From Snodgrassella alvi (lineage in GTDB: Bacteria > Pseudomonadota > Gammaproteobacteria > Burkholderiales > Neisseriaceae): a DNA stretch of 64,000 bases. The translations under genes were made by a program, and so were the position numbers. The notes under the pieces are model-generated. The model had not been told where the DNA came from. It saw only the letters and a list, made by a program, of their open reading frames with translations, and ran no database searches. Position 1 is the first letter of the stretch, and each line of letters begins with the position of its first letter. Below are positions 1 through 64,000 of this stretch, one piece after another. The stretch is from positions 1 to 64,000 of the forward strand of contig NZ_MEIK01000029.1 of NCBI RefSeq assembly GCF_002777855.1. Reading direction: 5' to 3'.

Positions 1-113
1 TATCCGCACTCACACTTATCGGTAATCTGTTCTGTTAAAGAGCGTTGCTTTCGACTGCGTTCTACTTTAAACTGTTTCGTTCGTTTCGGCTCGCGTCTCA
101 GCGAAGAAGGCGA
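1..113 (-). other. 5' leader of a ribosomal RNA operon (16S gene lies beyond the left edge)
   Basis: On the minus strand this stretch runs from just after a perfect promoter toward the window edge. It carries GCTCTTTAACA (complement of 33-43), the classic boxA antitermination element of rRNA leaders. The following GATTACCGATAAGTGTGAGTG is typical of sequence shortly before 16S rRNA in beta- and gammaproteobacteria. The mature 16S sequence itself is not in the window, so the operon's identity is inferred from leader and promoter only. Confidence 0.8.
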
Positions 114-142
114 ACTATACGCCCCTACATACACCCTGTCAA
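114..142 (-). promoter_or_regulatory. Sigma-70 promoter of the rRNA operon
   Basis: Reading the minus strand, the -35 box is TTGACA (complement of 137-142) and the -10 box is TATAGT (complement of 114-119), with a 17-base spacer. The region after the -10 is GC-containing (TCGCC), as expected of growth-rate and ppGpp-controlled stable-RNA promoters. Bases 100-108 hold TTCTTCGCT (minus strand), a 9-mer that recurs at the same distance from the -10 box of the tRNA-Leu promoter near 19873. Confidence 0.85.
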
Positions 143-346
143 CTACTTCCCCCTTTTATTTTTATACAATCTGCCAATTCTCTGTTTTAATAAGTTTTAT
201 TTTTGGTCTTTATGACTGCATTGAAGTTTGCTTTAGCTTGCCAAGAATATGACCATAAGTTGATCTTTGTTTGATTGACACGATTCCTTTCACATAATAC
301 GGGAATCTTTTGGTTAAATGTTTTATATAAGTTGTATTTTATTAAA

Positions 347-377
347 GATAAAAGCACGCCGACAGCGTGCTTTTATC
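347..377. terminator. Rho-independent terminator downstream of the DUF3472-like gene
   Basis: A perfect 13-bp inverted repeat (GATAAAAGCACGC and GCGTGCTTTTATC) with a 5-base loop. The 3' arm ends in a T-rich run on either strand, so it can work in both directions. It lies 14 bases past the stop of the gene at 392-1123. Confidence 0.85.
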
Positions 378-391
378 ATATGGTTTATAAA

Positions 392-1123
392 TTATTTATA
401 TCCGCCTTTAACTAAGGTTCCACTTTCGTCATGCTGCCAAGTGATCGCCCCAGGACATGCAGCTGAACCTCTGGACAATGTAGAAATAGTACCTTTAATG
501 GTGTTATTGTTGGCGGTTGGTGGCAAAAATTTAACCTCATAGTAAGGCCATCCTTTTTTATCACACGTCAAATGGAAGGAGGGATTATTCATTTTATAGT
601 TTTCGATCCATGAAATTTGTTTACTGGCCAAATTACCCGCAGATGGACTTACTTCCCACTGTCCTATGATATCTCGGCGTCCTGTAGTTAGATTTGTTAC
701 TGTTCCCATCAGCAAATTTCCATTTTTCTGAACCCGAAACGTAAATGTATCGCCTAACTCTCCTGGTATATACATACGACAAGTGGCACCACTTCTAGCG
801 CCATCAGCCCCACCCTTACAATTTGCATGCCTGGCAATGGTGTCTTTACGAAAACTACTAAACAACACCATAAACTGACGAGAACCATCTTTTGCGTTTT
901 TAGTAGGTTGAATACCGGTATACCCAATCCCACCACCACCTGTGAAACCGAACTGATTTGAAAAATAAAACTCATCAACGGGAGCAGCCTGATTAATGGT
1001 AATACCAAAGGTTATATTTTCTATTACTTTATTAGTAGGAATATTCCAGTTTAGTGTAGGGGTAGCGGCTAAAGCATAACCAGTAGTAAATGCCATTGCC
1101 ATTGCTATAATTCGTCTTTTCAT
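392..1123 (-). CDS. Secreted DUF3472-like protein of unknown function
   Basis: Predicted 243-residue exported protein. The start at 1123 is chosen because GGAGAAAG sits just upstream and the first residues, MKRRIIAMAMAFTTGYALA, form a good signal peptide cleaved near residue 19; an upstream in-frame start would add 23 basic residues and spoil it. The mature part has a QFGFTGGGG...GYTGIQ motif, a GADGARSGATCR segment and a later TGRRDIIGQW segment, which together resemble the DUF3472 family of secreted, possibly carbohydrate-associated proteins. Four cysteines in the mature part could form two disulfides in the periplasm or outside the cell. It stands alone between the rRNA operon promoter and tonB. 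Exact function is unknown, and the family assignment is from memory of the motif pattern. Confidence 0.6.
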   Translation of the reverse strand: MKRRIIAMAMAFTTGYALAATPTLNWNIPTNKVIENITFGITINQAAPVDEFYFSNQFGFTGGGGIGYTGIQPTKNAKDGSRQFMVLFSSFRKDTIARHANCKGGADGARSGATCRMYIPGELGDTFTFRVQKNGNLLMGTVTNLTTGRRDIIGQWEVSPSAGNLASKQISWIENYKMNNPSFHLTCDKKGWPYYEVKFLPPTANNNTIKGTISTLSRGSAACPGAITWQHDESGTLVKGGYK

Positions 1124-1453
1124 AACTTTCTCCTTAAAATATTTATTAATTATCTGAGTCTGAGCAATCTTATGCCTTTTATGCTTGCGCATATTGTCTC
1201 TTTAATATTTTATCAAAAAATAGTAATTATTCAAATGTTTAAAATTTTCATTAGATATATGTAGGTGTTGAGATTAGAATCTTAAAATATTTGTCTTATT
1301 AAGAAGATTTTTTGCTTGGTAATGGAGCTTAATATTTAGCTAGCTTGACTCTAATCAGCGTAAATTTCTTAGTTTGCACTATCGGAATAGGCATGTGTTT
1401 TAGTGTTAAGTCATGTTGCAAATAGGAATGGTTTCTATTATCATAATCAAGAT
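1124..1453. other. Divergent AT-rich intergenic region upstream of tonB, possible weak Fur site
   Basis: It holds the promoters of two divergent genes, but no clear -35/-10 pair was found. Directly before the tonB ATG, at 1436-1453, the sequence TATTATCATAATCAAGAT matches two of three consecutive NATWAT Fur hexamers and part of the third. Iron control of tonB-exbBD by Fur is usual in Neisseria, so this is a candidate operator, but a weak one. Confidence 0.35.
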
Positions 1454-2221
1454 ATGGAAAACCAACGTAAAGCCAATTTTTTGATTGTTGTTTTTGTTCT
1501 CAGCATGCATGTGCTTTTATTCTGGGCAATTGCTATTCATTCTCAAAAAATTGATATTGATACAAAAATACAATCCCTTAGTTTTGTCGATTTAGGTATG
1601 AGTGGACATCAGGCTACTCCAGATGTTGCACCTAGTTCACCAACTAAACAACCTGTCGTACAGAAACAGATCATGAAGGTTTCGGCAACTAAGAAAATGA
1701 TGTCGGATAAATCGATAATTAAACCTGTGGCTTCGATTAAAAGACAAAGTGAATTTAGTGTTAATCCTACTAAAGAAGATAAGCCTAAATTAATACCCAC
1801 AACGGCGAAGCCCAGTCTTATCAAGCCGACTTCTGAAAATAATTCATCTGCCTCTATTTCTTCTAATAATGAAGGTAAATCTGACTCAACATCTACAAGT
1901 AATAAAAATAACGCTGACCAAGCTGGCGGTAGTTTAGTGGTACCCAAAGACTATCAGGGCGGCTATCTAGCTGCCTTACGGCCTGTTTATCCTCCTGAAT
2001 CGATGAATAACGGTGAAGAAGGAGTTGTTGGAATCACCGTATCAGTATCTGCAGATGGTAAACCCCTAGATGTAGCAATCAGCAAAAGTAGTGGATTTAG
2101 CCGCTTGGATCGTTCAGCCAAACAGGCTGTACTGAAATATCGATTTAAACCGGCTACTCGTGGCGGTATACCTATTCCGTATAAATATCATTTTAATGTT
2201 GCTTTTAGAATGCCTAATTAA
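1454..2221 (+). CDS. tonB: TonB energy-transducing protein
   Basis: 255-residue TonB. It couples the inner-membrane proton gradient, via ExbB-ExbD, to active uptake through TonB-dependent outer-membrane receptors (iron, haem). The ATG at 1454 is preferred because the product then begins with a short cytoplasmic tail and one signal-anchor helix (about residues 8-28); a GTG at 1403 would add 17 residues. The C-terminal domain (last ~80 residues) has the typical RPVYPPESMNNGEEGVV start, then VSVSADGKPLDVAISKSSGFSRLD and a closing PYKYHFNVAF strand. The periplasmic spacer is unusual: instead of a long Pro-Glu/Pro-Lys rod it is rich in Lys, Ser, Thr and Asn. No strong Shine-Dalgarno is visible. 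First gene of tonB-exbB-exbD. Confidence 0.92.
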   Translation: MENQRKANFLIVVFVLSMHVLLFWAIAIHSQKIDIDTKIQSLSFVDLGMSGHQATPDVAPSSPTKQPVVQKQIMKVSATKKMMSDKSIIKPVASIKRQSEFSVNPTKEDKPKLIPTTAKPSLIKPTSENNSSASISSNNEGKSDSTSTSNKNNADQAGGSLVVPKDYQGGYLAALRPVYPPESMNNGEEGVVGITVSVSADGKPLDVAISKSSGFSRLDRSAKQAVLKYRFKPATRGGIPIPYKYHFNVAFRMPN

Positions 2222-2303
2222 GAGTAGCTAGCGGTAATTTAGTTTTTATATCTATTTAGATGATTTAATTAAATCATTATTAACTTTGAAGGTAATTATT
2301 TTT

Positions 2304-2969
2304 ATGGACGGTAATATTGCTTCAATTTATGCTCAGAGTGGCTGGATTTTGCTGACTGTTTTAGCCATTCTTGTCTTGATGAGCATTATGACCTGGATTA
2401 TTGCATTGATGCGTTGCTGGAGCTTATGGTGTGCCAGACGGGATAATCGCACTGCTTTAAATTGTTTTGCTTCAGCAGAAAATCTGACTCAGTTACAGCA
2501 TGAGTTGGCTGATAATCAGTCTCCGGTAGCAAGTCTTACCCGTGATGCTCTGCGTGCGAGCAAGCTATATCATGATCAGGCTAATCATTCTTTAGCTGCG
2601 GCAATGCCTTTTAATCGCTATCTTACCAGTCAGATTCGCAATAGTATGGAGCAGATTTTACGGCGCTATGAAAGCGGATTAACCGTTTTGGCTTCTATTA
2701 GTTCGAGTGCGCCTTTTATCGGGCTCTTTGGTACGGTATGGGGTATTTATCATGCTTTAATTAATATCGGGCATAGTGGGCAAATGAGTATTGCTGCTGT
2801 TGCTGGTCCCATAGGGGAGGCGCTGATTTCTACCGCCATTGGTTTGTTTGCTGCTATTCCGGCTTTGTTGTTTTATAACGGTTTGGTTCGCAGCAAGAAA
2901 AATTTAAGTCGTGATCTGGATGGTTTTGCTCATGACCTGCATGCGCAGCTATTAAATAATGGGGAATAA
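2304..2969 (+). CDS. exbB: ExbB, TonB-complex proton channel subunit
   Basis: 221-residue integral inner-membrane protein of the MotA/TolQ/ExbB family. It forms the pentameric channel around ExbD that energises TonB. One N-terminal membrane helix (about 14-38) is followed by a cytoplasmic domain and two C-terminal helices. The GLFGTVWGIYHAL motif and the AAVAGPIGEALISTAIGLFAAIPALL helix are diagnostic. The ATG at 2304 is chosen because GAAGGTAA lies about 8 bases before it; a TTG at 2286 would overlap that ribosome-binding site. It is followed immediately by exbD. Confidence 0.95.
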   Translation: MDGNIASIYAQSGWILLTVLAILVLMSIMTWIIALMRCWSLWCARRDNRTALNCFASAENLTQLQHELADNQSPVASLTRDALRASKLYHDQANHSLAAAMPFNRYLTSQIRNSMEQILRRYESGLTVLASISSSAPFIGLFGTVWGIYHALINIGHSGQMSIAAVAGPIGEALISTAIGLFAAIPALLFYNGLVRSKKNLSRDLDGFAHDLHAQLLNNGE

Positions 2970-2972
2970 GTG

Positions 2973-3386
2973 ATGGCATTTGGTCATTTTAGCGATGATG
3001 AGGTTCATGAGTCAGCAGATATCAATGTAACGCCACTGGTTGATGTGATGCTGGTACTGTTAATTGTGTTTATGATTACCATGCCGGTACTGACTCACTC
3101 TATACCATTAACCTTGCCTACTACAGCAAATTCGCAGCAAAAGGCTGAGCCCAAAGCGCCATTGCGATTATCGATTGGGGCTGATGGAGAATATAAGCTG
3201 GGTGACAAGTCTCTTACATTGACACAACTACAAAATAATTTACATTCAGAAGTGCAAGCTAATCCTGATGTGGTATTGGCAATAGCTGCTGATAAGCATG
3301 TTGCTTATGATCATGTTGCTCAGGTCTTGGCTGCAGCACGGGATGCAGGTTTGGTGAAGGTTGGCTTTGTTACAGAAGACAAGTAG
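2973..3386 (+). CDS. exbD: ExbD, TonB-complex proton channel subunit
   Basis: 137-residue single-pass membrane protein of the TolR/ExbD family, partner of ExbB. The motif NVTPLVDVMLVLLIVF places the essential membrane-embedded aspartate at about residue 24; the periplasmic domain follows. The start is the ATG at 2973, seven bases after GGGGA inside the end of exbB and three bases past the exbB stop; a GTG at 2970 is the only alternative. Translation is probably coupled to exbB. Last gene of the tonB cluster, with a terminator about 50 bases downstream. Confidence 0.95.
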   Translation: MAFGHFSDDEVHESADINVTPLVDVMLVLLIVFMITMPVLTHSIPLTLPTTANSQQKAEPKAPLRLSIGADGEYKLGDKSLTLTQLQNNLHSEVQANPDVVLAIAADKHVAYDHVAQVLAAARDAGLVKVGFVTEDK

Positions 3387-3435
3387 AGGTTTAATTTGGA
3401 TTTGTAATACAGACTAATTTTACTGGAAGATAGAT

Positions 3436-3466
3436 GGACTTTCTTATAAAAGAAAGTCCTTTTTTG
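3436..3466 (+). terminator. Rho-independent terminator of tonB-exbB-exbD
   Basis: GGACTTTCT pairs perfectly with AGAAAGTCC around a 6-base loop and is followed by a run of six Ts. It lies 50 bases past the exbD stop. Confidence 0.88.
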
Positions 3467-3810
3467 TTCAGCTTCATATTTTTAATGAAATTGGTTATCA
3501 ATTTAAGCCATTTATTTGCTCATGAATATAAAAAATTCCTTAGTGATTTTAAATATTCTGCACAATTTGTTGGGAAAGCTAAATATGTATTTACTATAAA
3601 CAGGGTTAAATTTTTTTATTAAAATTTTGTGTAATTGCTATGAAATTATAGAAGCAGGTATCCAATCAGAACTTTTATATGAAAAATAAAATTATTTATT
3701 ATGCAGGATAATAAAATTGTCGGCTGGACTGGATAAAATTTATATTAAACAATAATAAATCTGAGTTGAGATGTGATAATAACTTTATACAGGCAAAGCT
3801 GGATTTAATA
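3467..3810. other. AT-rich intergenic region, no gene seen
   Basis: About 340 bases between two convergent terminators. An open frame beginning inside the exbD terminator (3434) and ending at 3622 has no ribosome-binding site, and its composition matches non-coding DNA. I see no RNA gene or clear promoter. Confidence 0.6.
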
Positions 3811-3848
3811 AATAAAACTGGTAGATTTTATAATCTACCAGTTTTATT
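3811..3848. terminator. Terminator of the lpx operon (minus strand)
   Basis: A perfect 17-bp inverted repeat (AATAAAACTGGTAGATT and its complement) with a 4-base loop. On the minus strand the descending arm ends in a T-rich tail. It sits 10 bases past the lpxA stop and closes the long envelope-biogenesis array. Confidence 0.85.
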
Positions 3849-3857
3849 TATGCTGTT

Positions 3858-4634
3858 TTAGCGAATGACGCCACGGGTTGAATGAGTAAAGAATTCTTTA
3901 AAGATATGTAATTCCGCTGCTGTATCTGCTTCTGTAATAATTCTGGACTTGGCCTCGGTATAACTTAATCCTTGTCGGTAAAGAATTTTGTATATGCGTT
4001 TGATGTTGGCAATTTGGTCTGCTGTGAATTTATGTCGTCTTAAGCCTTCGGTATTGAGTCCTGCTGGCTCAGCACGATATCCAGCTGCCATGACATATGG
4101 TGGCACATCTTTATGTACACCAGCTGCGAAAGCTGTCATGGCATAATCGCCGATATGACAAAATTGATGTACAAGTGAAAACCCGCCCAGTATTACATAG
4201 TCACCTATCACTACGTGACCAGCTAGTGACGCATTGTTGGCAAAGACTGTGTGACTGCCAACGACGCAATCATGCGCTAGATGGACATAGGCCATTATCC
4301 AGTTGTCGTCACCAATGCGGGTTTCTCCAATACCAGTAACAGTACCGGTATTGAATGTAGTGAATTCACGAATAGTGTTATGGTTACCGATAATCAGTCG
4401 TGTGGGTTCCCCACGGTATTTTTTATCCTGTGGTATTGCTCCGAGCGAAGCAAACTGAAAAATACGGTTCCCTTCTCCAATAGTGGTATGCCCGTCTATG
4501 ACAACATGCGGTCCAATATCGGTATCAGCACCAATCTGCACATTGGCACCAATTACGGTATAAGCACCCACAGATACGCTACTATCGAGTTCGGCTTTGG
4601 GATCAATAATGGCTGTGGGGTGAATCTGCGTCAT
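3858..4634 (-). CDS. lpxA: UDP-N-acetylglucosamine O-acyltransferase
   Basis: 258 residues, the usual family length. Cytoplasmic; catalyses the first step of lipid A synthesis, transferring a 3-hydroxyacyl chain from ACP to UDP-GlcNAc. The N-terminal two-thirds is a left-handed beta helix of hexapeptide repeats, seen as recurring IG/VIG turns. HLAHDCVVG near residue 121 holds the catalytic histidine, and the C-terminal helical domain (TEGLRRHKF onward) is intact. Last gene of the fabZ-lpxD cluster, 107 bases after fabZ. Confidence 0.97.
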
Positions 4635-4741
4635 GTATATTTCCTACATTCGTGATTTACGACCAGTTTAATCATAAGTGATTAATGATACTATTATAAA
4701 TTTTATAAGAGTCATGAATATTTGTGGCTGTTGGATAGCTT

Positions 4742-5200
4742 TTATTTATCAACTTTTCGTTTAGCACACATGATATCTGCCTCTGCGGCTATCTGATTAT
4801 CCACCCAAGCTACTGCCTTGAATTTTCCGATATCCCGTTTGTTGGCCACAAGATTAACTTCAAATCTAAGCTGATCTCCCGGTATGACCTGGCGTTTGAA
4901 ACGGGCATTATCTATGCCAACAAAAAAATAAATTTCATCATCATCCCGTCCACCGTGATTCAGGATAGCCAGTGTACCGCAGGCTTGAGCCATGGCTTCG
5001 ATGATGAGTACACCAGGCATAACTGGGAAATCAGGGAAATGACCTAGAAAAAAAGGTTCGTTAGCGGTAACATTTTTGATTGCAGTTAAGGTCATGGCTT
5101 CACTGTCGTAAGCTGTGACACGATCAATCAGTAAAAATGGATAGCGGTGAGGCAATAATTTCTGAAGTGTTCGAACGTCTAAAGGTAGAGACCAATCCAT
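4742..5200 (-). CDS. fabZ: 3-hydroxyacyl-ACP dehydratase FabZ
   Basis: 152-residue cytoplasmic hot-dog-fold enzyme of type II fatty acid synthesis. It dehydrates beta-hydroxyacyl-ACP and so competes with LpxA/LpxD for substrate. HRYPFLLID near the N-terminus, [11 protein letters not shown] with the catalytic histidine, and IIEAMAQ with the catalytic glutamate are all present. It sits 4 bases after the lpxD stop, so the two are translated together, an arrangement conserved in many proteobacteria. Confidence 0.97.
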
Positions 5201-5204
5201 TGCG

Positions 5205-6266
5205 TTAATCCTGTTGGTTTGATGAAGTGCCGTTTAGCTCGGCTAACTGGTGTTCCAAAGCTTTTATTTTCTGGTTCATTTCGTGTAAATGCCGAATGTG
5301 TGCGGCATTTTTCACCCAGTCATTGTGTTTTTGTAATGGAAAAATTGAGGCGTAGTAACCGCTTTCTTTAATGCTGTGGCTGACAGCAGTAGCTGCGCCT
5401 ATAGTCGTTTTGGGCGGTATATTTAAATGACCACCTATCATCGCTGCACCACCGATTACGGAAAAATCACCGACTTCTGTGCTGCCAGCTATGCCGGTAC
5501 AGGCAACAATAGCAACATGAGCACCAATTTTACCGTTATGGCCTATCATTACCTGATTGTCGATTTTGGCATCTTTTTCAACAATGGTATTTTCGATGGC
5601 ACCGCGATCAATGGTGGTATTAGCGCCGATATCGACATCATCCCCCAAAATCACGCAGCCGGTCTGAACGATTTTAAACCATTCATTTTTTTGTTTATCC
5701 CAGGCAAAACCAAATCCATCGGCACCGATGACACAACCGGAATGCAGTTCAACGCGGTTGCCTAGCTGACAACCATGATAAATGGTAACGTTGGCGTGAA
5801 TGACGCAATCATTACCTATGATGCAGTCTTCTTCGATGACCGTACCTGCCAGTACGCGTGTGTGTTCACCGATAACGCAACGTTCTCCTATAACAACATT
5901 AGCTCCGATTTCACAACTGTCGGCAATTTGTGCTGATGGTGAGATAATGGCGCTCGGATGAATTCCCGACCTAGCTTGTTGGAGTGGATGAAACAGACGT
6001 GCTACACGAGCAAAATAGAGATAAGGATCATCAGTAATGATCAGTGTACGCCCCACTAATGCTGCCGCTGATTTTTCGGTAACAATTAAGACGCCTGCAC
6101 GGCTGGCTACTGCATCTTCCCGCAGCCGGGGGTTGCTCAGGAAGCTGATATCATGCTCCTGTGCCTGTTGCAATGAAGTAATGCGTGTGAGAATGACATC
6201 ATCGCCACGCAGTTCCCCACCAAGTTGTTTAACCAACGCTGAGGCAGTTAGGTGATTTTCAGCCAT
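5205..6266 (-). CDS. lpxD: UDP-3-O-(3-hydroxyacyl)glucosamine N-acyltransferase
   Basis: 353 residues. Third enzyme of lipid A synthesis, adding the N-linked hydroxyacyl chain. An N-terminal uridine-binding domain (about 1-100, with [18 protein letters not shown]) is followed by a long left-handed beta helix of hexapeptide repeats (about 100-300). The motif [11 protein letters not shown] carries the catalytic histidine, and a C-terminal helix ends the protein. Lies between skp (8 bases upstream) and fabZ (4 bases downstream) in one operon. Confidence 0.97.
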
Positions 6267-6274
6267 TTTTTACC

Positions 6275-6775
6275 TTACTGTTTCTGAGCATTAAGTGCTT
6301 TGATGACGGCATCAGTGATGTCAAATTTGCTGTTAACAAATATGGCATCTTGTATGATTAAATCATAGCCTTCTTTTCTTGCCATATCGATGATAACTTT
6401 GTTGGCATTTTGCTGAAGTGAAGCAAACTCTTCGTTGCGGCGCAGATTGTAATCTTCTGCTAGTTCTGCTGCTGCTGTTTTATATTGCTCATCCATTTGC
6501 AGCATTTGCTTAATTTTGTTTTCTCGTTCAGCGACGGGAATTTTTCCAGATTCAATCGCTTCTTTTAATTTCAGACCTTCAGTCTGCATGGCTTGCAGTT
6601 TTTTCTGCCTCGGAGCAAATTCTTTATCCAAGTCTTTCTGAATAGATTGAGCCTGAATTGATTGCTGATAGACTCGACCAGTATCAATAAAGCCAAGTTT
6701 CTGTATGCTTTCTGCCCATACCAAATTGTATGAAAACAGAGTAGCTACGAGTGTTAAAAAAATTTTCTTAAGCAT
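6275..6775 (-). CDS. skp: OmpH/Skp periplasmic chaperone
   Basis: 166 residues. Periplasmic holdase that keeps unfolded outer-membrane proteins soluble on their way to the BAM complex. A signal peptide ends after about residue 21 (VWA-ES). The mature part begins KLGFIDTGRVYQQS, as in Skp, continues as a Lys/Glu/Gln-rich helical tentacle region, and closes with YDLIIQDAIFVNSKFDITDAV. Directly downstream of bamA, its functional partner, and upstream of lpxD. Confidence 0.93.
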   Translation of the reverse strand: MLKKIFLTLVATLFSYNLVWAESIQKLGFIDTGRVYQQSIQAQSIQKDLDKEFAPRQKKLQAMQTEGLKLKEAIESGKIPVAERENKIKQMLQMDEQYKTAAAELAEDYNLRRNEEFASLQQNANKVIIDMARKEGYDLIIQDAIFVNSKFDITDAVIKALNAQKQ

Positions 6776-6799
6776 TTGTTAGTCCTTATCTGACTGCGA

Positions 6800-9175
6800 T
6801 TAGAACGTGGTTCCTAACTGAAACTGGAAGCGCTGTAACTGGTCTTCCGGTTTTTTGTGTATCGGATAAGCATAACTGAATTTTAATGGCCCCATGGGTG
6901 ATAACCATGTTACAGCCAGACCAGCTGAATAACGTACTTCGTTACCAAAGCTGGATTTATGGGTTTTGGAACCACCATAAGGGTTCTTTTCATCAAAATA
7001 GTTATAAGTTTTGTTGTCCCATACGCTACCGGCATCAGCAAACATACTCAAGCGGACTGTATGCTGATCTTTAATACCCGGAAACGGGAATAACAGTTCA
7101 GCAGTAGCTGTGGCGATATAATTACCACCATAACTGCTGGAATCACTGCTATAGGAACCATCACTGTAACGATTGAAATATTTCGGACCTAATGTGCCGG
7201 ACTCATAACCGCGCACAGAACCCAACCCACCACCATTGAAGGCATACATAAATGGCAGATCTTTGGTTTTACCATAGCCATCGGCATAACCAAGCTGTCC
7301 GTACAGCATGACAGTAAAGTTTTTGCTAACGGGGAAATACCAGCGCTGGTCATGGCTTAGGCTGTAATATTGTAAATCACCACCTGGTAAACCGCTGTCA
7401 ATATTAGCATTCATTATGTAGCCACGCGTGGGCCACAATGCGCTGTCTGTGGTATTACGTCCCCAGCCTACGGTACCTTTAAATATCCAGTTATCTTTTC
7501 CGTATTTCTGAACAAATTCAGCATAACGTTGAGGAGCATAGTCGCCATACAGATTAACAGCGAGATGTTCTGCACCCAAGCTGAAGTTCACGCGGTCGTA
7601 TTCAGTAATGGGTACGCCCATGGTCATAGCGGCACCAATTGTGGTCGTTTTATAATCCATGGAATTACTGTCAGATTTACTGGGGTTGTAACCTCGATAA
7701 TAGACGTTGTAGCCCAGACTGACGCCGTCGGGGGTAAAGTACGGATCGGTAAAGGACAAGGCAGCAACCTGATTTACCTTGGAACGGGATAATTGCAGAC
7801 TAGCGGATTTACCGGTACCAAACAGATTGTCCTGAGAAATACCAGCCGACAGGAGTAGACCGTCATCTTGAGCCCAGCCAGCGCCAACATTGATGGAACC
7901 AGTAGAGCGTTCTTTCACGCTCATATCCAGGTCAACCTGATCGGGTGTACCGGCCACTGGTTTGACATCTACTTGCGCATTATCAAAATAACCCAGTTGC
8001 TGTATACGTTCTTTGGAACGATTGATTTTGGATACGTCATAGGGTGCGCGTTCCATCTGTCTTAACTCACGCCGTAAGACTTCATCACGGGTTTTGTTGT
8101 TACCGGTAATGTTGATTTGATTGACGTATACTTTACGGTCTGGCACGACGTTGAGTACGAAATCTACAACGTGTGTTTGTTCATTCGGGATGGGTCGAAC
8201 ATCTACCTGACAGAAAGCATAGCCGGAACTACCCATTTTTTCCTGAATGGCTTTGATGATATCAATCATTTTGGAACGGTTATACCATTTGCCTTGTTTG
8301 ATTTTAACCAGCTTCTGCAATGAATCTATGGGTACTTCGCGTGTGTCTCCGCTTATGGTTACCTTGCCCCAACGATAGCGAGAACCTTCGTTTACGCTGA
8401 TATTAATCATTTGCGCCGTTTTGTCTTCACTGCTATTAACTTTGACATCGGCAATGCGGAAATTCAGATAGCCATGATCTTGATAGAAGTTATTGATTTT
8501 ATCCAAATCCTGCTGTAGCTGACTGTCAGAGTAGCGGTCATCACGGGTCAACCAGCTGGTCCAGCTTTTCTGGCTTAAAGACATCTGATTGCGCAAGGTA
8601 TGAGCGGAAAACTGTTGGTTGCCGCTGAAGTTAATAGACTTGATGGTAGTAGTCGGACCTTCATCAATTTTTAGTTCGAGTGCTACACGGTTACGTTCAA
8701 GTCGAGTCACTTTGGGAGTGATTTTAACCGCATTCTTACCTCGTTGATGATATGCATCCTGCAGGCCATGCAGGGCTTGCTCTAGTGTGGCTGGATTAAA
8801 GACACGTGACTGACCCAGACCAAAATTACTAAGATTTTTCTTGATATCGTTATTGTTGATTGATTTACCGCCGGTAACATCAAAGCTACTGATAATCGGG
8901 CGTTCAACAACTGTCAGGAGAACCTGATTCCCCATTGTTTCCACTCGAACATCATCAAAAAAACCGGTAGCGTATAATTTTTTAATGATTTCTGCACCTT
9001 CGGCATCATTGAATGTATCACCGATTTTAACTGGCAGGTAACTGAAAACGGTTGTCGGTGCGGTACGCTGTAAACCTTCTACCCGAATGTCTTTTATGGT
9101 AAACGGTTCGACTGCCAAAGCCAGTGAAGACAGGCCTAAGGCCATTAAACTGACAGTTATCTGTTTTAATTTCAT
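6800..9175 (-). CDS. bamA: Outer-membrane protein assembly factor BamA
   Basis: 791-residue Omp85 protein, core of the BAM machine that folds beta-barrel proteins, including the anchor of the giant adhesin in this window, into the outer membrane. A signal peptide (about 1-22, ALA-VEPF) is followed by five POTRA domains (FTIKDIRVEGLQRTAPTTVF marks the first) and a C-terminal 16-strand barrel containing GGLGSVRGYESGTLGP and ending in the aromatic FQFQLGTTF. Two adjacent ATGs follow the rseP stop; the second (9175) has the better distance to GGA. Coupled to rseP. Confidence 0.97.
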   Translation of the reverse strand: MKLKQITVSLMALGLSSLALAVEPFTIKDIRVEGLQRTAPTTVFSYLPVKIGDTFNDAEGAEIIKKLYATGFFDDVRVETMGNQVLLTVVERPIISSFDVTGGKSINNNDIKKNLSNFGLGQSRVFNPATLEQALHGLQDAYHQRGKNAVKITPKVTRLERNRVALELKIDEGPTTTIKSINFSGNQQFSAHTLRNQMSLSQKSWTSWLTRDDRYSDSQLQQDLDKINNFYQDHGYLNFRIADVKVNSSEDKTAQMINISVNEGSRYRWGKVTISGDTREVPIDSLQKLVKIKQGKWYNRSKMIDIIKAIQEKMGSSGYAFCQVDVRPIPNEQTHVVDFVLNVVPDRKVYVNQINITGNNKTRDEVLRRELRQMERAPYDVSKINRSKERIQQLGYFDNAQVDVKPVAGTPDQVDLDMSVKERSTGSINVGAGWAQDDGLLLSAGISQDNLFGTGKSASLQLSRSKVNQVAALSFTDPYFTPDGVSLGYNVYYRGYNPSKSDSNSMDYKTTTIGAAMTMGVPITEYDRVNFSLGAEHLAVNLYGDYAPQRYAEFVQKYGKDNWIFKGTVGWGRNTTDSALWPTRGYIMNANIDSGLPGGDLQYYSLSHDQRWYFPVSKNFTVMLYGQLGYADGYGKTKDLPFMYAFNGGGLGSVRGYESGTLGPKYFNRYSDGSYSSDSSSYGGNYIATATAELLFPFPGIKDQHTVRLSMFADAGSVWDNKTYNYFDEKNPYGGSKTHKSSFGNEVRYSAGLAVTWLSPMGPLKFSYAYPIHKKPEDQLQRFQFQLGTTF

Positions 9176-9178
9176 CAT

Positions 9179-10519
9179 TCATCCAAACAAGCGGGTAATA
9201 TCATTGAAGAAAGCCACCAGCATCAACATTAACATGGCAGCAATACCAAAACGCAGCCCCATTTCCTGAATGCGTAAACTGAGGGGCTTGCCGCGAATCC
9301 ATTCGATCGCATAATACAATAAATGCCCGCCGTCTAACACGGGAACGGGTAATAAATTCAGTACACCCAGACTGACACTGACCAAAGCCAGAAATTCAGT
9401 ATAGCTCTGCCAGCCCATGGCTGCAGTTTTTCCAGCCACATCAGCTATGGTCAGGGGACCGGATAAATAATGTAAGGATGCCTGACCAGTGAGTAATTTG
9501 GCAAACATGGAAAGAGTGAGTGTAATGTAATCCCATGTGCGCTGCATAGCCAGCTGCACTGATTGAAAAAAACTGGGCTGATAATGTTGGCGTATCTGGC
9601 GATCCCATGCTTTATCACGCATGGCTCCAACACCAACCTGGCCGATGATGGTGCCGTTTTCGAGTACAGACTCAGGGCGCAGACTGGTATGTTGAATTTG
9701 TCCATTGCGTTGATAACTAATATCTAGTCGTGCTCCGGCACTGGCTCGGATATTATCCACCCATTCTTGCCAGTTACTAATTTTGCGGCCATTTATGGTT
9801 AACAATATGTCCCCGGCTTGCAGACCTGCTTTGGCAGCTACGCTGTCAGGTACGACCATGCCTATCTGGTTGATTACTTTAAACGGCACGATACCAAGAT
9901 ATCCTGTTTTAGCTACATTAGCCGCTGCTTCGGTACCCGCAATGTTGAACAGACGCTTTCCAGGTTGTCCTGCGGCGCTGATGACATCTACCAAAACTTT
10001 GCCAGCATCCAGATTAAGCATGATTTTGGCTTGAGCATCTGACCAATCGGTAACTGGCTGTCCATTCACACTTAAGATACGGTCACCAGACCGAAAACCG
10101 GCATCTGCTGCTACACTTGCTGGCTCTACCATCCCAACCCATGGCCGCATCTGAGTAATACCGCCGATGCTGAAACTGGCCGCATACAAAATTATCGCTA
10201 GAATCAAGTTAGTTAATGGACCGGCAATGACGATAGCAATTCGTTTCAGAGGATGCTGACGGTCAAAGGCAAAAGGTAAATCAGCCTCACTGACCTCCCC
10301 TTCCCGTGTGTCTACCATTTTGACATAACCGCCTAGCGGAATGGGAGCCAGACACCATTCAATGTTGGCACGTTTGATAGAATAGAAAGGTTTACCAAAA
10401 CCGATGCTAAATCGCAGCACTTTGACACCGCACCAGCGCGCTACCAGCAGATGGCCTAATTCATGCAAACTGACCAGAAGTAAAATGGCTACGATAAAAG
10501 CAACTATGGTTAGTAACAT
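9179..10519 (-). CDS. rseP: RseP-type site-2 intramembrane zinc metalloprotease
   Basis: 446-residue inner-membrane protease that cleaves transmembrane segments, such as anti-sigma factors and signal-peptide remnants. HELGH at residues 19-23 is the zinc site in the first membrane helix, and NLLPVPVLDGGHLL in the third carries the other zinc ligand. Two PDZ domains lie between (VVPDSVAAKAGLQAGD marks the second). It overlaps the bamA ribosome-binding region, placing protease and barrel-assembly factor in one transcription unit as in Neisseria and E. coli. Confidence 0.95.
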   Translation of the reverse strand: MLLTIVAFIVAILLLVSLHELGHLLVARWCGVKVLRFSIGFGKPFYSIKRANIEWCLAPIPLGGYVKMVDTREGEVSEADLPFAFDRQHPLKRIAIVIAGPLTNLILAIILYAASFSIGGITQMRPWVGMVEPASVAADAGFRSGDRILSVNGQPVTDWSDAQAKIMLNLDAGKVLVDVISAAGQPGKRLFNIAGTEAAANVAKTGYLGIVPFKVINQIGMVVPDSVAAKAGLQAGDILLTINGRKISNWQEWVDNIRASAGARLDISYQRNGQIQHTSLRPESVLENGTIIGQVGVGAMRDKAWDRQIRQHYQPSFFQSVQLAMQRTWDYITLTLSMFAKLLTGQASLHYLSGPLTIADVAGKTAAMGWQSYTEFLALVSVSLGVLNLLPVPVLDGGHLLYYAIEWIRGKPLSLRIQEMGLRFGIAAMLMLMLVAFFNDITRLFG

Positions 10520-10533
10520 GGTTTATCCTGTAT

Positions 10534-11736
10534 TCAGCTGGCAGCCCTACCGGCCACCCATGTTTTAGCAGCACTACGCACCTGCTCATCCAGAAACAGA
10601 AATTCTTCGATGGATGCTGCTATAGAGCCGCTGAATTGCTGCAGGCAGCTTTCAACGACCTGTGCCAATTCAGTAAACCGAATCTGCTCATCCAGAAAAG
10701 CGGCCACGGCAATTTCATTAGCTGCATTCAGGACACAAGAGCTGGCGTCATTGCTGCTGTTCAGTACATCATATGCCAATTTCAGGCAGGGAAAGCGTAC
10801 AAAATCCGGTGCAAAAAAGTTTAAGCCACTTAAACGCGTAAAATCCAGTTGTTTGACACCTGAAACAATTCTATCTGGCAACCCCAGACAATGCGCAATC
10901 GGTATGCGCATGTCCGGCTTACCCATTTGTGCCAGTACAGACCCATCAATATAGCGTACCATACTGTGTATCACACTTTGTGGATGGATAACTACTTCCA
11001 GCTGTTTAGCTGTTACATTGAATAACCAGCGAGCTTCTATCAATTCCAGCCCTTTATTCATCATGCTGGCAGAATCTACTGAAATTTTACGTCCCATTTT
11101 CCAGTTAGGATGGTTTATTGCTGCTTCTGGGGTAATTGTGGCAAATTCATCCAACGGTGTATGCAGAAAGGGGCCACCTGAAGCCGTCAAAATCAGCGAT
11201 TCCACGCCAGCCAGTTGAGGATTACCCTGATAATCAGCAGGCAAAGACTGAAAAATGGCGTTGTGTTCGCTATCAACCGGTAATAGACGCGCACCGTACT
11301 GCTGTACAGTTTGCATAAATAAGGCTCCAGCCACTACTAAAGTTTCTTTATTGGCCAGATATATGATTTTACCGGCTTTAGCTGCGGCAAGAGTCGGTTT
11401 TAGTCCGGCCGCGCCAACAATAGCAGCCATTACAGCATCAGTTTCACTGGCCTGTGCCACATCACACAGCGCCTGCTCACCATACAATACTTCGGTTTTC
11501 AGTGCCGCTGTCTGTAATTGTGCCTGCAATACGCAGGCCTGCTGGGCGGTGGCCACCACTGCGTACACCGGTTGGAAACGAAAACACAATTCGGCCAAAC
11601 GATCAATTTGCTGGTACGCTGTCAAAGCAAAGACAACAAAGCGTTCGGGATGGCGGCCTATAACATCTAGCGTATTCAGGCCTATGCTGCCGGTAGCACC
11701 CAGAATGGTAATTGATATCGGATTACAACCATTCAT
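10534..11736 (-). CDS. dxr: 1-deoxy-D-xylulose 5-phosphate reductoisomerase
   Basis: 400 residues. Cytoplasmic NADPH enzyme making 2-C-methyl-D-erythritol 4-phosphate, the committed step of the non-mevalonate isoprenoid pathway. ITILGATGSIGLNTLDVI is the NADPH-binding loop; ANKETLVVAG, the SEHNAIFQ metal/substrate site and the SASMMNKGLELIEA segment are intact. Its product line feeds UppS two genes upstream. It sits 14 bases before rseP and 7 after cdsA. Only a weak Shine-Dalgarno is visible. Confidence 0.97.
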   Translation of the reverse strand: MNGCNPISITILGATGSIGLNTLDVIGRHPERFVVFALTAYQQIDRLAELCFRFQPVYAVVATAQQACVLQAQLQTAALKTEVLYGEQALCDVAQASETDAVMAAIVGAAGLKPTLAAAKAGKIIYLANKETLVVAGALFMQTVQQYGARLLPVDSEHNAIFQSLPADYQGNPQLAGVESLILTASGGPFLHTPLDEFATITPEAAINHPNWKMGRKISVDSASMMNKGLELIEARWLFNVTAKQLEVVIHPQSVIHSMVRYIDGSVLAQMGKPDMRIPIAHCLGLPDRIVSGVKQLDFTRLSGLNFFAPDFVRFPCLKLAYDVLNSSNDASSCVLNAANEIAVAAFLDEQIRFTELAQVVESCLQQFSGSIAASIEEFLFLDEQVRSAAKTWVAGRAAS

Positions 11737-11743
11737 CAGTAAA

Positions 11744-12553
11744 TCACTTTATATTAAAACATACCACTAAAGCGGCATAAACGCTGAGTACGGCTATCAG
11801 GGAATCTACCCGATCGAATACACCGCCATGTCCAGGCAGAAGCTTGCTACTGTCTTTTACACCACCTGCACGTTTGAGCCAACTTTCAAGCAAATCGCCA
11901 CAGATACTGACAGCGGTCAGAATAGCCGCCAGAATCATGGTTTGCCACGCCGGCAGATTAACAGGTAGCCATTCGCGCTGCTGCAATATTAATGTATATA
12001 TTGCAACGCAGAATACGGCACCTATTGCCCCTTCCCAACTTTTATTCGGGCTGATGGTCGGTGCTAGTTTACGTTTACCGAATGCCCGGCCAACAAAATA
12101 GGCGGCAATATCAGCAATCCATACTAAAGCCATGATCGACAGTAGTGCAGTGGCTGATCTGGCATCTGGACGCAGAGAAATTAAAGCTTGCCAGAAAGGC
12201 AACATTAAGATCCAACCGGTCAATACACCAAGCAAGTTTGCTTTAACTTTCCATTTAAATTTTAACCAGAAGGGTACGATTATCAGCCAAAACAGCAATA
12301 CAACTATCTGTAACCATACAGGTGTGTAAGTCTGTTGATGATAAAGATACAGGCAGAAACCACCTGCTGCACTCAGCAGTAAATAGAGTAGGTTTTGTAC
12401 ATGGGTGAAATGGACAATACGGGCATATTCCCATAAAGCCAGCAATGCAATGAGGCCACTGAAAGCAGCCCATAAGCTGTTATTGGCCCCAAACAACATA
12501 CCTATCATTAAGGGCAACAGGATTAGTGCAGTGAGAATACGTTGTTTGAGCAT
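11744..12553 (-). CDS. cdsA: Phosphatidate cytidylyltransferase (CDP-diglyceride synthase)
   Basis: 269-residue polytopic inner-membrane enzyme that makes CDP-diacylglycerol, the precursor of all phospholipids. About seven to eight hydrophobic segments are visible. The signature KLLPGHGGVFDRVDSL near the C-terminus holds the catalytic aspartates, and the NKSWEGAIGA motif in the middle is also typical. Three bases separate it from uppS. Confidence 0.96.
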   Translation of the reverse strand: MLKQRILTALILLPLMIGMLFGANNSLWAAFSGLIALLALWEYARIVHFTHVQNLLYLLLSAAGGFCLYLYHQQTYTPVWLQIVVLLFWLIIVPFWLKFKWKVKANLLGVLTGWILMLPFWQALISLRPDARSATALLSIMALVWIADIAAYFVGRAFGKRKLAPTISPNKSWEGAIGAVFCVAIYTLILQQREWLPVNLPAWQTMILAAILTAVSICGDLLESWLKRAGGVKDSSKLLPGHGGVFDRVDSLIAVLSVYAALVVCFNIK

Positions 12554-12556
12554 ATG

Positions 12557-13306
12557 TCAGGGACGCTGTTGAGTAAGAGGCAGCTGCTCCGAAGTTCTAC
12601 CAAAGCGCCGCTCCCGCACCTGATAGGAGCGGATGGCAGTAGCCAGATGGTCTTCGTCAAAATCTGGCCACAGCACCGGTGTAAAATATAATTCGGTGTA
12701 GGCAAGTTGCCATAAGAGAAAATTACTGATACGTGTTTCACCACCGGTGCGGATGAACAGGTCTGGTTCTGGTGCATCGCCAAGTGAAAGATAGGGCAAA
12801 ATGCTGCTTTCAGTTAGCTCGGTAGCTCCTGCCTGAATGGCCTGATTGGCTGCATGCAGAATATCCCAGCGACCACCGTAATCTGCAGCAATGGTCAGAG
12901 TAAGGCCGGTATTGGCTGCAGTTAATGCTTCAGCATCTTCAATACCTTGTACAATTTCTGCAGCAAACCGGCTACGATCACCGATAACTCGCAGGCGCAG
13001 GTTGTTTTTATGCAATTTCTGTACACGTTTCTGTAAGGATTGCAGAAACAGATTCATCAGGAAGTTAACTTCATCTACCGGCCGCCGCCAGTTTTCGGTT
13101 GAAAAAGCAAAAACAGTCAGATACTCGACACCCATACGGGCACAGTTTGCTGTCATGTCTTCCAGCATTTCCAGACCTTTTTTATGCCCCATGATACGGG
13201 GCATCAACCGTTTTTTGGCCCAGCGCCCGTTTCCATCCATGATAACGGCAATGTGACGAGGTATGTCTGTGTGTTCTGGTACGGTTTGGGTACTACTGGT
13301 AGTCAA
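12557..13306 (-). CDS. uppS: Undecaprenyl pyrophosphate synthase
   Basis: 249-residue cytoplasmic cis-prenyltransferase that makes the C55 lipid carrier for peptidoglycan and surface glycans. HIAVIMDGNGRWA carries the catalytic aspartate (residue 24), LTVFAFSTENWRRP is the conserved central motif, and DLFIRTGGETRISNFLLWQ with YTELYFTPVLWPDF closes the active site. First gene of the envelope array, 28 bases after frr. Confidence 0.97.
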   Translation of the reverse strand: MTTSSTQTVPEHTDIPRHIAVIMDGNGRWAKKRLMPRIMGHKKGLEMLEDMTANCARMGVEYLTVFAFSTENWRRPVDEVNFLMNLFLQSLQKRVQKLHKNNLRLRVIGDRSRFAAEIVQGIEDAEALTAANTGLTLTIAADYGGRWDILHAANQAIQAGATELTESSILPYLSLGDAPEPDLFIRTGGETRISNFLLWQLAYTELYFTPVLWPDFDEDHLATAIRSYQVRERRFGRTSEQLPLTQQRP

Positions 13307-13334
13307 GATACATCCTTTACGGGGATTTACAAGC

Positions 13335-13892
13335 TTAGATGGCCATCAGGTCGGCTTCTTTGGTTGCCAGCATTTTATCAATTTCAGCTATGTATTTATC
13401 AGTCAGCTTCTGAATGCCTTCTTCACCGCGGCGGGCTTCATCTTCGCTGATTTCTTTGTCTTTGAGTAGCCGTTTGAGGTCATTATTGGCATCACGACGA
13501 ACATTACGTACCACAACGCGACCATCTTCTACTTCGCCACGTACTACTTTTATTAGATCCTTTCGGCGCTCTTCAGTAAGCATTGGCATCGGCACGCGTA
13601 TCAAATCACCCATGGCAGCTGGATTCAGTCCGAGATTGGAATTGCGGATGGCTTTTTCGATAACGGCGGCCATTTTACTTTCAAAGGGTTTAACACCGAT
13701 GGTACGGGCATCTAGCAGAGTTATGCTGGCTACCTGACTTACAGAAACCATGCTGCCGTAGTATTCTACTTCTACCTGATCCAGCAGACCGGTATGCGCA
13801 CGGCCGGTACGAACTTTTGCCAGATTATCGCGCAATACATCCAAGGATTTCTGCATTTTTGTTTCAGCGGTGTGTTGAATTTCGTTAATCAT
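13335..13892 (-). CDS. frr: Ribosome recycling factor
   Basis: 185 residues. Splits post-termination ribosomes together with EF-G. Starts at the ATG at 13892 ([13 protein letters not shown]), six bases after AGGA; two in-frame codons further upstream are judged too far. [35 protein letters not shown] and the C-terminal helix with DKYIAEID are all typical. Follows pyrH by 130 bases, the conserved rpsB-tsf-pyrH-frr order. Confidence 0.97.
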
Positions 13893-14022
13893 GAACATTC
13901 CTGTCTGAACTGATTGCATTTATTTCAATTTGTTGAAATTTCGGCAACCAGAAAAGGGCAAACGCGCATACTAACGCAGTTATACGCGTCAACTCAAGTT
14001 AAGTTAATCTGTCTGGCGATTT

Positions 14023-14742
14023 TTAAACATGCACCAGTGTACCTTCATCTTCACCCATGATGACTTTTTTCAATGCACCCGGTTTGAAGATGCCAAACAC
14101 CACAATATTTAATTTCTGCTCACGACATAAGGCAAAGGCTGTGGCATCCATTACTTTTAAATTCTGGCTGATTGCTTCATCAAAGGTGATTTGCTGATAA
14201 CGTCTAGCCTCTGGATTGGTTTTGGGGTCGGCCGTATATACACCGTCTACATTGGTTGCTTTTAACATAATATCACAATTCATTTCCACACCACGTAGGC
14301 TGGCTGCAGTATCGGTGGTAAAAAATGGATTGCCGGTGCCGGCAGCAAAAATGACTACTTTACCTTCTTCTAAATATTGGATGGCTTTGGGACGCGCATA
14401 AGTTTCGGCAACCTGCTGCATACTCAAGGCAGACTGGACGCGAGCCTTTATCTGCTGGGTTTCGAAGGCTTCTTTTAAGGCAAGGGCATTCATTACTGTG
14501 GCCATCATGCCCATGTAATCGGCGGTGGCGCGCTCCATGCCCTTGGCAGACTGAGCCATACCACGAAAGATGTTACCACCACCTATGACGATAGCCACTT
14601 CTACCCCCATTTCGACCACTTCTTTAACCTGTGCGGTGATTTGCATGATGGTATCGCGGTTGATACCGAAAGCATCTGGCCCCATCAGGGATTCACCGGA
14701 TAGCTTCAATAATACACGCTTGTATTTTGCTGGTTTGGTCAT
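14023..14742 (-). CDS. pyrH: Uridylate kinase
   Basis: 239 residues. Bacterial UMP kinase of the amino-acid-kinase fold, phosphorylating UMP to [17 protein letters not shown] opens the nucleotide site, followed by [10 protein letters not shown], the [17 protein letters not shown] helix and [14 protein letters not shown]. The start at 14742 (MTKPAKYKR) is two codons inside a first ATG and agrees with homologues. Separated from tsf by a terminator, so it probably has its own promoter. Confidence 0.97.
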
Positions 14743-14854
14743 GATCATTCTTTCTATCTGATTGCCATTAGATTTTTAACAGCTATTACTATAATTTTCA
14801 AAATATATTGGGAACTTTTATTTCAGCTATCTCAATGCGATGAAAGAGATAACT

Positions 14855-14897
14855 CAAAAAAAAGCACCCTGATTCAGAAATCTGAATCCAGAGTGCC
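14855..14897 (-). terminator. Rho-independent terminator of rpsB-tsf
   Basis: On the minus strand a long near-perfect hairpin (GCACTCTGGATTCAGA paired with TCTGAATCAGGGTGC) is followed by a run of eight Ts. It starts 16 bases past the tsf stop. Confidence 0.92.
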
Positions 14898-14913
14898 CTT
14901 GGCATTTACTGCC

Positions 14914-15786
14914 TTATACTTTGGAAGCAGCGGCTACTTCAGCAGCGTAATCTACTTCTTTTTTCTCAATACCTTCACCTACGTGGAAAGCTACAAAACG
15001 GCTGATTTCGGCATTCTGTTCTTTAAGAAATTTTTCCACGGTTTGGTCAGGGTTGATGACAAACTGCTGACCTAGAAGAGTTACTTCTGCCAGAAACTTC
15101 TGTACACGGCCTTCCACCATTTTTTCAATGATGTTTGCCGGCTTGCCGGAAGCAGCAGCTTGCTCTTCATAAATGTGGCGTTCTTTAGCCACAATTTCCG
15201 GATTTACTTCAGCAGCAGAGACACACTGTGGTTTGGAAGCTGCAATGTGCATAGCCACCTGACGAATAGCCTGAGTATCGCCACCTTTGTGCTCAACCAA
15301 TACGCCGATTTTGGTACCGTGCATATAGGTAACCAGACTATTGTCGGTTTCAATGCGTTCAAAGCGGCGCACGGTGATGTTTTCACCCAGTTTGGCAATC
15401 ACAGCTTTGCGGGCTTCTTCAATGGTTACACCGTCGTCGGTTTTAGCTTCAGCCAAGGCTTCCAGACTAGCTGGATTATGTACGGCAACGGCTTTGGCCA
15501 CAGCCTGAGCAAACGCCATGAAGCTGGTATCTTTGGCAACAAAGTCAGTTTCACAGTTGATTTCGGCTACGGCACCTACTTTACCATCTACATATTCGGC
15601 AATCACGCCTTCTGCAGCTGTACGTCCAGCCAATTTACCAGCTTTGGCACCGGATTTAATGCGCAAAATTTCTTCGGCTTTTTCCATATTACCTTCGGCT
15701 TCCACCAGTGCTTTTTTGCATTCCATCATGCCCAGACCAGTAGCAGCACGCAAATCACCAACCATTTTTGCAGTAATTGCAGCCAT
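14914..15786 (-). CDS. tsf: Translation elongation factor Ts
   Basis: 290 residues. Nucleotide exchange factor that regenerates EF-Tu-GTP. The N-terminal UBA-like domain ([32 protein letters not shown]) is followed by the core with [11 protein letters not shown] and a C-terminal [16 protein letters not shown]. Lies 115 bases after rpsB, with a hairpin in between that should reduce but not abolish read-through. Confidence 0.97.
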
Positions 15787-15847
15787 GTTTTACTCCTTAA
15801 ACTTGATTATACTCAGCCCGATGGATATCAGACTGAAAAAATACTTT

Positions 15848-15872
15848 AAAAAAAGGGGCACTAATGTCCCCC
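15848..15872 (-). terminator. Hairpin with T-tract between rpsB and tsf, likely partial terminator
   Basis: On the minus strand GGGGACATTAGTGCCCC folds into a hairpin with one bulged base and is followed by seven Ts. It is 30 bases past the rpsB stop and inside the rpsB-tsf unit, so it would set the ratio of S2 to EF-Ts transcripts. Confidence 0.65.
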
Positions 15873-15901
15873 TTCTTTTACGAAAAATACGAAAGAGCTA
15901 A

Positions 15902-16651
15902 TTATTCGGCAGTTGCTGCAGCCTGTTTTTCCTCAGCAGCCTGAGCAGCCTGAACCACTTCCTGCAATGATTGGGCTTTGCCTTCCAGAATAGCATCAGC
16001 AATACCGCGACAATACAGACGGATGGCTTTAGCTGAGTCATCATTACCAGGAATTACATATTTAACGTCGTCAGGGCTATTGTTGGTGTCGACTACAGCG
16101 ATAACTGGAATACCCAATTTAGCGGCTTCTACCAGTGTACCTTTTTGATAGCCGGTATCGATAACGAAAATAGCATCCGGAAGACCTTTCATGTCTTTGA
16201 TACCGCCCAAAGAACGTTCCAGTTTGGCTACTTCACGCTGCATTTCCAGCACTTCTTTTTTGCCATAGCCAGCTTCGGTAGCATTTTCCAGCGCAGCGGT
16301 TTTTTCTTCCAGACGTTTGATAGACTGTTTAACGGTTTTGTAGTTGGTGAGCATACCACCCAACCAACGATGATCTACGTAAGGTGCACCAGCGCGGGTT
16401 GCTTCTTCCTTAACAATATCACGAGCCTGACGTTTAGTACCAACAAATAATACGGTACCTTTGTTGGCAGCCAGACGGCGCACAACATCCTGTGCTTCAA
16501 TAAACAGCGGCAGGGTTTTTTCCAGATTGATGATATGAATTTTGTTACGCGCACCGAAAATGTATTCAGCCATTTTCGGGTTCCAGTAGCGGGTTTGGTG
16601 ACCAAAATGTACGCCTGCTTCCAGCATCTGGCGCATAGTAATTTGTGACAT
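15902..16651 (-). CDS. rpsB: 30S ribosomal protein S2
   Basis: 249 residues. The start at 16651 ([25 protein letters not shown]) matches the family; the open frame extends 13 codons upstream without support. [28 protein letters not shown] and [25 protein letters not shown] are diagnostic. The C-terminal tail is Ala/Gln/Glu-rich. First gene of rpsB-tsf, with a promoter and leader between it and the divergent folate gene. Confidence 0.98.
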
Positions 16652-16707
16652 AATATCTATCCTTAAAGGGTTAAAGCCTGACACCGCCACGCATAGAACT
16701 CTATAAA

Positions 16708-16717
16708 TTAAAGAGCA
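16708..16717 (-). promoter_or_regulatory. boxA-like motif in the rpsB leader
   Basis: The rpsB 5' leader contains TGCTCTTTAA on the minus strand, the same core as the rRNA boxA (GCTCTTTAACA) at the left edge of this window. It lies between the promoter at 16773-16801 and the rpsB start. Motif match only. Confidence 0.45.
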
Positions 16718-16772
16718 CCCTTTCGCGTACGGTGCGAGCGTTATTTATTTTTTACCGAGGTAAAACGTTCGG

Positions 16773-16801
16773 ATGATACAGAAAAAAAGCTGTTTCGGCA
16801 A
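16773..16801 (-). promoter_or_regulatory. Predicted rpsB promoter
   Basis: Minus strand -35 TTGCCG (complement of 16796-16801), 17-base spacer, -10 TATCAT (complement of 16773-16778). It would give a leader of roughly 115 bases before the rpsB start. Confidence 0.6.
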
Positions 16802-16852
16802 GTGCACGATACTACCTCTGTTAATCAATTTATTTAGCCGTCTATTTTATTT

Positions 16853-17455
16853 ATGCACCAGCATTACGATAAAACATTACTACGCCGCTGTTTGCGACAG
16901 CAGCGGCAACAAATAAAGCCGGAGCTCCGCAAAGAGGCCACATCGCAAATTAACCGCCTGCTTTATCCCTTGATAAGACGTGGCAAACGGATTGCAGCGT
17001 ACTGGGCCATTGGTAGCGAATTATCATTGTGGTCTTTTATTGCCACGGCACAGCACCGCGGAGCCGAAGTCTATTTACCCAGTATTGCACCCAAGCAGCG
17101 CCAATTATGGTTTACACGTTGCCCGCACCTACCCCGACAGCCTGCCACAGCTCGCTATTTGATTTTGCATGGGCTTAAGCGCAGACGGAAGACAATTCCG
17201 CAGTTTGGCGGACCACGCCTACGCGCCCGCAGCTTAAACACAGTTATTGTCCCTTTACTTGGCATTGACCAGCAGGGTAACCGGCTTGGTCAGGGTGGAG
17301 GTTATTATGATGCTACGCTTGCAGCTTTACCACCATGGCATTTGAGATTGACCGGCGTGGGTTTTAAATGCCAGTTGATTGATAAAATAGAATCGGAAAA
17401 ACACGATATCAGAATACCGTTTTTTATCTGTGAAGAGGGAATTCGAAATTTTTAA
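16853..17455 (+). CDS. 5-formyltetrahydrofolate cyclo-ligase family protein
   Basis: 200 residues. Cytoplasmic ATP-dependent enzyme returning 5-formyl-THF to the folate pool as 5,10-methenyl-THF. The N-terminal RRCLRQQRQQIKP matches the ATP-binding start of the family, and VIVPLLGIDQQGNRLGQGGGYYDATL is the diagnostic substrate loop. Basic residues are unusually frequent in the first 130 positions. Divergent from rpsB. Confidence 0.9.
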   Translation: MHQHYDKTLLRRCLRQQRQQIKPELRKEATSQINRLLYPLIRRGKRIAAYWAIGSELSLWSFIATAQHRGAEVYLPSIAPKQRQLWFTRCPHLPRQPATARYLILHGLKRRRKTIPQFGGPRLRARSLNTVIVPLLGIDQQGNRLGQGGGYYDATLAALPPWHLRLTGVGFKCQLIDKIESEKHDIRIPFFICEEGIRNF

Positions 17456-17575
17456 TATGATTTTCTGGTCAGAATGAAGATATTTATTTGTGCTTATTAT
17501 TCTCACTGGCTATTTATCGATTAAATAAATCCACTTTTAAGTAGTCGTCGGCAATCCAGCTATGAAAAAATAATT

Positions 17576-17611
17576 GGGCAGTTACGCAATATAGGTTACA
17601 TGTAACTGCCC
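17576..17611. terminator. Inverted repeat between convergent genes, possible terminator
   Basis: GGGCAGTTAC pairs perfectly with GTAACTGCCC around a 16-base loop. On the minus strand a T-rich tail (ending in six Ts) follows after a few bases, so it may end the nfsB transcript. Weaker than the other hairpins listed. Confidence 0.5.
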
Positions 17612-17644
17612 TTGAAGCTGTCTGAAGACAGTCAGATCTGATTA

Positions 17645-18289
17645 TTATAAATGCGTAAAAATCTCTTGTTCCGGTAAGCGTGATTTTGGGCGGCTGGCAT
17701 TACTGTCATGGGCTGCACGATAGCCTAGACATACCACCAAAACGCTTTTCAGACCTTGCTGCGGTAGACCAAGTATTTCATCCATTTTCTGGTCATCAAA
17801 TCCTTCAATAGCTGTAGAATCGATGCCGACAGCCGTGGCCGCAAATAATAGTTGCCCTAGCACGATATAAAGTTGTTTACTTTCCCATTCAAGCTGGCTT
17901 TGCGGAGTAGAACTGTTTTTATTTACAAAGAAATGGCGACCTTTGTCCATCATTTCTTTTACTTCTCCTTCACCGAAACGGCCATCTTTTTCTTCTTGTG
18001 CCAACACCTGCTGTAAATGCTTTTCGTCCAACGGTTTTTTGGCACAAAATATTAATGTATGGGATGCATCAGCGACACGCGGATGATTCAGTTCTAGGAT
18101 GGCTGGCATGATTTTTTCCCGCGCAGTATCGTTATCTACTACAAAAAAATGCCAAGGTTGTGAATTAACCGATGAGGGACTGTTTCTAATTACTTCAAAT
18201 AACTGAGCTAATTGTTCAGGTGGTATTGTGCGGGTTTTGTCATAATGTTTCGTGGTATAACGCTGTTTAGAAATATCAGCAATATTCAT
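17645..18289 (-). CDS. nfsB: Oxygen-insensitive NAD(P)H nitroreductase, NfsB type
   Basis: 214 residues, close to E. coli NfsB in length and sequence. FMN enzyme reducing nitro compounds and quinones. RYTTKHYDKT, SPSSVNSQPWHFFVV (FMN-binding), ASHTLIFCAK, KQLYIVLGQLLFAATAVGID and the C-terminal ASRPKSRLP all align with the family. Monocistronic, with about 270 AT-rich bases upstream. Confidence 0.92.
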   Translation of the reverse strand: MNIADISKQRYTTKHYDKTRTIPPEQLAQLFEVIRNSPSSVNSQPWHFFVVDNDTAREKIMPAILELNHPRVADASHTLIFCAKKPLDEKHLQQVLAQEEKDGRFGEGEVKEMMDKGRHFFVNKNSSTPQSQLEWESKQLYIVLGQLLFAATAVGIDSTAIEGFDDQKMDEILGLPQQGLKSVLVVCLGYRAAHDSNASRPKSRLPEQEIFTHL

Positions 18290-18559
18290 AGTTGGCTCCT
18301 GTTACTTAACTACTATATTTGTATAATAATTCAGATATTTAATTTTATACAGTTTATTATCCTTGGTAGTGTGCTGCTATGACAGCCATGCTGTAAATCA
18401 TTACCATTTCCTAACCACAGTTTAATTTCTGTATGTAGTTAATGTTATCTGATAATTTAGAAAAAGTATTGTTGAATATTTTTTTTGCAGTTACTAAATT
18501 TTTTTAAACAAAATGCTACTGTTTTATGACTGTATACGGAAATTGCCGTGGACAGGATA

Positions 18560-19498
18560 TTATTGATGCTTTTGTCTAATTATTTGCTGGCATTGATAAC
18601 AATAGGCTTTGCCGCCAAATATGTTTTTATGATTCCAGCAATAATTGGCAGCATCTGGGCTAATATTTTTACGACAAGCTACGCAAAAATAGCTGACAGG
18701 CTTTTTCATTGGGGTTAGGGTTTCTGTTTGCAGCTGTGGAGACGTAGCAATATTGGCTGAATGGTTATTTATTTTATTTAATCCAAAACATGCCAACCAG
18801 TCATGCTTTTGTGGATGATGTAGTTTGACCAACTGATGAGCAAATTCTTCTAGCCGGCTACGGGAAACAGTGCGAATAATGCTGAATATGCCTAAAGGTT
18901 TACTCAACTGCTTTACTTTTTCTTGCAACTGCTCATTCTTTATAATGTTATCCATTCCGGCTATTGTTTTTTTCGGGCGCCGGATAGAGCTATCGTTTGA
19001 TATTAAAATTAGACTGTATATCAAAGGTTTAAAATACAATCCGCAAAGACTGGGGCATTGAATCAGCTTTTTCTGTAACAATTGTTTCAGGATACTGATA
19101 TGGCGTTTGTTTTGTTCCAGTGGTGAAGGCATGCCTTGTCCTTGCCCATTATATCGGCGCGAAAATTCACCAAATTCATTGATTATCAATTCACCTGCTA
19201 TTCTTTTGCTTTCACAAACAAATATCTGCAAATGGCGATTAATCAGTAAATGGTCTATCTGAGCTACTTTGTTTTGAAATTGCAGCCTTAAATCGTTGAT
19301 AATTACCCAATCTGGGTGATTTCCAAAATGAAATTGCATTAGATAGGCTGACTCTTCTTCACCTTTGATGCCAGCACACAATAAACGGATGCGTTGCTCA
19401 ATTTTCCGCTGCGTTTGCGGTGATAAATCAGGCCGCTGCAAGAGCTGTTGCAATATTTCTAAATCCTCTTGTTTACTATCAATTTGCTTAATAATCAT
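18560..19498 (-). CDS. NERD nuclease-related domain protein with C-terminal zinc-ribbon
   Basis: 312 residues, cytoplasmic. Residues about 45-160 look like a NERD domain: WVIINDLRLQFQNKVAQIDHLLINRHLQIFVCESK contains the restriction-endonuclease-like order D-H-L then E-S-K. The C-terminus (FCVACRKNISPDAANYCWNHKNIFGGKAYCYQCQ) has paired cysteines, CxxC twice with a spacer, suggesting a zinc-ribbon that could bind nucleic acid. The N-terminal ~45 residues are a charged helix. NERD proteins are thought to act on DNA or RNA, but the function of this one is unknown. Single gene, no clear operon partner. Confidence 0.75.
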   Translation of the reverse strand: MIIKQIDSKQEDLEILQQLLQRPDLSPQTQRKIEQRIRLLCAGIKGEEESAYLMQFHFGNHPDWVIINDLRLQFQNKVAQIDHLLINRHLQIFVCESKRIAGELIINEFGEFSRRYNGQGQGMPSPLEQNKRHISILKQLLQKKLIQCPSLCGLYFKPLIYSLILISNDSSIRRPKKTIAGMDNIIKNEQLQEKVKQLSKPLGIFSIIRTVSRSRLEEFAHQLVKLHHPQKHDWLACFGLNKINNHSANIATSPQLQTETLTPMKKPVSYFCVACRKNISPDAANYCWNHKNIFGGKAYCYQCQQIIRQKHQ

Positions 19499-19737
19499 TT
19501 TGTAGTCAATTTTAATAATTTAGATTGGCATATATTTTAGCTATATCTGCCCTGCTGATTAATGTTTGGTTCTTTTAAGATATTTTTCTTTCTACTCAGT
19601 TTATTGCTCATATCTGCCAATATTTATTTTAATCACTTTTGTGTAAACGTTTTTGTTGAAGTTTATACACGGTAATGATTTGGGCGGCAAATAGTTTGTG
19701 CTGCTTTTATTGTGTTGTCTCTACAGGCGGCAGACGT

Positions 19738-19767
19738 AAAAAAAACCGCTGATTTCAGCGGTTTTTT
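19738..19767. terminator. Rho-independent terminator after tRNA-Leu
   Basis: AAAACCGCTGA pairs perfectly with TCAGCGGTTTT around a 2-base gap, giving a T-run on either strand. It is a few bases past the 3' end of the minus-strand tRNA. Confidence 0.92.
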
Positions 19768-19772
19768 AAATC

Positions 19773-19857
19773 TGGTGCCCAGAGACGGACTCGAACCGTC
19801 ACACCTTGCGGCGGGGGATTTTGAGTCCCCTGCGTCTACCAATTTCGCCATCTGGGC
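19773..19857 (-). tRNA. tRNA-Leu (anticodon CAA)
   Basis: 85 nt with encoded CCA. Acceptor arms GCCCAGA/TCTGGGC pair perfectly. The anticodon stem GGGGA/TCCCC encloses loop CTCAAAA, giving CAA (complement of 19821-19823). A long variable arm, as expected for a class II tRNA, and the GACGG-TTCGAGT-CCGTC T arm are present. It reads UUG codons. Confidence 0.97.
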
Positions 19858-19872
19858 TAGCGAAGAATCGGC

Positions 19873-19900
19873 ATTATAACGGATTTTCTATAGTTGTAAA
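19873..19900 (-). promoter_or_regulatory. Promoter of tRNA-Leu
   Basis: Minus strand -35 TTTACA (complement of 19895-19900), 16-base spacer, consensus -10 TATAAT (complement of 19873-19878). Five bases downstream lies TTCTTCGCT (complement of 19859-19867), identical in sequence and position to that in the rRNA promoter at 114-142. Confidence 0.85.
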
Positions 19901-20062
19901 GGTTTTTTTCTTGGTAGGGAATTTTTTTAATTATTTATGAATAAAATATTGATTTTATATTTGGATTTTTTTATATTTTACTTATTAATTTAAAATTAAA
20001 AATCTGTATTGTATTTTTTAGCTGAACATTATAAAGTACAATTTTGTAATACAAATCAATTT

Positions 20063-20713
20063 ATGTTTAAAATCCATTTATCTGCGGCGTTAATTGTTTC
20101 GGCAATCATGCTATCAGCATGTCAGCCGCAAGTACCGGCTTCTACAGCCAAGCCGGCTGCCAGTGCAGATATGCCGCAGCATCAGCAATATTCTTTTGAA
20201 GGAAGCGATGTGCGCGATGCCGGTCTGGGCGGAGATGATTTTTCTTTGCTGGATGGCAAAGGTAAATCAGTACATTTGCGTGATTTTGGCGGTAAAGTGG
20301 TTGCACTGGTATTCGGCTACACGCATTGTCCAGATGTATGCCCCACTAATCTGCTAGCTTATGCGGATGCGATAAATCAGCTAGGAGAAAAGGGTAAGCA
20401 AGTACAGGTGCTATTTATTACACTTGACCCTCTGCGCGATACACCGCAAGTTATGGCTGAGTATGCACCAGCATTTAATCCGAATTTTATCGGTTTAACG
20501 GTAGACAAACCGCGTTTGCAGGCGCTTAATAGTGTGATTACCCAATATAAAATTGCGGTACATAAAATAGCAGGCAGTAGTGCAAAAGACTATCAGCTGG
20601 ATCATAGTACTGGGACATATTTGCTGGACAAACAGGGACATACCGTGGTGTATGAACCACACAGCCAGACAGCAACACAATTGGCTCATGACATGAAACA
20701 ATTGTTAGATTAA
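20063..20713 (+). CDS. SCO1/SenC-type copper chaperone lipoprotein
   Basis: 216 residues. Periplasm-facing thioredoxin-fold protein that delivers copper to cytochrome oxidase or protects against thiol stress. The start at 20063 gives a lipoprotein signal (SAIMLSAC, lipidation at Cys about 20); earlier in-frame codons are TTG and unlikely. Copper ligands are visible: FGYTHCPDVCPTN (CxxxC) and the later LDHSTGTYLLD with the conserved histidine. The C-terminal EPHSQTATQLAHDM closes the fold. Monocistronic, about 100 bases before hisG. Confidence 0.92.
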   Translation: MFKIHLSAALIVSAIMLSACQPQVPASTAKPAASADMPQHQQYSFEGSDVRDAGLGGDDFSLLDGKGKSVHLRDFGGKVVALVFGYTHCPDVCPTNLLAYADAINQLGEKGKQVQVLFITLDPLRDTPQVMAEYAPAFNPNFIGLTVDKPRLQALNSVITQYKIAVHKIAGSSAKDYQLDHSTGTYLLDKQGHTVVYEPHSQTATQLAHDMKQLLD

Positions 20714-20812
20714 AATTATGTAATTAATATTTTTATAATATGCAAATTAATTTTTACGCAATAATAAATTTATAGCTAAAGATTTTTGCAGTGTCTAGAT
20801 ACTGATAAAAAA

Positions 20813-21466
20813 ATGACTGCACAATTAACTATTGCGTTATCTAAAGGTCGTATTTATGAAGAAACGCTGCCTTTGCTGGCAGCAGCGGGGATTAAGGCTA
20901 TTGAAGACCCGGAGTCATCCCGCAAACTGATTATTAATACGAATCATAACAATATCCGCTTGATTATTGTGCGGGCAACAGATGTGCCTACTTATGTGCA
21001 ATATGGCGCAGCTGATTTTGGAATTGCGGGAAAAGATGTTTTAATTGAACATGATGGAGATGGTCTATATCAGCCTCTGGATTTGAATATTGCCCGCTGC
21101 CGGATGATGGTAGCCGTACGAAAAGGTTTTGATTATGCGGCAGCTTCGCAGCCCGGCTCCCGTTTGCGGGTAGCTACTAAATATCCGAATATAGCGGCAG
21201 AACATTTTGCCGGTAAAGGTGTGCATACTGATTTGATTAAGCTGTATGGATCGATGGAATTGGCACCGCTGGTGGGCTTGGCTGATGCAATTGTTGATCT
21301 GGTTTCTACCGGTAATACATTACAGGCAAATAATCTGCAGGCTGTAGAGCATGTAGTGGATATATCCAGCCGGCTGGTGGTGAATAAGGCAGCTTTAAAA
21401 TTGAAATATTCATGTATACAACCAATTATTGATGTTTTTGCACAGGCAAAAAATCAAAAAATTTAG
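20813..21466 (+). CDS. hisG: ATP phosphoribosyltransferase, short form
   Basis: 217 residues. First step of histidine synthesis, joining ATP and PRPP. The start at 20813 ([17 protein letters not shown]) matches homologues. [24 protein letters not shown] and [15 protein letters not shown] are diagnostic. It is the short form lacking the C-terminal regulatory domain, so it should need HisZ, which is not in this window. Followed, 30 bases on, by a NYN-domain gene and then hisD. Confidence 0.96.
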
Positions 21467-21496
21467 TTTTATTTATATTGAACAGGAATTATTTAA

Positions 21497-22984
21497 ATGA
21501 CAACGGAAAATTCGGCCAAACTGGCAGTACTTATAGATGCAGACAACACTTCAGCCAGTACGGTTGAATCTCTACTGGAAGAAATCGCCAAATATGGTAT
21601 TGCCAGTGTCAAACGTATCTATGGTGACTGGAGCAGTGGCCTATCCAAATGGAAAGATGCATTGCTTCCGCATGCTATTACACCGGTGCAGCAGTTTGCC
21701 TACACAAAGGGAAAAAATGCTACCGACATGGCCATGGTTATTGATGCGATGGATTTACTTTACAGCAATACTTTTGATGGTTTTTGTATTGTGTCCAGCG
21801 ACAGTGATTTTACCCGTTTAGCATCACGTATTCGTGAAAATGGCCTGACTGTTTATGGTTTCGGGCAAAAGAAAACGCCTGAATCTTTTCGTAAAGCCTG
21901 TGATAAATTTATTTATACTGAAAATCTGCTTAGTCATACAACGGTAGAACTTGGTGAAGACAAATCCCAGACACCTATATTCCGCAACAAGCGTAAATCT
22001 CCGACTGAACTGAAGCAGGACACAGCATTGATGAATCTGTTTCGCAATGCAGTGAAGGAACACGCTGATGATGATGGCTGGACGTCGCTGGGGGTAGTGG
22101 GACAATACATCAATAAGGTTAATTCTGATTTTGATGCTCGTAATTATGGCTATACTAAACTGTCCTATCTAATTAATGCCATCGATATTTTTGAAACGCA
22201 GATGCATGGAAATCATTTATGGCTGCGTTTGAAAAAACGCAGTAATAATCTGCTGCCGAAAACAGAAAATAAATCTTTTGCTCCAGTTGCTGAACCAGCT
22301 GCTTTTCAGCAGAACAATGACGCACCTTTGGTGATTACGATTCCGGCTGTCAGCAAAGCATCACCGGCGGAAAAAGTGAGTGTCAAGATTGAGCCGGAAG
22401 AAAAAACGAAGAATACTCAACCGGTATTGGTACAAATTGAAACCCAGGCGCCTGAATTCACCAGCTTTGATAAAAGCCGTGATGATCAGACTAAGCGCGG
22501 ACGTGGCCGTCCTCGCAAAGCTGTATTTGAAACGGCAGTGACGGCATCAGAAAACAGTCGCGGCCGCGGCAGGCCAGCTAAAACTAGTTTCAACAGCCGC
22601 ACTGCTAAATCCAATCGGTCTTCTGGCGAAACTTCCAGCCAGCATTATTGGAACCGTCTGGTACCGATGGTACAGAAAGCGATTGAACGAACCTGTGATA
22701 TTGAAGGCTGGGCAACAGTAAGCTCGGTAGCACGAGAGCTGGTAACCAGTGATGGTGGGTTCAATGCTAAAGACTATGGCTTTGATAATGCCAATAATGC
22801 TATTTCAGCCATCAGCAATGAATGGATCGACAGCCGCAAAGCCGGCCGTGGTCTGAGAGTACGGGTAGTCAAACCGTATGATGTTGAAGTAGATGGCAAT
22901 ACCATTCCAGCACATGAGCTAGCTGCTAAAACAAAGTCTCCGGTTATCGATGTGGATGATGATAATTTCGGTAATAATATTTAA
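21497..22984 (+). CDS. NYN-domain RNase-like protein with two OST-HTH domains and AT-hook motifs
   Basis: 495 residues. Residues ~8-145 form a NYN (PIN-like) nuclease-type domain with acidic positions in VLIDADNTSAS (D14, D16), DMAMVIDAMD and VSSDSDFTRL. Two LOTUS/OST-HTH RNA-binding-type domains follow: ~170-245 (LFRNAVKEHADDDGWTSLG...YGYTKLSYLI) and ~385-457 (VQKAIERTCDIEGWATVSS...DYGFDNANNA). The linker is low-complexity and carries two AT-hook-like cores, RGRGRPRK (~335-341) and SRGRGRPAK (~354-362), which bind AT-rich minor grooves in other proteins. Strong ribosome site AGGAAT. Sits between hisG and hisD, so likely co-transcribed. Exact role unknown. Confidence 0.85.
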   Translation: MTTENSAKLAVLIDADNTSASTVESLLEEIAKYGIASVKRIYGDWSSGLSKWKDALLPHAITPVQQFAYTKGKNATDMAMVIDAMDLLYSNTFDGFCIVSSDSDFTRLASRIRENGLTVYGFGQKKTPESFRKACDKFIYTENLLSHTTVELGEDKSQTPIFRNKRKSPTELKQDTALMNLFRNAVKEHADDDGWTSLGVVGQYINKVNSDFDARNYGYTKLSYLINAIDIFETQMHGNHLWLRLKKRSNNLLPKTENKSFAPVAEPAAFQQNNDAPLVITIPAVSKASPAEKVSVKIEPEEKTKNTQPVLVQIETQAPEFTSFDKSRDDQTKRGRGRPRKAVFETAVTASENSRGRGRPAKTSFNSRTAKSNRSSGETSSQHYWNRLVPMVQKAIERTCDIEGWATVSSVARELVTSDGGFNAKDYGFDNANNAISAISNEWIDSRKAGRGLRVRVVKPYDVEVDGNTIPAHELAAKTKSPVIDVDDDNFGNNI

Positions 22985-23000
22985 TTAAATCTATCAGGAT

Positions 23001-23020
23001 CGGGCAGCATAGGCTGCCCG
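23001..23020 (+). other. GC-rich hairpin just before hisD
   Basis: CGGGCAGC and GCTGCCCG pair perfectly (8 bp) around ATAG, ending 12 bases before the hisD ATG. No T-run follows, so it is not a normal terminator. It could limit read-through or affect hisD translation; the hisD ribosome site AAAGG is itself unusually close to the ATG. Confidence 0.5.
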
Positions 23021-23032
23021 TTATACAAAGGT

Positions 23033-24322
23033 ATGAAATATATTTCTTCGCAGGATACTGACTTTAAGGCTCAGTTGACTGCTCTTCAGGCATTTGAAAC
23101 CGCACAGGATCCTCAAGTGGATGCAGCAGTGGCAGCTATATGTGCAGATGTACAGAAACGTGGTGATGCAGCAGTAGTCGAATATACCAACCGCTTTGAC
23201 CACACACAGGCACAATCTATGGCTGACCTGACTTTAAGTCAGGCCGATTTGGCTGCGGCATTTGCACGGCTGCCTGCAGATGTTCAGTCTGCTTTGCAAA
23301 CGGCAGCAAAACGGATTGAGAGCTATCACCAGCACCAGAAACAACAATCATGGCAATATGAAGATGAAAACGGTACTTTACTGGGACAGCAGATTAGTGC
23401 GCTGGATCGAGTGGGTATTTATGTTCCTGGCGGCAAGGCAGCCTATCCAAGCTCGGTGATGATGAATGCGATGCCGGCACATGTGGCAGGGGTAAAAGAA
23501 ATTATTATGGTCGTGCCCATGCCAAACGGGGAACGCAATGATATTGTACTGGGTGCTGCTTATGTAGCCGGAGTCACACAGGTTTTTACCATCGGCGGGG
23601 CACAAGCTGTGGCAGCGCTGGCATATGGTACGGAAAGTATTGTGCAAGTCGATAAAATTACCGGCCCAGGCAATGCTTATGTGGCTGCTGCCAAACGGCG
23701 GGTGTTTGGTGTGGTTGGTATCGATATGGTTGCAGGCCCGAGCGAGATTTTGGTTATTGCCGATGGTACCACGCCGGCTAAATGGGTGGCGATGGATTTG
23801 TTTAGTCAATCAGAACATGATGAAATCGCTCAGGCAATTCTGATCACCACAGATGCAAACTATGCATCTGAAGTAGAAGCACAAATGCAGACGCTCATGA
23901 AAGAGATGCCACGTAAAGCTATTATTGAAGCATCGCTGGCTAATCGCGGAGCCATTATTCAAGTGCAGAATCTGGACGAAGCCTGTGAAATTGCCAATTA
24001 TTTGGCTCCGGAACATCTGGAGCTTTCAGTAGCCAATCCGCAGGAATGGGCACCGAAAATACGCCATGCCGGTGCTATATTTATGGGTCAGTATACCAGT
24101 GAAAGTCTTGGCGATTATTGTGCTGGGCCCAATCATGTTTTACCGACCAGCCGTACTGCTCGTTTTGCATCTCCTCTGGGTGTCTATGATTTTCAGAAAC
24201 GTAGCAGCCTAATTCAGGTATCTGCGGAGGGAGCGAAGCAATTGGGACAGATTGCCAGTATTCTAGCGCATGGTGAGGGACTGACGGCGCATGCTCGTGC
24301 AGCAGAATTACGTATGGAATAA
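23033..24322 (+). CDS. hisD: Histidinol dehydrogenase
   Basis: 429 residues. Zinc-dependent NAD enzyme for the last two steps of histidine synthesis. [53 protein letters not shown] (catalytic Glu/His) and [13 protein letters not shown] are all intact. Third gene of hisG-NYN-hisD, closed by a strong terminator. Confidence 0.97.
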
Positions 24323-24338
24323 AACGCCTGACTTATTT

Positions 24339-24371
24339 AAGCCAATGCTACAAATGTCATTGGCTTTTTTA
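24339..24371 (+). terminator. Rho-independent terminator of the his cluster
   Basis: AAGCCAATG pairs with CATTGGCTT around a 10-base loop and is followed by a T-run, 17 bases past the hisD stop. Confidence 0.9.
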
Positions 24372-24667
24372 TTAATTTCTGACAAATCCTTTATTCTTTG
24401 AGCATAAAATATTATTGTTTGTTTTTCTTTTTATGTCTGGATAAAGTCATTTGAATTTTTTTAATGCTTGCAACACTGCCTTATAATCATTAAAAAATAG
24501 CATTTTAATTGATAAAAATATTTTCTTACAAATAAGGTATTTTGACCTTTTACAATAATTTTTGCTTTATCTGCTGTGTCAGAGAATTTTATTTTTTATA
24601 ATATAATCAATAATTAAAAATTATTTTTCGACAGAAATTTTGTGAAATGCTATTTAAGGAGCCGGTA
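24372..24667. other. AT-rich intergenic region upstream of the VOC gene
   Basis: Nearly 300 bases of very AT-rich sequence. No RNA gene or convincing promoter pair was identified. A clear ribosome-binding site (AAGGAG) occurs at 24655-24660 for the next gene. Confidence 0.6.
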
Positions 24668-25057
24668 ATGCAGATTAAAACGCTGGATCATCTGGTTTTG
24701 ACAGTTAAAGATATTCAGGCTTCAACTGCTTTTTATACAAAGATACTGGGCATGCTCGAAAGTAGGTTTGCCGACAATCGTACTGCTCTGCATTTTGGCC
24801 AAATGAAAATTAATTTACACCAGCAAGGACATGAATTTAATCCGAAAGCACTTTATCCTACGCCAGGCTCAGCAGATTTATGTTTTATCGTGGAACAAGC
24901 GCTGGAGGAAGTGATAGCTATGTTGCAGGAGCATCATATCCCGCTGGAGAAGCAACCCAGTAGCCGACATGGTGCCTGTGGAAAAATGACTTCCATTTAT
25001 ATTCGTGATCCGGATAATAATTTGATTGAACTGGCTAATTATCCACAAAATTCTTAA
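24668..25057 (+). CDS. VOC-family (glyoxalase/dioxygenase-like) protein
   Basis: 129 residues, cytoplasmic. Single vicinal-oxygen-chelate fold of two beta-alpha-beta-beta-beta units: KTLDHLVLTVKDIQASTAFYTKILGM starts the first and ADLCFIVEQALEEV the second. Candidate metal ligands are His11-equivalent in LDHLV, the histidine in LHFGQ and the glutamate in DPDNNLIELANY. The start at 24668 has AAGGAG six bases upstream. It resembles the YaeR-like branch, whose substrate is not known. It overlaps the first of three DnaA boxes. Confidence 0.82.
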   Translation: MQIKTLDHLVLTVKDIQASTAFYTKILGMLESRFADNRTALHFGQMKINLHQQGHEFNPKALYPTPGSADLCFIVEQALEEVIAMLQEHHIPLEKQPSSRHGACGKMTSIYIRDPDNNLIELANYPQNS

Positions 25058-25144
25058 TTCTGAGCTAGTTTTTAATTTATCCACAATAAGCTGAACCATC
25101 GTTGAGCTATGAGATTTGAGCGGAAAGGGTATAGCTGTGGATAA
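25039..25144. promoter_or_regulatory. Cluster of three perfect DnaA boxes
   Basis: TTATCCACA occurs at 25039-25047 and 25077-25085 on the plus strand and, inverted (TGTGGATAA), at 25136-25144. All three match the 9-base consensus exactly. They span the end of the VOC gene and the space before the purB terminator. This could titrate or reactivate DnaA (datA/DARS-like). No dnaA or dnaN gene is nearby. Confidence 0.6.
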
Positions 25145-25165
25145 AAATATTTTCCGGCCATAAAT

Positions 25166-25190
25166 AAAAAAAGGCGGGCTATGCCCACCT
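25166..25190 (-). terminator. Rho-independent terminator of purB
   Basis: On the minus strand GGTGGGC-ATA-GCCCGCC (one G-T pair) is followed by seven Ts, 15 bases past the purB stop. Confidence 0.88.
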
Positions 25191-25205
25191 TCTTCTTGTA
25201 TTGTT

Positions 25206-26612
<1,407 letters not shown>

Positions 26613-26645
26613 TCAGTTAATGCACTGGCACTTTGAGTGCCATGC

Positions 26646-27458
26646 TTAATCGGTAAACAATTTCAGGGGTTGTTTACCAGGGTGAGGGTAAGCAAGTATC
26701 TCATGCAAATCGTGTAACCGTTGCACAATACTTTGTGTTACCGCATCGGCCTGTTGCATCGCTGTATCATCGCATTCCTCCCGCTTTTGCCCATATAGCA
26801 TAGCATCAAGCAGTTTGCGTACATACATCCCATCGTGGCCATAAAAATCGACACCGATATCAGGCATTCCAGCTTCATCAAACAGTGTGGCCACCATGCA
26901 GCTTTCTATTGTGGCCAGCCCCAGCGCCCCATCTTCGCCACCAAGTTGCCGAAACAGAGCATCAACTGGGAAACCGCCACAGGCGAGGAAATAGGCACGG
27001 TTAAAAACTGTATTGGTGGCAGTAATCATTTCAAACGTACGCCATGCCACGGCAAATTTTTCATGCGTTCGGTACCGTTCAGGGATATTATGTCCCTTGA
27101 CCGGTAAACGCAATAAACCGGTTTGCGGCCGGAAACTGAACACGGCGCTGGCAGCCTGTAGTGCATGAGGTTGGTAGGCATCATCTGCATCCAGAAATGC
27201 TATGTGGTTACGACTTGACATCAAGGCGGCCCAGTTACGCGCCACAGCCGGACCACGGTTTGTAGGCAGAAACTCACTTCGTATAAGTTGTGGATGGCGC
27301 TGCTGCCACTGCCGAATCAAACTGGCTGTTCCATCTGCAGACGCATCATCCACCAGCCACAGACAGCCCAGTTCCGGCTGTACCAATACACTATCTATTG
27401 CTCGTGCCAATGTATCTTCGGCGTTATAGCAGGGAATAATGACATCAATAGATTTCAT
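26646..27458 (-). CDS. Family 2 glycosyltransferase
   Basis: 270 residues. GT-A fold: SIDVIIPCYNAEDTLARAIDSVL opens the nucleotide-sugar site, LVDDASADGT follows, and FLDADD (D90, D92) is the metal-binding DxD. The C-terminal part (TATNTVFNRAYFLACGGFP...GGEDGALGLATI) holds the likely acceptor site and an ED catalytic pair. No membrane helix. Donor, acceptor and product are unknown. It stands alone between purB and prfB rather than in a surface-sugar cluster. Confidence 0.82.
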   Translation of the reverse strand: MKSIDVIIPCYNAEDTLARAIDSVLVQPELGCLWLVDDASADGTASLIRQWQQRHPQLIRSEFLPTNRGPAVARNWAALMSSRNHIAFLDADDAYQPHALQAASAVFSFRPQTGLLRLPVKGHNIPERYRTHEKFAVAWRTFEMITATNTVFNRAYFLACGGFPVDALFRQLGGEDGALGLATIESCMVATLFDEAGMPDIGVDFYGHDGMYVRKLLDAMLYGQKREECDDTAMQQADAVTQSIVQRLHDLHEILAYPHPGKQPLKLFTD

Positions 27459-27519
27459 ACAGGCTACCTTAACAATTAAGGCCGCCTAACTGATAGCTGG
27501 CAGCCTTATGACATATTTT

Positions 27520-28624
27520 TTATACACCTTGTTTCAAACTGGCTTCGATAAAGCCATCAAGGTCGCCGTCCATTACGGCCTTGATATTGCCTACTTCATA
27601 ACCAGTGCGTAAATCCTTGATACGCGATGAATCGAATACATAGGAACGAATCTGATGTCCCCAGCCCACATCATCCTTACTGGCTTCGAGATTCTGTTTT
27701 TCCTCATTGCGGCGACGCATTTCCAGCTCAAACAACTTGGCTTTGAGCATATTCATCGCCTCTTCGCGATTGCGGTGCTGGGAACGGTCGTTCTGACACT
27801 GTACGACAATACCAGTTGGTTCATGCGTGATGCGAACAGCCGAATCGGTTTTGTTGATGTGTTGGCCGCCGGCACCGGACGCGCGATAGGTATCGACACG
27901 CAAATCTGCGGGATTAATCTCAATTTCAAAGCTGTCATCCACTTCCGGATAAACGAATACGGAAGCAAACGATGTATGTCGTTTGTTATTAGAATCAAAC
28001 GGTGAGTAACGCACCAGCCGGTGAATACCGGTTTCGGTACGCAGCAATCCGTAGGCGTATTCACCATCTAGTTTGATGGTAGCGCGGTTAACCCCGGCAA
28101 TTTCACCCTCGTCTTCTTCAAGAACTTCTACTTTGAAACCTTTGCGTTCGCCATAGCGTACGTACATGCGCAATAACATACCGGCCCAATCTTCGGCCTC
28201 GGTGCCACCTGCGCCAGCCACGATATCTATGAAGCAATTATTCACATCGGCTGGCTGATTAAACATACGCTTAAATTCTAGCTGCGCCAGCTCTTCTTGC
28301 AGTGCGGTGATATCAGCCTGCACTGCTGCGAAACCGTCGCTGTCGTTTTCCTCAACAGCCATTTGCAACAGTATGCGGTTGTCTTCAATCCCGCTGTGCA
28401 GATGATCCAGCGTCAGCACAATGCCTTCCAGTACTTTACGCTCTTTGCCAACTTCTTGTGCTTTTTTCGGGTCGTTCCAGAGTTCAGGGTCTTCTGACAG
28501 ACCGATTACTTCTTCCAGACGATCTTTTTTGCCAGCGTAGTCAAAGATACCTCCGTAAATCGTGACTACGGGATGCCATATCATCCAGAATATTGTTTAA
28601 CTGATTAATCTGCTCCGCTTCCAT
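27520..28624 (-). CDS. prfB: Peptide chain release factor 2 (programmed +1 frameshift)
   Basis: 367-residue RF2 encoded in two frames. The first 27 codons run from the ATG at 28624 to an in-frame TGA at 28541-28543; ribosomes slip +1 on CTT and continue with GAC for another 340 codons to 27520. The SPF anticodon-like tripeptide lies in [15 protein letters not shown], and the catalytic GGQ in [19 protein letters not shown]2 recognises UGA and UAA. Because RF2 itself stops at the internal UGA, low RF2 raises frameshifting: an autoregulatory loop. Reading only the second frame would miss the true N-terminus. Confidence 0.97.
28540..28556 (-). promoter_or_regulatory. prfB programmed frameshift site
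   Basis: Minus strand ACGGAGGTATCTTTGAC. A Shine-Dalgarno-like GGAGG (complement of 28550-28554) sits three bases before the slippery CTT-TGA-C, nearly identical to the E. coli prfB element. The TGA is the in-frame stop of the first segment. Confidence 0.95.
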
Positions 28625-28687
28625 GATGTTCTTTCAGCCAGGTATTTGAAAATAGGCGCGTATTATAACAGATGCCTTCACGCCAAT

Positions 28688-28710
28688 CAGGCCACTTATC
28701 AAGCGGCCTG
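28688..28710. repeat. Near-palindrome between prfB and yhhQ
   Basis: CAGGCC...GGCCTG with an inner CTT/AAG forms a hairpin with one mismatch and a three-base loop. No T-run follows. It lies between the yhhQ stop and the prfB start and could be a weak terminator or mRNA-end structure. Confidence 0.4.
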
Positions 28711-28753
28711 TTGAATGCAAGATACTACGCTGTAACAACGTGTTTAATGCGTT

Positions 28754-29413
28754 TTAACCGTTTACGGTACGCGGCGCTAAGACGGTCAGCCGATAGAGTA
28801 AATAACGCAGTATCACACCATACGTAGGCAGGAAAAACAGTGCGGCCACAGTGATTTTAAATGCATAATCTGTAAAGGATATCTGTAACCAGTTGGCCGC
28901 CATAAAGGCATCTGGTGAGTGATAGAATGCTACTGCGAAAAAAAGTAATGTATCGACGGCACTACCCAGCACAGCGGAGGCACTTGGAGCCGGCCACCAG
29001 CGCTTGCATTGGCGTAGCCGGTTAAACACCAGAATATCCATCAGCTGTCCAACTACGTAAGCAGTAAAACTAGCAAGAGCAATACGCGCTACAAATAAAT
29101 CAAAATGGCTTAATGCCACCCAGCCCATCCAGTGTCCGTTTTGAAACAATACGGAGATAGCATAGGAAAACAACAATGAAGGCAACATCACCCAGAAAAT
29201 AATTTTTCGCGCCAGACCTGAGCCGAATATGCGTACGGTTAAGTCAGTGGTTAGAAAAATAAACGGAAAGGTAAATGCGCCCCAAGTATTGTGCAGCCCC
29301 CACAGAGTAAAGGGAAACTGCACCAGATAATTACTGGCCACGATAACCAGCATGTGCCAGAAAGTCAGCCAGCGCAACGCCTTGAAACGCTGCGCATCGG
29401 AAAATTCATACAT
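28754..29413 (-). CDS. yhhQ: YhhQ-family queuosine precursor transporter
   Basis: 219-residue polytopic inner-membrane protein with about six hydrophobic segments. It imports preQ0/preQ1 for queuosine tRNA modification. WGAFTFPFIFLTTDLTVRIFG, FTAYVVGQLMDILVFNRLR and SAVLGSAVDTLLFFAVAF are characteristic. It lies 94 bases downstream of queF on the same strand, so it is probably in the same riboswitch-controlled unit, which supports its assignment to queuosine precursor uptake. Confidence 0.92.
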   Translation of the reverse strand: MYEFSDAQRFKALRWLTFWHMLVIVASNYLVQFPFTLWGLHNTWGAFTFPFIFLTTDLTVRIFGSGLARKIIFWVMLPSLLFSYAISVLFQNGHWMGWVALSHFDLFVARIALASFTAYVVGQLMDILVFNRLRQCKRWWPAPSASAVLGSAVDTLLFFAVAFYHSPDAFMAANWLQISFTDYAFKITVAALFFLPTYGVILRYLLYRLTVLAPRTVNG

Positions 29414-29507
29414 AGGTAATCCTGTTTATTCATGTGGCTGTGCAACAGGTAATCATCAGATAACCCGAGCTAGCCATACAGAAAAGTTTTATGCAGCAGT
29501 GACAGGT

Positions 29508-29978
29508 TTATTTCACTTGAAACTGCAGCAAACGCTGAGCAGCCATGTCACTGTAGCGCGTATTGGGTTCGCCGTAATTGGCATACGGATGGATGGCAAT
29601 GCCGCCCCGCGGCGTAAATTCTCCATATACTTCTATATATTTAGGCTGCATTAATGCAATCAAATCTTTCATGATGATGTTGACACAATCTTCATGAAAA
29701 TCACCATGATTGCGAAAACTGAAGAGATACAGTTTCAATGATTTACTCTCTACCATGCGCATGCGGGGTAGGTAATTGATGTAAATAGTGGCAAAGTCTG
29801 GCTGACCGGTTTTCGGGCAAAGACTGGTGAATTCAGGACAGATGAATTTAACGAAATAATCGTTATCGGGATGTTGATTATCAAAGGCTTCCAGTAGCTG
29901 CGGTGCGTAATCGCTGCAATACTGCGTGTGCTGATTACCCAGCAAACTAACTGTGCCCAGATTATTTTGTGCACGCAT
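29508..29978 (-). CDS. queF: 7-cyano-7-deazaguanine reductase (preQ0 to preQ1)
   Basis: 156 residues, type I QueF. NADPH-dependent reduction of the preQ0 nitrile to preQ1, the free base inserted into tRNA. The catalytic cysteine lies in [42 protein letters not shown] holds the substrate-binding glutamate and histidine. Preceded by a preQ1-I riboswitch whose tail overlaps the ribosome-binding site AGGA, so rising preQ1 should shut off its translation. Confidence 0.96.
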
Positions 29979-29987
29979 ATAATTGAT

Positions 29988-30026
29988 TTCCTAGTTTTTT
30001 TATGTGGGAGGGTTACGAACCACAGG
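29988..30026 (-). ncRNA. preQ1-I riboswitch upstream of queF
   Basis: On the minus strand TGTGG, a loop beginning UUCGUAACCCUC, then CCACA form P1; an A-rich linker ATAAAAAAACTAGGA follows. The GGUUC start, the CCC stretch and the AAAAAACUAGGA tail are the hallmarks of the preQ1 class I aptamer (type 2 variant). The GGA of the tail is the queF Shine-Dalgarno, 10 bases from its ATG, so sequestration on ligand binding is expected. Context (queF, yhhQ) fits exactly. Confidence 0.85.
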
Positions 30027-30297
30027 GTAAGCGATTGTACCCGAAACCAATACAGGCTTAAAACAGCACTTGCAATATTTTAAACAAGGTATCAAACAAT
30101 AAAATGGTTTTTATTAAAATATTATGTCGAAAATATATATAAATCCAGCTTAGAATATAATTATCTACCAGATAACTTGATATTTAAGCAATATTATATC
30201 GATACAAAAGTTTGAATCTTGCTTTTTAAACTTATTCATTATAGCCTGATAGGTAAATCATTAAAATTTAAAATAATAGCATTCGACAGGAAAGATT

Positions 30298-31353
30298 ATG
30301 AATCAGGCAGTAACCAGACCAATAGATGATGTCCGGATTAAAGAAATTAAAGAATTGTTGCCACCGATTGCCCATCTATATGAATTGCCGATTACCGACA
30401 AAGCTGCTGAAGTAGTCCACGATACGCGCGAAGAAATTGCTGCATTGGTGCATGGCCATGATAAACGTTTACTGGTTATTATCGGCCCCTGCTCCATCCA
30501 TGATCCAGTCGCTGCACTGGAATATGGCCGGCGGCTAAATGTATTACGCGAAAAATATGCCAAGCAATTGCTGATTGTGATGCGTGTATACTTTGAAAAA
30601 CCACGTACCACTGTGGGCTGGAAAGGCTTGATTAACGACCCGCGAATAGATGGTTCCTACGATATTAACTACGGTCTGCGTCTGGCTCGCAAATTGCTTT
30701 TAGAATTAAATAATATGGGTATGCCAGCAGCAACTGAATTTCTGGACATGATTACTCCACAATATTTTGCCGATCTGATTTCATGGGGTGCCATCGGTGC
30801 CCGTACGACGGAAAGTCAGGTACACCGCGAGCTGGCTTCTGGTTTAAGCTGTCCGGTAGGTTTTAAAAACGGCACCGACGGTAATTTGAAAATTGCCATT
30901 GATGCCATTGGCGCATCTAGCCATCCACATCATTTCCTTTCGGTAACCAAAGCCGGCCATTCGGCTATTGTGCGTACTAGCGGTAATCCAGATTGCCACA
31001 TTATTTTGCGCGGTGGTAAAGAACCTAATTACAGCCATGAGCATGTTGAGGCCGCAGTAGACGAGCTAAATAAACATCAGGTTACACCATATTTGATGAT
31101 TGATTGCAGTCATGCTAACAGCCGCAAAGATTATCGTCGGCAGATGGAAGTGGCTCAGGATATCGCCGCACAGATTCAGGCCGGTGAGCAGCATATAATG
31201 GGCGTTATGGTGGAAAGCAACCTGATGGCAGGCAGGCAGGATAATCCAGAAAATTATGGTCAGAGTATTACAGACGCCTGCATTGGCTGGGAAGAAACAG
31301 AAACGATGCTGCAACTACTGGCACAGGCAGCTCAGGCTCGTCAGAATCAATAG
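30298..31353 (+). CDS. aroG: 3-deoxy-7-phosphoheptulonate (DAHP) synthase, AroG type
   Basis: 351 residues. First step of aromatic amino-acid synthesis. Type I DAHP synthase with RLLVIIGPCSIHDP, VMRVYFEKPRTTVGWKGLINDP, SWGAIGARTTESQVHRELASG, GFKNGTDGN and DCSHANS all intact. The allosteric effector cannot be read with certainty; overall it looks like the E. coli AroG/AroF/AroH group. Ribosome site AGGAAA six bases before the ATG. Confidence 0.95.
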   Translation: MNQAVTRPIDDVRIKEIKELLPPIAHLYELPITDKAAEVVHDTREEIAALVHGHDKRLLVIIGPCSIHDPVAALEYGRRLNVLREKYAKQLLIVMRVYFEKPRTTVGWKGLINDPRIDGSYDINYGLRLARKLLLELNNMGMPAATEFLDMITPQYFADLISWGAIGARTTESQVHRELASGLSCPVGFKNGTDGNLKIAIDAIGASSHPHHFLSVTKAGHSAIVRTSGNPDCHIILRGGKEPNYSHEHVEAAVDELNKHQVTPYLMIDCSHANSRKDYRRQMEVAQDIAAQIQAGEQHIMGVMVESNLMAGRQDNPENYGQSITDACIGWEETETMLQLLAQAAQARQNQ

Positions 31354-31380
31354 CCTTTAACACATTGAAAATATACATGA

Positions 31381-31424
31381 GCGGTTGCTGAATTACTTTA
31401 AGGGTGAATCAGTGCCGCTTTTTT
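31381..31424 (+). terminator. Rho-independent terminator of aroG
   Basis: GCGG-TGCTGAATT on the 5' side pairs imperfectly with AATCAGTGCCGC on the 3' side and is followed by six Ts, 28 bases past the aroG stop. Confidence 0.75.
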
Positions 31425-31621
31425 ATGCCTGCTGATATGCGATGTATGAGCAAATAAAAAATCTGTTTTGTTAGATACTGGGCAACAAATTTATGAATAA
31501 AGGAATGGTAGCGATTATTGCTGAATATTCAATAATGGTTAGTATTGTAGTGAAAGCACATAATTAAATTTAGCAAAACATTATGCAGGCTTTTTATGAT
31601 AGAAATTGTAGAGAACTTTCT

Positions 31622-31660
31622 TGAAAATAATCCTCAGTAAAAGCAAGCTTACTGAGGATT
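31622..31660 (-). terminator. Rho-independent terminator of ftsEX
   Basis: AATCCTCAGTAA and TTACTGAGGATT (12 bp) are perfect inverted repeats with an 8-base loop. On the minus strand a T-rich ATTTTC follows. The rest of the aroG-ftsX gap (31425-31621) is AT-rich and shows no gene. Confidence 0.82.
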
Positions 31661-31683
31661 TCTGTTACTGATAGACAAAATAT

Positions 31684-32595
31684 TTAGCGTACGGATTTAA
31701 AACTGAGCAGATGCTGACGCGTAGCCAGCCATGCACCCACAACACCCAGTCCGCAAACCAGCAATAAAATTACCACTATTTCACAGGGATTGAAAAACCG
31801 CCAGGCAATATGCACGCCGTAAGGTTGCAGAATGGCACTGACTATTGGCTGAGTCATGTAGCAGAGCCAGTAACACAAGCCGATACTAATAGCGGCAGCC
31901 AGTAGGCTTTGCCAGATGGACAGATACAGAAAAGGCCTGCGAATAAAAGAAGCTGGGGCACCGAGCAGCTTCGTAATTTCTATTTCTTCACGGTGGCTAA
32001 GAATCTGTAAGCGAATGGTGTTATACGCCACCAGCGCAAACGCCAGTCCCAGCGTTATAGCAAGAAACCACAACAATTGATGCACAAAGTGATTAATCTG
32101 ATACAGGGTTTGCATCCATTCGGCATCCATTTTCACACTTTCCACCATCGGCAGCTTTGCCAGCTGTGTCTGTAATGCCGCCAATTCTTCTGGAGTGTCC
32201 ACTTGCGGTGTGACCGTAAACGCATCCGGCAGCGGATTACTATCGAGCATAGAAACCAGATCCTGACTCCCCATACTCTGCTGCAATTCTTCCAGCCCCT
32301 GCTGCTTACTCACAAACACTACTTTTTCAAGCTGTTTATTCGCCCGTAAGGCTTTTTCTACAGCCTGATTATCACTGGCTTTCGCTTCCATCTGCATATA
32401 CAGAGTCATGGTGGGCGCATCGTTAATCTGTCCCAGCACCTGCTGTCCGCTTTGTACACCGAGATACAATGCCAGTGGTAACGTCATGGCGATAGCCAGC
32501 ATGACAAGAATCAACATTGTGGCCACCGGCTGGCGCAATAACTGCCGTAATGCTTTACACGCCGCTTCTGTATGCAGGGAAACAAACTGAATCAT
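31684..32595 (-). CDS. ftsX: Cell division ABC-like permease FtsX
   Basis: 303 residues. Inner-membrane partner of FtsE that transmits ATP hydrolysis to activate periplasmic amidases at the septum. One N-terminal helix (~25-45), a periplasmic domain (~46-165, with LVSMLDSNPLPDAF), then three C-terminal helices. LQILSHREEIEITKLLGAP is the typical coupling region. Its ATG overlaps the ftsE stop by four bases (ATGA). Confidence 0.95.
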   Translation of the reverse strand: MIQFVSLHTEAACKALRQLLRQPVATMLILVMLAIAMTLPLALYLGVQSGQQVLGQINDAPTMTLYMQMEAKASDNQAVEKALRANKQLEKVVFVSKQQGLEELQQSMGSQDLVSMLDSNPLPDAFTVTPQVDTPEELAALQTQLAKLPMVESVKMDAEWMQTLYQINHFVHQLLWFLAITLGLAFALVAYNTIRLQILSHREEIEITKLLGAPASFIRRPFLYLSIWQSLLAAAISIGLCYWLCYMTQPIVSAILQPYGVHIAWRFFNPCEIVVILLLVCGLGVVGAWLATRQHLLSFKSVR

Positions 32596-33245
32596 GCGTA
32601 TAACCTGCCTTCCTGCAATCGAATAATGCGATGGCCGTAATCAGCCATCAGAGTTTCATCGTGAGCGGCTACCATTACTGTGGTACCGGCCTCATGAAAG
32701 GTCTTGAACAATTCCATAATATCCAGCGCGTAGGCCCGATCCAGATTGGCTGAGGGCTCATCAGCTATCAGCAAACCAGGCTGATGCACCACTGCACGAG
32801 CAATACACAGGCGCTGCTGCTCTCCGCCAGATAAGGTCACCGGGTCGGCCATTTCTCGTCCCTTCAGGCCAACTTTCTCAATTGCTATACGGGCTCGGTG
32901 CTCTGCCTGCTTGCGTTCATAACCGGTAATTCGCAAGGGTAACATCACATTTTGCAACACATTGCGGTCAAAAAGCAGTTTATGGTCCTGAAACACAATA
33001 CCGATATGCTGCCGCAGATAGCCAAGTTGATTGTCGTTCAGACGTCCCAAATCCTGATTATTTAGCCACACTTTTCCCTTGGTAGGCTTCACAATGCCGC
33101 TTATCAGTTTCAGAATGGTTGATTTACCTGCTCCGGAATGGCCGGCAATGAAAATCATTTCCCCTTTACTGATAGAAAAGCTAAGGTTTTTCACTGCGGT
33201 GAAACCGCCCGGATACGTTTTCGATACCTGCTCAAAACGAATCAT
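32592..33245 (-). CDS. ftsE: Cell division ATP-binding protein FtsE
   Basis: 217 residues. ABC ATPase of the FtsEX division complex. Walker A GHSGAGKST, Q-loop HIGIVFQDHKLL, signature LSGGEQQR and Walker B LLIADEPSANLD are all present. The start at 33245 (MIRFEQVSKTYPGG) agrees with homologues; an upstream in-frame ATG would add 11 residues. Four-base overlap with ftsX. Divergent from grxC. Confidence 0.96.
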   Translation of the reverse strand: MIRFEQVSKTYPGGFTAVKNLSFSISKGEMIFIAGHSGAGKSTILKLISGIVKPTKGKVWLNNQDLGRLNDNQLGYLRQHIGIVFQDHKLLFDRNVLQNVMLPLRITGYERKQAEHRARIAIEKVGLKGREMADPVTLSGGEQQRLCIARAVVHQPGLLIADEPSANLDRAYALDIMELFKTFHEAGTTVMVAAHDETLMADYGHRIIRLQEGRLYA

Positions 33246-33389
33246 CTGTAGGTGTCCGTTTGTGATATAAATATTCACTAATTATACCGCAGCATACTCG
33301 CAAAGAAAGCCTGCACCTGTTCAGTAGCTTCAGTTCGCGGTATGCTAGGCTATTCTAATCAGTATCTGTACGCAGACGAGGAAAACACG

Positions 33390-33647
33390 ATGCAAGCGAT
33401 TACCATGTATACCACGGGTGTATGCCCGTATTGCCAGATGGCCAAAGCCTTACTGAAACAAAAAGGCGTCACAGCCATCAATGAAATCCGCATTGATACC
33501 GATCCGCAGGCACGCGAGCAGATGATGCAGCGTACCGGTCGCCGTACCGTACCACAGATCTATATCGGAGAAGTACACGTTGGCGGTTTTGATGATTTGA
33601 ATGCTTTGAACCAAGCAGGTAAACTAGATCCTCTGCTGGCAGGCTAA
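33390..33647 (+). CDS. grxC: Glutaredoxin 3
   Basis: 85 residues. Cytoplasmic dithiol glutaredoxin: ITMYTTGVCPYCQMAKALL has the CPYC active site, and RRTVPQIYIGEVHVGGFDDL has the cis-proline and glutathione-binding GGFDDL. Start at 33390, eight bases after GAGGA. Next gene is secB 85 bases downstream, the same grxC-secB neighbourhood seen in many proteobacteria. Confidence 0.96.
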   Translation: MQAITMYTTGVCPYCQMAKALLKQKGVTAINEIRIDTDPQAREQMMQRTGRRTVPQIYIGEVHVGGFDDLNALNQAGKLDPLLAG

Positions 33648-33732
33648 GAGCAGACTATTTCTCTTCTCCGTTATCCGGCTGTGCCGGATAGTACTGCCAC
33701 CCTAACCCTTATCCCTTTGTTGAAAGAAAAGC

Positions 33733-34197
33733 ATGAGCAAAAAAGAACAAGCACCAGAAAAAAACGAACAACAGCCGGTATTCAGCATTGAAAAAATCTA
33801 CCTGAAAGATTTGTCACTAGAAGTGCCCCATGCACCACAAATCTTTCTTGAAGGTGGAGAACCTCAAATTGAAATGCGTGTGACTTCTGCTGCTGAGAAA
33901 CTAGAGGATGAATTTTATAATGTTACCGTTACAGTAACGGTTACTGCCAAGATGACCGAAGAAAAAATACTATTTCTGAACGAAGTGGCTCAGAGCGGTA
34001 TTTTCCGCATTGCCAATATTCCAGAAGATGATGTGGAATTACTGCTGGCGGTAGCAGCACCGAATATTCTGTTCCCGTATGCCCGTGAAACCGTATCCAA
34101 TACCATCACCCGTTCCGGCTTCCCGCCAGTGATGCTGGCTCCGATTAACTTCGAAGCCATGTATCAGGCCGAACAAGCTAATGCCGGTAATGCCTGA
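33733..34197 (+). CDS. secB: Protein-export chaperone SecB
   Basis: 154 residues. Cytoplasmic tetrameric chaperone that passes unfolded pre-proteins to SecA; relevant to outer-membrane proteins here. [20 protein letters not shown], a Val/Thr-rich strand, AQSGIFRI and [27 protein letters not shown] are conserved. Closed by a strong bidirectional terminator. Confidence 0.97.
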
Positions 34198-34205
34198 TTA
34201 TTAAT

Positions 34206-34260
34206 AAAAAAGCTGCTTTATCCTGACATGATGAACACGTATGGATAAAGCAGCTTTTTT
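34206..34260. terminator. Bidirectional terminator between secB and the MFS gene
   Basis: AAAAAAGCTGCTTTATCC and GGATAAAGCAGCTTTTTT pair perfectly over 18 bp around a 19-base loop, giving a six-T tail on both strands. It serves the two convergent genes. Confidence 0.93.
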
Positions 34261-34287
34261 GTGTCTAACATTTTTGGCGAGATAGTT

Positions 34288-35583
34288 TTAGCGCTGATAA
34301 CGAAATTGGAATGCAAAAGCCGACAGCAACCCCACCACACACAATGGCAGGATGTAATACATGGCACCAATCGGGCTATAGCTGCTTAACCACTGCACGA
34401 CAGGTAGAGTCAAACCACCGACAATCGCATAAGCCACATTGTAGGAAAAAGAAATTCCAGTAAAGCGAATAGCGGGTGGAAACATTTTAATCATCGCAGC
34501 AGATACAATACCGGCTACTCCGGCAGCCAGTCCCAACAGCATATAGAGAGCAAAAACCATACCTTCGCTGCTATTTCCCAGTGCCGGATAGAATAAAACT
34601 GCCATCACACCAGTCAAAACAATCCCACAAATCAGCATGCGTCCACTGCCTACACGGTCGGCTAACACACCATATAGTACACAACCGATCATCTGCATCA
34701 CTATCGCCATACTCTGCATTTCAAAAGCAAGCGCACTGGAAAAGCCAAAGCCTGCAGTCAGCAATTGTGGCATGGCCAGCAAAATTACAACGACACATCC
34801 TGTCAAAAACCAAGTAAGCAGCATACCAATAATCACGGCAGTCTTATGCTGAGTCACCAGTAATTTTAATGGCATATCCGTAGCCAGCTCCTTACGCTGC
34901 TGCATCGCCTTGAAAACCGGTGTTTCTCGCAGATAACTACGCAGATACAAGGTCAGTAGACCAAATAGACCTCCCAGAATAAAAGGAATACGCCATGCAC
35001 CATCCAGAATCGCTGCGCTGCTAAACTGTCTGGACATCATCAATGCAATCAACGAGCCCAATAAAATACCCAGCGACAACCCGCCGGTAAGAAAACCATT
35101 GGCCATACCCACATGTTTTTCAGGCACATGCTCAGATACAAACGTCCAAGCCGCCGGAATTTCACCGCCAATGGCCACACCCTGTATCATGCGTAATACT
35201 AAAAGCAACACGGGCGCGACATAGCCAATTGTGTCAAATGTAGGCATCAATCCCAGCAGCAGCGTTGGCAAAGCCATCATCATGATAGACAGGGCAAACA
35301 AACGTTTACGCCCAAACAAATCGCCAAAATGTGCCATTACAATACCGCCCAGCGGTCGGAACAAATAGCCGGCAGCAAAAATACCGTAAGTATTCAGCAT
35401 CGCCCAAAACGGATTCATACCAGCTGGAAAAAACAGCTCAGACAACACCTTGGCATAAAATACGTAAATTACAAAATCATAAAACTCCAGCGCGCCACCA
35501 AAGGATGACAGCATCAACGTACGCACATCTTCCCGTGTCAGCAGCTTTCTGTGTGCTGCAACCTCTGTATTCCCGCTCTTCAT
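34288..35583 (-). CDS. MFS transporter, metabolite:H+ symporter (ProP/ShiA-like) family
   Basis: 431 residues, about 12 membrane helices. FGGALEFYDFVIYVFYAKVLSELFFP is the N-terminus typical of the metabolite:H+ symporter branch. GYLFRPLGGIVMAHFGDLFGRKR is the MFS loop 2-3 motif, and RMIQGVAIGGEIPAAWTFVSEHV is also diagnostic. Substrates in this branch include citrate, alpha-ketoglutarate, proline and shikimate; the actual one cannot be read off. Single gene. Confidence 0.85.
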   Translation of the reverse strand: MKSGNTEVAAHRKLLTREDVRTLMLSSFGGALEFYDFVIYVFYAKVLSELFFPAGMNPFWAMLNTYGIFAAGYLFRPLGGIVMAHFGDLFGRKRLFALSIMMMALPTLLLGLMPTFDTIGYVAPVLLLVLRMIQGVAIGGEIPAAWTFVSEHVPEKHVGMANGFLTGGLSLGILLGSLIALMMSRQFSSAAILDGAWRIPFILGGLFGLLTLYLRSYLRETPVFKAMQQRKELATDMPLKLLVTQHKTAVIIGMLLTWFLTGCVVVILLAMPQLLTAGFGFSSALAFEMQSMAIVMQMIGCVLYGVLADRVGSGRMLICGIVLTGVMAVLFYPALGNSSEGMVFALYMLLGLAAGVAGIVSAAMIKMFPPAIRFTGISFSYNVAYAIVGGLTLPVVQWLSSYSPIGAMYYILPLCVVGLLSAFAFQFRYQR

Positions 35584-35785
35584 CTAACTTTCTCAATCAA
35601 ACAGATTAAAAATCAAATGCGGTTTATAACAGCCCCAGGCAACTTTTTCAAATTTAGGCCGATTACCGCAGCAACAAACCGCCCAACAACTTGCTTTTAG
35701 TTATAAACAAACAAAAAAACAGTATTTCCGTCCCCACAGCAGCATTGCTACATTAAAACTTTGACGGCACAATAAATTTTCAAGT

Positions 35786-36805
35786 ATGAACACATTTTGG
35801 CGTTATGGTCTGCTAGCAGCAGTAGCAATGGGGCTGAACGCATGCAACAGCCAGAACAACAGCAACACTACTTTGCTCAATGCTTCATATGATGCCACAC
35901 GCGAACTGTATCAGCATTACAATACTGATTTTCAGCACTACTGGTACAAGCAAACTGGGCAAAAAATACATATTCGTCAGTCAAATGGTGGCTCCGGCAA
36001 ACAGGCAATAGCTGTACAGAACGGCTTAAAAGCCGATGTCGTAACCTTAGCTCTGGCCGGCGACATCAACGCCATCAACCGTGGTAAAAAAACGTTACTG
36101 CCATCTGATTGGCAACAGCGCTTGCCCCACCACAGCACCCCTTATACTTCAACCATCGTATTTCTAGTACGCAAAGGCAACCCCAAACACATCCGCGATT
36201 GGGGTGACTTGATTCAAAACAATGTACAGATTATCACCCCTAATCCGAAAACCTCCGGCGGCGCACGCTGGAATATTCTAGCAGCTTGGGCATGGGCCAA
36301 ACACCAGCCCGGTGGAAGCGATGCCAGCGCAGAAGCTTATTTACGTGCCCTGCTTCAGCATGTGCCGATGATGGACACCGGTGCCCGTGCCGCCACCATT
36401 ACCTTTACCCATCGACAACTAGGAGACGTCTTGCTGGCATGGGAAAACGAAGCTCAACTCGCCATGAAACAGGCGCCGGATGAATTTGAAATCGTCACAC
36501 CGTCACTATCTATTCTGTGCGAACCTCCCGTAGCCGTAGTTGACGGCAATATCACCAGTGCTGACAAGCGCAGATTGGCTAACGCCTATCTGCAACATCT
36601 ATACAGTGACAGCGCCCAGCGCCTAATAGCACAAAGCTATTTCCGGCCGGTTAACCCGAAAATCATGGCAGAATATCGCCACCAGTTCCCCAACCTGCAA
36701 CTGCTCAGCATTGATCAAGAGTTTGGCGGCTGGCGTGCAGCACAACAACGCTTTTTCAGTGACGGCGGCCTGTTTGACCAGCTCTATGCCAAACCAGAGC
36801 CCTAA
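35786..36805 (+). CDS. sbp: Sulfate ABC transporter substrate-binding protein (predicted lipoprotein)
   Basis: 339 residues. Periplasmic sulfate (or thiosulfate) binding protein of the Sbp/CysP family. LLNASYDATRELYQHYN is the family start of the mature protein; QSNGGSGKQAIAVQNGLKADVVTLAL and NPKTSGGARWNILAAWAW are sulfate-binding loops. Unlike E. coli Sbp it seems to be a lipoprotein, with GLNAC at residues ~16-20, a feature seen in Neisseriaceae. The permease genes are not adjacent. It converges with cysI. Confidence 0.92.
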   Translation: MNTFWRYGLLAAVAMGLNACNSQNNSNTTLLNASYDATRELYQHYNTDFQHYWYKQTGQKIHIRQSNGGSGKQAIAVQNGLKADVVTLALAGDINAINRGKKTLLPSDWQQRLPHHSTPYTSTIVFLVRKGNPKHIRDWGDLIQNNVQIITPNPKTSGGARWNILAAWAWAKHQPGGSDASAEAYLRALLQHVPMMDTGARAATITFTHRQLGDVLLAWENEAQLAMKQAPDEFEIVTPSLSILCEPPVAVVDGNITSADKRRLANAYLQHLYSDSAQRLIAQSYFRPVNPKIMAEYRHQFPNLQLLSIDQEFGGWRAAQQRFFSDGGLFDQLYAKPEP

Positions 36806-36829
36806 ACAAAAGCCCAAATACCTCTAACT

Positions 36830-36866
36830 AACAAAAATGGTCTGAATCTTTTAGTAGTTCAGACCA
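36830..36866 (-). terminator. Rho-independent terminator of cysI
   Basis: TGGTCTGAA and TTCAGACCA pair perfectly (9 bp) around an 11-base loop. On the minus strand it is followed by TTTTTG. It lies between the convergent sbp and cysI. Confidence 0.85.
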
Positions 36867-36904
36867 TAATCAACAACACCACACTGTCCCTATCAGATAG
36901 AGTG

Positions 36905-38674
36905 CTATACTGGCACCTTATCTGGATCCCAAAAATCTACTGCCGCATCCACTACCGGTTTAACAATACCGGCACGAATAGCAAAATCACCAAAATCCTC
37001 TGCATCCAGTCGTTCTTGTGCCCAGCGTGCAATCCATTCTTGCAAAATCAGCATAATTTCGTCTACGTCGATATTCTCACGGAACAAACGCGGAATCCGT
37101 GTACCAGCACGATTACCACCAACATACAGATTATAACGGCCGATGGCCTTACCAATCAGCCCGATTTCAGCCAGCAATGCACGGCCACAATTATTTGGAC
37201 AGCCAGTCACACGCAGAATAATATGCTCCTTAGCCAGCCCATATTTGGCCATTAATTCATCAACCTGATCAATAAAACCCGACAAAAAACGTTCCGATTC
37301 AGCCATGGCCAGCGGACAGGTCGGTAAAGCCACACAAGCCATACTATTCTTGCGCTGTTCTGTCACCTCATCATCAATCAAACGGTATTCACGTGCGATG
37401 CGCTCAATTTTTTCTTTATTCTCAGGCAACACACCGGCTACTATCATATTCTGATTGGCAGTAAGGCGGAAATCACCCTGATGAATTCTGGCCAGCTCAC
37501 GCATACCCGTTTTCAATGGCCGCCCCGGATAATCTAGCAAGCGGCCGTTCTCAATAAACAAAGTCAGATGCCAGTGCCCATCTTCCCCTTCTACCCAGCC
37601 AATCCTGTCTCCGCGCTCCGTGAGTGTATACGGGCGGCTTGGTGCAAAGGCAAACCCTTGCCGCCTTTCAACTTCTTGTTTAAATACATCCACACCCACC
37701 CGCTGCAAAGTATAACGAGTGCGCGCATTCTTGCGGTCACTTCGATTACCCCAGTCGCGCTGTGTAGTCACCACCGCTTCTGCGCAACGCAATACCTGCT
37801 CTACCGGAATAAAACCGAAATCCTTAGCAGTATTTGGAAAAGTACGCTGATTACCATGATCAATAGACAGGCCACCGCCCACCAGCACATTGAATCCCAC
37901 GAGATGACCGTTTTCACCGATAGCAACAAAATTTAAATCATTGGCATGTAAATCCACATCATTCAATGGCGGAATCACCAGTGCAGTTTTGAATTTACGC
38001 GGCAGATAAGTCTTGCCATTAATCGGTTCTACCGCATCCCCGCTCACACCCGCAGACAGCGGCGCATCCAGTTCGCTGCTGAGTACCTTTTCTCCGTCAA
38101 GCCAAATATCAGCATACGCATGGGTGCGAGGCAATAAATGCTCAGAAATCCGGCACGCCCATTCATAAGCTTCACGATGCAAACTACTTTCAACCGGATT
38201 ACTGGTACACAACACATTGCGGTTGATATCGCCGGCAGTTGCAATCGAATCCAGCCCCAGCTGATGCAGCCACTGATGCATCGGCTTGATATCCTGTTTT
38301 AACACCCCGTGAAACTGAAATGTTTGCCGTGTCGTCAGCCGGATACTGCCATACAAAGTATGCGCCGTAGCAAACTCATCAATACCCAGCCACTGTTGCG
38401 GCGTAATAATGCCACCAGGCAACCGGCAACGCATCATTACATTTTTCAATGGTTCCAGTTTAGCTGCCTGCCGCTGAGCACGCACATCACGGTCGTCCTG
38501 CTCATACATACCATGAAAACGAATCAACTGAAAATCATCACCATTAAATCCACCGGTAATACCATCATTCAAATCAGCGGCAATTTCACCATACAAATAA
38601 TTACTTTCTCCTTTTAGACGCTCATTATCCGACAATGGTGCATCCGGTATTTTGGCACGCTGATCATTATTCAT
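36905..38674 (-). CDS. cysI: Sulfite reductase hemoprotein subunit
   Basis: 589 residues, close to E. coli CysI. Six-electron reduction of sulfite to sulfide in cysteine synthesis. Two homologous halves are visible. [17 protein letters not shown] plus [14 protein letters not shown] provide the four cysteines for the 4Fe-4S/siroheme centre. [18 protein letters not shown] and [13 protein letters not shown] are siroheme-binding. The flavoprotein subunit cysJ is not adjacent, so electrons must come from a gene elsewhere. Confidence 0.96.
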
Positions 38675-38806
38675 ATTCTGTATTCCTTAATATGCATATT
38701 GTTATAATTCATTCAAAACATTGTATAATCAATCAGCAAACAGCCAAAAGAATACCGAGTTGTAATCAAAGAGATTTTAGTTATATCAACCATGCAGGAC
38801 ACACAC

Positions 38807-39016
38807 ATGCAACGTGGCATCTACCAACATTACAAAGGCAACCTGTATCAGGTAACTGGCACTGCACGCCATAGTGAAACCGAAGAAGAATTGGTTATTT
38901 ATCAGTGTCTATATGGTGATTATTCGTTCTGGGCACGTCCCAAAAGCATGTTCAACGAAAACATCATCCACAATGGCCAGACACAGCCTCGCTTTGCCCT
39001 GATCCGGCCACTGTAA
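38807..39016 (+). CDS. DUF1653 domain protein
   Basis: 69 residues. Small cytoplasmic protein of the DUF1653 family: [43 protein letters not shown] matches the conserved pattern (YxHYKG...RHSET.E.LV.Y). The start at 38807 has AGGA seven bases upstream; an ATG 15 bases earlier is less well placed. Function is unknown. Divergent from cysI. Confidence 0.85.
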
Positions 39017-39089
39017 AAGAAGCAGAAAAAAAACACTGACTATTTACGAGCAATAATCAGTGCGATAAAAAACGGATTCAGTCAAATAT

Positions 39090-40463
39090 TTATTTACCTA
39101 TACAAAAGCGGCTAAAAATCACCCCTAGCAAATCATCAGCGCTGAATTCACCGGTAATTTCGTTTAAAGCGTTCTGTGCCAACCGCAAATGTTCCGCAAA
39201 TAATTCAATCTGATTATTCTGACATAAACTTGCATTTTCCAGCTCTTCCCGAGCCATCTCTAGTGCTTGAATATGACGAGTGCGTGCTAAAAATAGCCCT
39301 TCGCTTTCACCCTGCCAACCAACCTGTTGCAACAGCGCTTGCCGCAGCAAATCCAGACCAGCACCGGTTTTAGCAGACAAAGCAATTACCTGACTAGCGT
39401 CAGTAAAAGCAACTAAATCGCCAGTTTCACGTGAAACACTGGATGCGGCTTCACCAGTTAAATCAATCTTGTTATGTACTTCAATTTTGTGCAAACCGGC
39501 TGGCAACTGCGCCAGAATCGCCGCCGTAGTGGTATTAATCCCTTCGCGTTGGTCAACCAGCACCAGCGCCACATCAGCCTGCTGTACCGCCTGTTGGCTT
39601 CGTTCAATACCAATCCGTTCGACTACATCTTCGGTTTCACGCAATCCGGCCGTATCAATAATATGTACCGGCACCCCCTCAAGCGTAATCTGTTCCCTGA
39701 CGGTATCGCGCGTGGTACCAGCAATATCAGTCACAATGGCCACCTCATCACCTGCCAGAGCGTTAAGTAAACTGGATTTACCCACATTAGGTGCTCCCAC
39801 CAGCACCACATTCATACCTTCACGCAAAAGCGCACCCTGTTGCGCCTGCCGCAATACCTTATCCAACTGAATACACAAATGATCTAACTTGCCACTAGCG
39901 TCCGCAGCCTGAAGAAAATCGATATCCTCTTCCGGAAAATCTAAAGTTGCTTCGACCAACATACGCAACGTAATCAGATCATCTACTAATCGGTTTATTT
40001 CCTGTGAAAATACACCCTTTAAGCTCCTTACCGCCATACGTGCTGCCGACTGACTAGAAGCATCAATCAAATCAGCCACACTTTCTGCCTGAGCCAAATC
40101 TAGTTTATTATTTAAAAATGCTCGTTTAGTAAATTCCCCCGGTTCGGCCAATCGGGCACCCAGTTGCAGGCAGCATTGCAATAACATCTGCAATACCACA
40201 GGGCCTCCATGGCCCTGTAGTTCAATTACATCTTCACCCGTAAAACTGGCCGGAGCTGCAAAATACAGTAGCAAACCATTATCAATAACCGTGCCTTCTA
40301 CATCAACAAAATCGGTATATAACGCTTTACGTGGTTGCGGCGTTTTGCCTCCACTTAATTTTTGAGCCATAGGAAGCAGATTTTTGCCGGATAACCTCAC
40401 CACCCCTACACCACCGCGTCCCGGTGCAGTTGCAATAGCAGCAATAGTCGGATTATTGTCCAT
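39090..40463 (-). CDS. mnmE: tRNA modification GTPase MnmE (TrmE)
   Basis: 457 residues. With MnmG installs the cmnm5 group at U34 of tRNA. An N-terminal folate-binding domain ([21 protein letters not shown]) and helical regions flank the G domain: [24 protein letters not shown] and NKIDL. It ends with the diagnostic CIGK. The start at 40463 (MDNNPTIAA) is preferred over an in-frame upstream ATG. The SVSRETG codons coincide with a parS-like palindrome. Confidence 0.96.
39423..39438 (-). promoter_or_regulatory. parS-like ParB-binding site inside mnmE
   Basis: Minus strand TGTTTCACGTGAAACT matches the bacterial parS consensus TGTTNCACGTGAAACA at 15 of 16 positions; the central 14 bases are a perfect palindrome. 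It encodes Val-Ser-Arg-Glu-Thr in mnmE, so the protein tolerates it. parS sites usually lie near the replication origin. Confidence 0.75.
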
Positions 40464-40485
40464 TATCAAAACTCCAGCTAAATAA

Positions 40486-40519
40486 AACAGTTCAGGCAGC
40501 CGAAAAAAGCTGCCTGAAC
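40486..40519 (-). terminator. Terminator-like hairpin with GCTGCCTGAAC arms
   Basis: GTTCAGGCAGC and GCTGCCTGAAC pair perfectly (11 bp) around an 8-base loop. On the minus strand a T-rich TGTTTTATTT follows, so it can end the FKBP transcript. The arm contains TGCCTGAA, also found in the terminator at 60933-60969, and resembles DNA-uptake sequences of some Neisseriaceae. Confidence 0.75.
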
Positions 40520-40541
40520 AAAACCTGCATATCACTGCAAA

Positions 40542-40868
40542 TCAATCATCAACCTTTAACAATTCCACATCAAATATCAGTGTAGCATTAGGTGGAATCA
40601 CCCCACCAGCTCCACGGCTGCCATACCCCATATGAGGAGGAATAGTCAATTTACGTTTGCCGCCTACTTTCATTCCATTAAAACCTTCATCCCAGCCAGC
40701 AATTACCATACCGGCACCCAACGTAAACGACAGCGGCTGTTGGCGGGTAATACTAGAATCAAAAACTGTGCCATCTTCTAACATACCTGTGTAATGCACC
40801 GTAATTTCTTTACCTTTCACAGCCTCAGGGCCTGTTCCCTGCTCTAAATCCTCAATTACCAAATCCAT
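40542..40868 (-). CDS. FKBP-type peptidyl-prolyl cis-trans isomerase
   Basis: 108 residues, no signal peptide, so cytoplasmic. Single FKBP domain: [45 protein letters not shown] and [16 protein letters not shown], very like the ~109-residue Neisseria FKBP. Start at 40868 (MDLVIEDL), nine bases after AGGA; an ATG two codons earlier is too close to it. Accelerates proline isomerisation during folding. Confidence 0.95.
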
Positions 40869-40968
40869 ACACATTTATCCTTACAAACAAATTAGCGTAC
40901 ACTGTAACACAGACATTAGACCCATGCATGTGATTGTATATAGCATTTTTTATATATTAGGAGACAAC

Positions 40969-41901
40969 ATGAGTACCAGCGAAATTGTTTTTCTTGACCG
41001 CGCCACCCTGCCAGACTTTCCATTCAAATTCGATTTTCCTCATCACATCACAACCTACAGCCACAGCAATTCAGATGAGGTAGCAGGCCGTATTGCTCAA
41101 GCGAATATTGTCATATCCAATAAAGTTCGTATAAACGCAGAAGCCATCAAAAATAGCCCGCAATTGAAATTGATTGCCGTACCCGCCACCGGACTGGATC
41201 ACATTGATCAACAGGCTGCTCAACAGCATAACGTTGGTATCCGAAATGTGCGCGGCTACGGTAATGACACCGTAGCCGAACATGCAATGATGCTGATTCT
41301 GGCACTAATGCGCCAATTACCGGCTTATCAGCGAGATGTAGCCGCTGGCTTATGGCAAAGTAGTCCATTTTTTTGCCATTTCGGCGCCCCAATCCGCGAC
41401 CTGAATGGTAAAACGCTGGGTATTTTCGGCAAAGGCGGTATCGGGCAGGCGCTGGCAGCACGAGCTCAAGCTTTCGGCATGCATGTGCTCTGGGGTGAAC
41501 ATAAAAATGCAAAAGATTGTCGTAATGGCTACACACCGTTTAATCAGCTGATACAGCAAGCAGATGTTATTTCTTTACATTGTCCGCTGAATGAGCAAAC
41601 TCGCAACATGATAGATGAAACAGAATTGAAATCAATGAAACCACAGGCCGTCCTGATTAATGTCGGGCGTGGTGGTCTAGTGGCAGAGCAGGCATTGGTA
41701 GCAGCGTTGAAATACGGGCAGTTGGGCGGAGCTGGCGTGGATGTACTAAGTGAAGAACCGCCTGTACATGGCAATCCCTTATTGAATGCCCGCCTGCCCA
41801 ATCTGATTATTACCCCGCATATGGCATGGGGCAGTGAAGAAGCTATACAGCGCATCTGCACCATGCTTGAAAATAATATCAATACATTTATGCGTGAATA
41901 A
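40969..41901 (+). CDS. D-2-hydroxyacid dehydrogenase (HprA/glycerate-dehydrogenase-like)
   Basis: 310 residues. NAD-dependent oxidoreductase of 2-hydroxyacids such as hydroxypyruvate/glycerate. LKLIAVPATGLDHID begins the substrate domain; TLGIFGKGGIGQALAARA is the Rossmann loop; INVGRGGLV and GAGVDVLSEEPP hold the catalytic Arg and Glu; ITPHMAWGSEEA has the catalytic His. Starts at 40969 with GGAGA five bases upstream. It converges with the DUF2827 cluster, six bases from its last gene. Confidence 0.9.
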   Translation: MSTSEIVFLDRATLPDFPFKFDFPHHITTYSHSNSDEVAGRIAQANIVISNKVRINAEAIKNSPQLKLIAVPATGLDHIDQQAAQQHNVGIRNVRGYGNDTVAEHAMMLILALMRQLPAYQRDVAAGLWQSSPFFCHFGAPIRDLNGKTLGIFGKGGIGQALAARAQAFGMHVLWGEHKNAKDCRNGYTPFNQLIQQADVISLHCPLNEQTRNMIDETELKSMKPQAVLINVGRGGLVAEQALVAALKYGQLGGAGVDVLSEEPPVHGNPLLNARLPNLIITPHMAWGSEEAIQRICTMLENNINTFMRE

Positions 41902-41907
41902 AAACTA

Positions 41908-43095
41908 TTAACGCAATGGTCTGGCCATTACTTCTGTCAGCAATGCAGAATAACTGGCCACCAGATCAGTATTATTTGGTAAAAAGCGAGCAATCTGTTG
42001 ACGCTGGTCATATACATAATGAGCAGCGTTATAAGCATGATCGCTCATTGCGGCAAATAATTGTTTTGCACCAGCTTCCACATCATTACCAGCATAATAA
42101 TAACCCAAATCTGAAATCAGCTCAGCATTGTGAATTAACGGATAACCTTGCCAACATACTTCCAAATAGAAATAGTTAAGCGGATTTTCCCATTGATGTG
42201 AAATTACTGCATCAGTATTGGTTGCCAGAAAAGTTGGTGTATCATAACGACCGAGAAAAACAGATTTTCGATTTTTCACAATATCCAGCTGATTCATCAA
42301 AGCAATGAATTCCATGGATTTTTGAGCCATCGGCAATGTATTGCATACCTGCAGAATATTAATAGCTTCCGGTTCGGAACGATAAGCCATTTCCGCAATC
42401 AAAATCGGATATAAACAGAACTTCACAACATCGATATTCGGTTCCATTACAGACAGGCGCCACCCCTTACGAGATACCGGTACCTGCCATAAGCCCTGAA
42501 ATGGCATTGCAGCGGTTTTCTGAATCAGAAATACCGGGCTCCAAACAAATGGCACCACACGCGCATCATGACGCCGGAATACTTCAAAATATGCCTTGCT
42601 GCAATTGGCTACCTGCGGAATCATCCAAATATCATCATAGCGTTGGTTGATAAATAGATTACCGCCACCCATATTGCGAGAGAATAAAACCGACTCCATC
42701 ATATGGATATATTCAAAGCCACAGCAGTAAGATATTAAGCGTACTCCTCTGTCTTTGATATAAGCCGTCTGCTCAGCACCAATTTGCCCACCCAGCTCAA
42801 TCAATACATCTATCTGATCTTTGGCCTCTAAGAAGCTCTTAGTTGGCCATATCTCCAAATCCCATGGCAAACTTGATGTAATTGGTACATCAGTTGTGTT
42901 TACCAACACCACAGAATCAACATTAGGACAATTTTTCAGTGCGTCAGCAAGAAAAACTGCGTTCTGCTTGATGCCATTATTCCACAATGTTTCTTTGGGG
43001 TGACTCAGACCAATGGTAATGCCAACACGCAAACGTGCTGGTGCAGCATCCTGGCCATGGCTGGAAATTAAATTCGGAGTATTAGATAAGTTCAT
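41908..43095 (-). CDS. DUF2827 protein, putative GT-B glycosyltransferase (third of three)
   Basis: 395 residues, cytoplasmic, no membrane helix. Shares with its two upstream paralogues the blocks WNNGIKQNAVFLADAL, MEPNIDVVKF, FLGRYDTPTF and AVISHQWENPLNYFYLEVCWQGYPLIHN, then DLGYYYAGNDVEAGAKQL. The last two resemble the nucleotide-sugar half of GT-B enzymes, with a Glu and a G-Y-P-L-I turn. Donor and acceptor are unknown. The N-terminal ~20 residues extend beyond the paralogues, so the true start may be further in. It follows the middle paralogue by 77 bases. Role in adhesin glycosylation is inference. Confidence 0.75.
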   Translation of the reverse strand: MNLSNTPNLISSHGQDAAPARLRVGITIGLSHPKETLWNNGIKQNAVFLADALKNCPNVDSVVLVNTTDVPITSSLPWDLEIWPTKSFLEAKDQIDVLIELGGQIGAEQTAYIKDRGVRLISYCCGFEYIHMMESVLFSRNMGGGNLFINQRYDDIWMIPQVANCSKAYFEVFRRHDARVVPFVWSPVFLIQKTAAMPFQGLWQVPVSRKGWRLSVMEPNIDVVKFCLYPILIAEMAYRSEPEAINILQVCNTLPMAQKSMEFIALMNQLDIVKNRKSVFLGRYDTPTFLATNTDAVISHQWENPLNYFYLEVCWQGYPLIHNAELISDLGYYYAGNDVEAGAKQLFAAMSDHAYNAAHYVYDQRQQIARFLPNNTDLVASYSALLTEVMARPLR

Positions 43096-43172
43096 AATTT
43101 CATTAGAAATGTTTGATTGCTGGCAGGTTTTATGTATACATTATACTAAAGTGTAAGCAAAATTAGTAAAAT

Positions 43173-44303
43173 CTAGGCTTTAAACAATGACTCAAGAGCA
43201 TCAGTATAACAGCGGACATTACTTTCTGCCTCAGGATCTAGTGTAGCCAGAAAAACTTTTGCACGCTCGCGGTAAGTACTCAAATTTTCATCATGCATTT
43301 TATAGGCTTCTGCCAATACTTTGCCACCCTCTTCACAATCAAAATCGTGATAGCGATAGCCACAGTCACCAATCAAGTGCGAATTATGAATTAGCGGGTA
43401 ACCACCATATAAAGCCTCATAGTAAATATAATTCTGAGCATTTTCCCATTGATGGCAAACAATTGCATCACAATAGATAGATACCACCTGCCAGATCGGG
43501 TAGCGGCCTTCAAACGAAGTCAAGCCATGGCGGACAATATCCAGACTTTGAGCAAACAGATTAAAAGCTGTCTGATCCTTCAAATTCATAGTATTGCACG
43601 CATAGATATGTTCGATGAAATTGGGGTTCAGTCGATGTGCATTTTCACATACCAGCATAGGAATATAACTGGTTTTCACCATACACATATTCGGCTCAAA
43701 CATACCAATACGCCAGCGATTGCGGCCCGGCTGGTATTCAAACTGCTCGCCTTCTGGTAATTTTTCACAAGCACGATTAAGAATAACCGGACTCCATAAA
43801 TGCGGCATGATCTTTACCGGCGTACGAAATGTACTGGCAAAATATGGTTTACAGGTTTTTTCATACTCTGGCAATGTCCATACTTCATCATAAGGCGCAC
43901 CGGTAATCAGCAAGGCAGGCGGCTTATCAAACAGCATACGCTCAATATCAATTACATAATCGTTACCCACGCGCATACTGACTACTTTTCCACCTTTGGC
44001 TTTGAACTCTATCATCCATTCTTTGGAAAGCTGGGCGCTCATCTCTATCATGACATCCAACTCATTCAAACCAGCGGCCATATCAATTACCGGTACTGGT
44101 GAATCCTGCAGAAAATTCATAGCATCCTGCATATCACCATCACCTGATCCAGCTACCAGAACCACGTTACTGACAATTGGAGATTTTTTTAACAACATTG
44201 CCAGAAACAGACAATTCTGGAAAATTCCATTTTCCCAAAGCGACTGAGCTCCTTTACGTACATAAATCGAAACACCTACACGAAGTGAAGACACGGACGA
44301 CAT
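43173..44303 (-). CDS. DUF2827 protein, putative GT-B glycosyltransferase (second of three)
   Basis: 376 residues. Same architecture: LRVGVSIYVRKGAQSLWENGIFQNCLFLAMLL, FEPNMCMVKTSYIPMLVCENAHR, FEGRYPIWQ, IVCHQWENAQNYIYYEALYGGYPLIHN, and GYRYHDFDCEEGGKVL. The GT-B-like Glu is in IYYEALYGGYPLIHN. Begins three bases after the stop of the first paralogue, so translation is coupled. Divergence from both neighbours is clear, so this looks like an older tandem family with separate roles rather than a recent copy. Confidence 0.78.
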   Translation of the reverse strand: MSSVSSLRVGVSIYVRKGAQSLWENGIFQNCLFLAMLLKKSPIVSNVVLVAGSGDGDMQDAMNFLQDSPVPVIDMAAGLNELDVMIEMSAQLSKEWMIEFKAKGGKVVSMRVGNDYVIDIERMLFDKPPALLITGAPYDEVWTLPEYEKTCKPYFASTFRTPVKIMPHLWSPVILNRACEKLPEGEQFEYQPGRNRWRIGMFEPNMCMVKTSYIPMLVCENAHRLNPNFIEHIYACNTMNLKDQTAFNLFAQSLDIVRHGLTSFEGRYPIWQVVSIYCDAIVCHQWENAQNYIYYEALYGGYPLIHNSHLIGDCGYRYHDFDCEEGGKVLAEAYKMHDENLSTYRERAKVFLATLDPEAESNVRCYTDALESLFKA

Positions 44304-44306
44304 GGG

Positions 44307-45452
44307 TTAACCTCTTAATAATTCTGGACGATCAGCACACAAATTAGATAATAGTTGTACATGGGCTTTAATATTGGCATCTGATAAAGGATCCGTTGCT
44401 TTAAAAAGTGCCTGTGAAGCTTGACGCTGACTACTCAGATTTTCTTCATGATGTAGCCAAGCCTGTATTATTTGTCTGCCACCTTCAAGTGCATCAAAAT
44501 CTGGATAATAATATCCAGCACCAAACTCTTTTAACCATGGAGTATTATGAATCAATGGATAATCTCCATACAGTACGTCCATATAAAGATTATTGTGGTC
44601 ATTACACCATTGATGTGAAATCACAGCATTGGCGTGTTGTGCCATAAAACCGACTATATCGTGACGGCCATAAAAACATGCCTTATGATCTTTAACAAGA
44701 TTCAGAGAATTGGCCAGATGTAGCATGGTTAAATGATCTTTCATGTGCAAAGTGTTAAGCACATGCATCATTTCAATTGATTGCGGTTCGTGACGATAAG
44801 CTTCATCACAAGCTAACATGGGAATAGAAGAAGTTTTAACAACTGAAATATTGGGCTCAAATATAGCCACACTCAGAGGTGTTTTTGCCCCATCATGCAC
44901 ATTGCTGTGCCAGCCGTAATTAAGACCTTGTTCACTAATTTCCTGTTTGCGTCTGGAAACAAACATTGGATCCCACAAATAAGGCGTAATGTATATCGGG
45001 CAACGATACATTGTCCGCAGCATGGGAATATAAGCTTTGTCTTTTGGCAAAAGCCATACTTCATCACAACGATCTACTGGCGGAAAACTAGTTGGTTTTT
45101 CAAACACATTATATTCTGACAACCCCACATAAGGCTGGCCAACACAATAAAACACCACCTTTTTACCACGAGCACGCTGCAAGGCTAACCATTGTGGAGA
45201 TAGCGCACCAGCCAGTTCAATAATGACATCAAAAGCATCTATAGCTTCCTGTTCTGACATCAATCGCAGATCAAACAGATTCAAATCAATTTGTTCAGCC
45301 ATACGGGGCTGACCACCAACATTAATTAAATCCACTGATTTAACAAAAGGTATAGCCTTCAGGCTTTGAACCAAAAATATAACATTCTGACCCATACCAT
45401 TTTCCCAGATGTTCTGGTTGGCATGAGTAATAACAGAAATACCGATGCGCAT
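44307..45452 (-). CDS. DUF2827 protein, putative GT-B glycosyltransferase (first of three)
   Basis: 381 residues from the ATG at 45452 (MRIGISVITHANQNIWENGMGQN); the open frame extends 21 codons upstream without homology to the paralogues. Shared blocks: IFEPNISVVKTSSIPMLACDEAYR, CFYGRHDIVGF, VISHQWCNDHNNLYMDVLYGDYPLIHN. Here the usual Trp-Glu is Trp-Cys and the Glu of the GT-B-like site is Asp (YMDVLYGDYP), so its activity may differ. 97 bases after the giant adhesin on the same strand. Confidence 0.78.
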   Translation of the reverse strand: MRIGISVITHANQNIWENGMGQNVIFLVQSLKAIPFVKSVDLINVGGQPRMAEQIDLNLFDLRLMSEQEAIDAFDVIIELAGALSPQWLALQRARGKKVVFYCVGQPYVGLSEYNVFEKPTSFPPVDRCDEVWLLPKDKAYIPMLRTMYRCPIYITPYLWDPMFVSRRKQEISEQGLNYGWHSNVHDGAKTPLSVAIFEPNISVVKTSSIPMLACDEAYRHEPQSIEMMHVLNTLHMKDHLTMLHLANSLNLVKDHKACFYGRHDIVGFMAQHANAVISHQWCNDHNNLYMDVLYGDYPLIHNTPWLKEFGAGYYYPDFDALEGGRQIIQAWLHHEENLSSQRQASQALFKATDPLSDANIKAHVQLLSNLCADRPELLRG

Positions 45453-45500
45453 ATTATCCCGTATTCTTATTAAAAATACTGTCAATGATGAATAAATAAG

Positions 45501-45531
45501 ACTTCCGGACTTCACACGGAAGTCCAGAAGT
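45501..45531. other. Hairpin between adhesin and DUF2827 genes
   Basis: Nested inverted repeats (ACTTC...GAAGT outside, GGACTTC...GAAGTCC inside) form a stem just past the adhesin stop. No T-run follows on the minus strand, so it is more likely an mRNA-stabilising structure or partial terminator than a full stop. That would make the DUF2827 genes a lower-expressed part of the adhesin operon. Confidence 0.5.
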
Positions 45532-45549
45532 CTGTTTAGTCAGGATTAA

Positions 45550-48500
45550 TTACCACTTAAAGCCAAGTACTGAATTGAAAGCAACTTCTTTACCAGTAGT
45601 GGAAACACCTGCACCCCACGTAACTTTGCCGTTTTTGCTGGCTGCCTTATAGTTTACACCAACGGCACCATAGCTACGATATGCACCTACCCCAATACCG
45701 ACGGTCTGCTCACCGGAACTCAGTGAAGGCAAATAAGCCCCAGACAGCGCCATGGCCATGGCTGTACCTGAATAAGCTCTACGCTCAACATGGTGAATAT
45801 TATCATTCAACTGATTAACATATTCACTAACTCTGCTAACCTGATTATCCACACCTTTAAGTTGAGCCACATTCACAGCATCAGTGTCAGCAGTACCAGC
45901 TGCAACACCAGTTATCTGACGGTATACACCCTTAGATGCATCACCCACAGATACCGCTCCTTCCGTACTTCTTGTGGCACGGATTGCTGCTGCCTGCTGC
46001 GACGTTGCAGTTACTGGAATATATCCTTCTTGTCCAGCAGCTACACTCGCAACTGATCCAGCTCCTAGTGCTATACCTCCAGTCTGTTTCACCTGAGCAT
46101 TGCTACCCAGAGCCACACCATTAGCTGCGGGAGCACTGGCTGAATCACCTATCGCAATAGCTGATGTACCACTAGCCATTGCTGCTCCGCCCTCTGCAAT
46201 TGAATTTGCACCTTGGGCAATTGATCCAGCTTTAGCAGAGTTGACCTTCACATATTTCGTACCATAATTCTCCAGATTTTGTAGTGCATCAGCGACATTA
46301 TCTGCTGATACATTACCACCTGTTGGTGTAGAAATATCATACTTAGGTGGATTGATACTTCCTGCTGAATTTCGTGAAGTACCAAGAGCAGAAGCTATCG
46401 ATGCAATCTGACTAGCAACAATTGTGCTAACTGATGTAGACAGACTATTCAGCGAATCATCAGAAACATTACTGGTTGGCAGGCTATTAACCATTGTAGA
46501 CAAATTATTATAATCTTGTCTTACAGCCCATAGCTGACCAGCATTAATAGCATCTAAAGATCCTTTGTCCATGTTACCGTCAGCCACATTGGCAATACGC
46601 TGTGCCGTAGCACTGCCATGACTAGCATCATATGCACTACCATTCCACAGTAAGGCATTTTGAGTCAGGTTGGTAATGTTAGTAATAATATTACCTGTGG
46701 ATAACTCACTTAAAGCACTGTTTAATGAAGACAAGCTAGTGCTGGTACCTGTAGAAAGGCTGGTCACATCATTTTTCAGTAAGTATAGCTGTCCACCATT
46801 AATTGCATCATGTGATCCCTGATCAACCAAACCATCAGCTAAATTGATAACCTTGCCATAAGTAGCAGCTCGAGTGAGACTATTTGTCTTTCCAGCATCA
46901 AATCCACCTTTATCCTCATTCCATTGCAGACTCTTATCCTTCAGCTGTTTTACATCTTTCTGAGTCAGATCATAGCTGGTAGACAGACTGCTTAAAGCTG
47001 TACTAGTGCTAGAAGTTAGTTTGTTCAGGCTATCGCTTGTTGTACTCATACTGCGTGACAGACTCTCGTATCCGGTAGACATAGAGCTACTGATACTATT
47101 GATACCTGAAATTACAGTTGATGAAACTACGGTTGACAGACTGCTCAGACCAGTAGCAGTAGAACTAGACAAAGCATACAGCTGGCTACCGTTTACCGCA
47201 TCGGTAGAATCTACTGTCACGCTACCAGCTGCTACATTAGTAATACGCTGAGCTGTACCACTACCATGGCCAGCATCATAAGCACCCAGTGTGCTATTCC
47301 ATTGCAAGGCATTTTGCTGCAGGGTGGTCAGGTTTTGATTGGTGCTACTCAGACTGGATGCCAGACTAGTCAGACCAGATGAAGTACTGCTGCTCAGGCT
47401 GCTTAAGCCTGTGCTGGCACTAGCCAATCCTAATTGAGTGGTGCTGGTCAACGCATCCACGCGATCATTGACTGTAGTCAAAGCTGCTGATGAGGCACTG
47501 CTCAAGCTACTTAATCCGGTACTAGTACTACTCAATCCTGCTTGAGTCAGAGTAGACAGGCTGTACATCTGAGTACCGTTGATAGCATCACTTGAAGTAA
47601 TATTGATATTTCCAGCTGCAATACCGGTCAGTCTTTGATCTTTACCCTCACGGCTGGCATCGAAATTACCACTTATCCTGTTTCTCAGCAAAGCATTCTG
47701 CTGTAATGCAGTCACATTACTATTGGTTTCAATTAAACCGGTTGACAGACTGCTTACATTTTTCGTTACCGTACTGAGACTGTCATTAACAATAGTAGAT
47801 AAGCTACCCAGCTGATTTTTTGTCACCTCATTCAGATTAGTAGACAGGCTGCTTAGTCCGGTTGAAGTAGAGCTAGACAGACTGAACAACTGACCGCCAT
47901 TGACTACATCGGTAGAATCCACTGAAACCCGGCCAGCCGCTACATTGGTAATAAGCTGAGACGCACCATTTCTACCGGCATCATAAGCACTACCATTCCA
48001 TTGCAGAGCATTTTGCTGCAGGGTAGTCAGGTTCTGATTTGTGCTACTCAGACTGGATGCCAGACTAGTCAGACCGGATGAAGTACTGCTGCTCAGGCTG
48101 CTTAAGCCTGTGCTGGCACTAGTCAGTCCTAATTGAGTGGTGCTGGTCAGCGTATCCACGCGATCATTGACAGCAGTCAAAGCTGCTGATGAAGCACTAC
48201 TTAAGCTGCTCAGCCCCGTACTGCTACTGCTTAGTCCTGCCTGTGTCAGAGTAGACAGGCTGTACATCTGAGCGCCATTGATGGCATCACTTGAAGTGAG
48301 GCTTATATCGCCACCAACAATTCCGGTCAGTCTTTGAGCACGATTACTACGTATTGCATCATATGCGTTACTAGTACTATTCCACTGTAATGCATTTTGC
48401 TGCAAGGCTGCTACATTAGTATTGGTTTCTCTCAGACCCGTAGACAGGCTGCCGATATTATCGGTTACCGTACTGAGACTGTTTGTCACTATAGTAGACA

Positions 48501-51500
48501 AACTACCCAGCTGATTTTTTGTTACCTCATTCAGATTAGTAGACAAGCTGCTTAGTCCGGTTGAGGTGGAATTAGATAAGGTATACAGCTGGCTGCCATT
48601 TACTGCATCAGTAGAGTCTGCAGCAAGACGTCCGGCACTAATATTGGTAATGCGTTGTGCAGTACCATCACGACCAGCATCATAAAAACTACCATTCCAT
48701 TGTAAAGCAGTTGTCTGCAGGTTATTCATGCTCTGATTGATACTGCTTAAGCTGCCCGTCAAACCAGCAAGAGCTGATGATGTACTACTACTCAGCGTGC
48801 TCAGATTGCTATTGGTAATGTTCAAACCTGCCGCAGTTACCGTAGACAGACTATAGAATTGTCCACCGTTAATAGCTTCGGTAGAGCCAACACTTACTGC
48901 ACCAGCATCGATACCACTTAGTACTTTGGCTTCTCCATTACGGCTGGCATCGTACACACCCTTGCCTGCATTCCACAGCAGCGCATTAGCCTGTAATGAA
49001 GATACACTAGCATTAGCTGCCTGTAATCCTTTATCCAAAATCTGTAGATTGGATGAAGTCGTACTGGTTATGCTGCTTAGACTGTTGTTGATGCCAGTAA
49101 TACTGTTTGTCGTTGTAACAGACAACTGATTCAGCGCATCTTTAGTGCTACTCAGGCTTGTTGTAAGTGTACTCAGGCTAGTGCCATAGGCAGTAGAGAG
49201 TGTATTTAACACTAAATTGGTAGAGCTCAGACTTTGATTCAAAGTATTGACACTGGCTGTTGTACTGGTGGACAAGTTATACATCTGAGCACCATTGACA
49301 GCATCAGTAGAATCTGCAGCTATGGAGCCTACAGCTACACTGGTAATCAGCTGAGCTGTATTGGTACCGTGATCCGCACTATAAGCCCCTTTAGCGCTGT
49401 TCCATTGCAGCGCATCTCTTTGCAATGCAGCAACATTGTTGGTAGTAGAACTCAAGCCAGTAGAAAGACTATCTATATTGTTGGTGATACTGCTGAGACT
49501 ATTGGTAACAACGGTAGACAGACTGCCCAGCTGATTCTTGCTCATCTCACTCAGGTTACTTGCAAGACTACTCAAACCAGTTGAGGTAGAACTAGAAAGA
49601 CTGAACAATTGACCGCCGTTAATCATATCAGTGGAATTTGCAGCCACACTAGCAGCACCGCTAACATTGGTAATACGCTGTGGAGTGCCATTTTTGCCGG
49701 CATCATAAACACTACCATTCCACTGCAAAGTATTAGCCTGCAAGGTAGTTACACGAGCTGTAGCTGTACGCAGATTGGTATCCAATCTACTCAAATTGTC
49801 AGTTGTAGTGTCAGCAAAGCTCTGCAAATTACTATCAACAGTAGAAATACTGCTAACCAGTGCATCTGATAAACCGGTGAACGCTGTATTAGCTGTGTTT
49901 TCCATACTGGTAGACAAGCTGTACAACTGGGCACCATTCACAGCATCGTTTGAACCTGATGTTATCAAACCAGTAGACACATTTGTAATTTTTTGAGCAG
50001 TACCCGTTCCATGATCAGCATTATACGCAGCTGCATAATCATTCCATTGAAGTGCATTTTGTTTCAATGAGCCTGCATCGTGACTAACTGTAGACAGAGA
50101 AGTTATCAGGGTGCCTGCTGAAGTTGAAATACTTTGCGACAAGCTACTTATACCAGATTCAGCCACCGTGGATAGACTACTCAGGCTATTTGCGGCATCA
50201 GCAGACAGGCTATTCAGGCCAGTATTCGTGCTGTTGGATAAACTGGTAATACTATTGGACAGAGTATCAGAAAGAGTTGATAAGCTATTTGCAGATGCAC
50301 CTGACAGATTAATAGTACTGCTTAGAATACTGTCTGACAAAGAACTGAGTTGGGTAAAGTATTTATCAGAAATACCCGTTAATGAAGATTGTATTGTACT
50401 TAAGCTGGAAGACATTAAATTGGAGGAACTGGTCAGATTTGCATCAGACACCGTGGACAGGCTGTACAGCTGTGCACCAATAACAGCATCTGACGAGCTT
50501 TCTCCTACCTGACCGGCGGCAACCTGAGTAATTTTAGCTCTGGCACCAGTTGCAGAACCGGCATCATAAGCACTAATACTCGCATCCCATTGTAACGCAT
50601 TCTGCTGCAATGTGCTTACTCCGGTATTAATACCCGTTATACCTGCTGACAGACTGCTTATACCAATATCAACAAGACTGCTTAAAGTCGTTGAAAAACT
50701 TTCAAAACGCTTATTAATATCACTGTTCAAAGTGTCAAAACTATTTTCGGTACTATACAGCTGTCCTGCTGTGATGGCATCTGTTGAACCATCATAAATA
50801 TCAGCTTTAGCAACATTGGTTATACGGCTATTTTTATCATTACGACTTGCATCGTAGGCTCCGTCTTTCCACTGCAAGGCATTCGTTTTGAGAGTACCCA
50901 AACTTCCGTCGGCCGTACTTAAAGCTGAAGAAATACTTGAAGACAGGCTAGTTATATTGTTTTCAATAGTACTTCTGCTTTGAGTCAGTTTGGCCAAATT
51001 AGAACCGGTTACCTGATCCAAAGAAGTTGATAAACTACTGATACCGGCTTCCATACTGCCCGATACATCGGCTAATTTATTGTTTAAAACAGAAATACTG
51101 TTGTTTGTACTATATAGCTGTGCACCGATTATCGCATCAGACGATCCCTCTTTCACATTACCTGAAAATACGTGTGTCAGTGTATTTTTAGCATTTGCAA
51201 TGCCATGGCTAGCATCATATGCTCCTGCACCTGATTCATCTAAACGCTTCCATTGTAAAGCGTCTTTCTGCAAATCAGATACACCATTATTAATCACTCC
51301 TAATTGTGTTCCTGCTGCTGTGGAAAGACTACTAACTTTAGTATTCGTTTGAGCAAGCAACCCAGTTAAAGTAGAGATATTTTTATCAGATATAGTACTC
51401 AGAGCACTGGATAAACTTCCAATGCCACTTTTAACCTCATTAGCCAGATCATTGATGGCAGTATTGGTGTTATACAGCTGATTCCCAGTAATCGCGTCTT

Positions 51501-54500
51501 TTGAGCCCTTAGCTAAAGATCCATCTGCAGCATTGGTGATCCGGTTTTTACCATTTACTACACCATGACTGGCATCATATGCTCCATTTTTCCATTGCAA
51601 TGCATTCTGCAGAAGGGCAGGGAGTTTGCCGTTAATTTCTTGAAGGCGTTGCTCTGTTGTAGTAGAAAGGCTTTCCAGTCCAGAAAAAGAAGAATTCTCT
51701 AATGCTGTAGATAGACTATTTAGACTACTAGAAGTTGAACTTGTAAAATCCGATACTTTGTTATCAAACGAAGAAGATAATGCACTAATCTGACTGTTAG
51801 TGCTATACAACTGAGCACCAATTACCGCATCACTGGACTTAGCCTGTAAATCAGCTTTATCCACATTTATAATCTTTCGTTTTATACCTTGAGTACCACC
51901 GGCATCATAAGCGCTGCCATTCCATTGCAATGCATTCTGTTTAATAGTACTTAGACTAGCATTTACAGGAACCAGACTGGTATCAATGGTTGAGGCAAAA
52001 GTATTCAAACCACTAGAAAGTGACCTATCCATGGTGGTTGAAACACTAGCCAGACTTCCAGATAAAGAACCAGACAAAGTCTGAAGCTGCGACGTTAAAT
52101 CTGAAGTCAGCCCAGAGATTTTGGTATTTGTCATTGACAACTGGTCACCAATTACCGCATCGGATGATTTATCATTCACATTGCCTTGTGCAACGTTAAT
52201 AATTTTATTTTTACCGCCAACTTGGCCATGGCTGGCATCATAAGAACTACCATTCCATTGCAATACAGTCTGTTTTAGTGCATTAATATTGGAATTAGCT
52301 GTGCCAATATCGGTATTAATTTTATCTGACAGGCTGCTGATACTACCTGAAATAGTATTATTCAGACTGGTATTAGTAGCAGCCATAGCGGCATCTAATT
52401 TTGTGGATAACTCAGCTGGTTTTGTCACCACATCAGTATTCAATGTACTGATACTTGTGCTGGTGGTGTATAACTGCCCCATGGTTACAGCATCTGTTGA
52501 ATTAGATTGCACACTGCCATCAGCTACATGTGTAATTTTACCTCTACTGCTGCCATGGCTAGCATCATATGCATCACCATTCCAGAGCAAAACATTCTGC
52601 TTTAGCGTAGCAATTTTATTATTGGTTTCAGTAAGTCCTGACTGAATAGAACTAGACAATTCTTTAATTTTTTGTGCTGATAATCCATTCAATCCAGTGC
52701 TTAAAGATTGTATTCCTGTGGAAGCAGATGTAGAAAACGAAAAAATCTGGCCAGCATTGATTGCATCTGTAGAACCAGCTGCTACATAACCATTGGCCAC
52801 ATTAGTAATTTTAGTATTACCGTCAATATCATGAGTAGCACTAAATGCCTTATCAGTTTCATTCCACAGCAGAGCATTATTCTTCAAAGTACTGATACTT
52901 GAATTCAGTCCATTAACCAGAACCATGCCACTTTGCAAGGTATTCACTGCTGTTTGATTTATATTACCAGCCAAGGTGGATAAACCGCTGGAAATAGTGG
53001 TTGAAACTGTATCCAAAGTTGAATTGGTAGTATATAACTGCTTAGCATTAATAGCATCGGTTGAAGCACTATTTAAAGTAGCATCAGCAACACCTGTAAT
53101 TTTCTGCTCTTTTTCTACTCTTTTAGCATTGTATTTGCCATCTGTATACTGGAGCATTTGTTGTTGCAAAGAGGAAATACTACTATTAATTTCTCCCACC
53201 GTACTTAAAGCTGATGTGGTCAGCGTATTTACTCGTGTATCTATTGAAGCATTCAAATCATAATACTGGCTGCCGACAACGGCATCAGTTGAAGTTGCAC
53301 TGGTAATGTCACCTGCACTGACATGTGTAATTTTTGCATCTGCACCACCATGACTGGCACTATATGCTGCGTCATCATCGTTCCATTGCAAAGCATCTTC
53401 TTGCAATGCAGCAACTTTACTGCCAGTTGTAGCCAGGCTCGTAGACAACTTATCAAGACTCTGGCCAACAGACAAAGAAGCCGAAACAGAAAAACTACCA
53501 AATTGTGTATTTACAGTACTAGATAAATTAGTGATCGCAGTATTGGTACTGAATAACTGGCCACCATTAACCATATCTGTTGAATTAGGACTGCTTATAT
53601 CACCAGGCGCAACACCGGTGATTTTTTGCGCTGTACCATCATGAGTGGCATGAAAATAGTCGTCTTCACCACGCAATATGGTACTTTCCTGCAAACCACT
53701 AATAGCAGTAGATGCAGAATCTGACAATATTTGTAAATAATTACTTAATGTACTCAGACTTGAATTAGCCGAAGTTGTTAAACTGTTTAAGTTATTTGTT
53801 ATTGCAGTTGAAAGATTAGTAAGGCTATTGGCAGTGTCTGTTGTCAAGCTGCTGCGTTTACTACTTATATTGAGCCAGCCAGTGGAAGCAGATACAGAGA
53901 GACTCGCTAGATTGGAGTTTACAGTGTATAACTGGCCACCTGTAATCGCATCATCAGAATCCGCAATAACATCACCTTCTGCAGCATTTGAGATTTTTTG
54001 CGGCGTCTTGTTTTTATCTTCAACAAATGCCCCTGTAGTGGCATCAAATAAAAGAGCATTTCGTGTAATCTGGCTTAATCCAGTCGAAATTGAAGTAGAC
54101 AGACCATCTAATGACTTATTCGAACTTGATAATGCTATATTTGTATCGGTTACAAATTTATCAATTTTAAGATTGTTGTCTGTAAGGCTATCCTGAATAT
54201 CACTATCCAGCTTATTAAGCTTCATATTGGTGGCACGCAGCTGTGCACCCGTTACAGCATCAGTAGAATCTGCGCTGTCAATACTACCTGCTTCTACATT
54301 CGTTATTTTCTTTTCATTACCCGCATCAAATGCATCCGAACCATTCCATTTGAGTATAGCTGCACGTAAATTTTTTATACCTGTATCAGTAGTTGTAGTA
54401 AAGCTATTAATATTGCTATCAATTGTTGATATCGAAGTATTAACGACAGATACTAATTTAGAAGTACCTTCGTTAAGGTTACTGATATTAGTATAAATAG

Positions 54501-56577
54501 CAGTTGAGATAGAACTCAGCATAGAATTGGTACTGAATAACTGGCCACTATTAACCATATCAGTGGAGTCTTCAGTAAGACGAGCATCTGTCAGATTTGT
54601 TATTTTTTTAGTTTCTCTGCCATCGTCCGAACCGACATTATAAACACCATTTTTAAATACTAAAGTACTGGTTTGTAATGCACCAATAGAGCTAGATGTA
54701 GAGGTACTTAAAGAAGAAATATTGGTATTTATTTGTGCTAATTTATCATCAGCATCGCCAGAAGCCTTTGTAATATTTTGATTAAGATTAGTTATAACAT
54801 CAGATGTTGAAATAGAAGCACTATTAATCTTAGTTTTTACCACAGATACATTAGTATCTAACACTGTCGAAAGACTGGATGCACTGCCAGAGATAGATGA
54901 ATACAAGCTCTTTAGCTGCGCCACATTGACAGCATCAGTATCCAGCGTACCGGCAGCCAAATCCGTAATTTGACGGGTAATATTCTTAGCAGAGTTACCT
55001 ACTGCTACCGCCCCGGTAGTGCTTTTCCATGTGGGCGTACTAAGGGAAGGATCAGTAGCAGCCACATTGGTATCTGGATTATAGCCAGAAACATTACCAG
55101 CTGTATTAGCTATTGAATCCGATCCCAAAGCTACGGAACCATCTGCCATAGCTTTGGCATTTGTACCTACAGCAATGGCACCAGTACCATTCACAATAGT
55201 ATTGTTACCGAGTGCCAAGCCGTTATCTGTGGTAACAGAAGCATTGTTACCGATTATGGTTGCTCCAATACCGCTGCTATCAGTACTACCAACTGTATTG
55301 CCACTACCAATTACATGAACATCATAAATAGCATTGATAATGGTGTTTTGGTTACCAAATATAGCCGTATTGGCTGCAGTAATATCGTTATTTGGGCTTG
55401 TACTTTTATTACTATTACCCAAAGATAAAGTGTTGTTCGCATTAATAAAGGTATAGCCATCTGGACCAGATGCTTCCGTTCCATCCTCTTTTTTGTATGC
55501 AGTAGGTGTGGTAGAGCCACCTATGGCAATGGATTGTTCTCCATAAACCACATTACCATTACCAATGCTAATACCTTGTTTACCAGTAGCAATAGTGTCA
55601 TTACCGATGGCCACTGAAGAGTCGCCACTTGCCTGAGATTTCACCCCAACAGCAACTGCTCCATCTATAGAAGCCTGTGACATCAAACCAAGTGCCACAC
55701 TTCCTACGCCATCTGAATTAGCAACGGAACCTAAAGCTACGCTAGAAACTCCAGTAGCTTGCGATGAGATACCAATCGCATTGGAAGCTCGTCCACCAGC
55801 CAAAGCAAAATTACCTACAGCCTGTGCCCCGCCGCCAGTATTAAACGCACCAGTCCCGAATGATAATGAATGATTACCAGAAGCATAGGAACCACATCCC
55901 ATAACAGCTGAATTTACACCAAAGGCACTCCCCATACCATTTTGATATCCTCCTGTAGCATATTGATCCATATAACCTGATATAGGAGCTTTGGAAGTAG
56001 CAGTCCCATTTGAACCATTAGTGGGGTCAGTTGTCCATCCTTGGCCACCCCAATTTTCAACATGGTTAGTTGTACCATACGGATTGAGGGTTCTACCACT
56101 AACAGCTCCTCTGGTACCGGTTACTGTATAATTTTGAGCAAACCGCAAATATTCTTCCATTGCTGAAATAGCAGGAAGCCCTGAGGGACCTTGATTACGC
56201 TGAGTACCGTTTATATCTCGTCCTGCAACCCTATCATAACCACAAAAATCACTATTATCTCCCATTATCTGAACAGCATTAATGCTTGCTGTATTAAGGT
56301 ATCCAGATACTCTATTATCAGAACCTCGAGTCGGGATTTCACCCACTATTTGCGCACGGCCTGCAGCATACGCAATAGGCATCCCTATAGTCATATTTAC
56401 AACGGAAGCGATTAATCCGATTTTAAATACTTTAGAACCTAATTTACTTAATACTGTAGATACAACAGGCATCTGACAGGAAACTGTATTTGCTTTGGTT
56501 TTACTTTTAGCTAACTCAGAAGCAGCCACCCAAGTTTGAGTGGATTCGTTCCATATCGCACGATATATTTTATTCAA
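45550..56577 (-). CDS. Giant trimeric autotransporter adhesin (YadA/Hia family)
   Basis: 3675 residues. Starts at TTG (56577) eight bases after AGGAG; MNKIYRAIWNESTQTWVAASE is the extended signal-peptide (ESPR) start, cleaved near residue 72 (AYA). Residues ~210-535 are a YadA-type head of repeated SxAxG turns with Cys112 and Cys228 nearby. A neck at ~535-556 follows. The stalk (~560-3440) has 25 modules of the form ALQWN...YDA...KITNV...DAVNGxQLYSLS joined by Ser/Thr-rich coiled coils. A second small head (~3448-3550), neck, coiled coil and a 76-residue YadA anchor ending GFKW close it. BAM-assembled, surface-exposed, probably host adhesion. Three putative glycosyltransferases follow downstream. 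Confidence 0.97.
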   Translation of the reverse strand: MNKIYRAIWNESTQTWVAASELAKSKTKANTVSCQMPVVSTVLSKLGSKVFKIGLIASVVNMTIGMPIAYAAGRAQIVGEIPTRGSDNRVSGYLNTASINAVQIMGDNSDFCGYDRVAGRDINGTQRNQGPSGLPAISAMEEYLRFAQNYTVTGTRGAVSGRTLNPYGTTNHVENWGGQGWTTDPTNGSNGTATSKAPISGYMDQYATGGYQNGMGSAFGVNSAVMGCGSYASGNHSLSFGTGAFNTGGGAQAVGNFALAGGRASNAIGISSQATGVSSVALGSVANSDGVGSVALGLMSQASIDGAVAVGVKSQASGDSSVAIGNDTIATGKQGISIGNGNVVYGEQSIAIGGSTTPTAYKKEDGTEASGPDGYTFINANNTLSLGNSNKSTSPNNDITAANTAIFGNQNTIINAIYDVHVIGSGNTVGSTDSSGIGATIIGNNASVTTDNGLALGNNTIVNGTGAIAVGTNAKAMADGSVALGSDSIANTAGNVSGYNPDTNVAATDPSLSTPTWKSTTGAVAVGNSAKNITRQITDLAAGTLDTDAVNVAQLKSLYSSISGSASSLSTVLDTNVSVVKTKINSASISTSDVITNLNQNITKASGDADDKLAQINTNISSLSTSTSSSIGALQTSTLVFKNGVYNVGSDDGRETKKITNLTDARLTEDSTDMVNSGQLFSTNSMLSSISTAIYTNISNLNEGTSKLVSVVNTSISTIDSNINSFTTTTDTGIKNLRAAILKWNGSDAFDAGNEKKITNVEAGSIDSADSTDAVTGAQLRATNMKLNKLDSDIQDSLTDNNLKIDKFVTDTNIALSSSNKSLDGLSTSISTGLSQITRNALLFDATTGAFVEDKNKTPQKISNAAEGDVIADSDDAITGGQLYTVNSNLASLSVSASTGWLNISSKRSSLTTDTANSLTNLSTAITNNLNSLTTSANSSLSTLSNYLQILSDSASTAISGLQESTILRGEDDYFHATHDGTAQKITGVAPGDISSPNSTDMVNGGQLFSTNTAITNLSSTVNTQFGSFSVSASLSVGQSLDKLSTSLATTGSKVAALQEDALQWNDDDAAYSASHGGADAKITHVSAGDITSATSTDAVVGSQYYDLNASIDTRVNTLTTSALSTVGEINSSISSLQQQMLQYTDGKYNAKRVEKEQKITGVADATLNSASTDAINAKQLYTTNSTLDTVSTTISSGLSTLAGNINQTAVNTLQSGMVLVNGLNSSISTLKNNALLWNETDKAFSATHDIDGNTKITNVANGYVAAGSTDAINAGQIFSFSTSASTGIQSLSTGLNGLSAQKIKELSSSIQSGLTETNNKIATLKQNVLLWNGDAYDASHGSSRGKITHVADGSVQSNSTDAVTMGQLYTTSTSISTLNTDVVTKPAELSTKLDAAMAATNTSLNNTISGSISSLSDKINTDIGTANSNINALKQTVLQWNGSSYDASHGQVGGKNKIINVAQGNVNDKSSDAVIGDQLSMTNTKISGLTSDLTSQLQTLSGSLSGSLASVSTTMDRSLSSGLNTFASTIDTSLVPVNASLSTIKQNALQWNGSAYDAGGTQGIKRKIINVDKADLQAKSSDAVIGAQLYSTNSQISALSSSFDNKVSDFTSSTSSSLNSLSTALENSSFSGLESLSTTTEQRLQEINGKLPALLQNALQWKNGAYDASHGVVNGKNRITNAADGSLAKGSKDAITGNQLYNTNTAINDLANEVKSGIGSLSSALSTISDKNISTLTGLLAQTNTKVSSLSTAAGTQLGVINNGVSDLQKDALQWKRLDESGAGAYDASHGIANAKNTLTHVFSGNVKEGSSDAIIGAQLYSTNNSISVLNNKLADVSGSMEAGISSLSTSLDQVTGSNLAKLTQSRSTIENNITSLSSSISSALSTADGSLGTLKTNALQWKDGAYDASRNDKNSRITNVAKADIYDGSTDAITAGQLYSTENSFDTLNSDINKRFESFSTTLSSLVDIGISSLSAGITGINTGVSTLQQNALQWDASISAYDAGSATGARAKITQVAAGQVGESSSDAVIGAQLYSLSTVSDANLTSSSNLMSSSLSTIQSSLTGISDKYFTQLSSLSDSILSSTINLSGASANSLSTLSDTLSNSITSLSNSTNTGLNSLSADAANSLSSLSTVAESGISSLSQSISTSAGTLITSLSTVSHDAGSLKQNALQWNDYAAAYNADHGTGTAQKITNVSTGLITSGSNDAVNGAQLYSLSTSMENTANTAFTGLSDALVSSISTVDSNLQSFADTTTDNLSRLDTNLRTATARVTTLQANTLQWNGSVYDAGKNGTPQRITNVSGAASVAANSTDMINGGQLFSLSSSTSTGLSSLASNLSEMSKNQLGSLSTVVTNSLSSITNNIDSLSTGLSSTTNNVAALQRDALQWNSAKGAYSADHGTNTAQLITSVAVGSIAADSTDAVNGAQMYNLSTSTTASVNTLNQSLSSTNLVLNTLSTAYGTSLSTLTTSLSSTKDALNQLSVTTTNSITGINNSLSSITSTTSSNLQILDKGLQAANASVSSLQANALLWNAGKGVYDASRNGEAKVLSGIDAGAVSVGSTEAINGGQFYSLSTVTAAGLNITNSNLSTLSSSTSSALAGLTGSLSSINQSMNNLQTTALQWNGSFYDAGRDGTAQRITNISAGRLAADSTDAVNGSQLYTLSNSTSTGLSSLSTNLNEVTKNQLGSLSTIVTNSLSTVTDNIGSLSTGLRETNTNVAALQQNALQWNSTSNAYDAIRSNRAQRLTGIVGGDISLTSSDAINGAQMYSLSTLTQAGLSSSSTGLSSLSSASSAALTAVNDRVDTLTSTTQLGLTSASTGLSSLSSSTSSGLTSLASSLSSTNQNLTTLQQNALQWNGSAYDAGRNGASQLITNVAAGRVSVDSTDVVNGGQLFSLSSSTSTGLSSLSTNLNEVTKNQLGSLSTIVNDSLSTVTKNVSSLSTGLIETNSNVTALQQNALLRNRISGNFDASREGKDQRLTGIAAGNINITSSDAINGTQMYSLSTLTQAGLSSTSTGLSSLSSASSAALTTVNDRVDALTSTTQLGLASASTGLSSLSSSTSSGLTSLASSLSSTNQNLTTLQQNALQWNSTLGAYDAGHGSGTAQRITNVAAGSVTVDSTDAVNGSQLYALSSSTATGLSSLSTVVSSTVISGINSISSSMSTGYESLSRSMSTTSDSLNKLTSSTSTALSSLSTSYDLTQKDVKQLKDKSLQWNEDKGGFDAGKTNSLTRAATYGKVINLADGLVDQGSHDAINGGQLYLLKNDVTSLSTGTSTSLSSLNSALSELSTGNIITNITNLTQNALLWNGSAYDASHGSATAQRIANVADGNMDKGSLDAINAGQLWAVRQDYNNLSTMVNSLPTSNVSDDSLNSLSTSVSTIVASQIASIASALGTSRNSAGSINPPKYDISTPTGGNVSADNVADALQNLENYGTKYVKVNSAKAGSIAQGANSIAEGGAAMASGTSAIAIGDSASAPAANGVALGSNAQVKQTGGIALGAGSVASVAAGQEGYIPVTATSQQAAAIRATRSTEGAVSVGDASKGVYRQITGVAAGTADTDAVNVAQLKGVDNQVSRVSEYVNQLNDNIHHVERRAYSGTAMAMALSGAYLPSLSSGEQTVGIGVGAYRSYGAVGVNYKAASKNGKVTWGAGVSTTGKEVAFNSVLGFKW
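47290..48560. repeat. Tandem 699-bp duplication inside the adhesin stalk
   Basis: Two long in-frame copies lie 699 bp apart (233 residues), for example ATTTTGCTGC at 47311 and again at 48010. The encoded units both contain TSTGLSSLSTNLNEVTKNQL, NALQWN/LLRN modules, SSDAINGxQMYSLSTLTQAG and NDRVDxLTSTTQLGL. They differ at scattered positions, so the duplication is recent but not brand new. Shorter related modules occur along the whole stalk. Confidence 0.85.
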
Positions 56578-57341
56578 TTGGTTTACTCCTAATTTTTTAA
56601 AATCATGCGTTTATCAAAAATATCTTGATAACTTAAAGAAAGGTTAAAATTAAGTTAAATTATTAAGTAATATAACATAAATGTTTGTATAAATGTAGTT
56701 AATCAGAGATAGTTCCGAATAGAACCTATATGGAAAAAACGCCTACTTCTTTTATATTAAATTAATAAGATACAATAAGTTATATGATTTTATTAGCTCT
56801 GCAATGGTTTTACATAGCTAATACATTGTTTGTTTATCTGTTATTGAATGTCTTATAAAAGCGACAATCTTTAATAAAATTCTTTTTTGGCATTGTTAAT
56901 TTTTATTGATTCTTGCCTTAGAATACATATTCTTAACAATTAATTGGTTTATGTATATTTATAAGGGTTTTAAAATTTTTTATTTGGTAAGTTATTAATC
57001 AGGTAAAAAAGCAATATTCAAAGCAAGTAATCTTTTATGTTTTAGTTAATAAAATTTTACTTTATCCTGCATCCAACTTTTACGTTGCTGTATTTTACTT
57101 TTTGTATGCTTTGATTAGCTTATAAAAAATTTCACCTTATCAGACTTCATCCAAACATAACCAATAGTTTATTAAGAATTCAATAAAGGCGACTTTCAGA
57201 ACAATCAATATCTGCTGAGGTATTTTATTAAGAACAAGCATGTGACCTAGCTTATTTTTTTATCAACTGATGCAAATACTTTAGTTTTTAGATTAGGCAG
57301 ATACATTTTTAATATTACAAATAAATACTGAATATATTCTT
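56578..57341. other. Long AT-rich region upstream of the adhesin
   Basis: About 760 bases with no gene. The adhesin ribosome site TTAGGAG lies at the left end. A -10-like TATATT occurs near 56670 on the minus strand without a convincing -35. The unusual length suggests a long 5' leader or several regulatory sites, but none can be named. Confidence 0.5.
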
Positions 57342-57415
57342 TGGAGCGGATAACGGGACTCGAACCCGTCCGAACTGCTTGGGAAGCAGTTATGCTACCA
57401 CTACATCATATCCGC
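57342..57415 (-). tRNA. tRNA-Gly (anticodon CCC)
   Basis: 74 nt with encoded CCA. Acceptor GCGGATA/TATCCGC, anticodon stem ACTGC/GCAGT around TTCCCAA, giving CCC (complement of 57381-57383), and T arm ACGGG-TTCGAGT-CCCGT. Reads GGG codons. No clear promoter or terminator was seen next to it. Confidence 0.97.
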
Positions 57416-57892
57416 AAAAATTTTTTACAGCTTTATTAACTCACATACTTCAGATCAGTGTAATACAATTTATACTCTTTTATCGTCAGGAAATCATCAA
57501 CATTTATATTAGGCTTTATGACTAGTATTTTCTATATATACAAATAAGTCCAGATAAATTCCATTTGTAAATAATTAATCAATTAGGTAAGCATAGCATT
57601 TATACTTTTAGTTCATATTTATTCGCTGATAGCCAAATACCAAAATTTTATACATTTATGTATCTACTAAAAATTAAAGTTTATTGTAGACCAATTTTAT
57701 ATGTGTAATACATAATAAATTATATACATTCGCTAATTTATAAAAAGCAATAAGCTTAAAATTTAAGCATACTAACTACCTATTATATTTTGTTCATATG
57801 AATTTTTTTGTATTCTGAAAATAAAATTCAATCGTTTGTAATCCATCCTAACAAGCCTGAAGCAAGGATTAGCTTACTTTTCAACAACTATA
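57416..57892. other. AT-rich intergenic region, no gene seen
   Basis: Nearly 480 bases between tRNA-Gly and purD, both on the minus strand. It must hold the tRNA promoter and the purD transcript end. No convincing promoter, terminator hairpin or RNA gene was found. Confidence 0.5.
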
Positions 57893-59170
57893 TTAATTGC
57901 CATACTTTATTGCTTTAGATCCAATATCATGTCGATATTGCATTCCATCAAAATGGATAGGGTTTACAGCTGTATAGGCTTGTTTTTGTGCGGTATGAAT
58001 ATCTGATCCCATTCCCACTACACACAATACGCGGCCACCATTAGTAATCGTTTCATTTTGTGCATTCAATTTTGTACCAGCATGAAAAACTTTGCCAAGC
58101 TGATTAGCTACTTCTATACCTGAAATTACAGCACCTTTAAGTGGCGCTTGTGGATAACCATCAGCAGCCAGCACCACACCCACAGCTGCCTGTTCGCTCC
58201 ATGATGCAGCAACGTTGTTTAGTTTTCCTGCTAAAGCTGCTTGTATTAGTTCTACCAAATCACTCTGCAAACGACACATAATAGGCTGAGTTTCCGGGTC
58301 ACCAAATCTACAATTGAATTCAATCGTATAAGGCACACCAGATTGATCAATCATCAGACCAGCATATAAAAAACCACGATACGGATGACCGGCTCTTTGC
58401 ATAGACTGAACTACCGGCAGAATAATTTCATCCATTACTCGTTGATGCACAGCAGCAGAGACCACAGGAGCCGGAGAATAGGCACCCATCCCACCAGTGT
58501 TGGGCCCGTTATCATGGTCAAGTAAACGTTTGTGATCCTGGCTAGTTGCCATAGGTAAGACATGTTCACCATCTACCATCACAATGAAACTGGCTTCTTC
58601 TCCCTGAAGATACTCTTCGATAACAACTCTGGCACCAGCTGTACCCAAAGCATTGTCCAATAGCATATCATCTATTGCCTGATGGGCTTCAGCCAGAGTC
58701 ATGGCAACTAATACACCTTTACCTGATGCCAGACCATCAGCTTTAATCACAATCGGTGCACCTTTCTGGCTAACATACTGGTGTGCTTGCTTAGCATCAG
58801 TAAATGTTTGATATGCTGCGGTGGGAATACCTTCCCTAATCATAAATTCCTTAGCAAAATCCTTGGAACTTTCTAGCTGAGCGCAATAACGGCTTGGACC
58901 AAAAACCGCCAAACCAGCAGCAATAAAATCATCCACAATGCCTGCAGCCAAAGGCGCTTCTGGACCAATTACGGTAAATTCAATCTGCTGCTGCCGACAA
59001 AAGTCAATTAGCTGTTGATGATTAGTGAAGTCAATATTTTGCAGCTTTGGTTCGGTAGCTGTACCGGCATTTCCCGGTGCTACATAAACAGTACTGACTT
59101 TAGGCGACTGAGCCAGACGCCATGCTAAAGCATGCTCACGCCCTCCACTACCAATAACCAATAATTTCAT
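57893..59170 (-). CDS. purD: Phosphoribosylamine-glycine ligase
   Basis: 425 residues. Second step of purine synthesis, an ATP-grasp ligase. KLLVIGSGGREHALAWRLAQS is the typical N-terminus; VIGPEAPLAAGIVDDF, PIVIKADGLASGKGV (ATP-grasp), DHDNGPNTGGMGAYSP and EFNCRFGDPETQP are all intact. Monocistronic, 477 bases from tRNA-Gly. Confidence 0.97.
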   Translation of the reverse strand: MKLLVIGSGGREHALAWRLAQSPKVSTVYVAPGNAGTATEPKLQNIDFTNHQQLIDFCRQQQIEFTVIGPEAPLAAGIVDDFIAAGLAVFGPSRYCAQLESSKDFAKEFMIREGIPTAAYQTFTDAKQAHQYVSQKGAPIVIKADGLASGKGVLVAMTLAEAHQAIDDMLLDNALGTAGARVVIEEYLQGEEASFIVMVDGEHVLPMATSQDHKRLLDHDNGPNTGGMGAYSPAPVVSAAVHQRVMDEIILPVVQSMQRAGHPYRGFLYAGLMIDQSGVPYTIEFNCRFGDPETQPIMCRLQSDLVELIQAALAGKLNNVAASWSEQAAVGVVLAADGYPQAPLKGAVISGIEVANQLGKVFHAGTKLNAQNETITNGGRVLCVVGMGSDIHTAQKQAYTAVNPIHFDGMQYRHDIGSKAIKYGN

Positions 59171-59240
59171 ACTTATTTCTCCCTTAATATCATTACAATT
59201 AGTCAGGAAATACTAGCTTTTATAAGCATCAATATATCAT

Positions 59241-59849
59241 TTAATTATCCAGTTTAACATCAATTATGCGCATCTTACGCAAAACAGCCAGAGCATTTTC
59301 CAGCCGTCTAAGCGGTATACACACCTGTAGCGAGCAATTCTGTTGTAAGTCCTGTTTCAAAACCTGTGCCTGATGCTGCTTACACCAGCGCAGGGCTTCA
59401 CTTAAATGAGCATATTCACAATGAAGCTGTAATTGCTGGCAGATATCTTGTTGTATTTTTTCTGCAGCATCAATAGCAGCTGCTGTAACGGTTTTATATG
59501 CATGAATTAAACCAGGCACCCCAAGTAAGGTACCTCCAAAATAACGTACAACAGCGACTAAAACATCAGTCACTGCCGCAGAATCAATTTGTCCGAGAAT
59601 GGGCCTACCAGCACTGCCAGCAGGTTCTCCATCATCATTGGCACGGTATCGGTTGCCATCCACACCTAGACGCCATGCATAACAGCAATGTCGTGCTTTA
59701 TGGTGCTGCTCTCTTAATATCTGTACATGCTGACGAATTTCTGCTTCATCTTGCACGGACCAAGCAAACCCTAGAAAGCGACTGCCTTTATCTTTAAATT
59801 CTGCCTGAGCCGGTGTGGCCAGCGTTGTATACTGATAAACTTCTTTCAT
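59241..59849 (-). CDS. yigZ: YigZ/IMPACT-family protein
   Basis: 202 residues, cytoplasmic. N-terminal UPF0029/IMPACT domain with KGSRFLGFAW, HHKARHCCYAWRLG, DDGEPAGSAGRPIL and VVRYFGGTLLGVPGLIHAYK; C-terminal DUF1949-type region. The bacterial role is not established; IMPACT relatives affect translation control in eukaryotes. Start overlaps the ltaE stop by four bases (ATGA), so the two are translationally coupled. Confidence 0.92.
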   Translation of the reverse strand: MKEVYQYTTLATPAQAEFKDKGSRFLGFAWSVQDEAEIRQHVQILREQHHKARHCCYAWRLGVDGNRYRANDDGEPAGSAGRPILGQIDSAAVTDVLVAVVRYFGGTLLGVPGLIHAYKTVTAAAIDAAEKIQQDICQQLQLHCEYAHLSEALRWCKQHQAQVLKQDLQQNCSLQVCIPLRRLENALAVLRKMRIIDVKLDN

Positions 59850-60898
59850 GTCTGTACCAAAGCCTGTTTAATAGCAGCGATAAAGGTATCCACTTGTTTT
59901 TCTGTTGTATCAAAACTGGTCATCCACCGTACTTCACATTTGCTTTCATCCCAATCATAAAAATGAAATTGTTGATGTAGCTTGGCACGTGCATGTGCAG
60001 GTAACACAGCAAACACAGCATTGGCCTGCGTCTGCTGAGTAACAGTAATTTCCTCAATTTCATCTAGTGCATTCGCTAGACGGGTAGCCATCTGATTACT
60101 ATTAGCAGCCAGATTCAGCCACAGATCATGCTCAAACCATGCCAAAAACTGAGCAGAAATAAACCGCATTTTAGCACCCAGCTGAGCATTAATTTTACGC
60201 AGATATGGCATAGATGCATGTGTATCTGGATGCATACTGATAATACACTCTCCCTGTAACAGGCCATTTTTAGTCCCGCCCAGATTAAGCATATCTACAC
60301 CAGTAGCCGTAATCATGGTTTTAACATCTGTATTTTCTGCAACCAGTGCATTCGCCAGACGCGCACCATCAATATATAATTTCATATTATGCTGATGACA
60401 GTAATCAGATAAAGCCCGAATCTCAGCTACACTATAACAAGTCCCCAATTCAGTGGACTGGCTGATGTATACCACTGCTGGTTGCGCTCGATGCTCTACA
60501 CCAAAACCCCATGCCTGTTTGGATACCAATTGCGGGGTTAATTTACCATCTGCAGTAGGAATGGTTAGCAACTTTACACCGGCCAAATGTTCTGGTGCCA
60601 CGCCTTCGTCACACTGAATATGTGCACTTTCGGCACATATCACAGCACCCCAGCGAGGCAATAGCGACTGCAATGCAGTTACGTTGGCTCCCGTTCCATT
60701 AAAAACGGGGAATGCTTCAGCCGTTTCCCCAAATAACTGTTTTATTTTTTGTTGAAGAGCTAGGGTATAAACATCAGCTCCATATGCTGGCTGATGTCCA
60801 TCATTAGCCACTAGCAAAGCCTGCATAATTTCTGGGTGTACGCCTGCATAATTATCTGAAGCAAAGGCAAAACTTTGTTTATCATGTAAACAATTCAT
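59846..60898 (-). CDS. ltaE: Low-specificity L-threonine aldolase
   Basis: 350 residues. PLP enzyme splitting threonine or allo-threonine to glycine and acetaldehyde. FASDNYAGVHPEIMQAL, PVFNGTGANVTALQSLL, CAESAHIQCDEG, LYIDGARLANAL and LNLGGTKNGLLQGE (PLP-binding lysine) are intact. First gene of the ltaE-yigZ pair. Confidence 0.95.
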   Translation of the reverse strand: MNCLHDKQSFAFASDNYAGVHPEIMQALLVANDGHQPAYGADVYTLALQQKIKQLFGETAEAFPVFNGTGANVTALQSLLPRWGAVICAESAHIQCDEGVAPEHLAGVKLLTIPTADGKLTPQLVSKQAWGFGVEHRAQPAVVYISQSTELGTCYSVAEIRALSDYCHQHNMKLYIDGARLANALVAENTDVKTMITATGVDMLNLGGTKNGLLQGECIISMHPDTHASMPYLRKINAQLGAKMRFISAQFLAWFEHDLWLNLAANSNQMATRLANALDEIEEITVTQQTQANAVFAVLPAHARAKLHQQFHFYDWDESKCEVRWMTSFDTTEKQVDTFIAAIKQALVQT

Positions 60899-60932
60899 TG
60901 TATATAGCCTATTAATTTCTTTGATATCTCAT

Positions 60933-60969
60933 TAAAATTGCCTGAATAGAAACTATTCAGGCAATTTTT
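60933..60969 (-). terminator. Rho-independent terminator of etfBA
   Basis: AAAATTGCCTGAATAG and CTATTCAGGCAATTTT pair perfectly over 16 bp around a 3-base loop, giving a T-tail on the minus strand (about 120 bases past etfA). The arms contain TGCCTGAA, as in the hairpin at 40486-40519. Confidence 0.85.
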
Positions 60970-61054
60970 AGAATCAGACAATCTTATCTATCCCAAAATA
61001 GCATTAATTCAAGATAGTTTCCATTAATTCTGCTTTATTCACACAATACAGTAA

Positions 61055-61070
61055 TGTTTCACGTGGAACA
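61055..61070 (+). promoter_or_regulatory. parS-like ParB-binding site between ltaE and etfA
   Basis: TGTTTCACGTGGAACA matches parS (TGTTNCACGTGAAACA) at 15 of 16 positions. It is intergenic, so not constrained by coding. The second such site in the window, 21.6 kb from the one in mnmE. Confidence 0.8.
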
Positions 61071-61091
61071 TTAGCAAATTTTTTTAATGCT

Positions 61092-62036
61092 TTAATGCAA
61101 AATTGATTTTAACTGTGCAATTAATTCTGGAACAGCTGTATTCAAATCAGCAACCAAACCATAATCTGCTACATTAAAAATGGGAGCTTCTGTATCTTTA
61201 TTAATGGCAACAATAATTTTACTATCCTTCATACCAGCCAGATGTTGAATAGCACCCGATACGCCGATAGCTATATACAAATCAGGAGCAACTACTTTAC
61301 CCGTTTGCCCTACCTGATAATCATTTGGCGCATAGCCAGCATCCACAGCAGCACGTGAAGCACCAATAGCTGCATTCAAAATATCTGCTAATGGATTCAA
61401 AAGAAGAGCAAAATTTTCTTCGCTGCCTAAGCCTCTCCCCCCAGTAACAACTATTTTAGCAGTGGTGAGATCTGGATGTTCAGATTTTGTTAACTTTCGG
61501 CCAATAAAACGGCTTAGGTTTGGTACTTCCACCGGTGTGATCTGTTCTTTGAGCGCTTGGCCTCCAGTTGCTTCAGCCAATGGAAAAGCAGTGGTCCGAA
61601 TGGTGAGGATCTGTTTGAGCTGTTCACTTCGTATGGTCTGATAAGCATTACCGGCGTAAATTGGGTGTACGAACGTGGAAGAGTCAATGATTGCTGTCAC
61701 ATCAGATATGGGCTCACAATCTAATAATGCAGCCACGCGAGGCAGTAAATTTTTACCAAAACTAGTGGCAGAAGCTATTATATGACTATAAGACTCAGAA
61801 AGTTGTACTATTAAAGGAGCTAATGTTTCTGCCAGTGTATGAGCGTAAATAGCAGCATCTGCAAATATCACTTTTCGTACACCGCAGATTTTCTGTGCCT
61901 GAGCCACAACATCAGCTACTTCATATCCCGCAACTAAAATATCCACATCGCCCAATTGCTTTCCCGCTGTTACGGCATGCAACGTAGCTTCATCTATACA
62001 TGACTGCTGATGTTCAGCAATAATTAATACAGACAT
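61092..62036 (-). CDS. etfA: Electron transfer flavoprotein alpha subunit
   Basis: 314 residues. FAD-carrying half of ETF, which passes electrons from acyl-CoA and other dehydrogenases to ETF-quinone oxidoreductase. VVTGGRGLGSEENFALLLNPLADILNAAIGASRAAVDAGY, VGQTGKVVAPDLYIAIGVSGAIQHLAGM and INKDTEAPIFNVADYG form the FAD site. Eleven bases after etfB. Confidence 0.96.
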   Translation of the reverse strand: MSVLIIAEHQQSCIDEATLHAVTAGKQLGDVDILVAGYEVADVVAQAQKICGVRKVIFADAAIYAHTLAETLAPLIVQLSESYSHIIASATSFGKNLLPRVAALLDCEPISDVTAIIDSSTFVHPIYAGNAYQTIRSEQLKQILTIRTTAFPLAEATGGQALKEQITPVEVPNLSRFIGRKLTKSEHPDLTTAKIVVTGGRGLGSEENFALLLNPLADILNAAIGASRAAVDAGYAPNDYQVGQTGKVVAPDLYIAIGVSGAIQHLAGMKDSKIIVAINKDTEAPIFNVADYGLVADLNTAVPELIAQLKSILH

Positions 62037-62047
62037 TTATATCTCCT

Positions 62048-62797
62048 TTAAATAACCTTAGCTTCATGATGCAGTTTATCAACTAATTCACTTACATCAG
62101 CTACTTTGATACCCGCCTTACGCTCTGGCGGTTCGGTTACTTTCAACTGAATCAGCCGCGAAGAAATATCCACACCTAGTTCGACTACCGTTTTTTTCTC
62201 CAGCGGTTTCTTTTTAGCCTGCATAATGTTAGGTAATTTAATATAGCGAGGTTCATTCAGGCGCAAATCCACGCTAATTACAGCTGGCAATGTAAGTGCC
62301 ACTTCTTCCTGCCCACCATCAATTTCACGCGTAACCAACACTTCATCAGAATTTAATTCAATTTTACTGGCAAACGTACCCTGAGAAACCTTCATTAAAG
62401 CTGAAAGCATTTGTGCCGTCTGATTGGCATCATCATCTATTGCCTGTTTTCCCAGCAAAAACAATTGCGGCTGTTCTTTGTCTGCTACAGCTTTTAACAA
62501 CTTGGCCACTGCAAGTGGCTGAAGTTTTTCATCGGTTTCAATATGTATGGCACGATCAATGCCCATGGCTAAAGCTGTTCGCAGGGTTTCTTCACATTGC
62601 TTTACCCCAATTGATACGGCCACTACTTCAGAGGCTTTTCCTGCTTCTTTTAAACGCACTGCTTCTTCAACAGCAATTTCATCAAAAGGATTCATTGACA
62701 TTTTAACATTGCCAATATCCACATCTGATTCATCAGCTTTAACGCGTACCTTCACGTTATAGTCAACAACACGCTTTATTGCTACCAATATTTTCAT
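62048..62797 (-). CDS. etfB: Electron transfer flavoprotein beta subunit
   Basis: 249 residues. Partner of EtfA. Starts at 62797 ([19 protein letters not shown]), as in homologues; the open frame extends 12 codons further. [34 protein letters not shown] and the signature [38 protein letters not shown] are present. First gene of etfBA. Confidence 0.96.
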
Positions 62798-63610
62798 CAG
62801 AACTATCCCTAGATTAATCAAAACCAGCAACAATCTTAGGTGTTACCAGCATTCTGATTACAGAATAACCATCTTAAAATGGATAAATCAGTCAAATTAA
62901 ATAATTATACTGCTATCTTCTTTCCTAATAACTCGACATGGTATCAGAAATATAAACACACTGCCGATAAACCACTATTAACTACCTATTTGTCTGGCAA
63001 TGAACAGAATCTAATAGTATTTAATAGAATTTTATTGATGAGATTTTATTAAACTTTGAGTGTTTATTACTTTAAAAAATTTCCCTTTTAATCACAAATA
63101 AAGTGGCATGGTTTAACATTAAATAATAGAAAACTTTTATGTCAAAGTTAGTTACCTACATCCACTAACAAAATCATAATTTGGAAAATAATTTTCTAAT
63201 ATAAATTTAGTATTCAACCTCTTCCCTACTCTTTTTATTTATCCACATACCGCATTCAATCATTATTCTTATTTCCCTAAATCAAAGCTTTGATTTTAGA
63301 AGCCTGATACTTTTTATTTTATTAATCAGAACTGAATTTAGTTAAGAATCCATCAGTCAGCATAGATAATAAATTATCTATATTACATTGAATTTGTTTA
63401 AGTTATATGGGAAAACTTCAAACTTATAACATAACATTTTATTCAAATGATTTGAATTGGCTATGTACATCGGAAACAGGTTAGCTATTTTCTATTTATT
63501 ACAAAAATATATAAATAAAACAATTCATTATATCAATATCCACAACTTATATACAGATATATACACTGATTCCCGTACAATATGCTCAAGTGAATAAATA
63601 TGTATTTAGT
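62798..63610. other. Long AT-rich divergent region between etfB and trmO, with DnaA-box-like sites
   Basis: About 810 bases without a gene. A perfect DnaA box TTATCCACA lies at 63239-63247 and an 8-of-9 copy (ATATCCACA) at 63536-63544. A palindrome TAGATAAT-AA-ATTATCTA spans 63363-63380. The region is extremely AT-rich and holds the promoters of the two divergent genes, none of which is clear. It does not have the gene context of a typical oriC. Confidence 0.5.
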
Positions 63611-64000
63611 ATGATGTCTCATTCTTGTGAAGTATCCAAAGGATATTGGTCAATCCAGCCAATTGGATATATTACTTCTCCCTATAAACAGAAATTTGGT
63701 GTAGCCAGGCAGCCTGGTCTTGTTCCAGCTGCTTTGGCATATATAGACTTATCCAAAGAATTCACAGCTGATTGTGTACGCGGACTAGAAGATTATGAAT
63801 ATATCTGGGTACAGTTTATTTTTCATGCCACCGTGAAAGAAGGTTGGCTGCCATTAATTCGTCCACCTAAATTGGGAGGTAAAGAAAAAAAAGGGATTTT
63901 TGCGACTCGTAGCCCACATCGACCAAATCATCTAGGTTTATCATTGGTGAAACTGGAACGAATCGAATGTAATAAACATGTTCGTATACACATCAGTGGT
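63611..64000 (+). CDS. trmO: tRNA (N6-threonylcarbamoyladenosine-37)-N6-methyltransferase TrmO, partial
   Basis: First 130 residues; the gene continues past the right edge. Start is the ATG at 63611 or the next codon. TrmO adds a methyl group to t6A37 of tRNA-Thr(GGU) using SAM. YWSIQPIGYITSPYKQKFGVARQPGLVP, EDYEYIWVQFIFHA and the hallmark ATRSPHRPNHLGLSLVKLE match the TsaA/TrmO family. No frameshift in the visible part. Confidence 0.92.
   Translation, partial: MMSHSCEVSKGYWSIQPIGYITSPYKQKFGVARQPGLVPAALAYIDLSKEFTADCVRGLEDYEYIWVQFIFHATVKEGWLPLIRPPKLGGKEKKGIFATRSPHRPNHLGLSLVKLERIECNKHVRIHISG

Follow-up and report, generated by a model that had tools for sequence, protein, structure and literature searches.

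What do three homologous genes of DUF2827, a Pfam family of unknown function, do directly downstream of a giant adhesin gene in Snodgrassella alvi? The stretch of DNA analyzed here (the window) comprises bases 1 to 64,000 of a contig of 284 kb; the genome measures 2.34 Mb. A sequence-only reading of the window had proposed that the adhesin gene and its three neighbors form a dedicated cassette in which the enzymes glycosylate the adhesin's stalk. We examined the locus, the protein family, and the adhesins found with it in other genomes.

The adhesin and DUF2827 genes of the window

The adhesin gene, P0001 (45550..56577, minus strand), was delimited from the ORF list and Pfam matches; it has a TTG start and encodes 3675 aa. 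The predicted protein begins with an ESPR (residues 2-32; 56482..56574, minus strand; PF13018, E = 7.1e-13) and ends with a YadA-type C-terminal membrane anchor (residues 3601-3675; 45553..45777, minus strand). The anchor was recognized by a profile derived from the C-terminal ends of 100 related trimeric autotransporter adhesins (TAAs; E = 1.1e-22), and Pfam reported no PF03895 match for it at E 0.001. Pfam found YadA_head in three stretches and YadA_stalk in 23, and with its ESPR, YadA heads, coiled stalk, and YadA-type anchor P0001 fits a type Vc TAA. The stalk region (residues 540-3380; 46438..54960, minus strand), defined by composition and by its count of the 4-mer SLST, contains 30.7% Ser+Thr. 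At least 20 Ser/Thr residues occur in 440 of the 3630 46-residue segments of P0001, with a maximum of 26, which bears out the earlier hand count of 20 Ser/Thr in one 46-residue stretch of the stalk. No 4-mer is more frequent in the protein than SLST (34 copies vs. ~1 expected), and 33 of the 34 copies begin within the stalk.

P0001 is followed on the same strand by P0002 (44307..45515; ORF of 402 aa), P0003 (43173..44303; ORF of 376 aa), and P0004 (41908..43095; ORF of 395 aa). The three proteins match PF10933 over positions 1-362 of 362 with 364.7, 475, and 454.3 bits, respectively (curated cut-off, 25 bits), and P0003 shares 34% identity with P0002 and 33% with P0004. The ORFs, PF10933 matches, and identities thus confirm the arrangement first described, an adhesin gene and then three homologous DUF2827 genes on one strand. 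The gaps of 97, 3, and 77 bases given for it hold if P0002 starts at an inner ATG near 45452, which is more likely than the GTG at 45515; the latter start would reduce the first gap to 34 bases. According to Pfam, the neighboring genes are purD, mnmE, a sulfite/nitrite reductase gene, and a 2-hydroxyacid dehydrogenase gene; purD adjoins the adhesin gene and the dehydrogenase gene lies beyond the enzymes on the other strand. A search of the whole genome found no DUF2827 gene besides the three of the window.

A hairpin with a T-rich tail lies between P0001 and P0002 on the minus strand (45499..45533) and is a candidate terminator or attenuator. Read from 45533 to 45499, it has 15 pairs followed by the tail TATTTATT. 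Its stem is the longest among 14 terminator-like sites in 41700-57900, where shuffled sequences lead one to expect 11.5 sites, and a similar hairpin occupies the same position in all five Snodgrassella loci examined (L008-L011, L087). The initial statement that there is no strong terminator between the genes is contradicted by this hairpin, and the operon reading drawn from a lack of terminators was dropped at the adhesin/P0002 junction. The hairpin may instead be an attenuator that passes a fraction of transcripts on to the enzyme genes. Across the related loci described below, terminator-like sites occurred before the first DUF2827 gene in 33 of 79 cases (8.4 expected) and before the second in 28 of 80 (5.3 expected); since both junctions exceed expectation, this count is uninformative. 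Strong terminator-like hairpins were also seen between the adhesin gene and the first DUF2827 gene in L024, L060, and other Variovorax/Comamonas loci; their sequences are unrelated to the hairpin of the window, and their count is inseparable from that of the control junction.

DUF2827 proteins form three clades and have a predicted GT-B fold

A contig scan yielded 271 confirmed DUF2827 relatives, and the best 80 loci were kept. Judging by their titles, these come mostly from Snodgrassella, Caballeronia, Paraburkholderia, Variovorax, and other Betaproteobacteria; the closest named loci among them are the same five Snodgrassella loci (87-91% identity). A midpoint-rooted tree of 217 proteins was divided into three groups with one window gene in each: clade A, with P0002 (80 members, support 0.998), clade B, with P0003 (82 members, support only 0.11), and clade C, with P0004 (55 members, support 1.0). 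Gene order was counted with copies longer than 330 aa (214 of 223). The order A-B-C occurred in 42 of the best 80 loci and A-B in 27, six of which have a further fragment. Clade C genes were found upstream on the opposite strand in six loci, four of which (L014, L045, L054, and L064) have them beyond the adhesin gene. A and B lie side by side in 79 of the 80 loci; in the remaining one the contig breaks off within A. Because 27 of the 80 lack a full-length third copy in the DNA examined, we take the A+B pair as the core and the clade C protein, such as P0004, as an optional third enzyme. The proposal that three enzymes act in sequence is therefore unsupported as written.

The conserved blocks named in the sequence-only reading are present: in an alignment of 95 sequences, W23, N25, G26, Q29, E203, N205, K210, H306, and N307 (P0003 numbering) are invariant. 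E203, N205, K210, R267, H284, N288, E/D296, H306, and N307 are kept in clades A, B, and C. Residue 296 is always Asp in clade A, where residue 287 is variable, and at least 98% of clade B members retain Glu287, Asn288, and Glu296. The paired glutamates of the EX7E motif are characteristic of CAZy family GT4. By alignment position, clades B and C have N288/E296 at these sites (residue 296 is Glu in 94% of C) and clade A has N288/D296, with Asn288 at the place of the first glutamate in nearly all DUF2827 proteins; catalysis is thus not assured.

Structures were predicted for two of the three window proteins, P0002 and P0003, and the Foldseek check suggested for them returned a GT-B fold in both cases: two Rossmann-like domains that match solved GT-B enzymes along the chain. 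The nearest folds include BshA, HepE, WaaG, and PimA, and GtfA (4pqg) was among the matches of P0003 (E = 3.8e-7). Sequence searches for solved relatives gave nothing convincing (best E = 0.22 with P0003 alone and 0.89 with a 95-row profile), and the family was therefore placed by fold comparison only. The DUF2827 sequence profile found no glycosyltransferase chain, including those of GtfA/GtfB and SdgA/SdgB. No NCBIfam model matched above its cut-off; P0004 had one weak match (19.6 bits; cut-off, 450). Hydropathy averaged over 19 residues peaks at 1.42, 1.70, and 1.25 in the three proteins, which indicates no clear membrane helix.

DUF2827 genes are linked to TAA genes

A permissive sequence search with pieces of the window adhesin found a TAA-like ORF in 68 of the best 80 loci within the DNA examined, and further TAA ends were recognized by eye in L048, L061, and L085. 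A stricter analysis used Pfam models on 37 whole genomes of the best 80 loci, which had been selected for carrying DUF2827 genes like those of the window, and gave 149 TAA anchors and 158 DUF2827 matches. The 150 DUF2827 matches listed were grouped into 56 clusters, of which 43 lay within 20 kb of an anchor (30 of them within 1 kb) and 13 did not. In total, 45 anchors were linked to these 150 matches, vs. ~1.5 expected. One of the 13 anchorless clusters (G665, L008) has a TAA directly upstream by sequence search, its anchor having been missed by Pfam as in the window. In the genomes examined, then, the neighbor survey proposed at the outset finds that DUF2827 genes usually lie near TAA genes, and both computational checks named there as potential refutations, fold and neighborhood, came out in favor of the proposal.

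A second set of genomes was sampled without regard to DUF2827. DUF2827 genes above the family cut-off were present in 6 of 300 genomes sampled from the order and in 1 of 369 from the class, with the window genome counted in both. In the order sample, a TAA was found in all six genomes with DUF2827 vs. 23 of the 294 without (Fisher, 5e-7). Of the five besides the window genome, four (G478, G620, G645, and G650) have DUF2827 and TAA genes on one contig within ~2.5 kb, and G375 does not. Among the matches listed for the genus of G650, DUF2827 occurs in 62 of 65 genomes and a TAA in 63, and two of the three DUF2827-free genomes also lack a TAA.

Ser/Thr content and the SLST motif track DUF2827

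The Ser+Thr content of the passenger was read in the frame of the anchor match. Among the 45 linked and 104 unlinked anchors, 3 and 4, respectively, had open frames shorter than 250 aa and were dropped; 58 of the remaining 100 unlinked anchors were drawn at random. The 42 linked TAAs had a median Ser+Thr fraction of 0.405 (0.16-0.56), vs. 0.203 (0.06-0.45) in the 58 unlinked TAAs of the same genomes (Mann-Whitney, p = 3e-11); the linked TAAs were higher in 17 of the 19 genomes that have both. Shared descent of relatives and the shared origin of repeats mean that p-values such as these overstate the independent evidence.

SLST was first noticed in the data, so its initial counts were not blind; in a second step it emerged as the most frequent 4-mer when only the window adhesin was analyzed, and was afterwards counted in the remaining groups. 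With a TAA scored as positive when it had at least five copies and more than twice the expectation, 39 of 42 linked and 13 of 58 unlinked TAAs of DUF2827 genomes were positive, as were five of nine TAAs read from the remaining DUF2827-bearing genomes in the order sample and three of the four TAAs of the window genome (34, 40, 15, and 0 copies). By comparison, none of 42 TAAs from DUF2827-free genomes was positive. The longest frames of four more negative loci missed by the anchor profile were read by hand, and the adhesin frame had no SLST; taken together, the 46 negative TAAs have at most one copy each. These negatives represent part of the anchors of 21 of the 23 anchor-bearing DUF2827-free genomes of the order sample (all except G499 and G514), plus two of the three anchors of G716; they include six TAAs of G484, which shares its family code with G620 and G650, and the two of G716, from the genus of G650. 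TAAs with at least five SLST copies occur under four family codes (f1, f190, f204, and f213).

Enrichment of the broader pattern [LIV]-Ser-Thr was seen in 41 of 42 linked TAAs and in none of the 23 negatives counted. SSLS, STGL, and TGLS also follow linkage and belong to the same repeats as SLST; STGL, TGLS, and GLSS occur in one of 42 negatives each. Two other 4-mers of the window adhesin, ALQW and AYDA, were each found in only two of the 42 linked TAAs. The linked TAA of G478 contains 44% Ser/Thr and many VSTS, with one SLST.

Four genomes in which DUF2827 lies away from the anchors (G375, G683, G693, and G695) have a TAA elsewhere with 0.42-0.53 Ser+Thr and 35-89 SLST copies. Counted by genome, 29 of 32 with DUF2827 have an SLST-rich TAA, or 29 of 34 when G669 and G678 are included, which have DUF2827 and a TAA without SLST. 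The locus title of G669 suggests a single-cell assembly. In G678 (L032), one DUF2827 match has an in-frame stop and the sole TAA found is without SLST, which may reflect decay of the system. No TAA with at least five SLST copies was seen in the frames read from G672, G668, and G673; another frame piece from G668 (L014) has eight.

Snodgrassella adhesins are only moderately rich in Ser/Thr (the linked TAA of G666 has 0.21 Ser/Thr and 12 SLST). Three TAAs of the window genome, at 0.26-0.30, lie above the TAAs read from DUF2827-free genomes of its own family code, f1 (at most 0.23), and the fourth, at 0.19, does not. A second giant TAA of this genome (L265, on G000:C29; 3694 aa, plus strand) lies outside the window, has its anchor at 77731-77895, contains 40 SLST copies, and begins ~10 kb past the start of P0001. 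Since the sole DUF2827 genes of the genome are those of the window, this TAA is likely a substrate in trans. Its Ser/Thr fraction is 0.299, vs. 0.287 and 34 SLST copies for the linked adhesin. P0001 is thus not the only Ser/Thr- and SLST-rich adhesin of the genome, and a cassette for P0001 alone is too narrow a reading. The idea of Ser/Thr-directed stalk glycosylation is supported by the comparison of linked, unlinked, and negative TAAs; its restriction to P0001 is not, as P0001 is not the richer of the two giants.

A proposed function for DUF2827 and its alternatives

The GT-B fold, together with the pairing of the genes with Ser/Thr-motif stalks, suggests that DUF2827 probably coats the stalk with sugars. 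We consider it likely, judging from sequences and predicted models, that DUF2827 is a family of soluble GT-B glycosyltransferases and that they O-glycosylate Ser/Thr-rich TAA stalks in the cytoplasm before export. Other adhesin glycosyltransferases modify newly synthesized adhesins in the cytoplasm, and the modeled single GT-B units with no clear membrane helix point to the same site of action. The targets would be stalks rich in hydrophobic-Ser-Thr motifs, most often SLST. In SLST stalks, hydrophobic residues recur at spacings of 7, 11, 14, 18, and 25 residues, as in a coiled coil, and the Leu of SLST would therefore be expected to fill the core with Ser and Thr facing outward. As to the order of the enzymes, clades A and B would be the core enzymes, perhaps joined in an initiating complex of the GtfA/GtfB kind, and would transfer a sugar from a presumed donor, and clade C, where present, would add a further sugar. 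The role of the resulting glycans may be to form a mucin-like sleeve along the stalk, possibly hundreds of nanometres long. Several observations speak against this proposal: P0001 is not richer in Ser/Thr or SLST than the second giant TAA, the linked TAA of G666 is low in Ser/Thr, a few DUF2827 genomes gave no SLST-rich TAA, the linked TAA of G478 has a single SLST, 13 of 56 clusters lack an anchor within 20 kb, and the EX7E positions deviate. Ser/Thr-rich stalk modules and DUF2827 could also be co-inherited with neither acting on the other, and the sequences share descent.

The same coiled-coil spacing suits another explanation, in which SLST is a structural module that spreads with TAA genes and DUF2827 modifies TAAs elsewhere, for instance in the head. 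Recombination can lengthen stalk repeats, and SLST copies are accordingly not independent of one another. Against this explanation, the 46 DUF2827-negative TAAs manage without SLST repeats, while SLST-rich TAAs are spread over four family codes although ALQW and AYDA are so rare among linked TAAs; we regard the structural explanation as unlikely. A further alternative is that the enzymes make another surface glycan (lipopolysaccharide, capsule, or exopolysaccharide) and are merely co-regulated or co-inherited with the adhesin. Among the nearest folds there are indeed enzymes whose acceptors are small molecules, lipids, or polysaccharides, and L051 has an extra gene near the cassette with Glyco_transf_17 and DUF5672 matches. 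This alternative leaves unexplained why Ser/Thr content and SLST track DUF2827 across and within genomes, and the in-trans cases as well. Moreover, no polysaccharide cluster was seen in the direct neighbors of the window genes or in 15 entries scanned from other loci, so that another glycan is not favored and appears quite improbable.

Whether the proteins are enzymes at all bears on a last explanation, in which they are catalytically dead GT-B proteins that chaperone or sense long, Ser/Thr-rich coiled-coil adhesins in the cytoplasm. A known non-catalytic GT-B partner is GtfB, which serves serine-rich-repeat adhesins, and the Asp in place of Glu296 throughout clade A, the variable residue 287 there, and the nearly universal Asn288 would fit this role. 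That polar residues are so strictly kept throughout the three clades would be more usual for enzymes, and clade B keeps Glu287, Asn288, and Glu296 almost without exception; we find a dead-enzyme role highly improbable. Glycosylation of the stalk remains the reading that we prefer.

Comparison with known adhesin glycosylation systems

GtfA/GtfB is a Gram-positive system whose substrate is anchored to the cell wall and exported by the accessory Sec pathway. Like it, DUF2827 loci encode presumably cytoplasmic GT-B proteins near a giant Ser/Thr-rich repeat adhesin: a pair of genes, A and B, is adjacent in nearly all of the best loci, and the linked TAAs have the high median Ser+Thr content given above (0.405). 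Unlike it, the candidate substrate of DUF2827 is a Gram-negative type Vc adhesin, and because P0001 has an ESPR and a YadA-type anchor we have not filed the DUF2827 system under GtfA/GtfB. SdgA/SdgB act on the SD-repeat adhesins of staphylococci and differ in both motif (SD) and substrate (a Gram-positive surface protein). The Aah/TibC heptosyltransferases add sugar in the cytoplasm to repeats of AIDA-I and TibA, which are monomeric type Va autotransporters. They resemble DUF2827 in being Gram-negative and encoded next to an autotransporter gene, but belong to a different enzyme family, and the linked adhesins counted here carry YadA-type trimeric anchors. HMW1C/NGT is likewise a cytoplasmic enzyme for large secreted adhesins; its sugars are N-linked at Asn sequons, whereas DUF2827-linked stalks stand out by Ser/Thr.

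Somewhat less firmly than for the function itself, we lean toward viewing the A+B(+C) set as an unnamed Gram-negative counterpart of serine-rich-repeat adhesin glycosylation, one that would recognize hydrophobic-Ser-Thr (SLST) sequons, act in cis and in trans on more than one TAA of a genome, extend from bee-gut Snodgrassella to Paraburkholderia, Caballeronia, and Variovorax, and build a mucin-like sleeve on a folded coiled coil. With GtfA/GtfB, SdgA/SdgB, and Aah/TibC as precedents, the kind of system is known; the enzyme family, substrate class, and motif would be new. A full-text search found DUF2827 in a single paper, on a cysteine database, and adding adhesin terms brought up nothing further; searches on TAA glycosylation, Snodgrassella adhesins and glycosyltransferases, and DUF2827 likewise brought up no mention of the enzyme family, the linkage, or the motif. 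If the proposal is true, bacterial adhesin glycosylation would be extended by a new enzyme family, by trimeric stalks as a new class of substrate, and by a candidate sequon, and a Pfam family of unknown function would gain a function and a testable substrate motif. Colonization factors of Snodgrassella have reportedly been the subject of transposon work, and in this genus a possible bee-gut colonization factor is made directly testable. The idea of a glycosylated Ser/Thr-rich TAA is already in print: in the accessible part of one report, O-linked glycosylation was suggested for BCAM2418, a Burkholderia cenocepacia TAA with extensive serine-rich repeats (PMC7142374). BCAM2418 resembles P0001 in being a TAA rich in serine repeats, and that part of the report names no transferase; DUF2827 would be a candidate enzyme for Ser/Thr-rich TAAs of this type.

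Other genes at DUF2827 loci

Several further genes were observed in the best 80 loci. L015 and L012 are of the Snodgrassella type with A and B only and had no TAA match in the DNA examined; L015 has an unclassified 533-aa ORF upstream. In L073 (8549-11872) and L076 (13734-17063), a gene for a hybrid histidine kinase with receiver and Hpt domains lies directly downstream of clade C, with no TAA match nearby. A protein of ~210 aa (L028:11086-11760 and relatives) is encoded in 37 of the 80 loci, in several of them between B and C, and is absent from all eight Snodgrassella/Neisseriaceae loci. By eye it has a signal-peptide-like start, the two members scanned had no Pfam match, and it is possibly a periplasmic partner of the adhesin. 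The extra gene of L051 (2136-3935), downstream of clade B and of the gene for the ~210-aa protein, encodes the 600-aa protein with Glyco_transf_17 and DUF5672 matches, a possible additional glycosyltransferase. Lastly, a DUF4019 protein (L056:11120-11695 and L052:11720-12214, the two members scanned, both with PF13211) has relatives in eight of the 80 loci, six of them with the gene between B and C.
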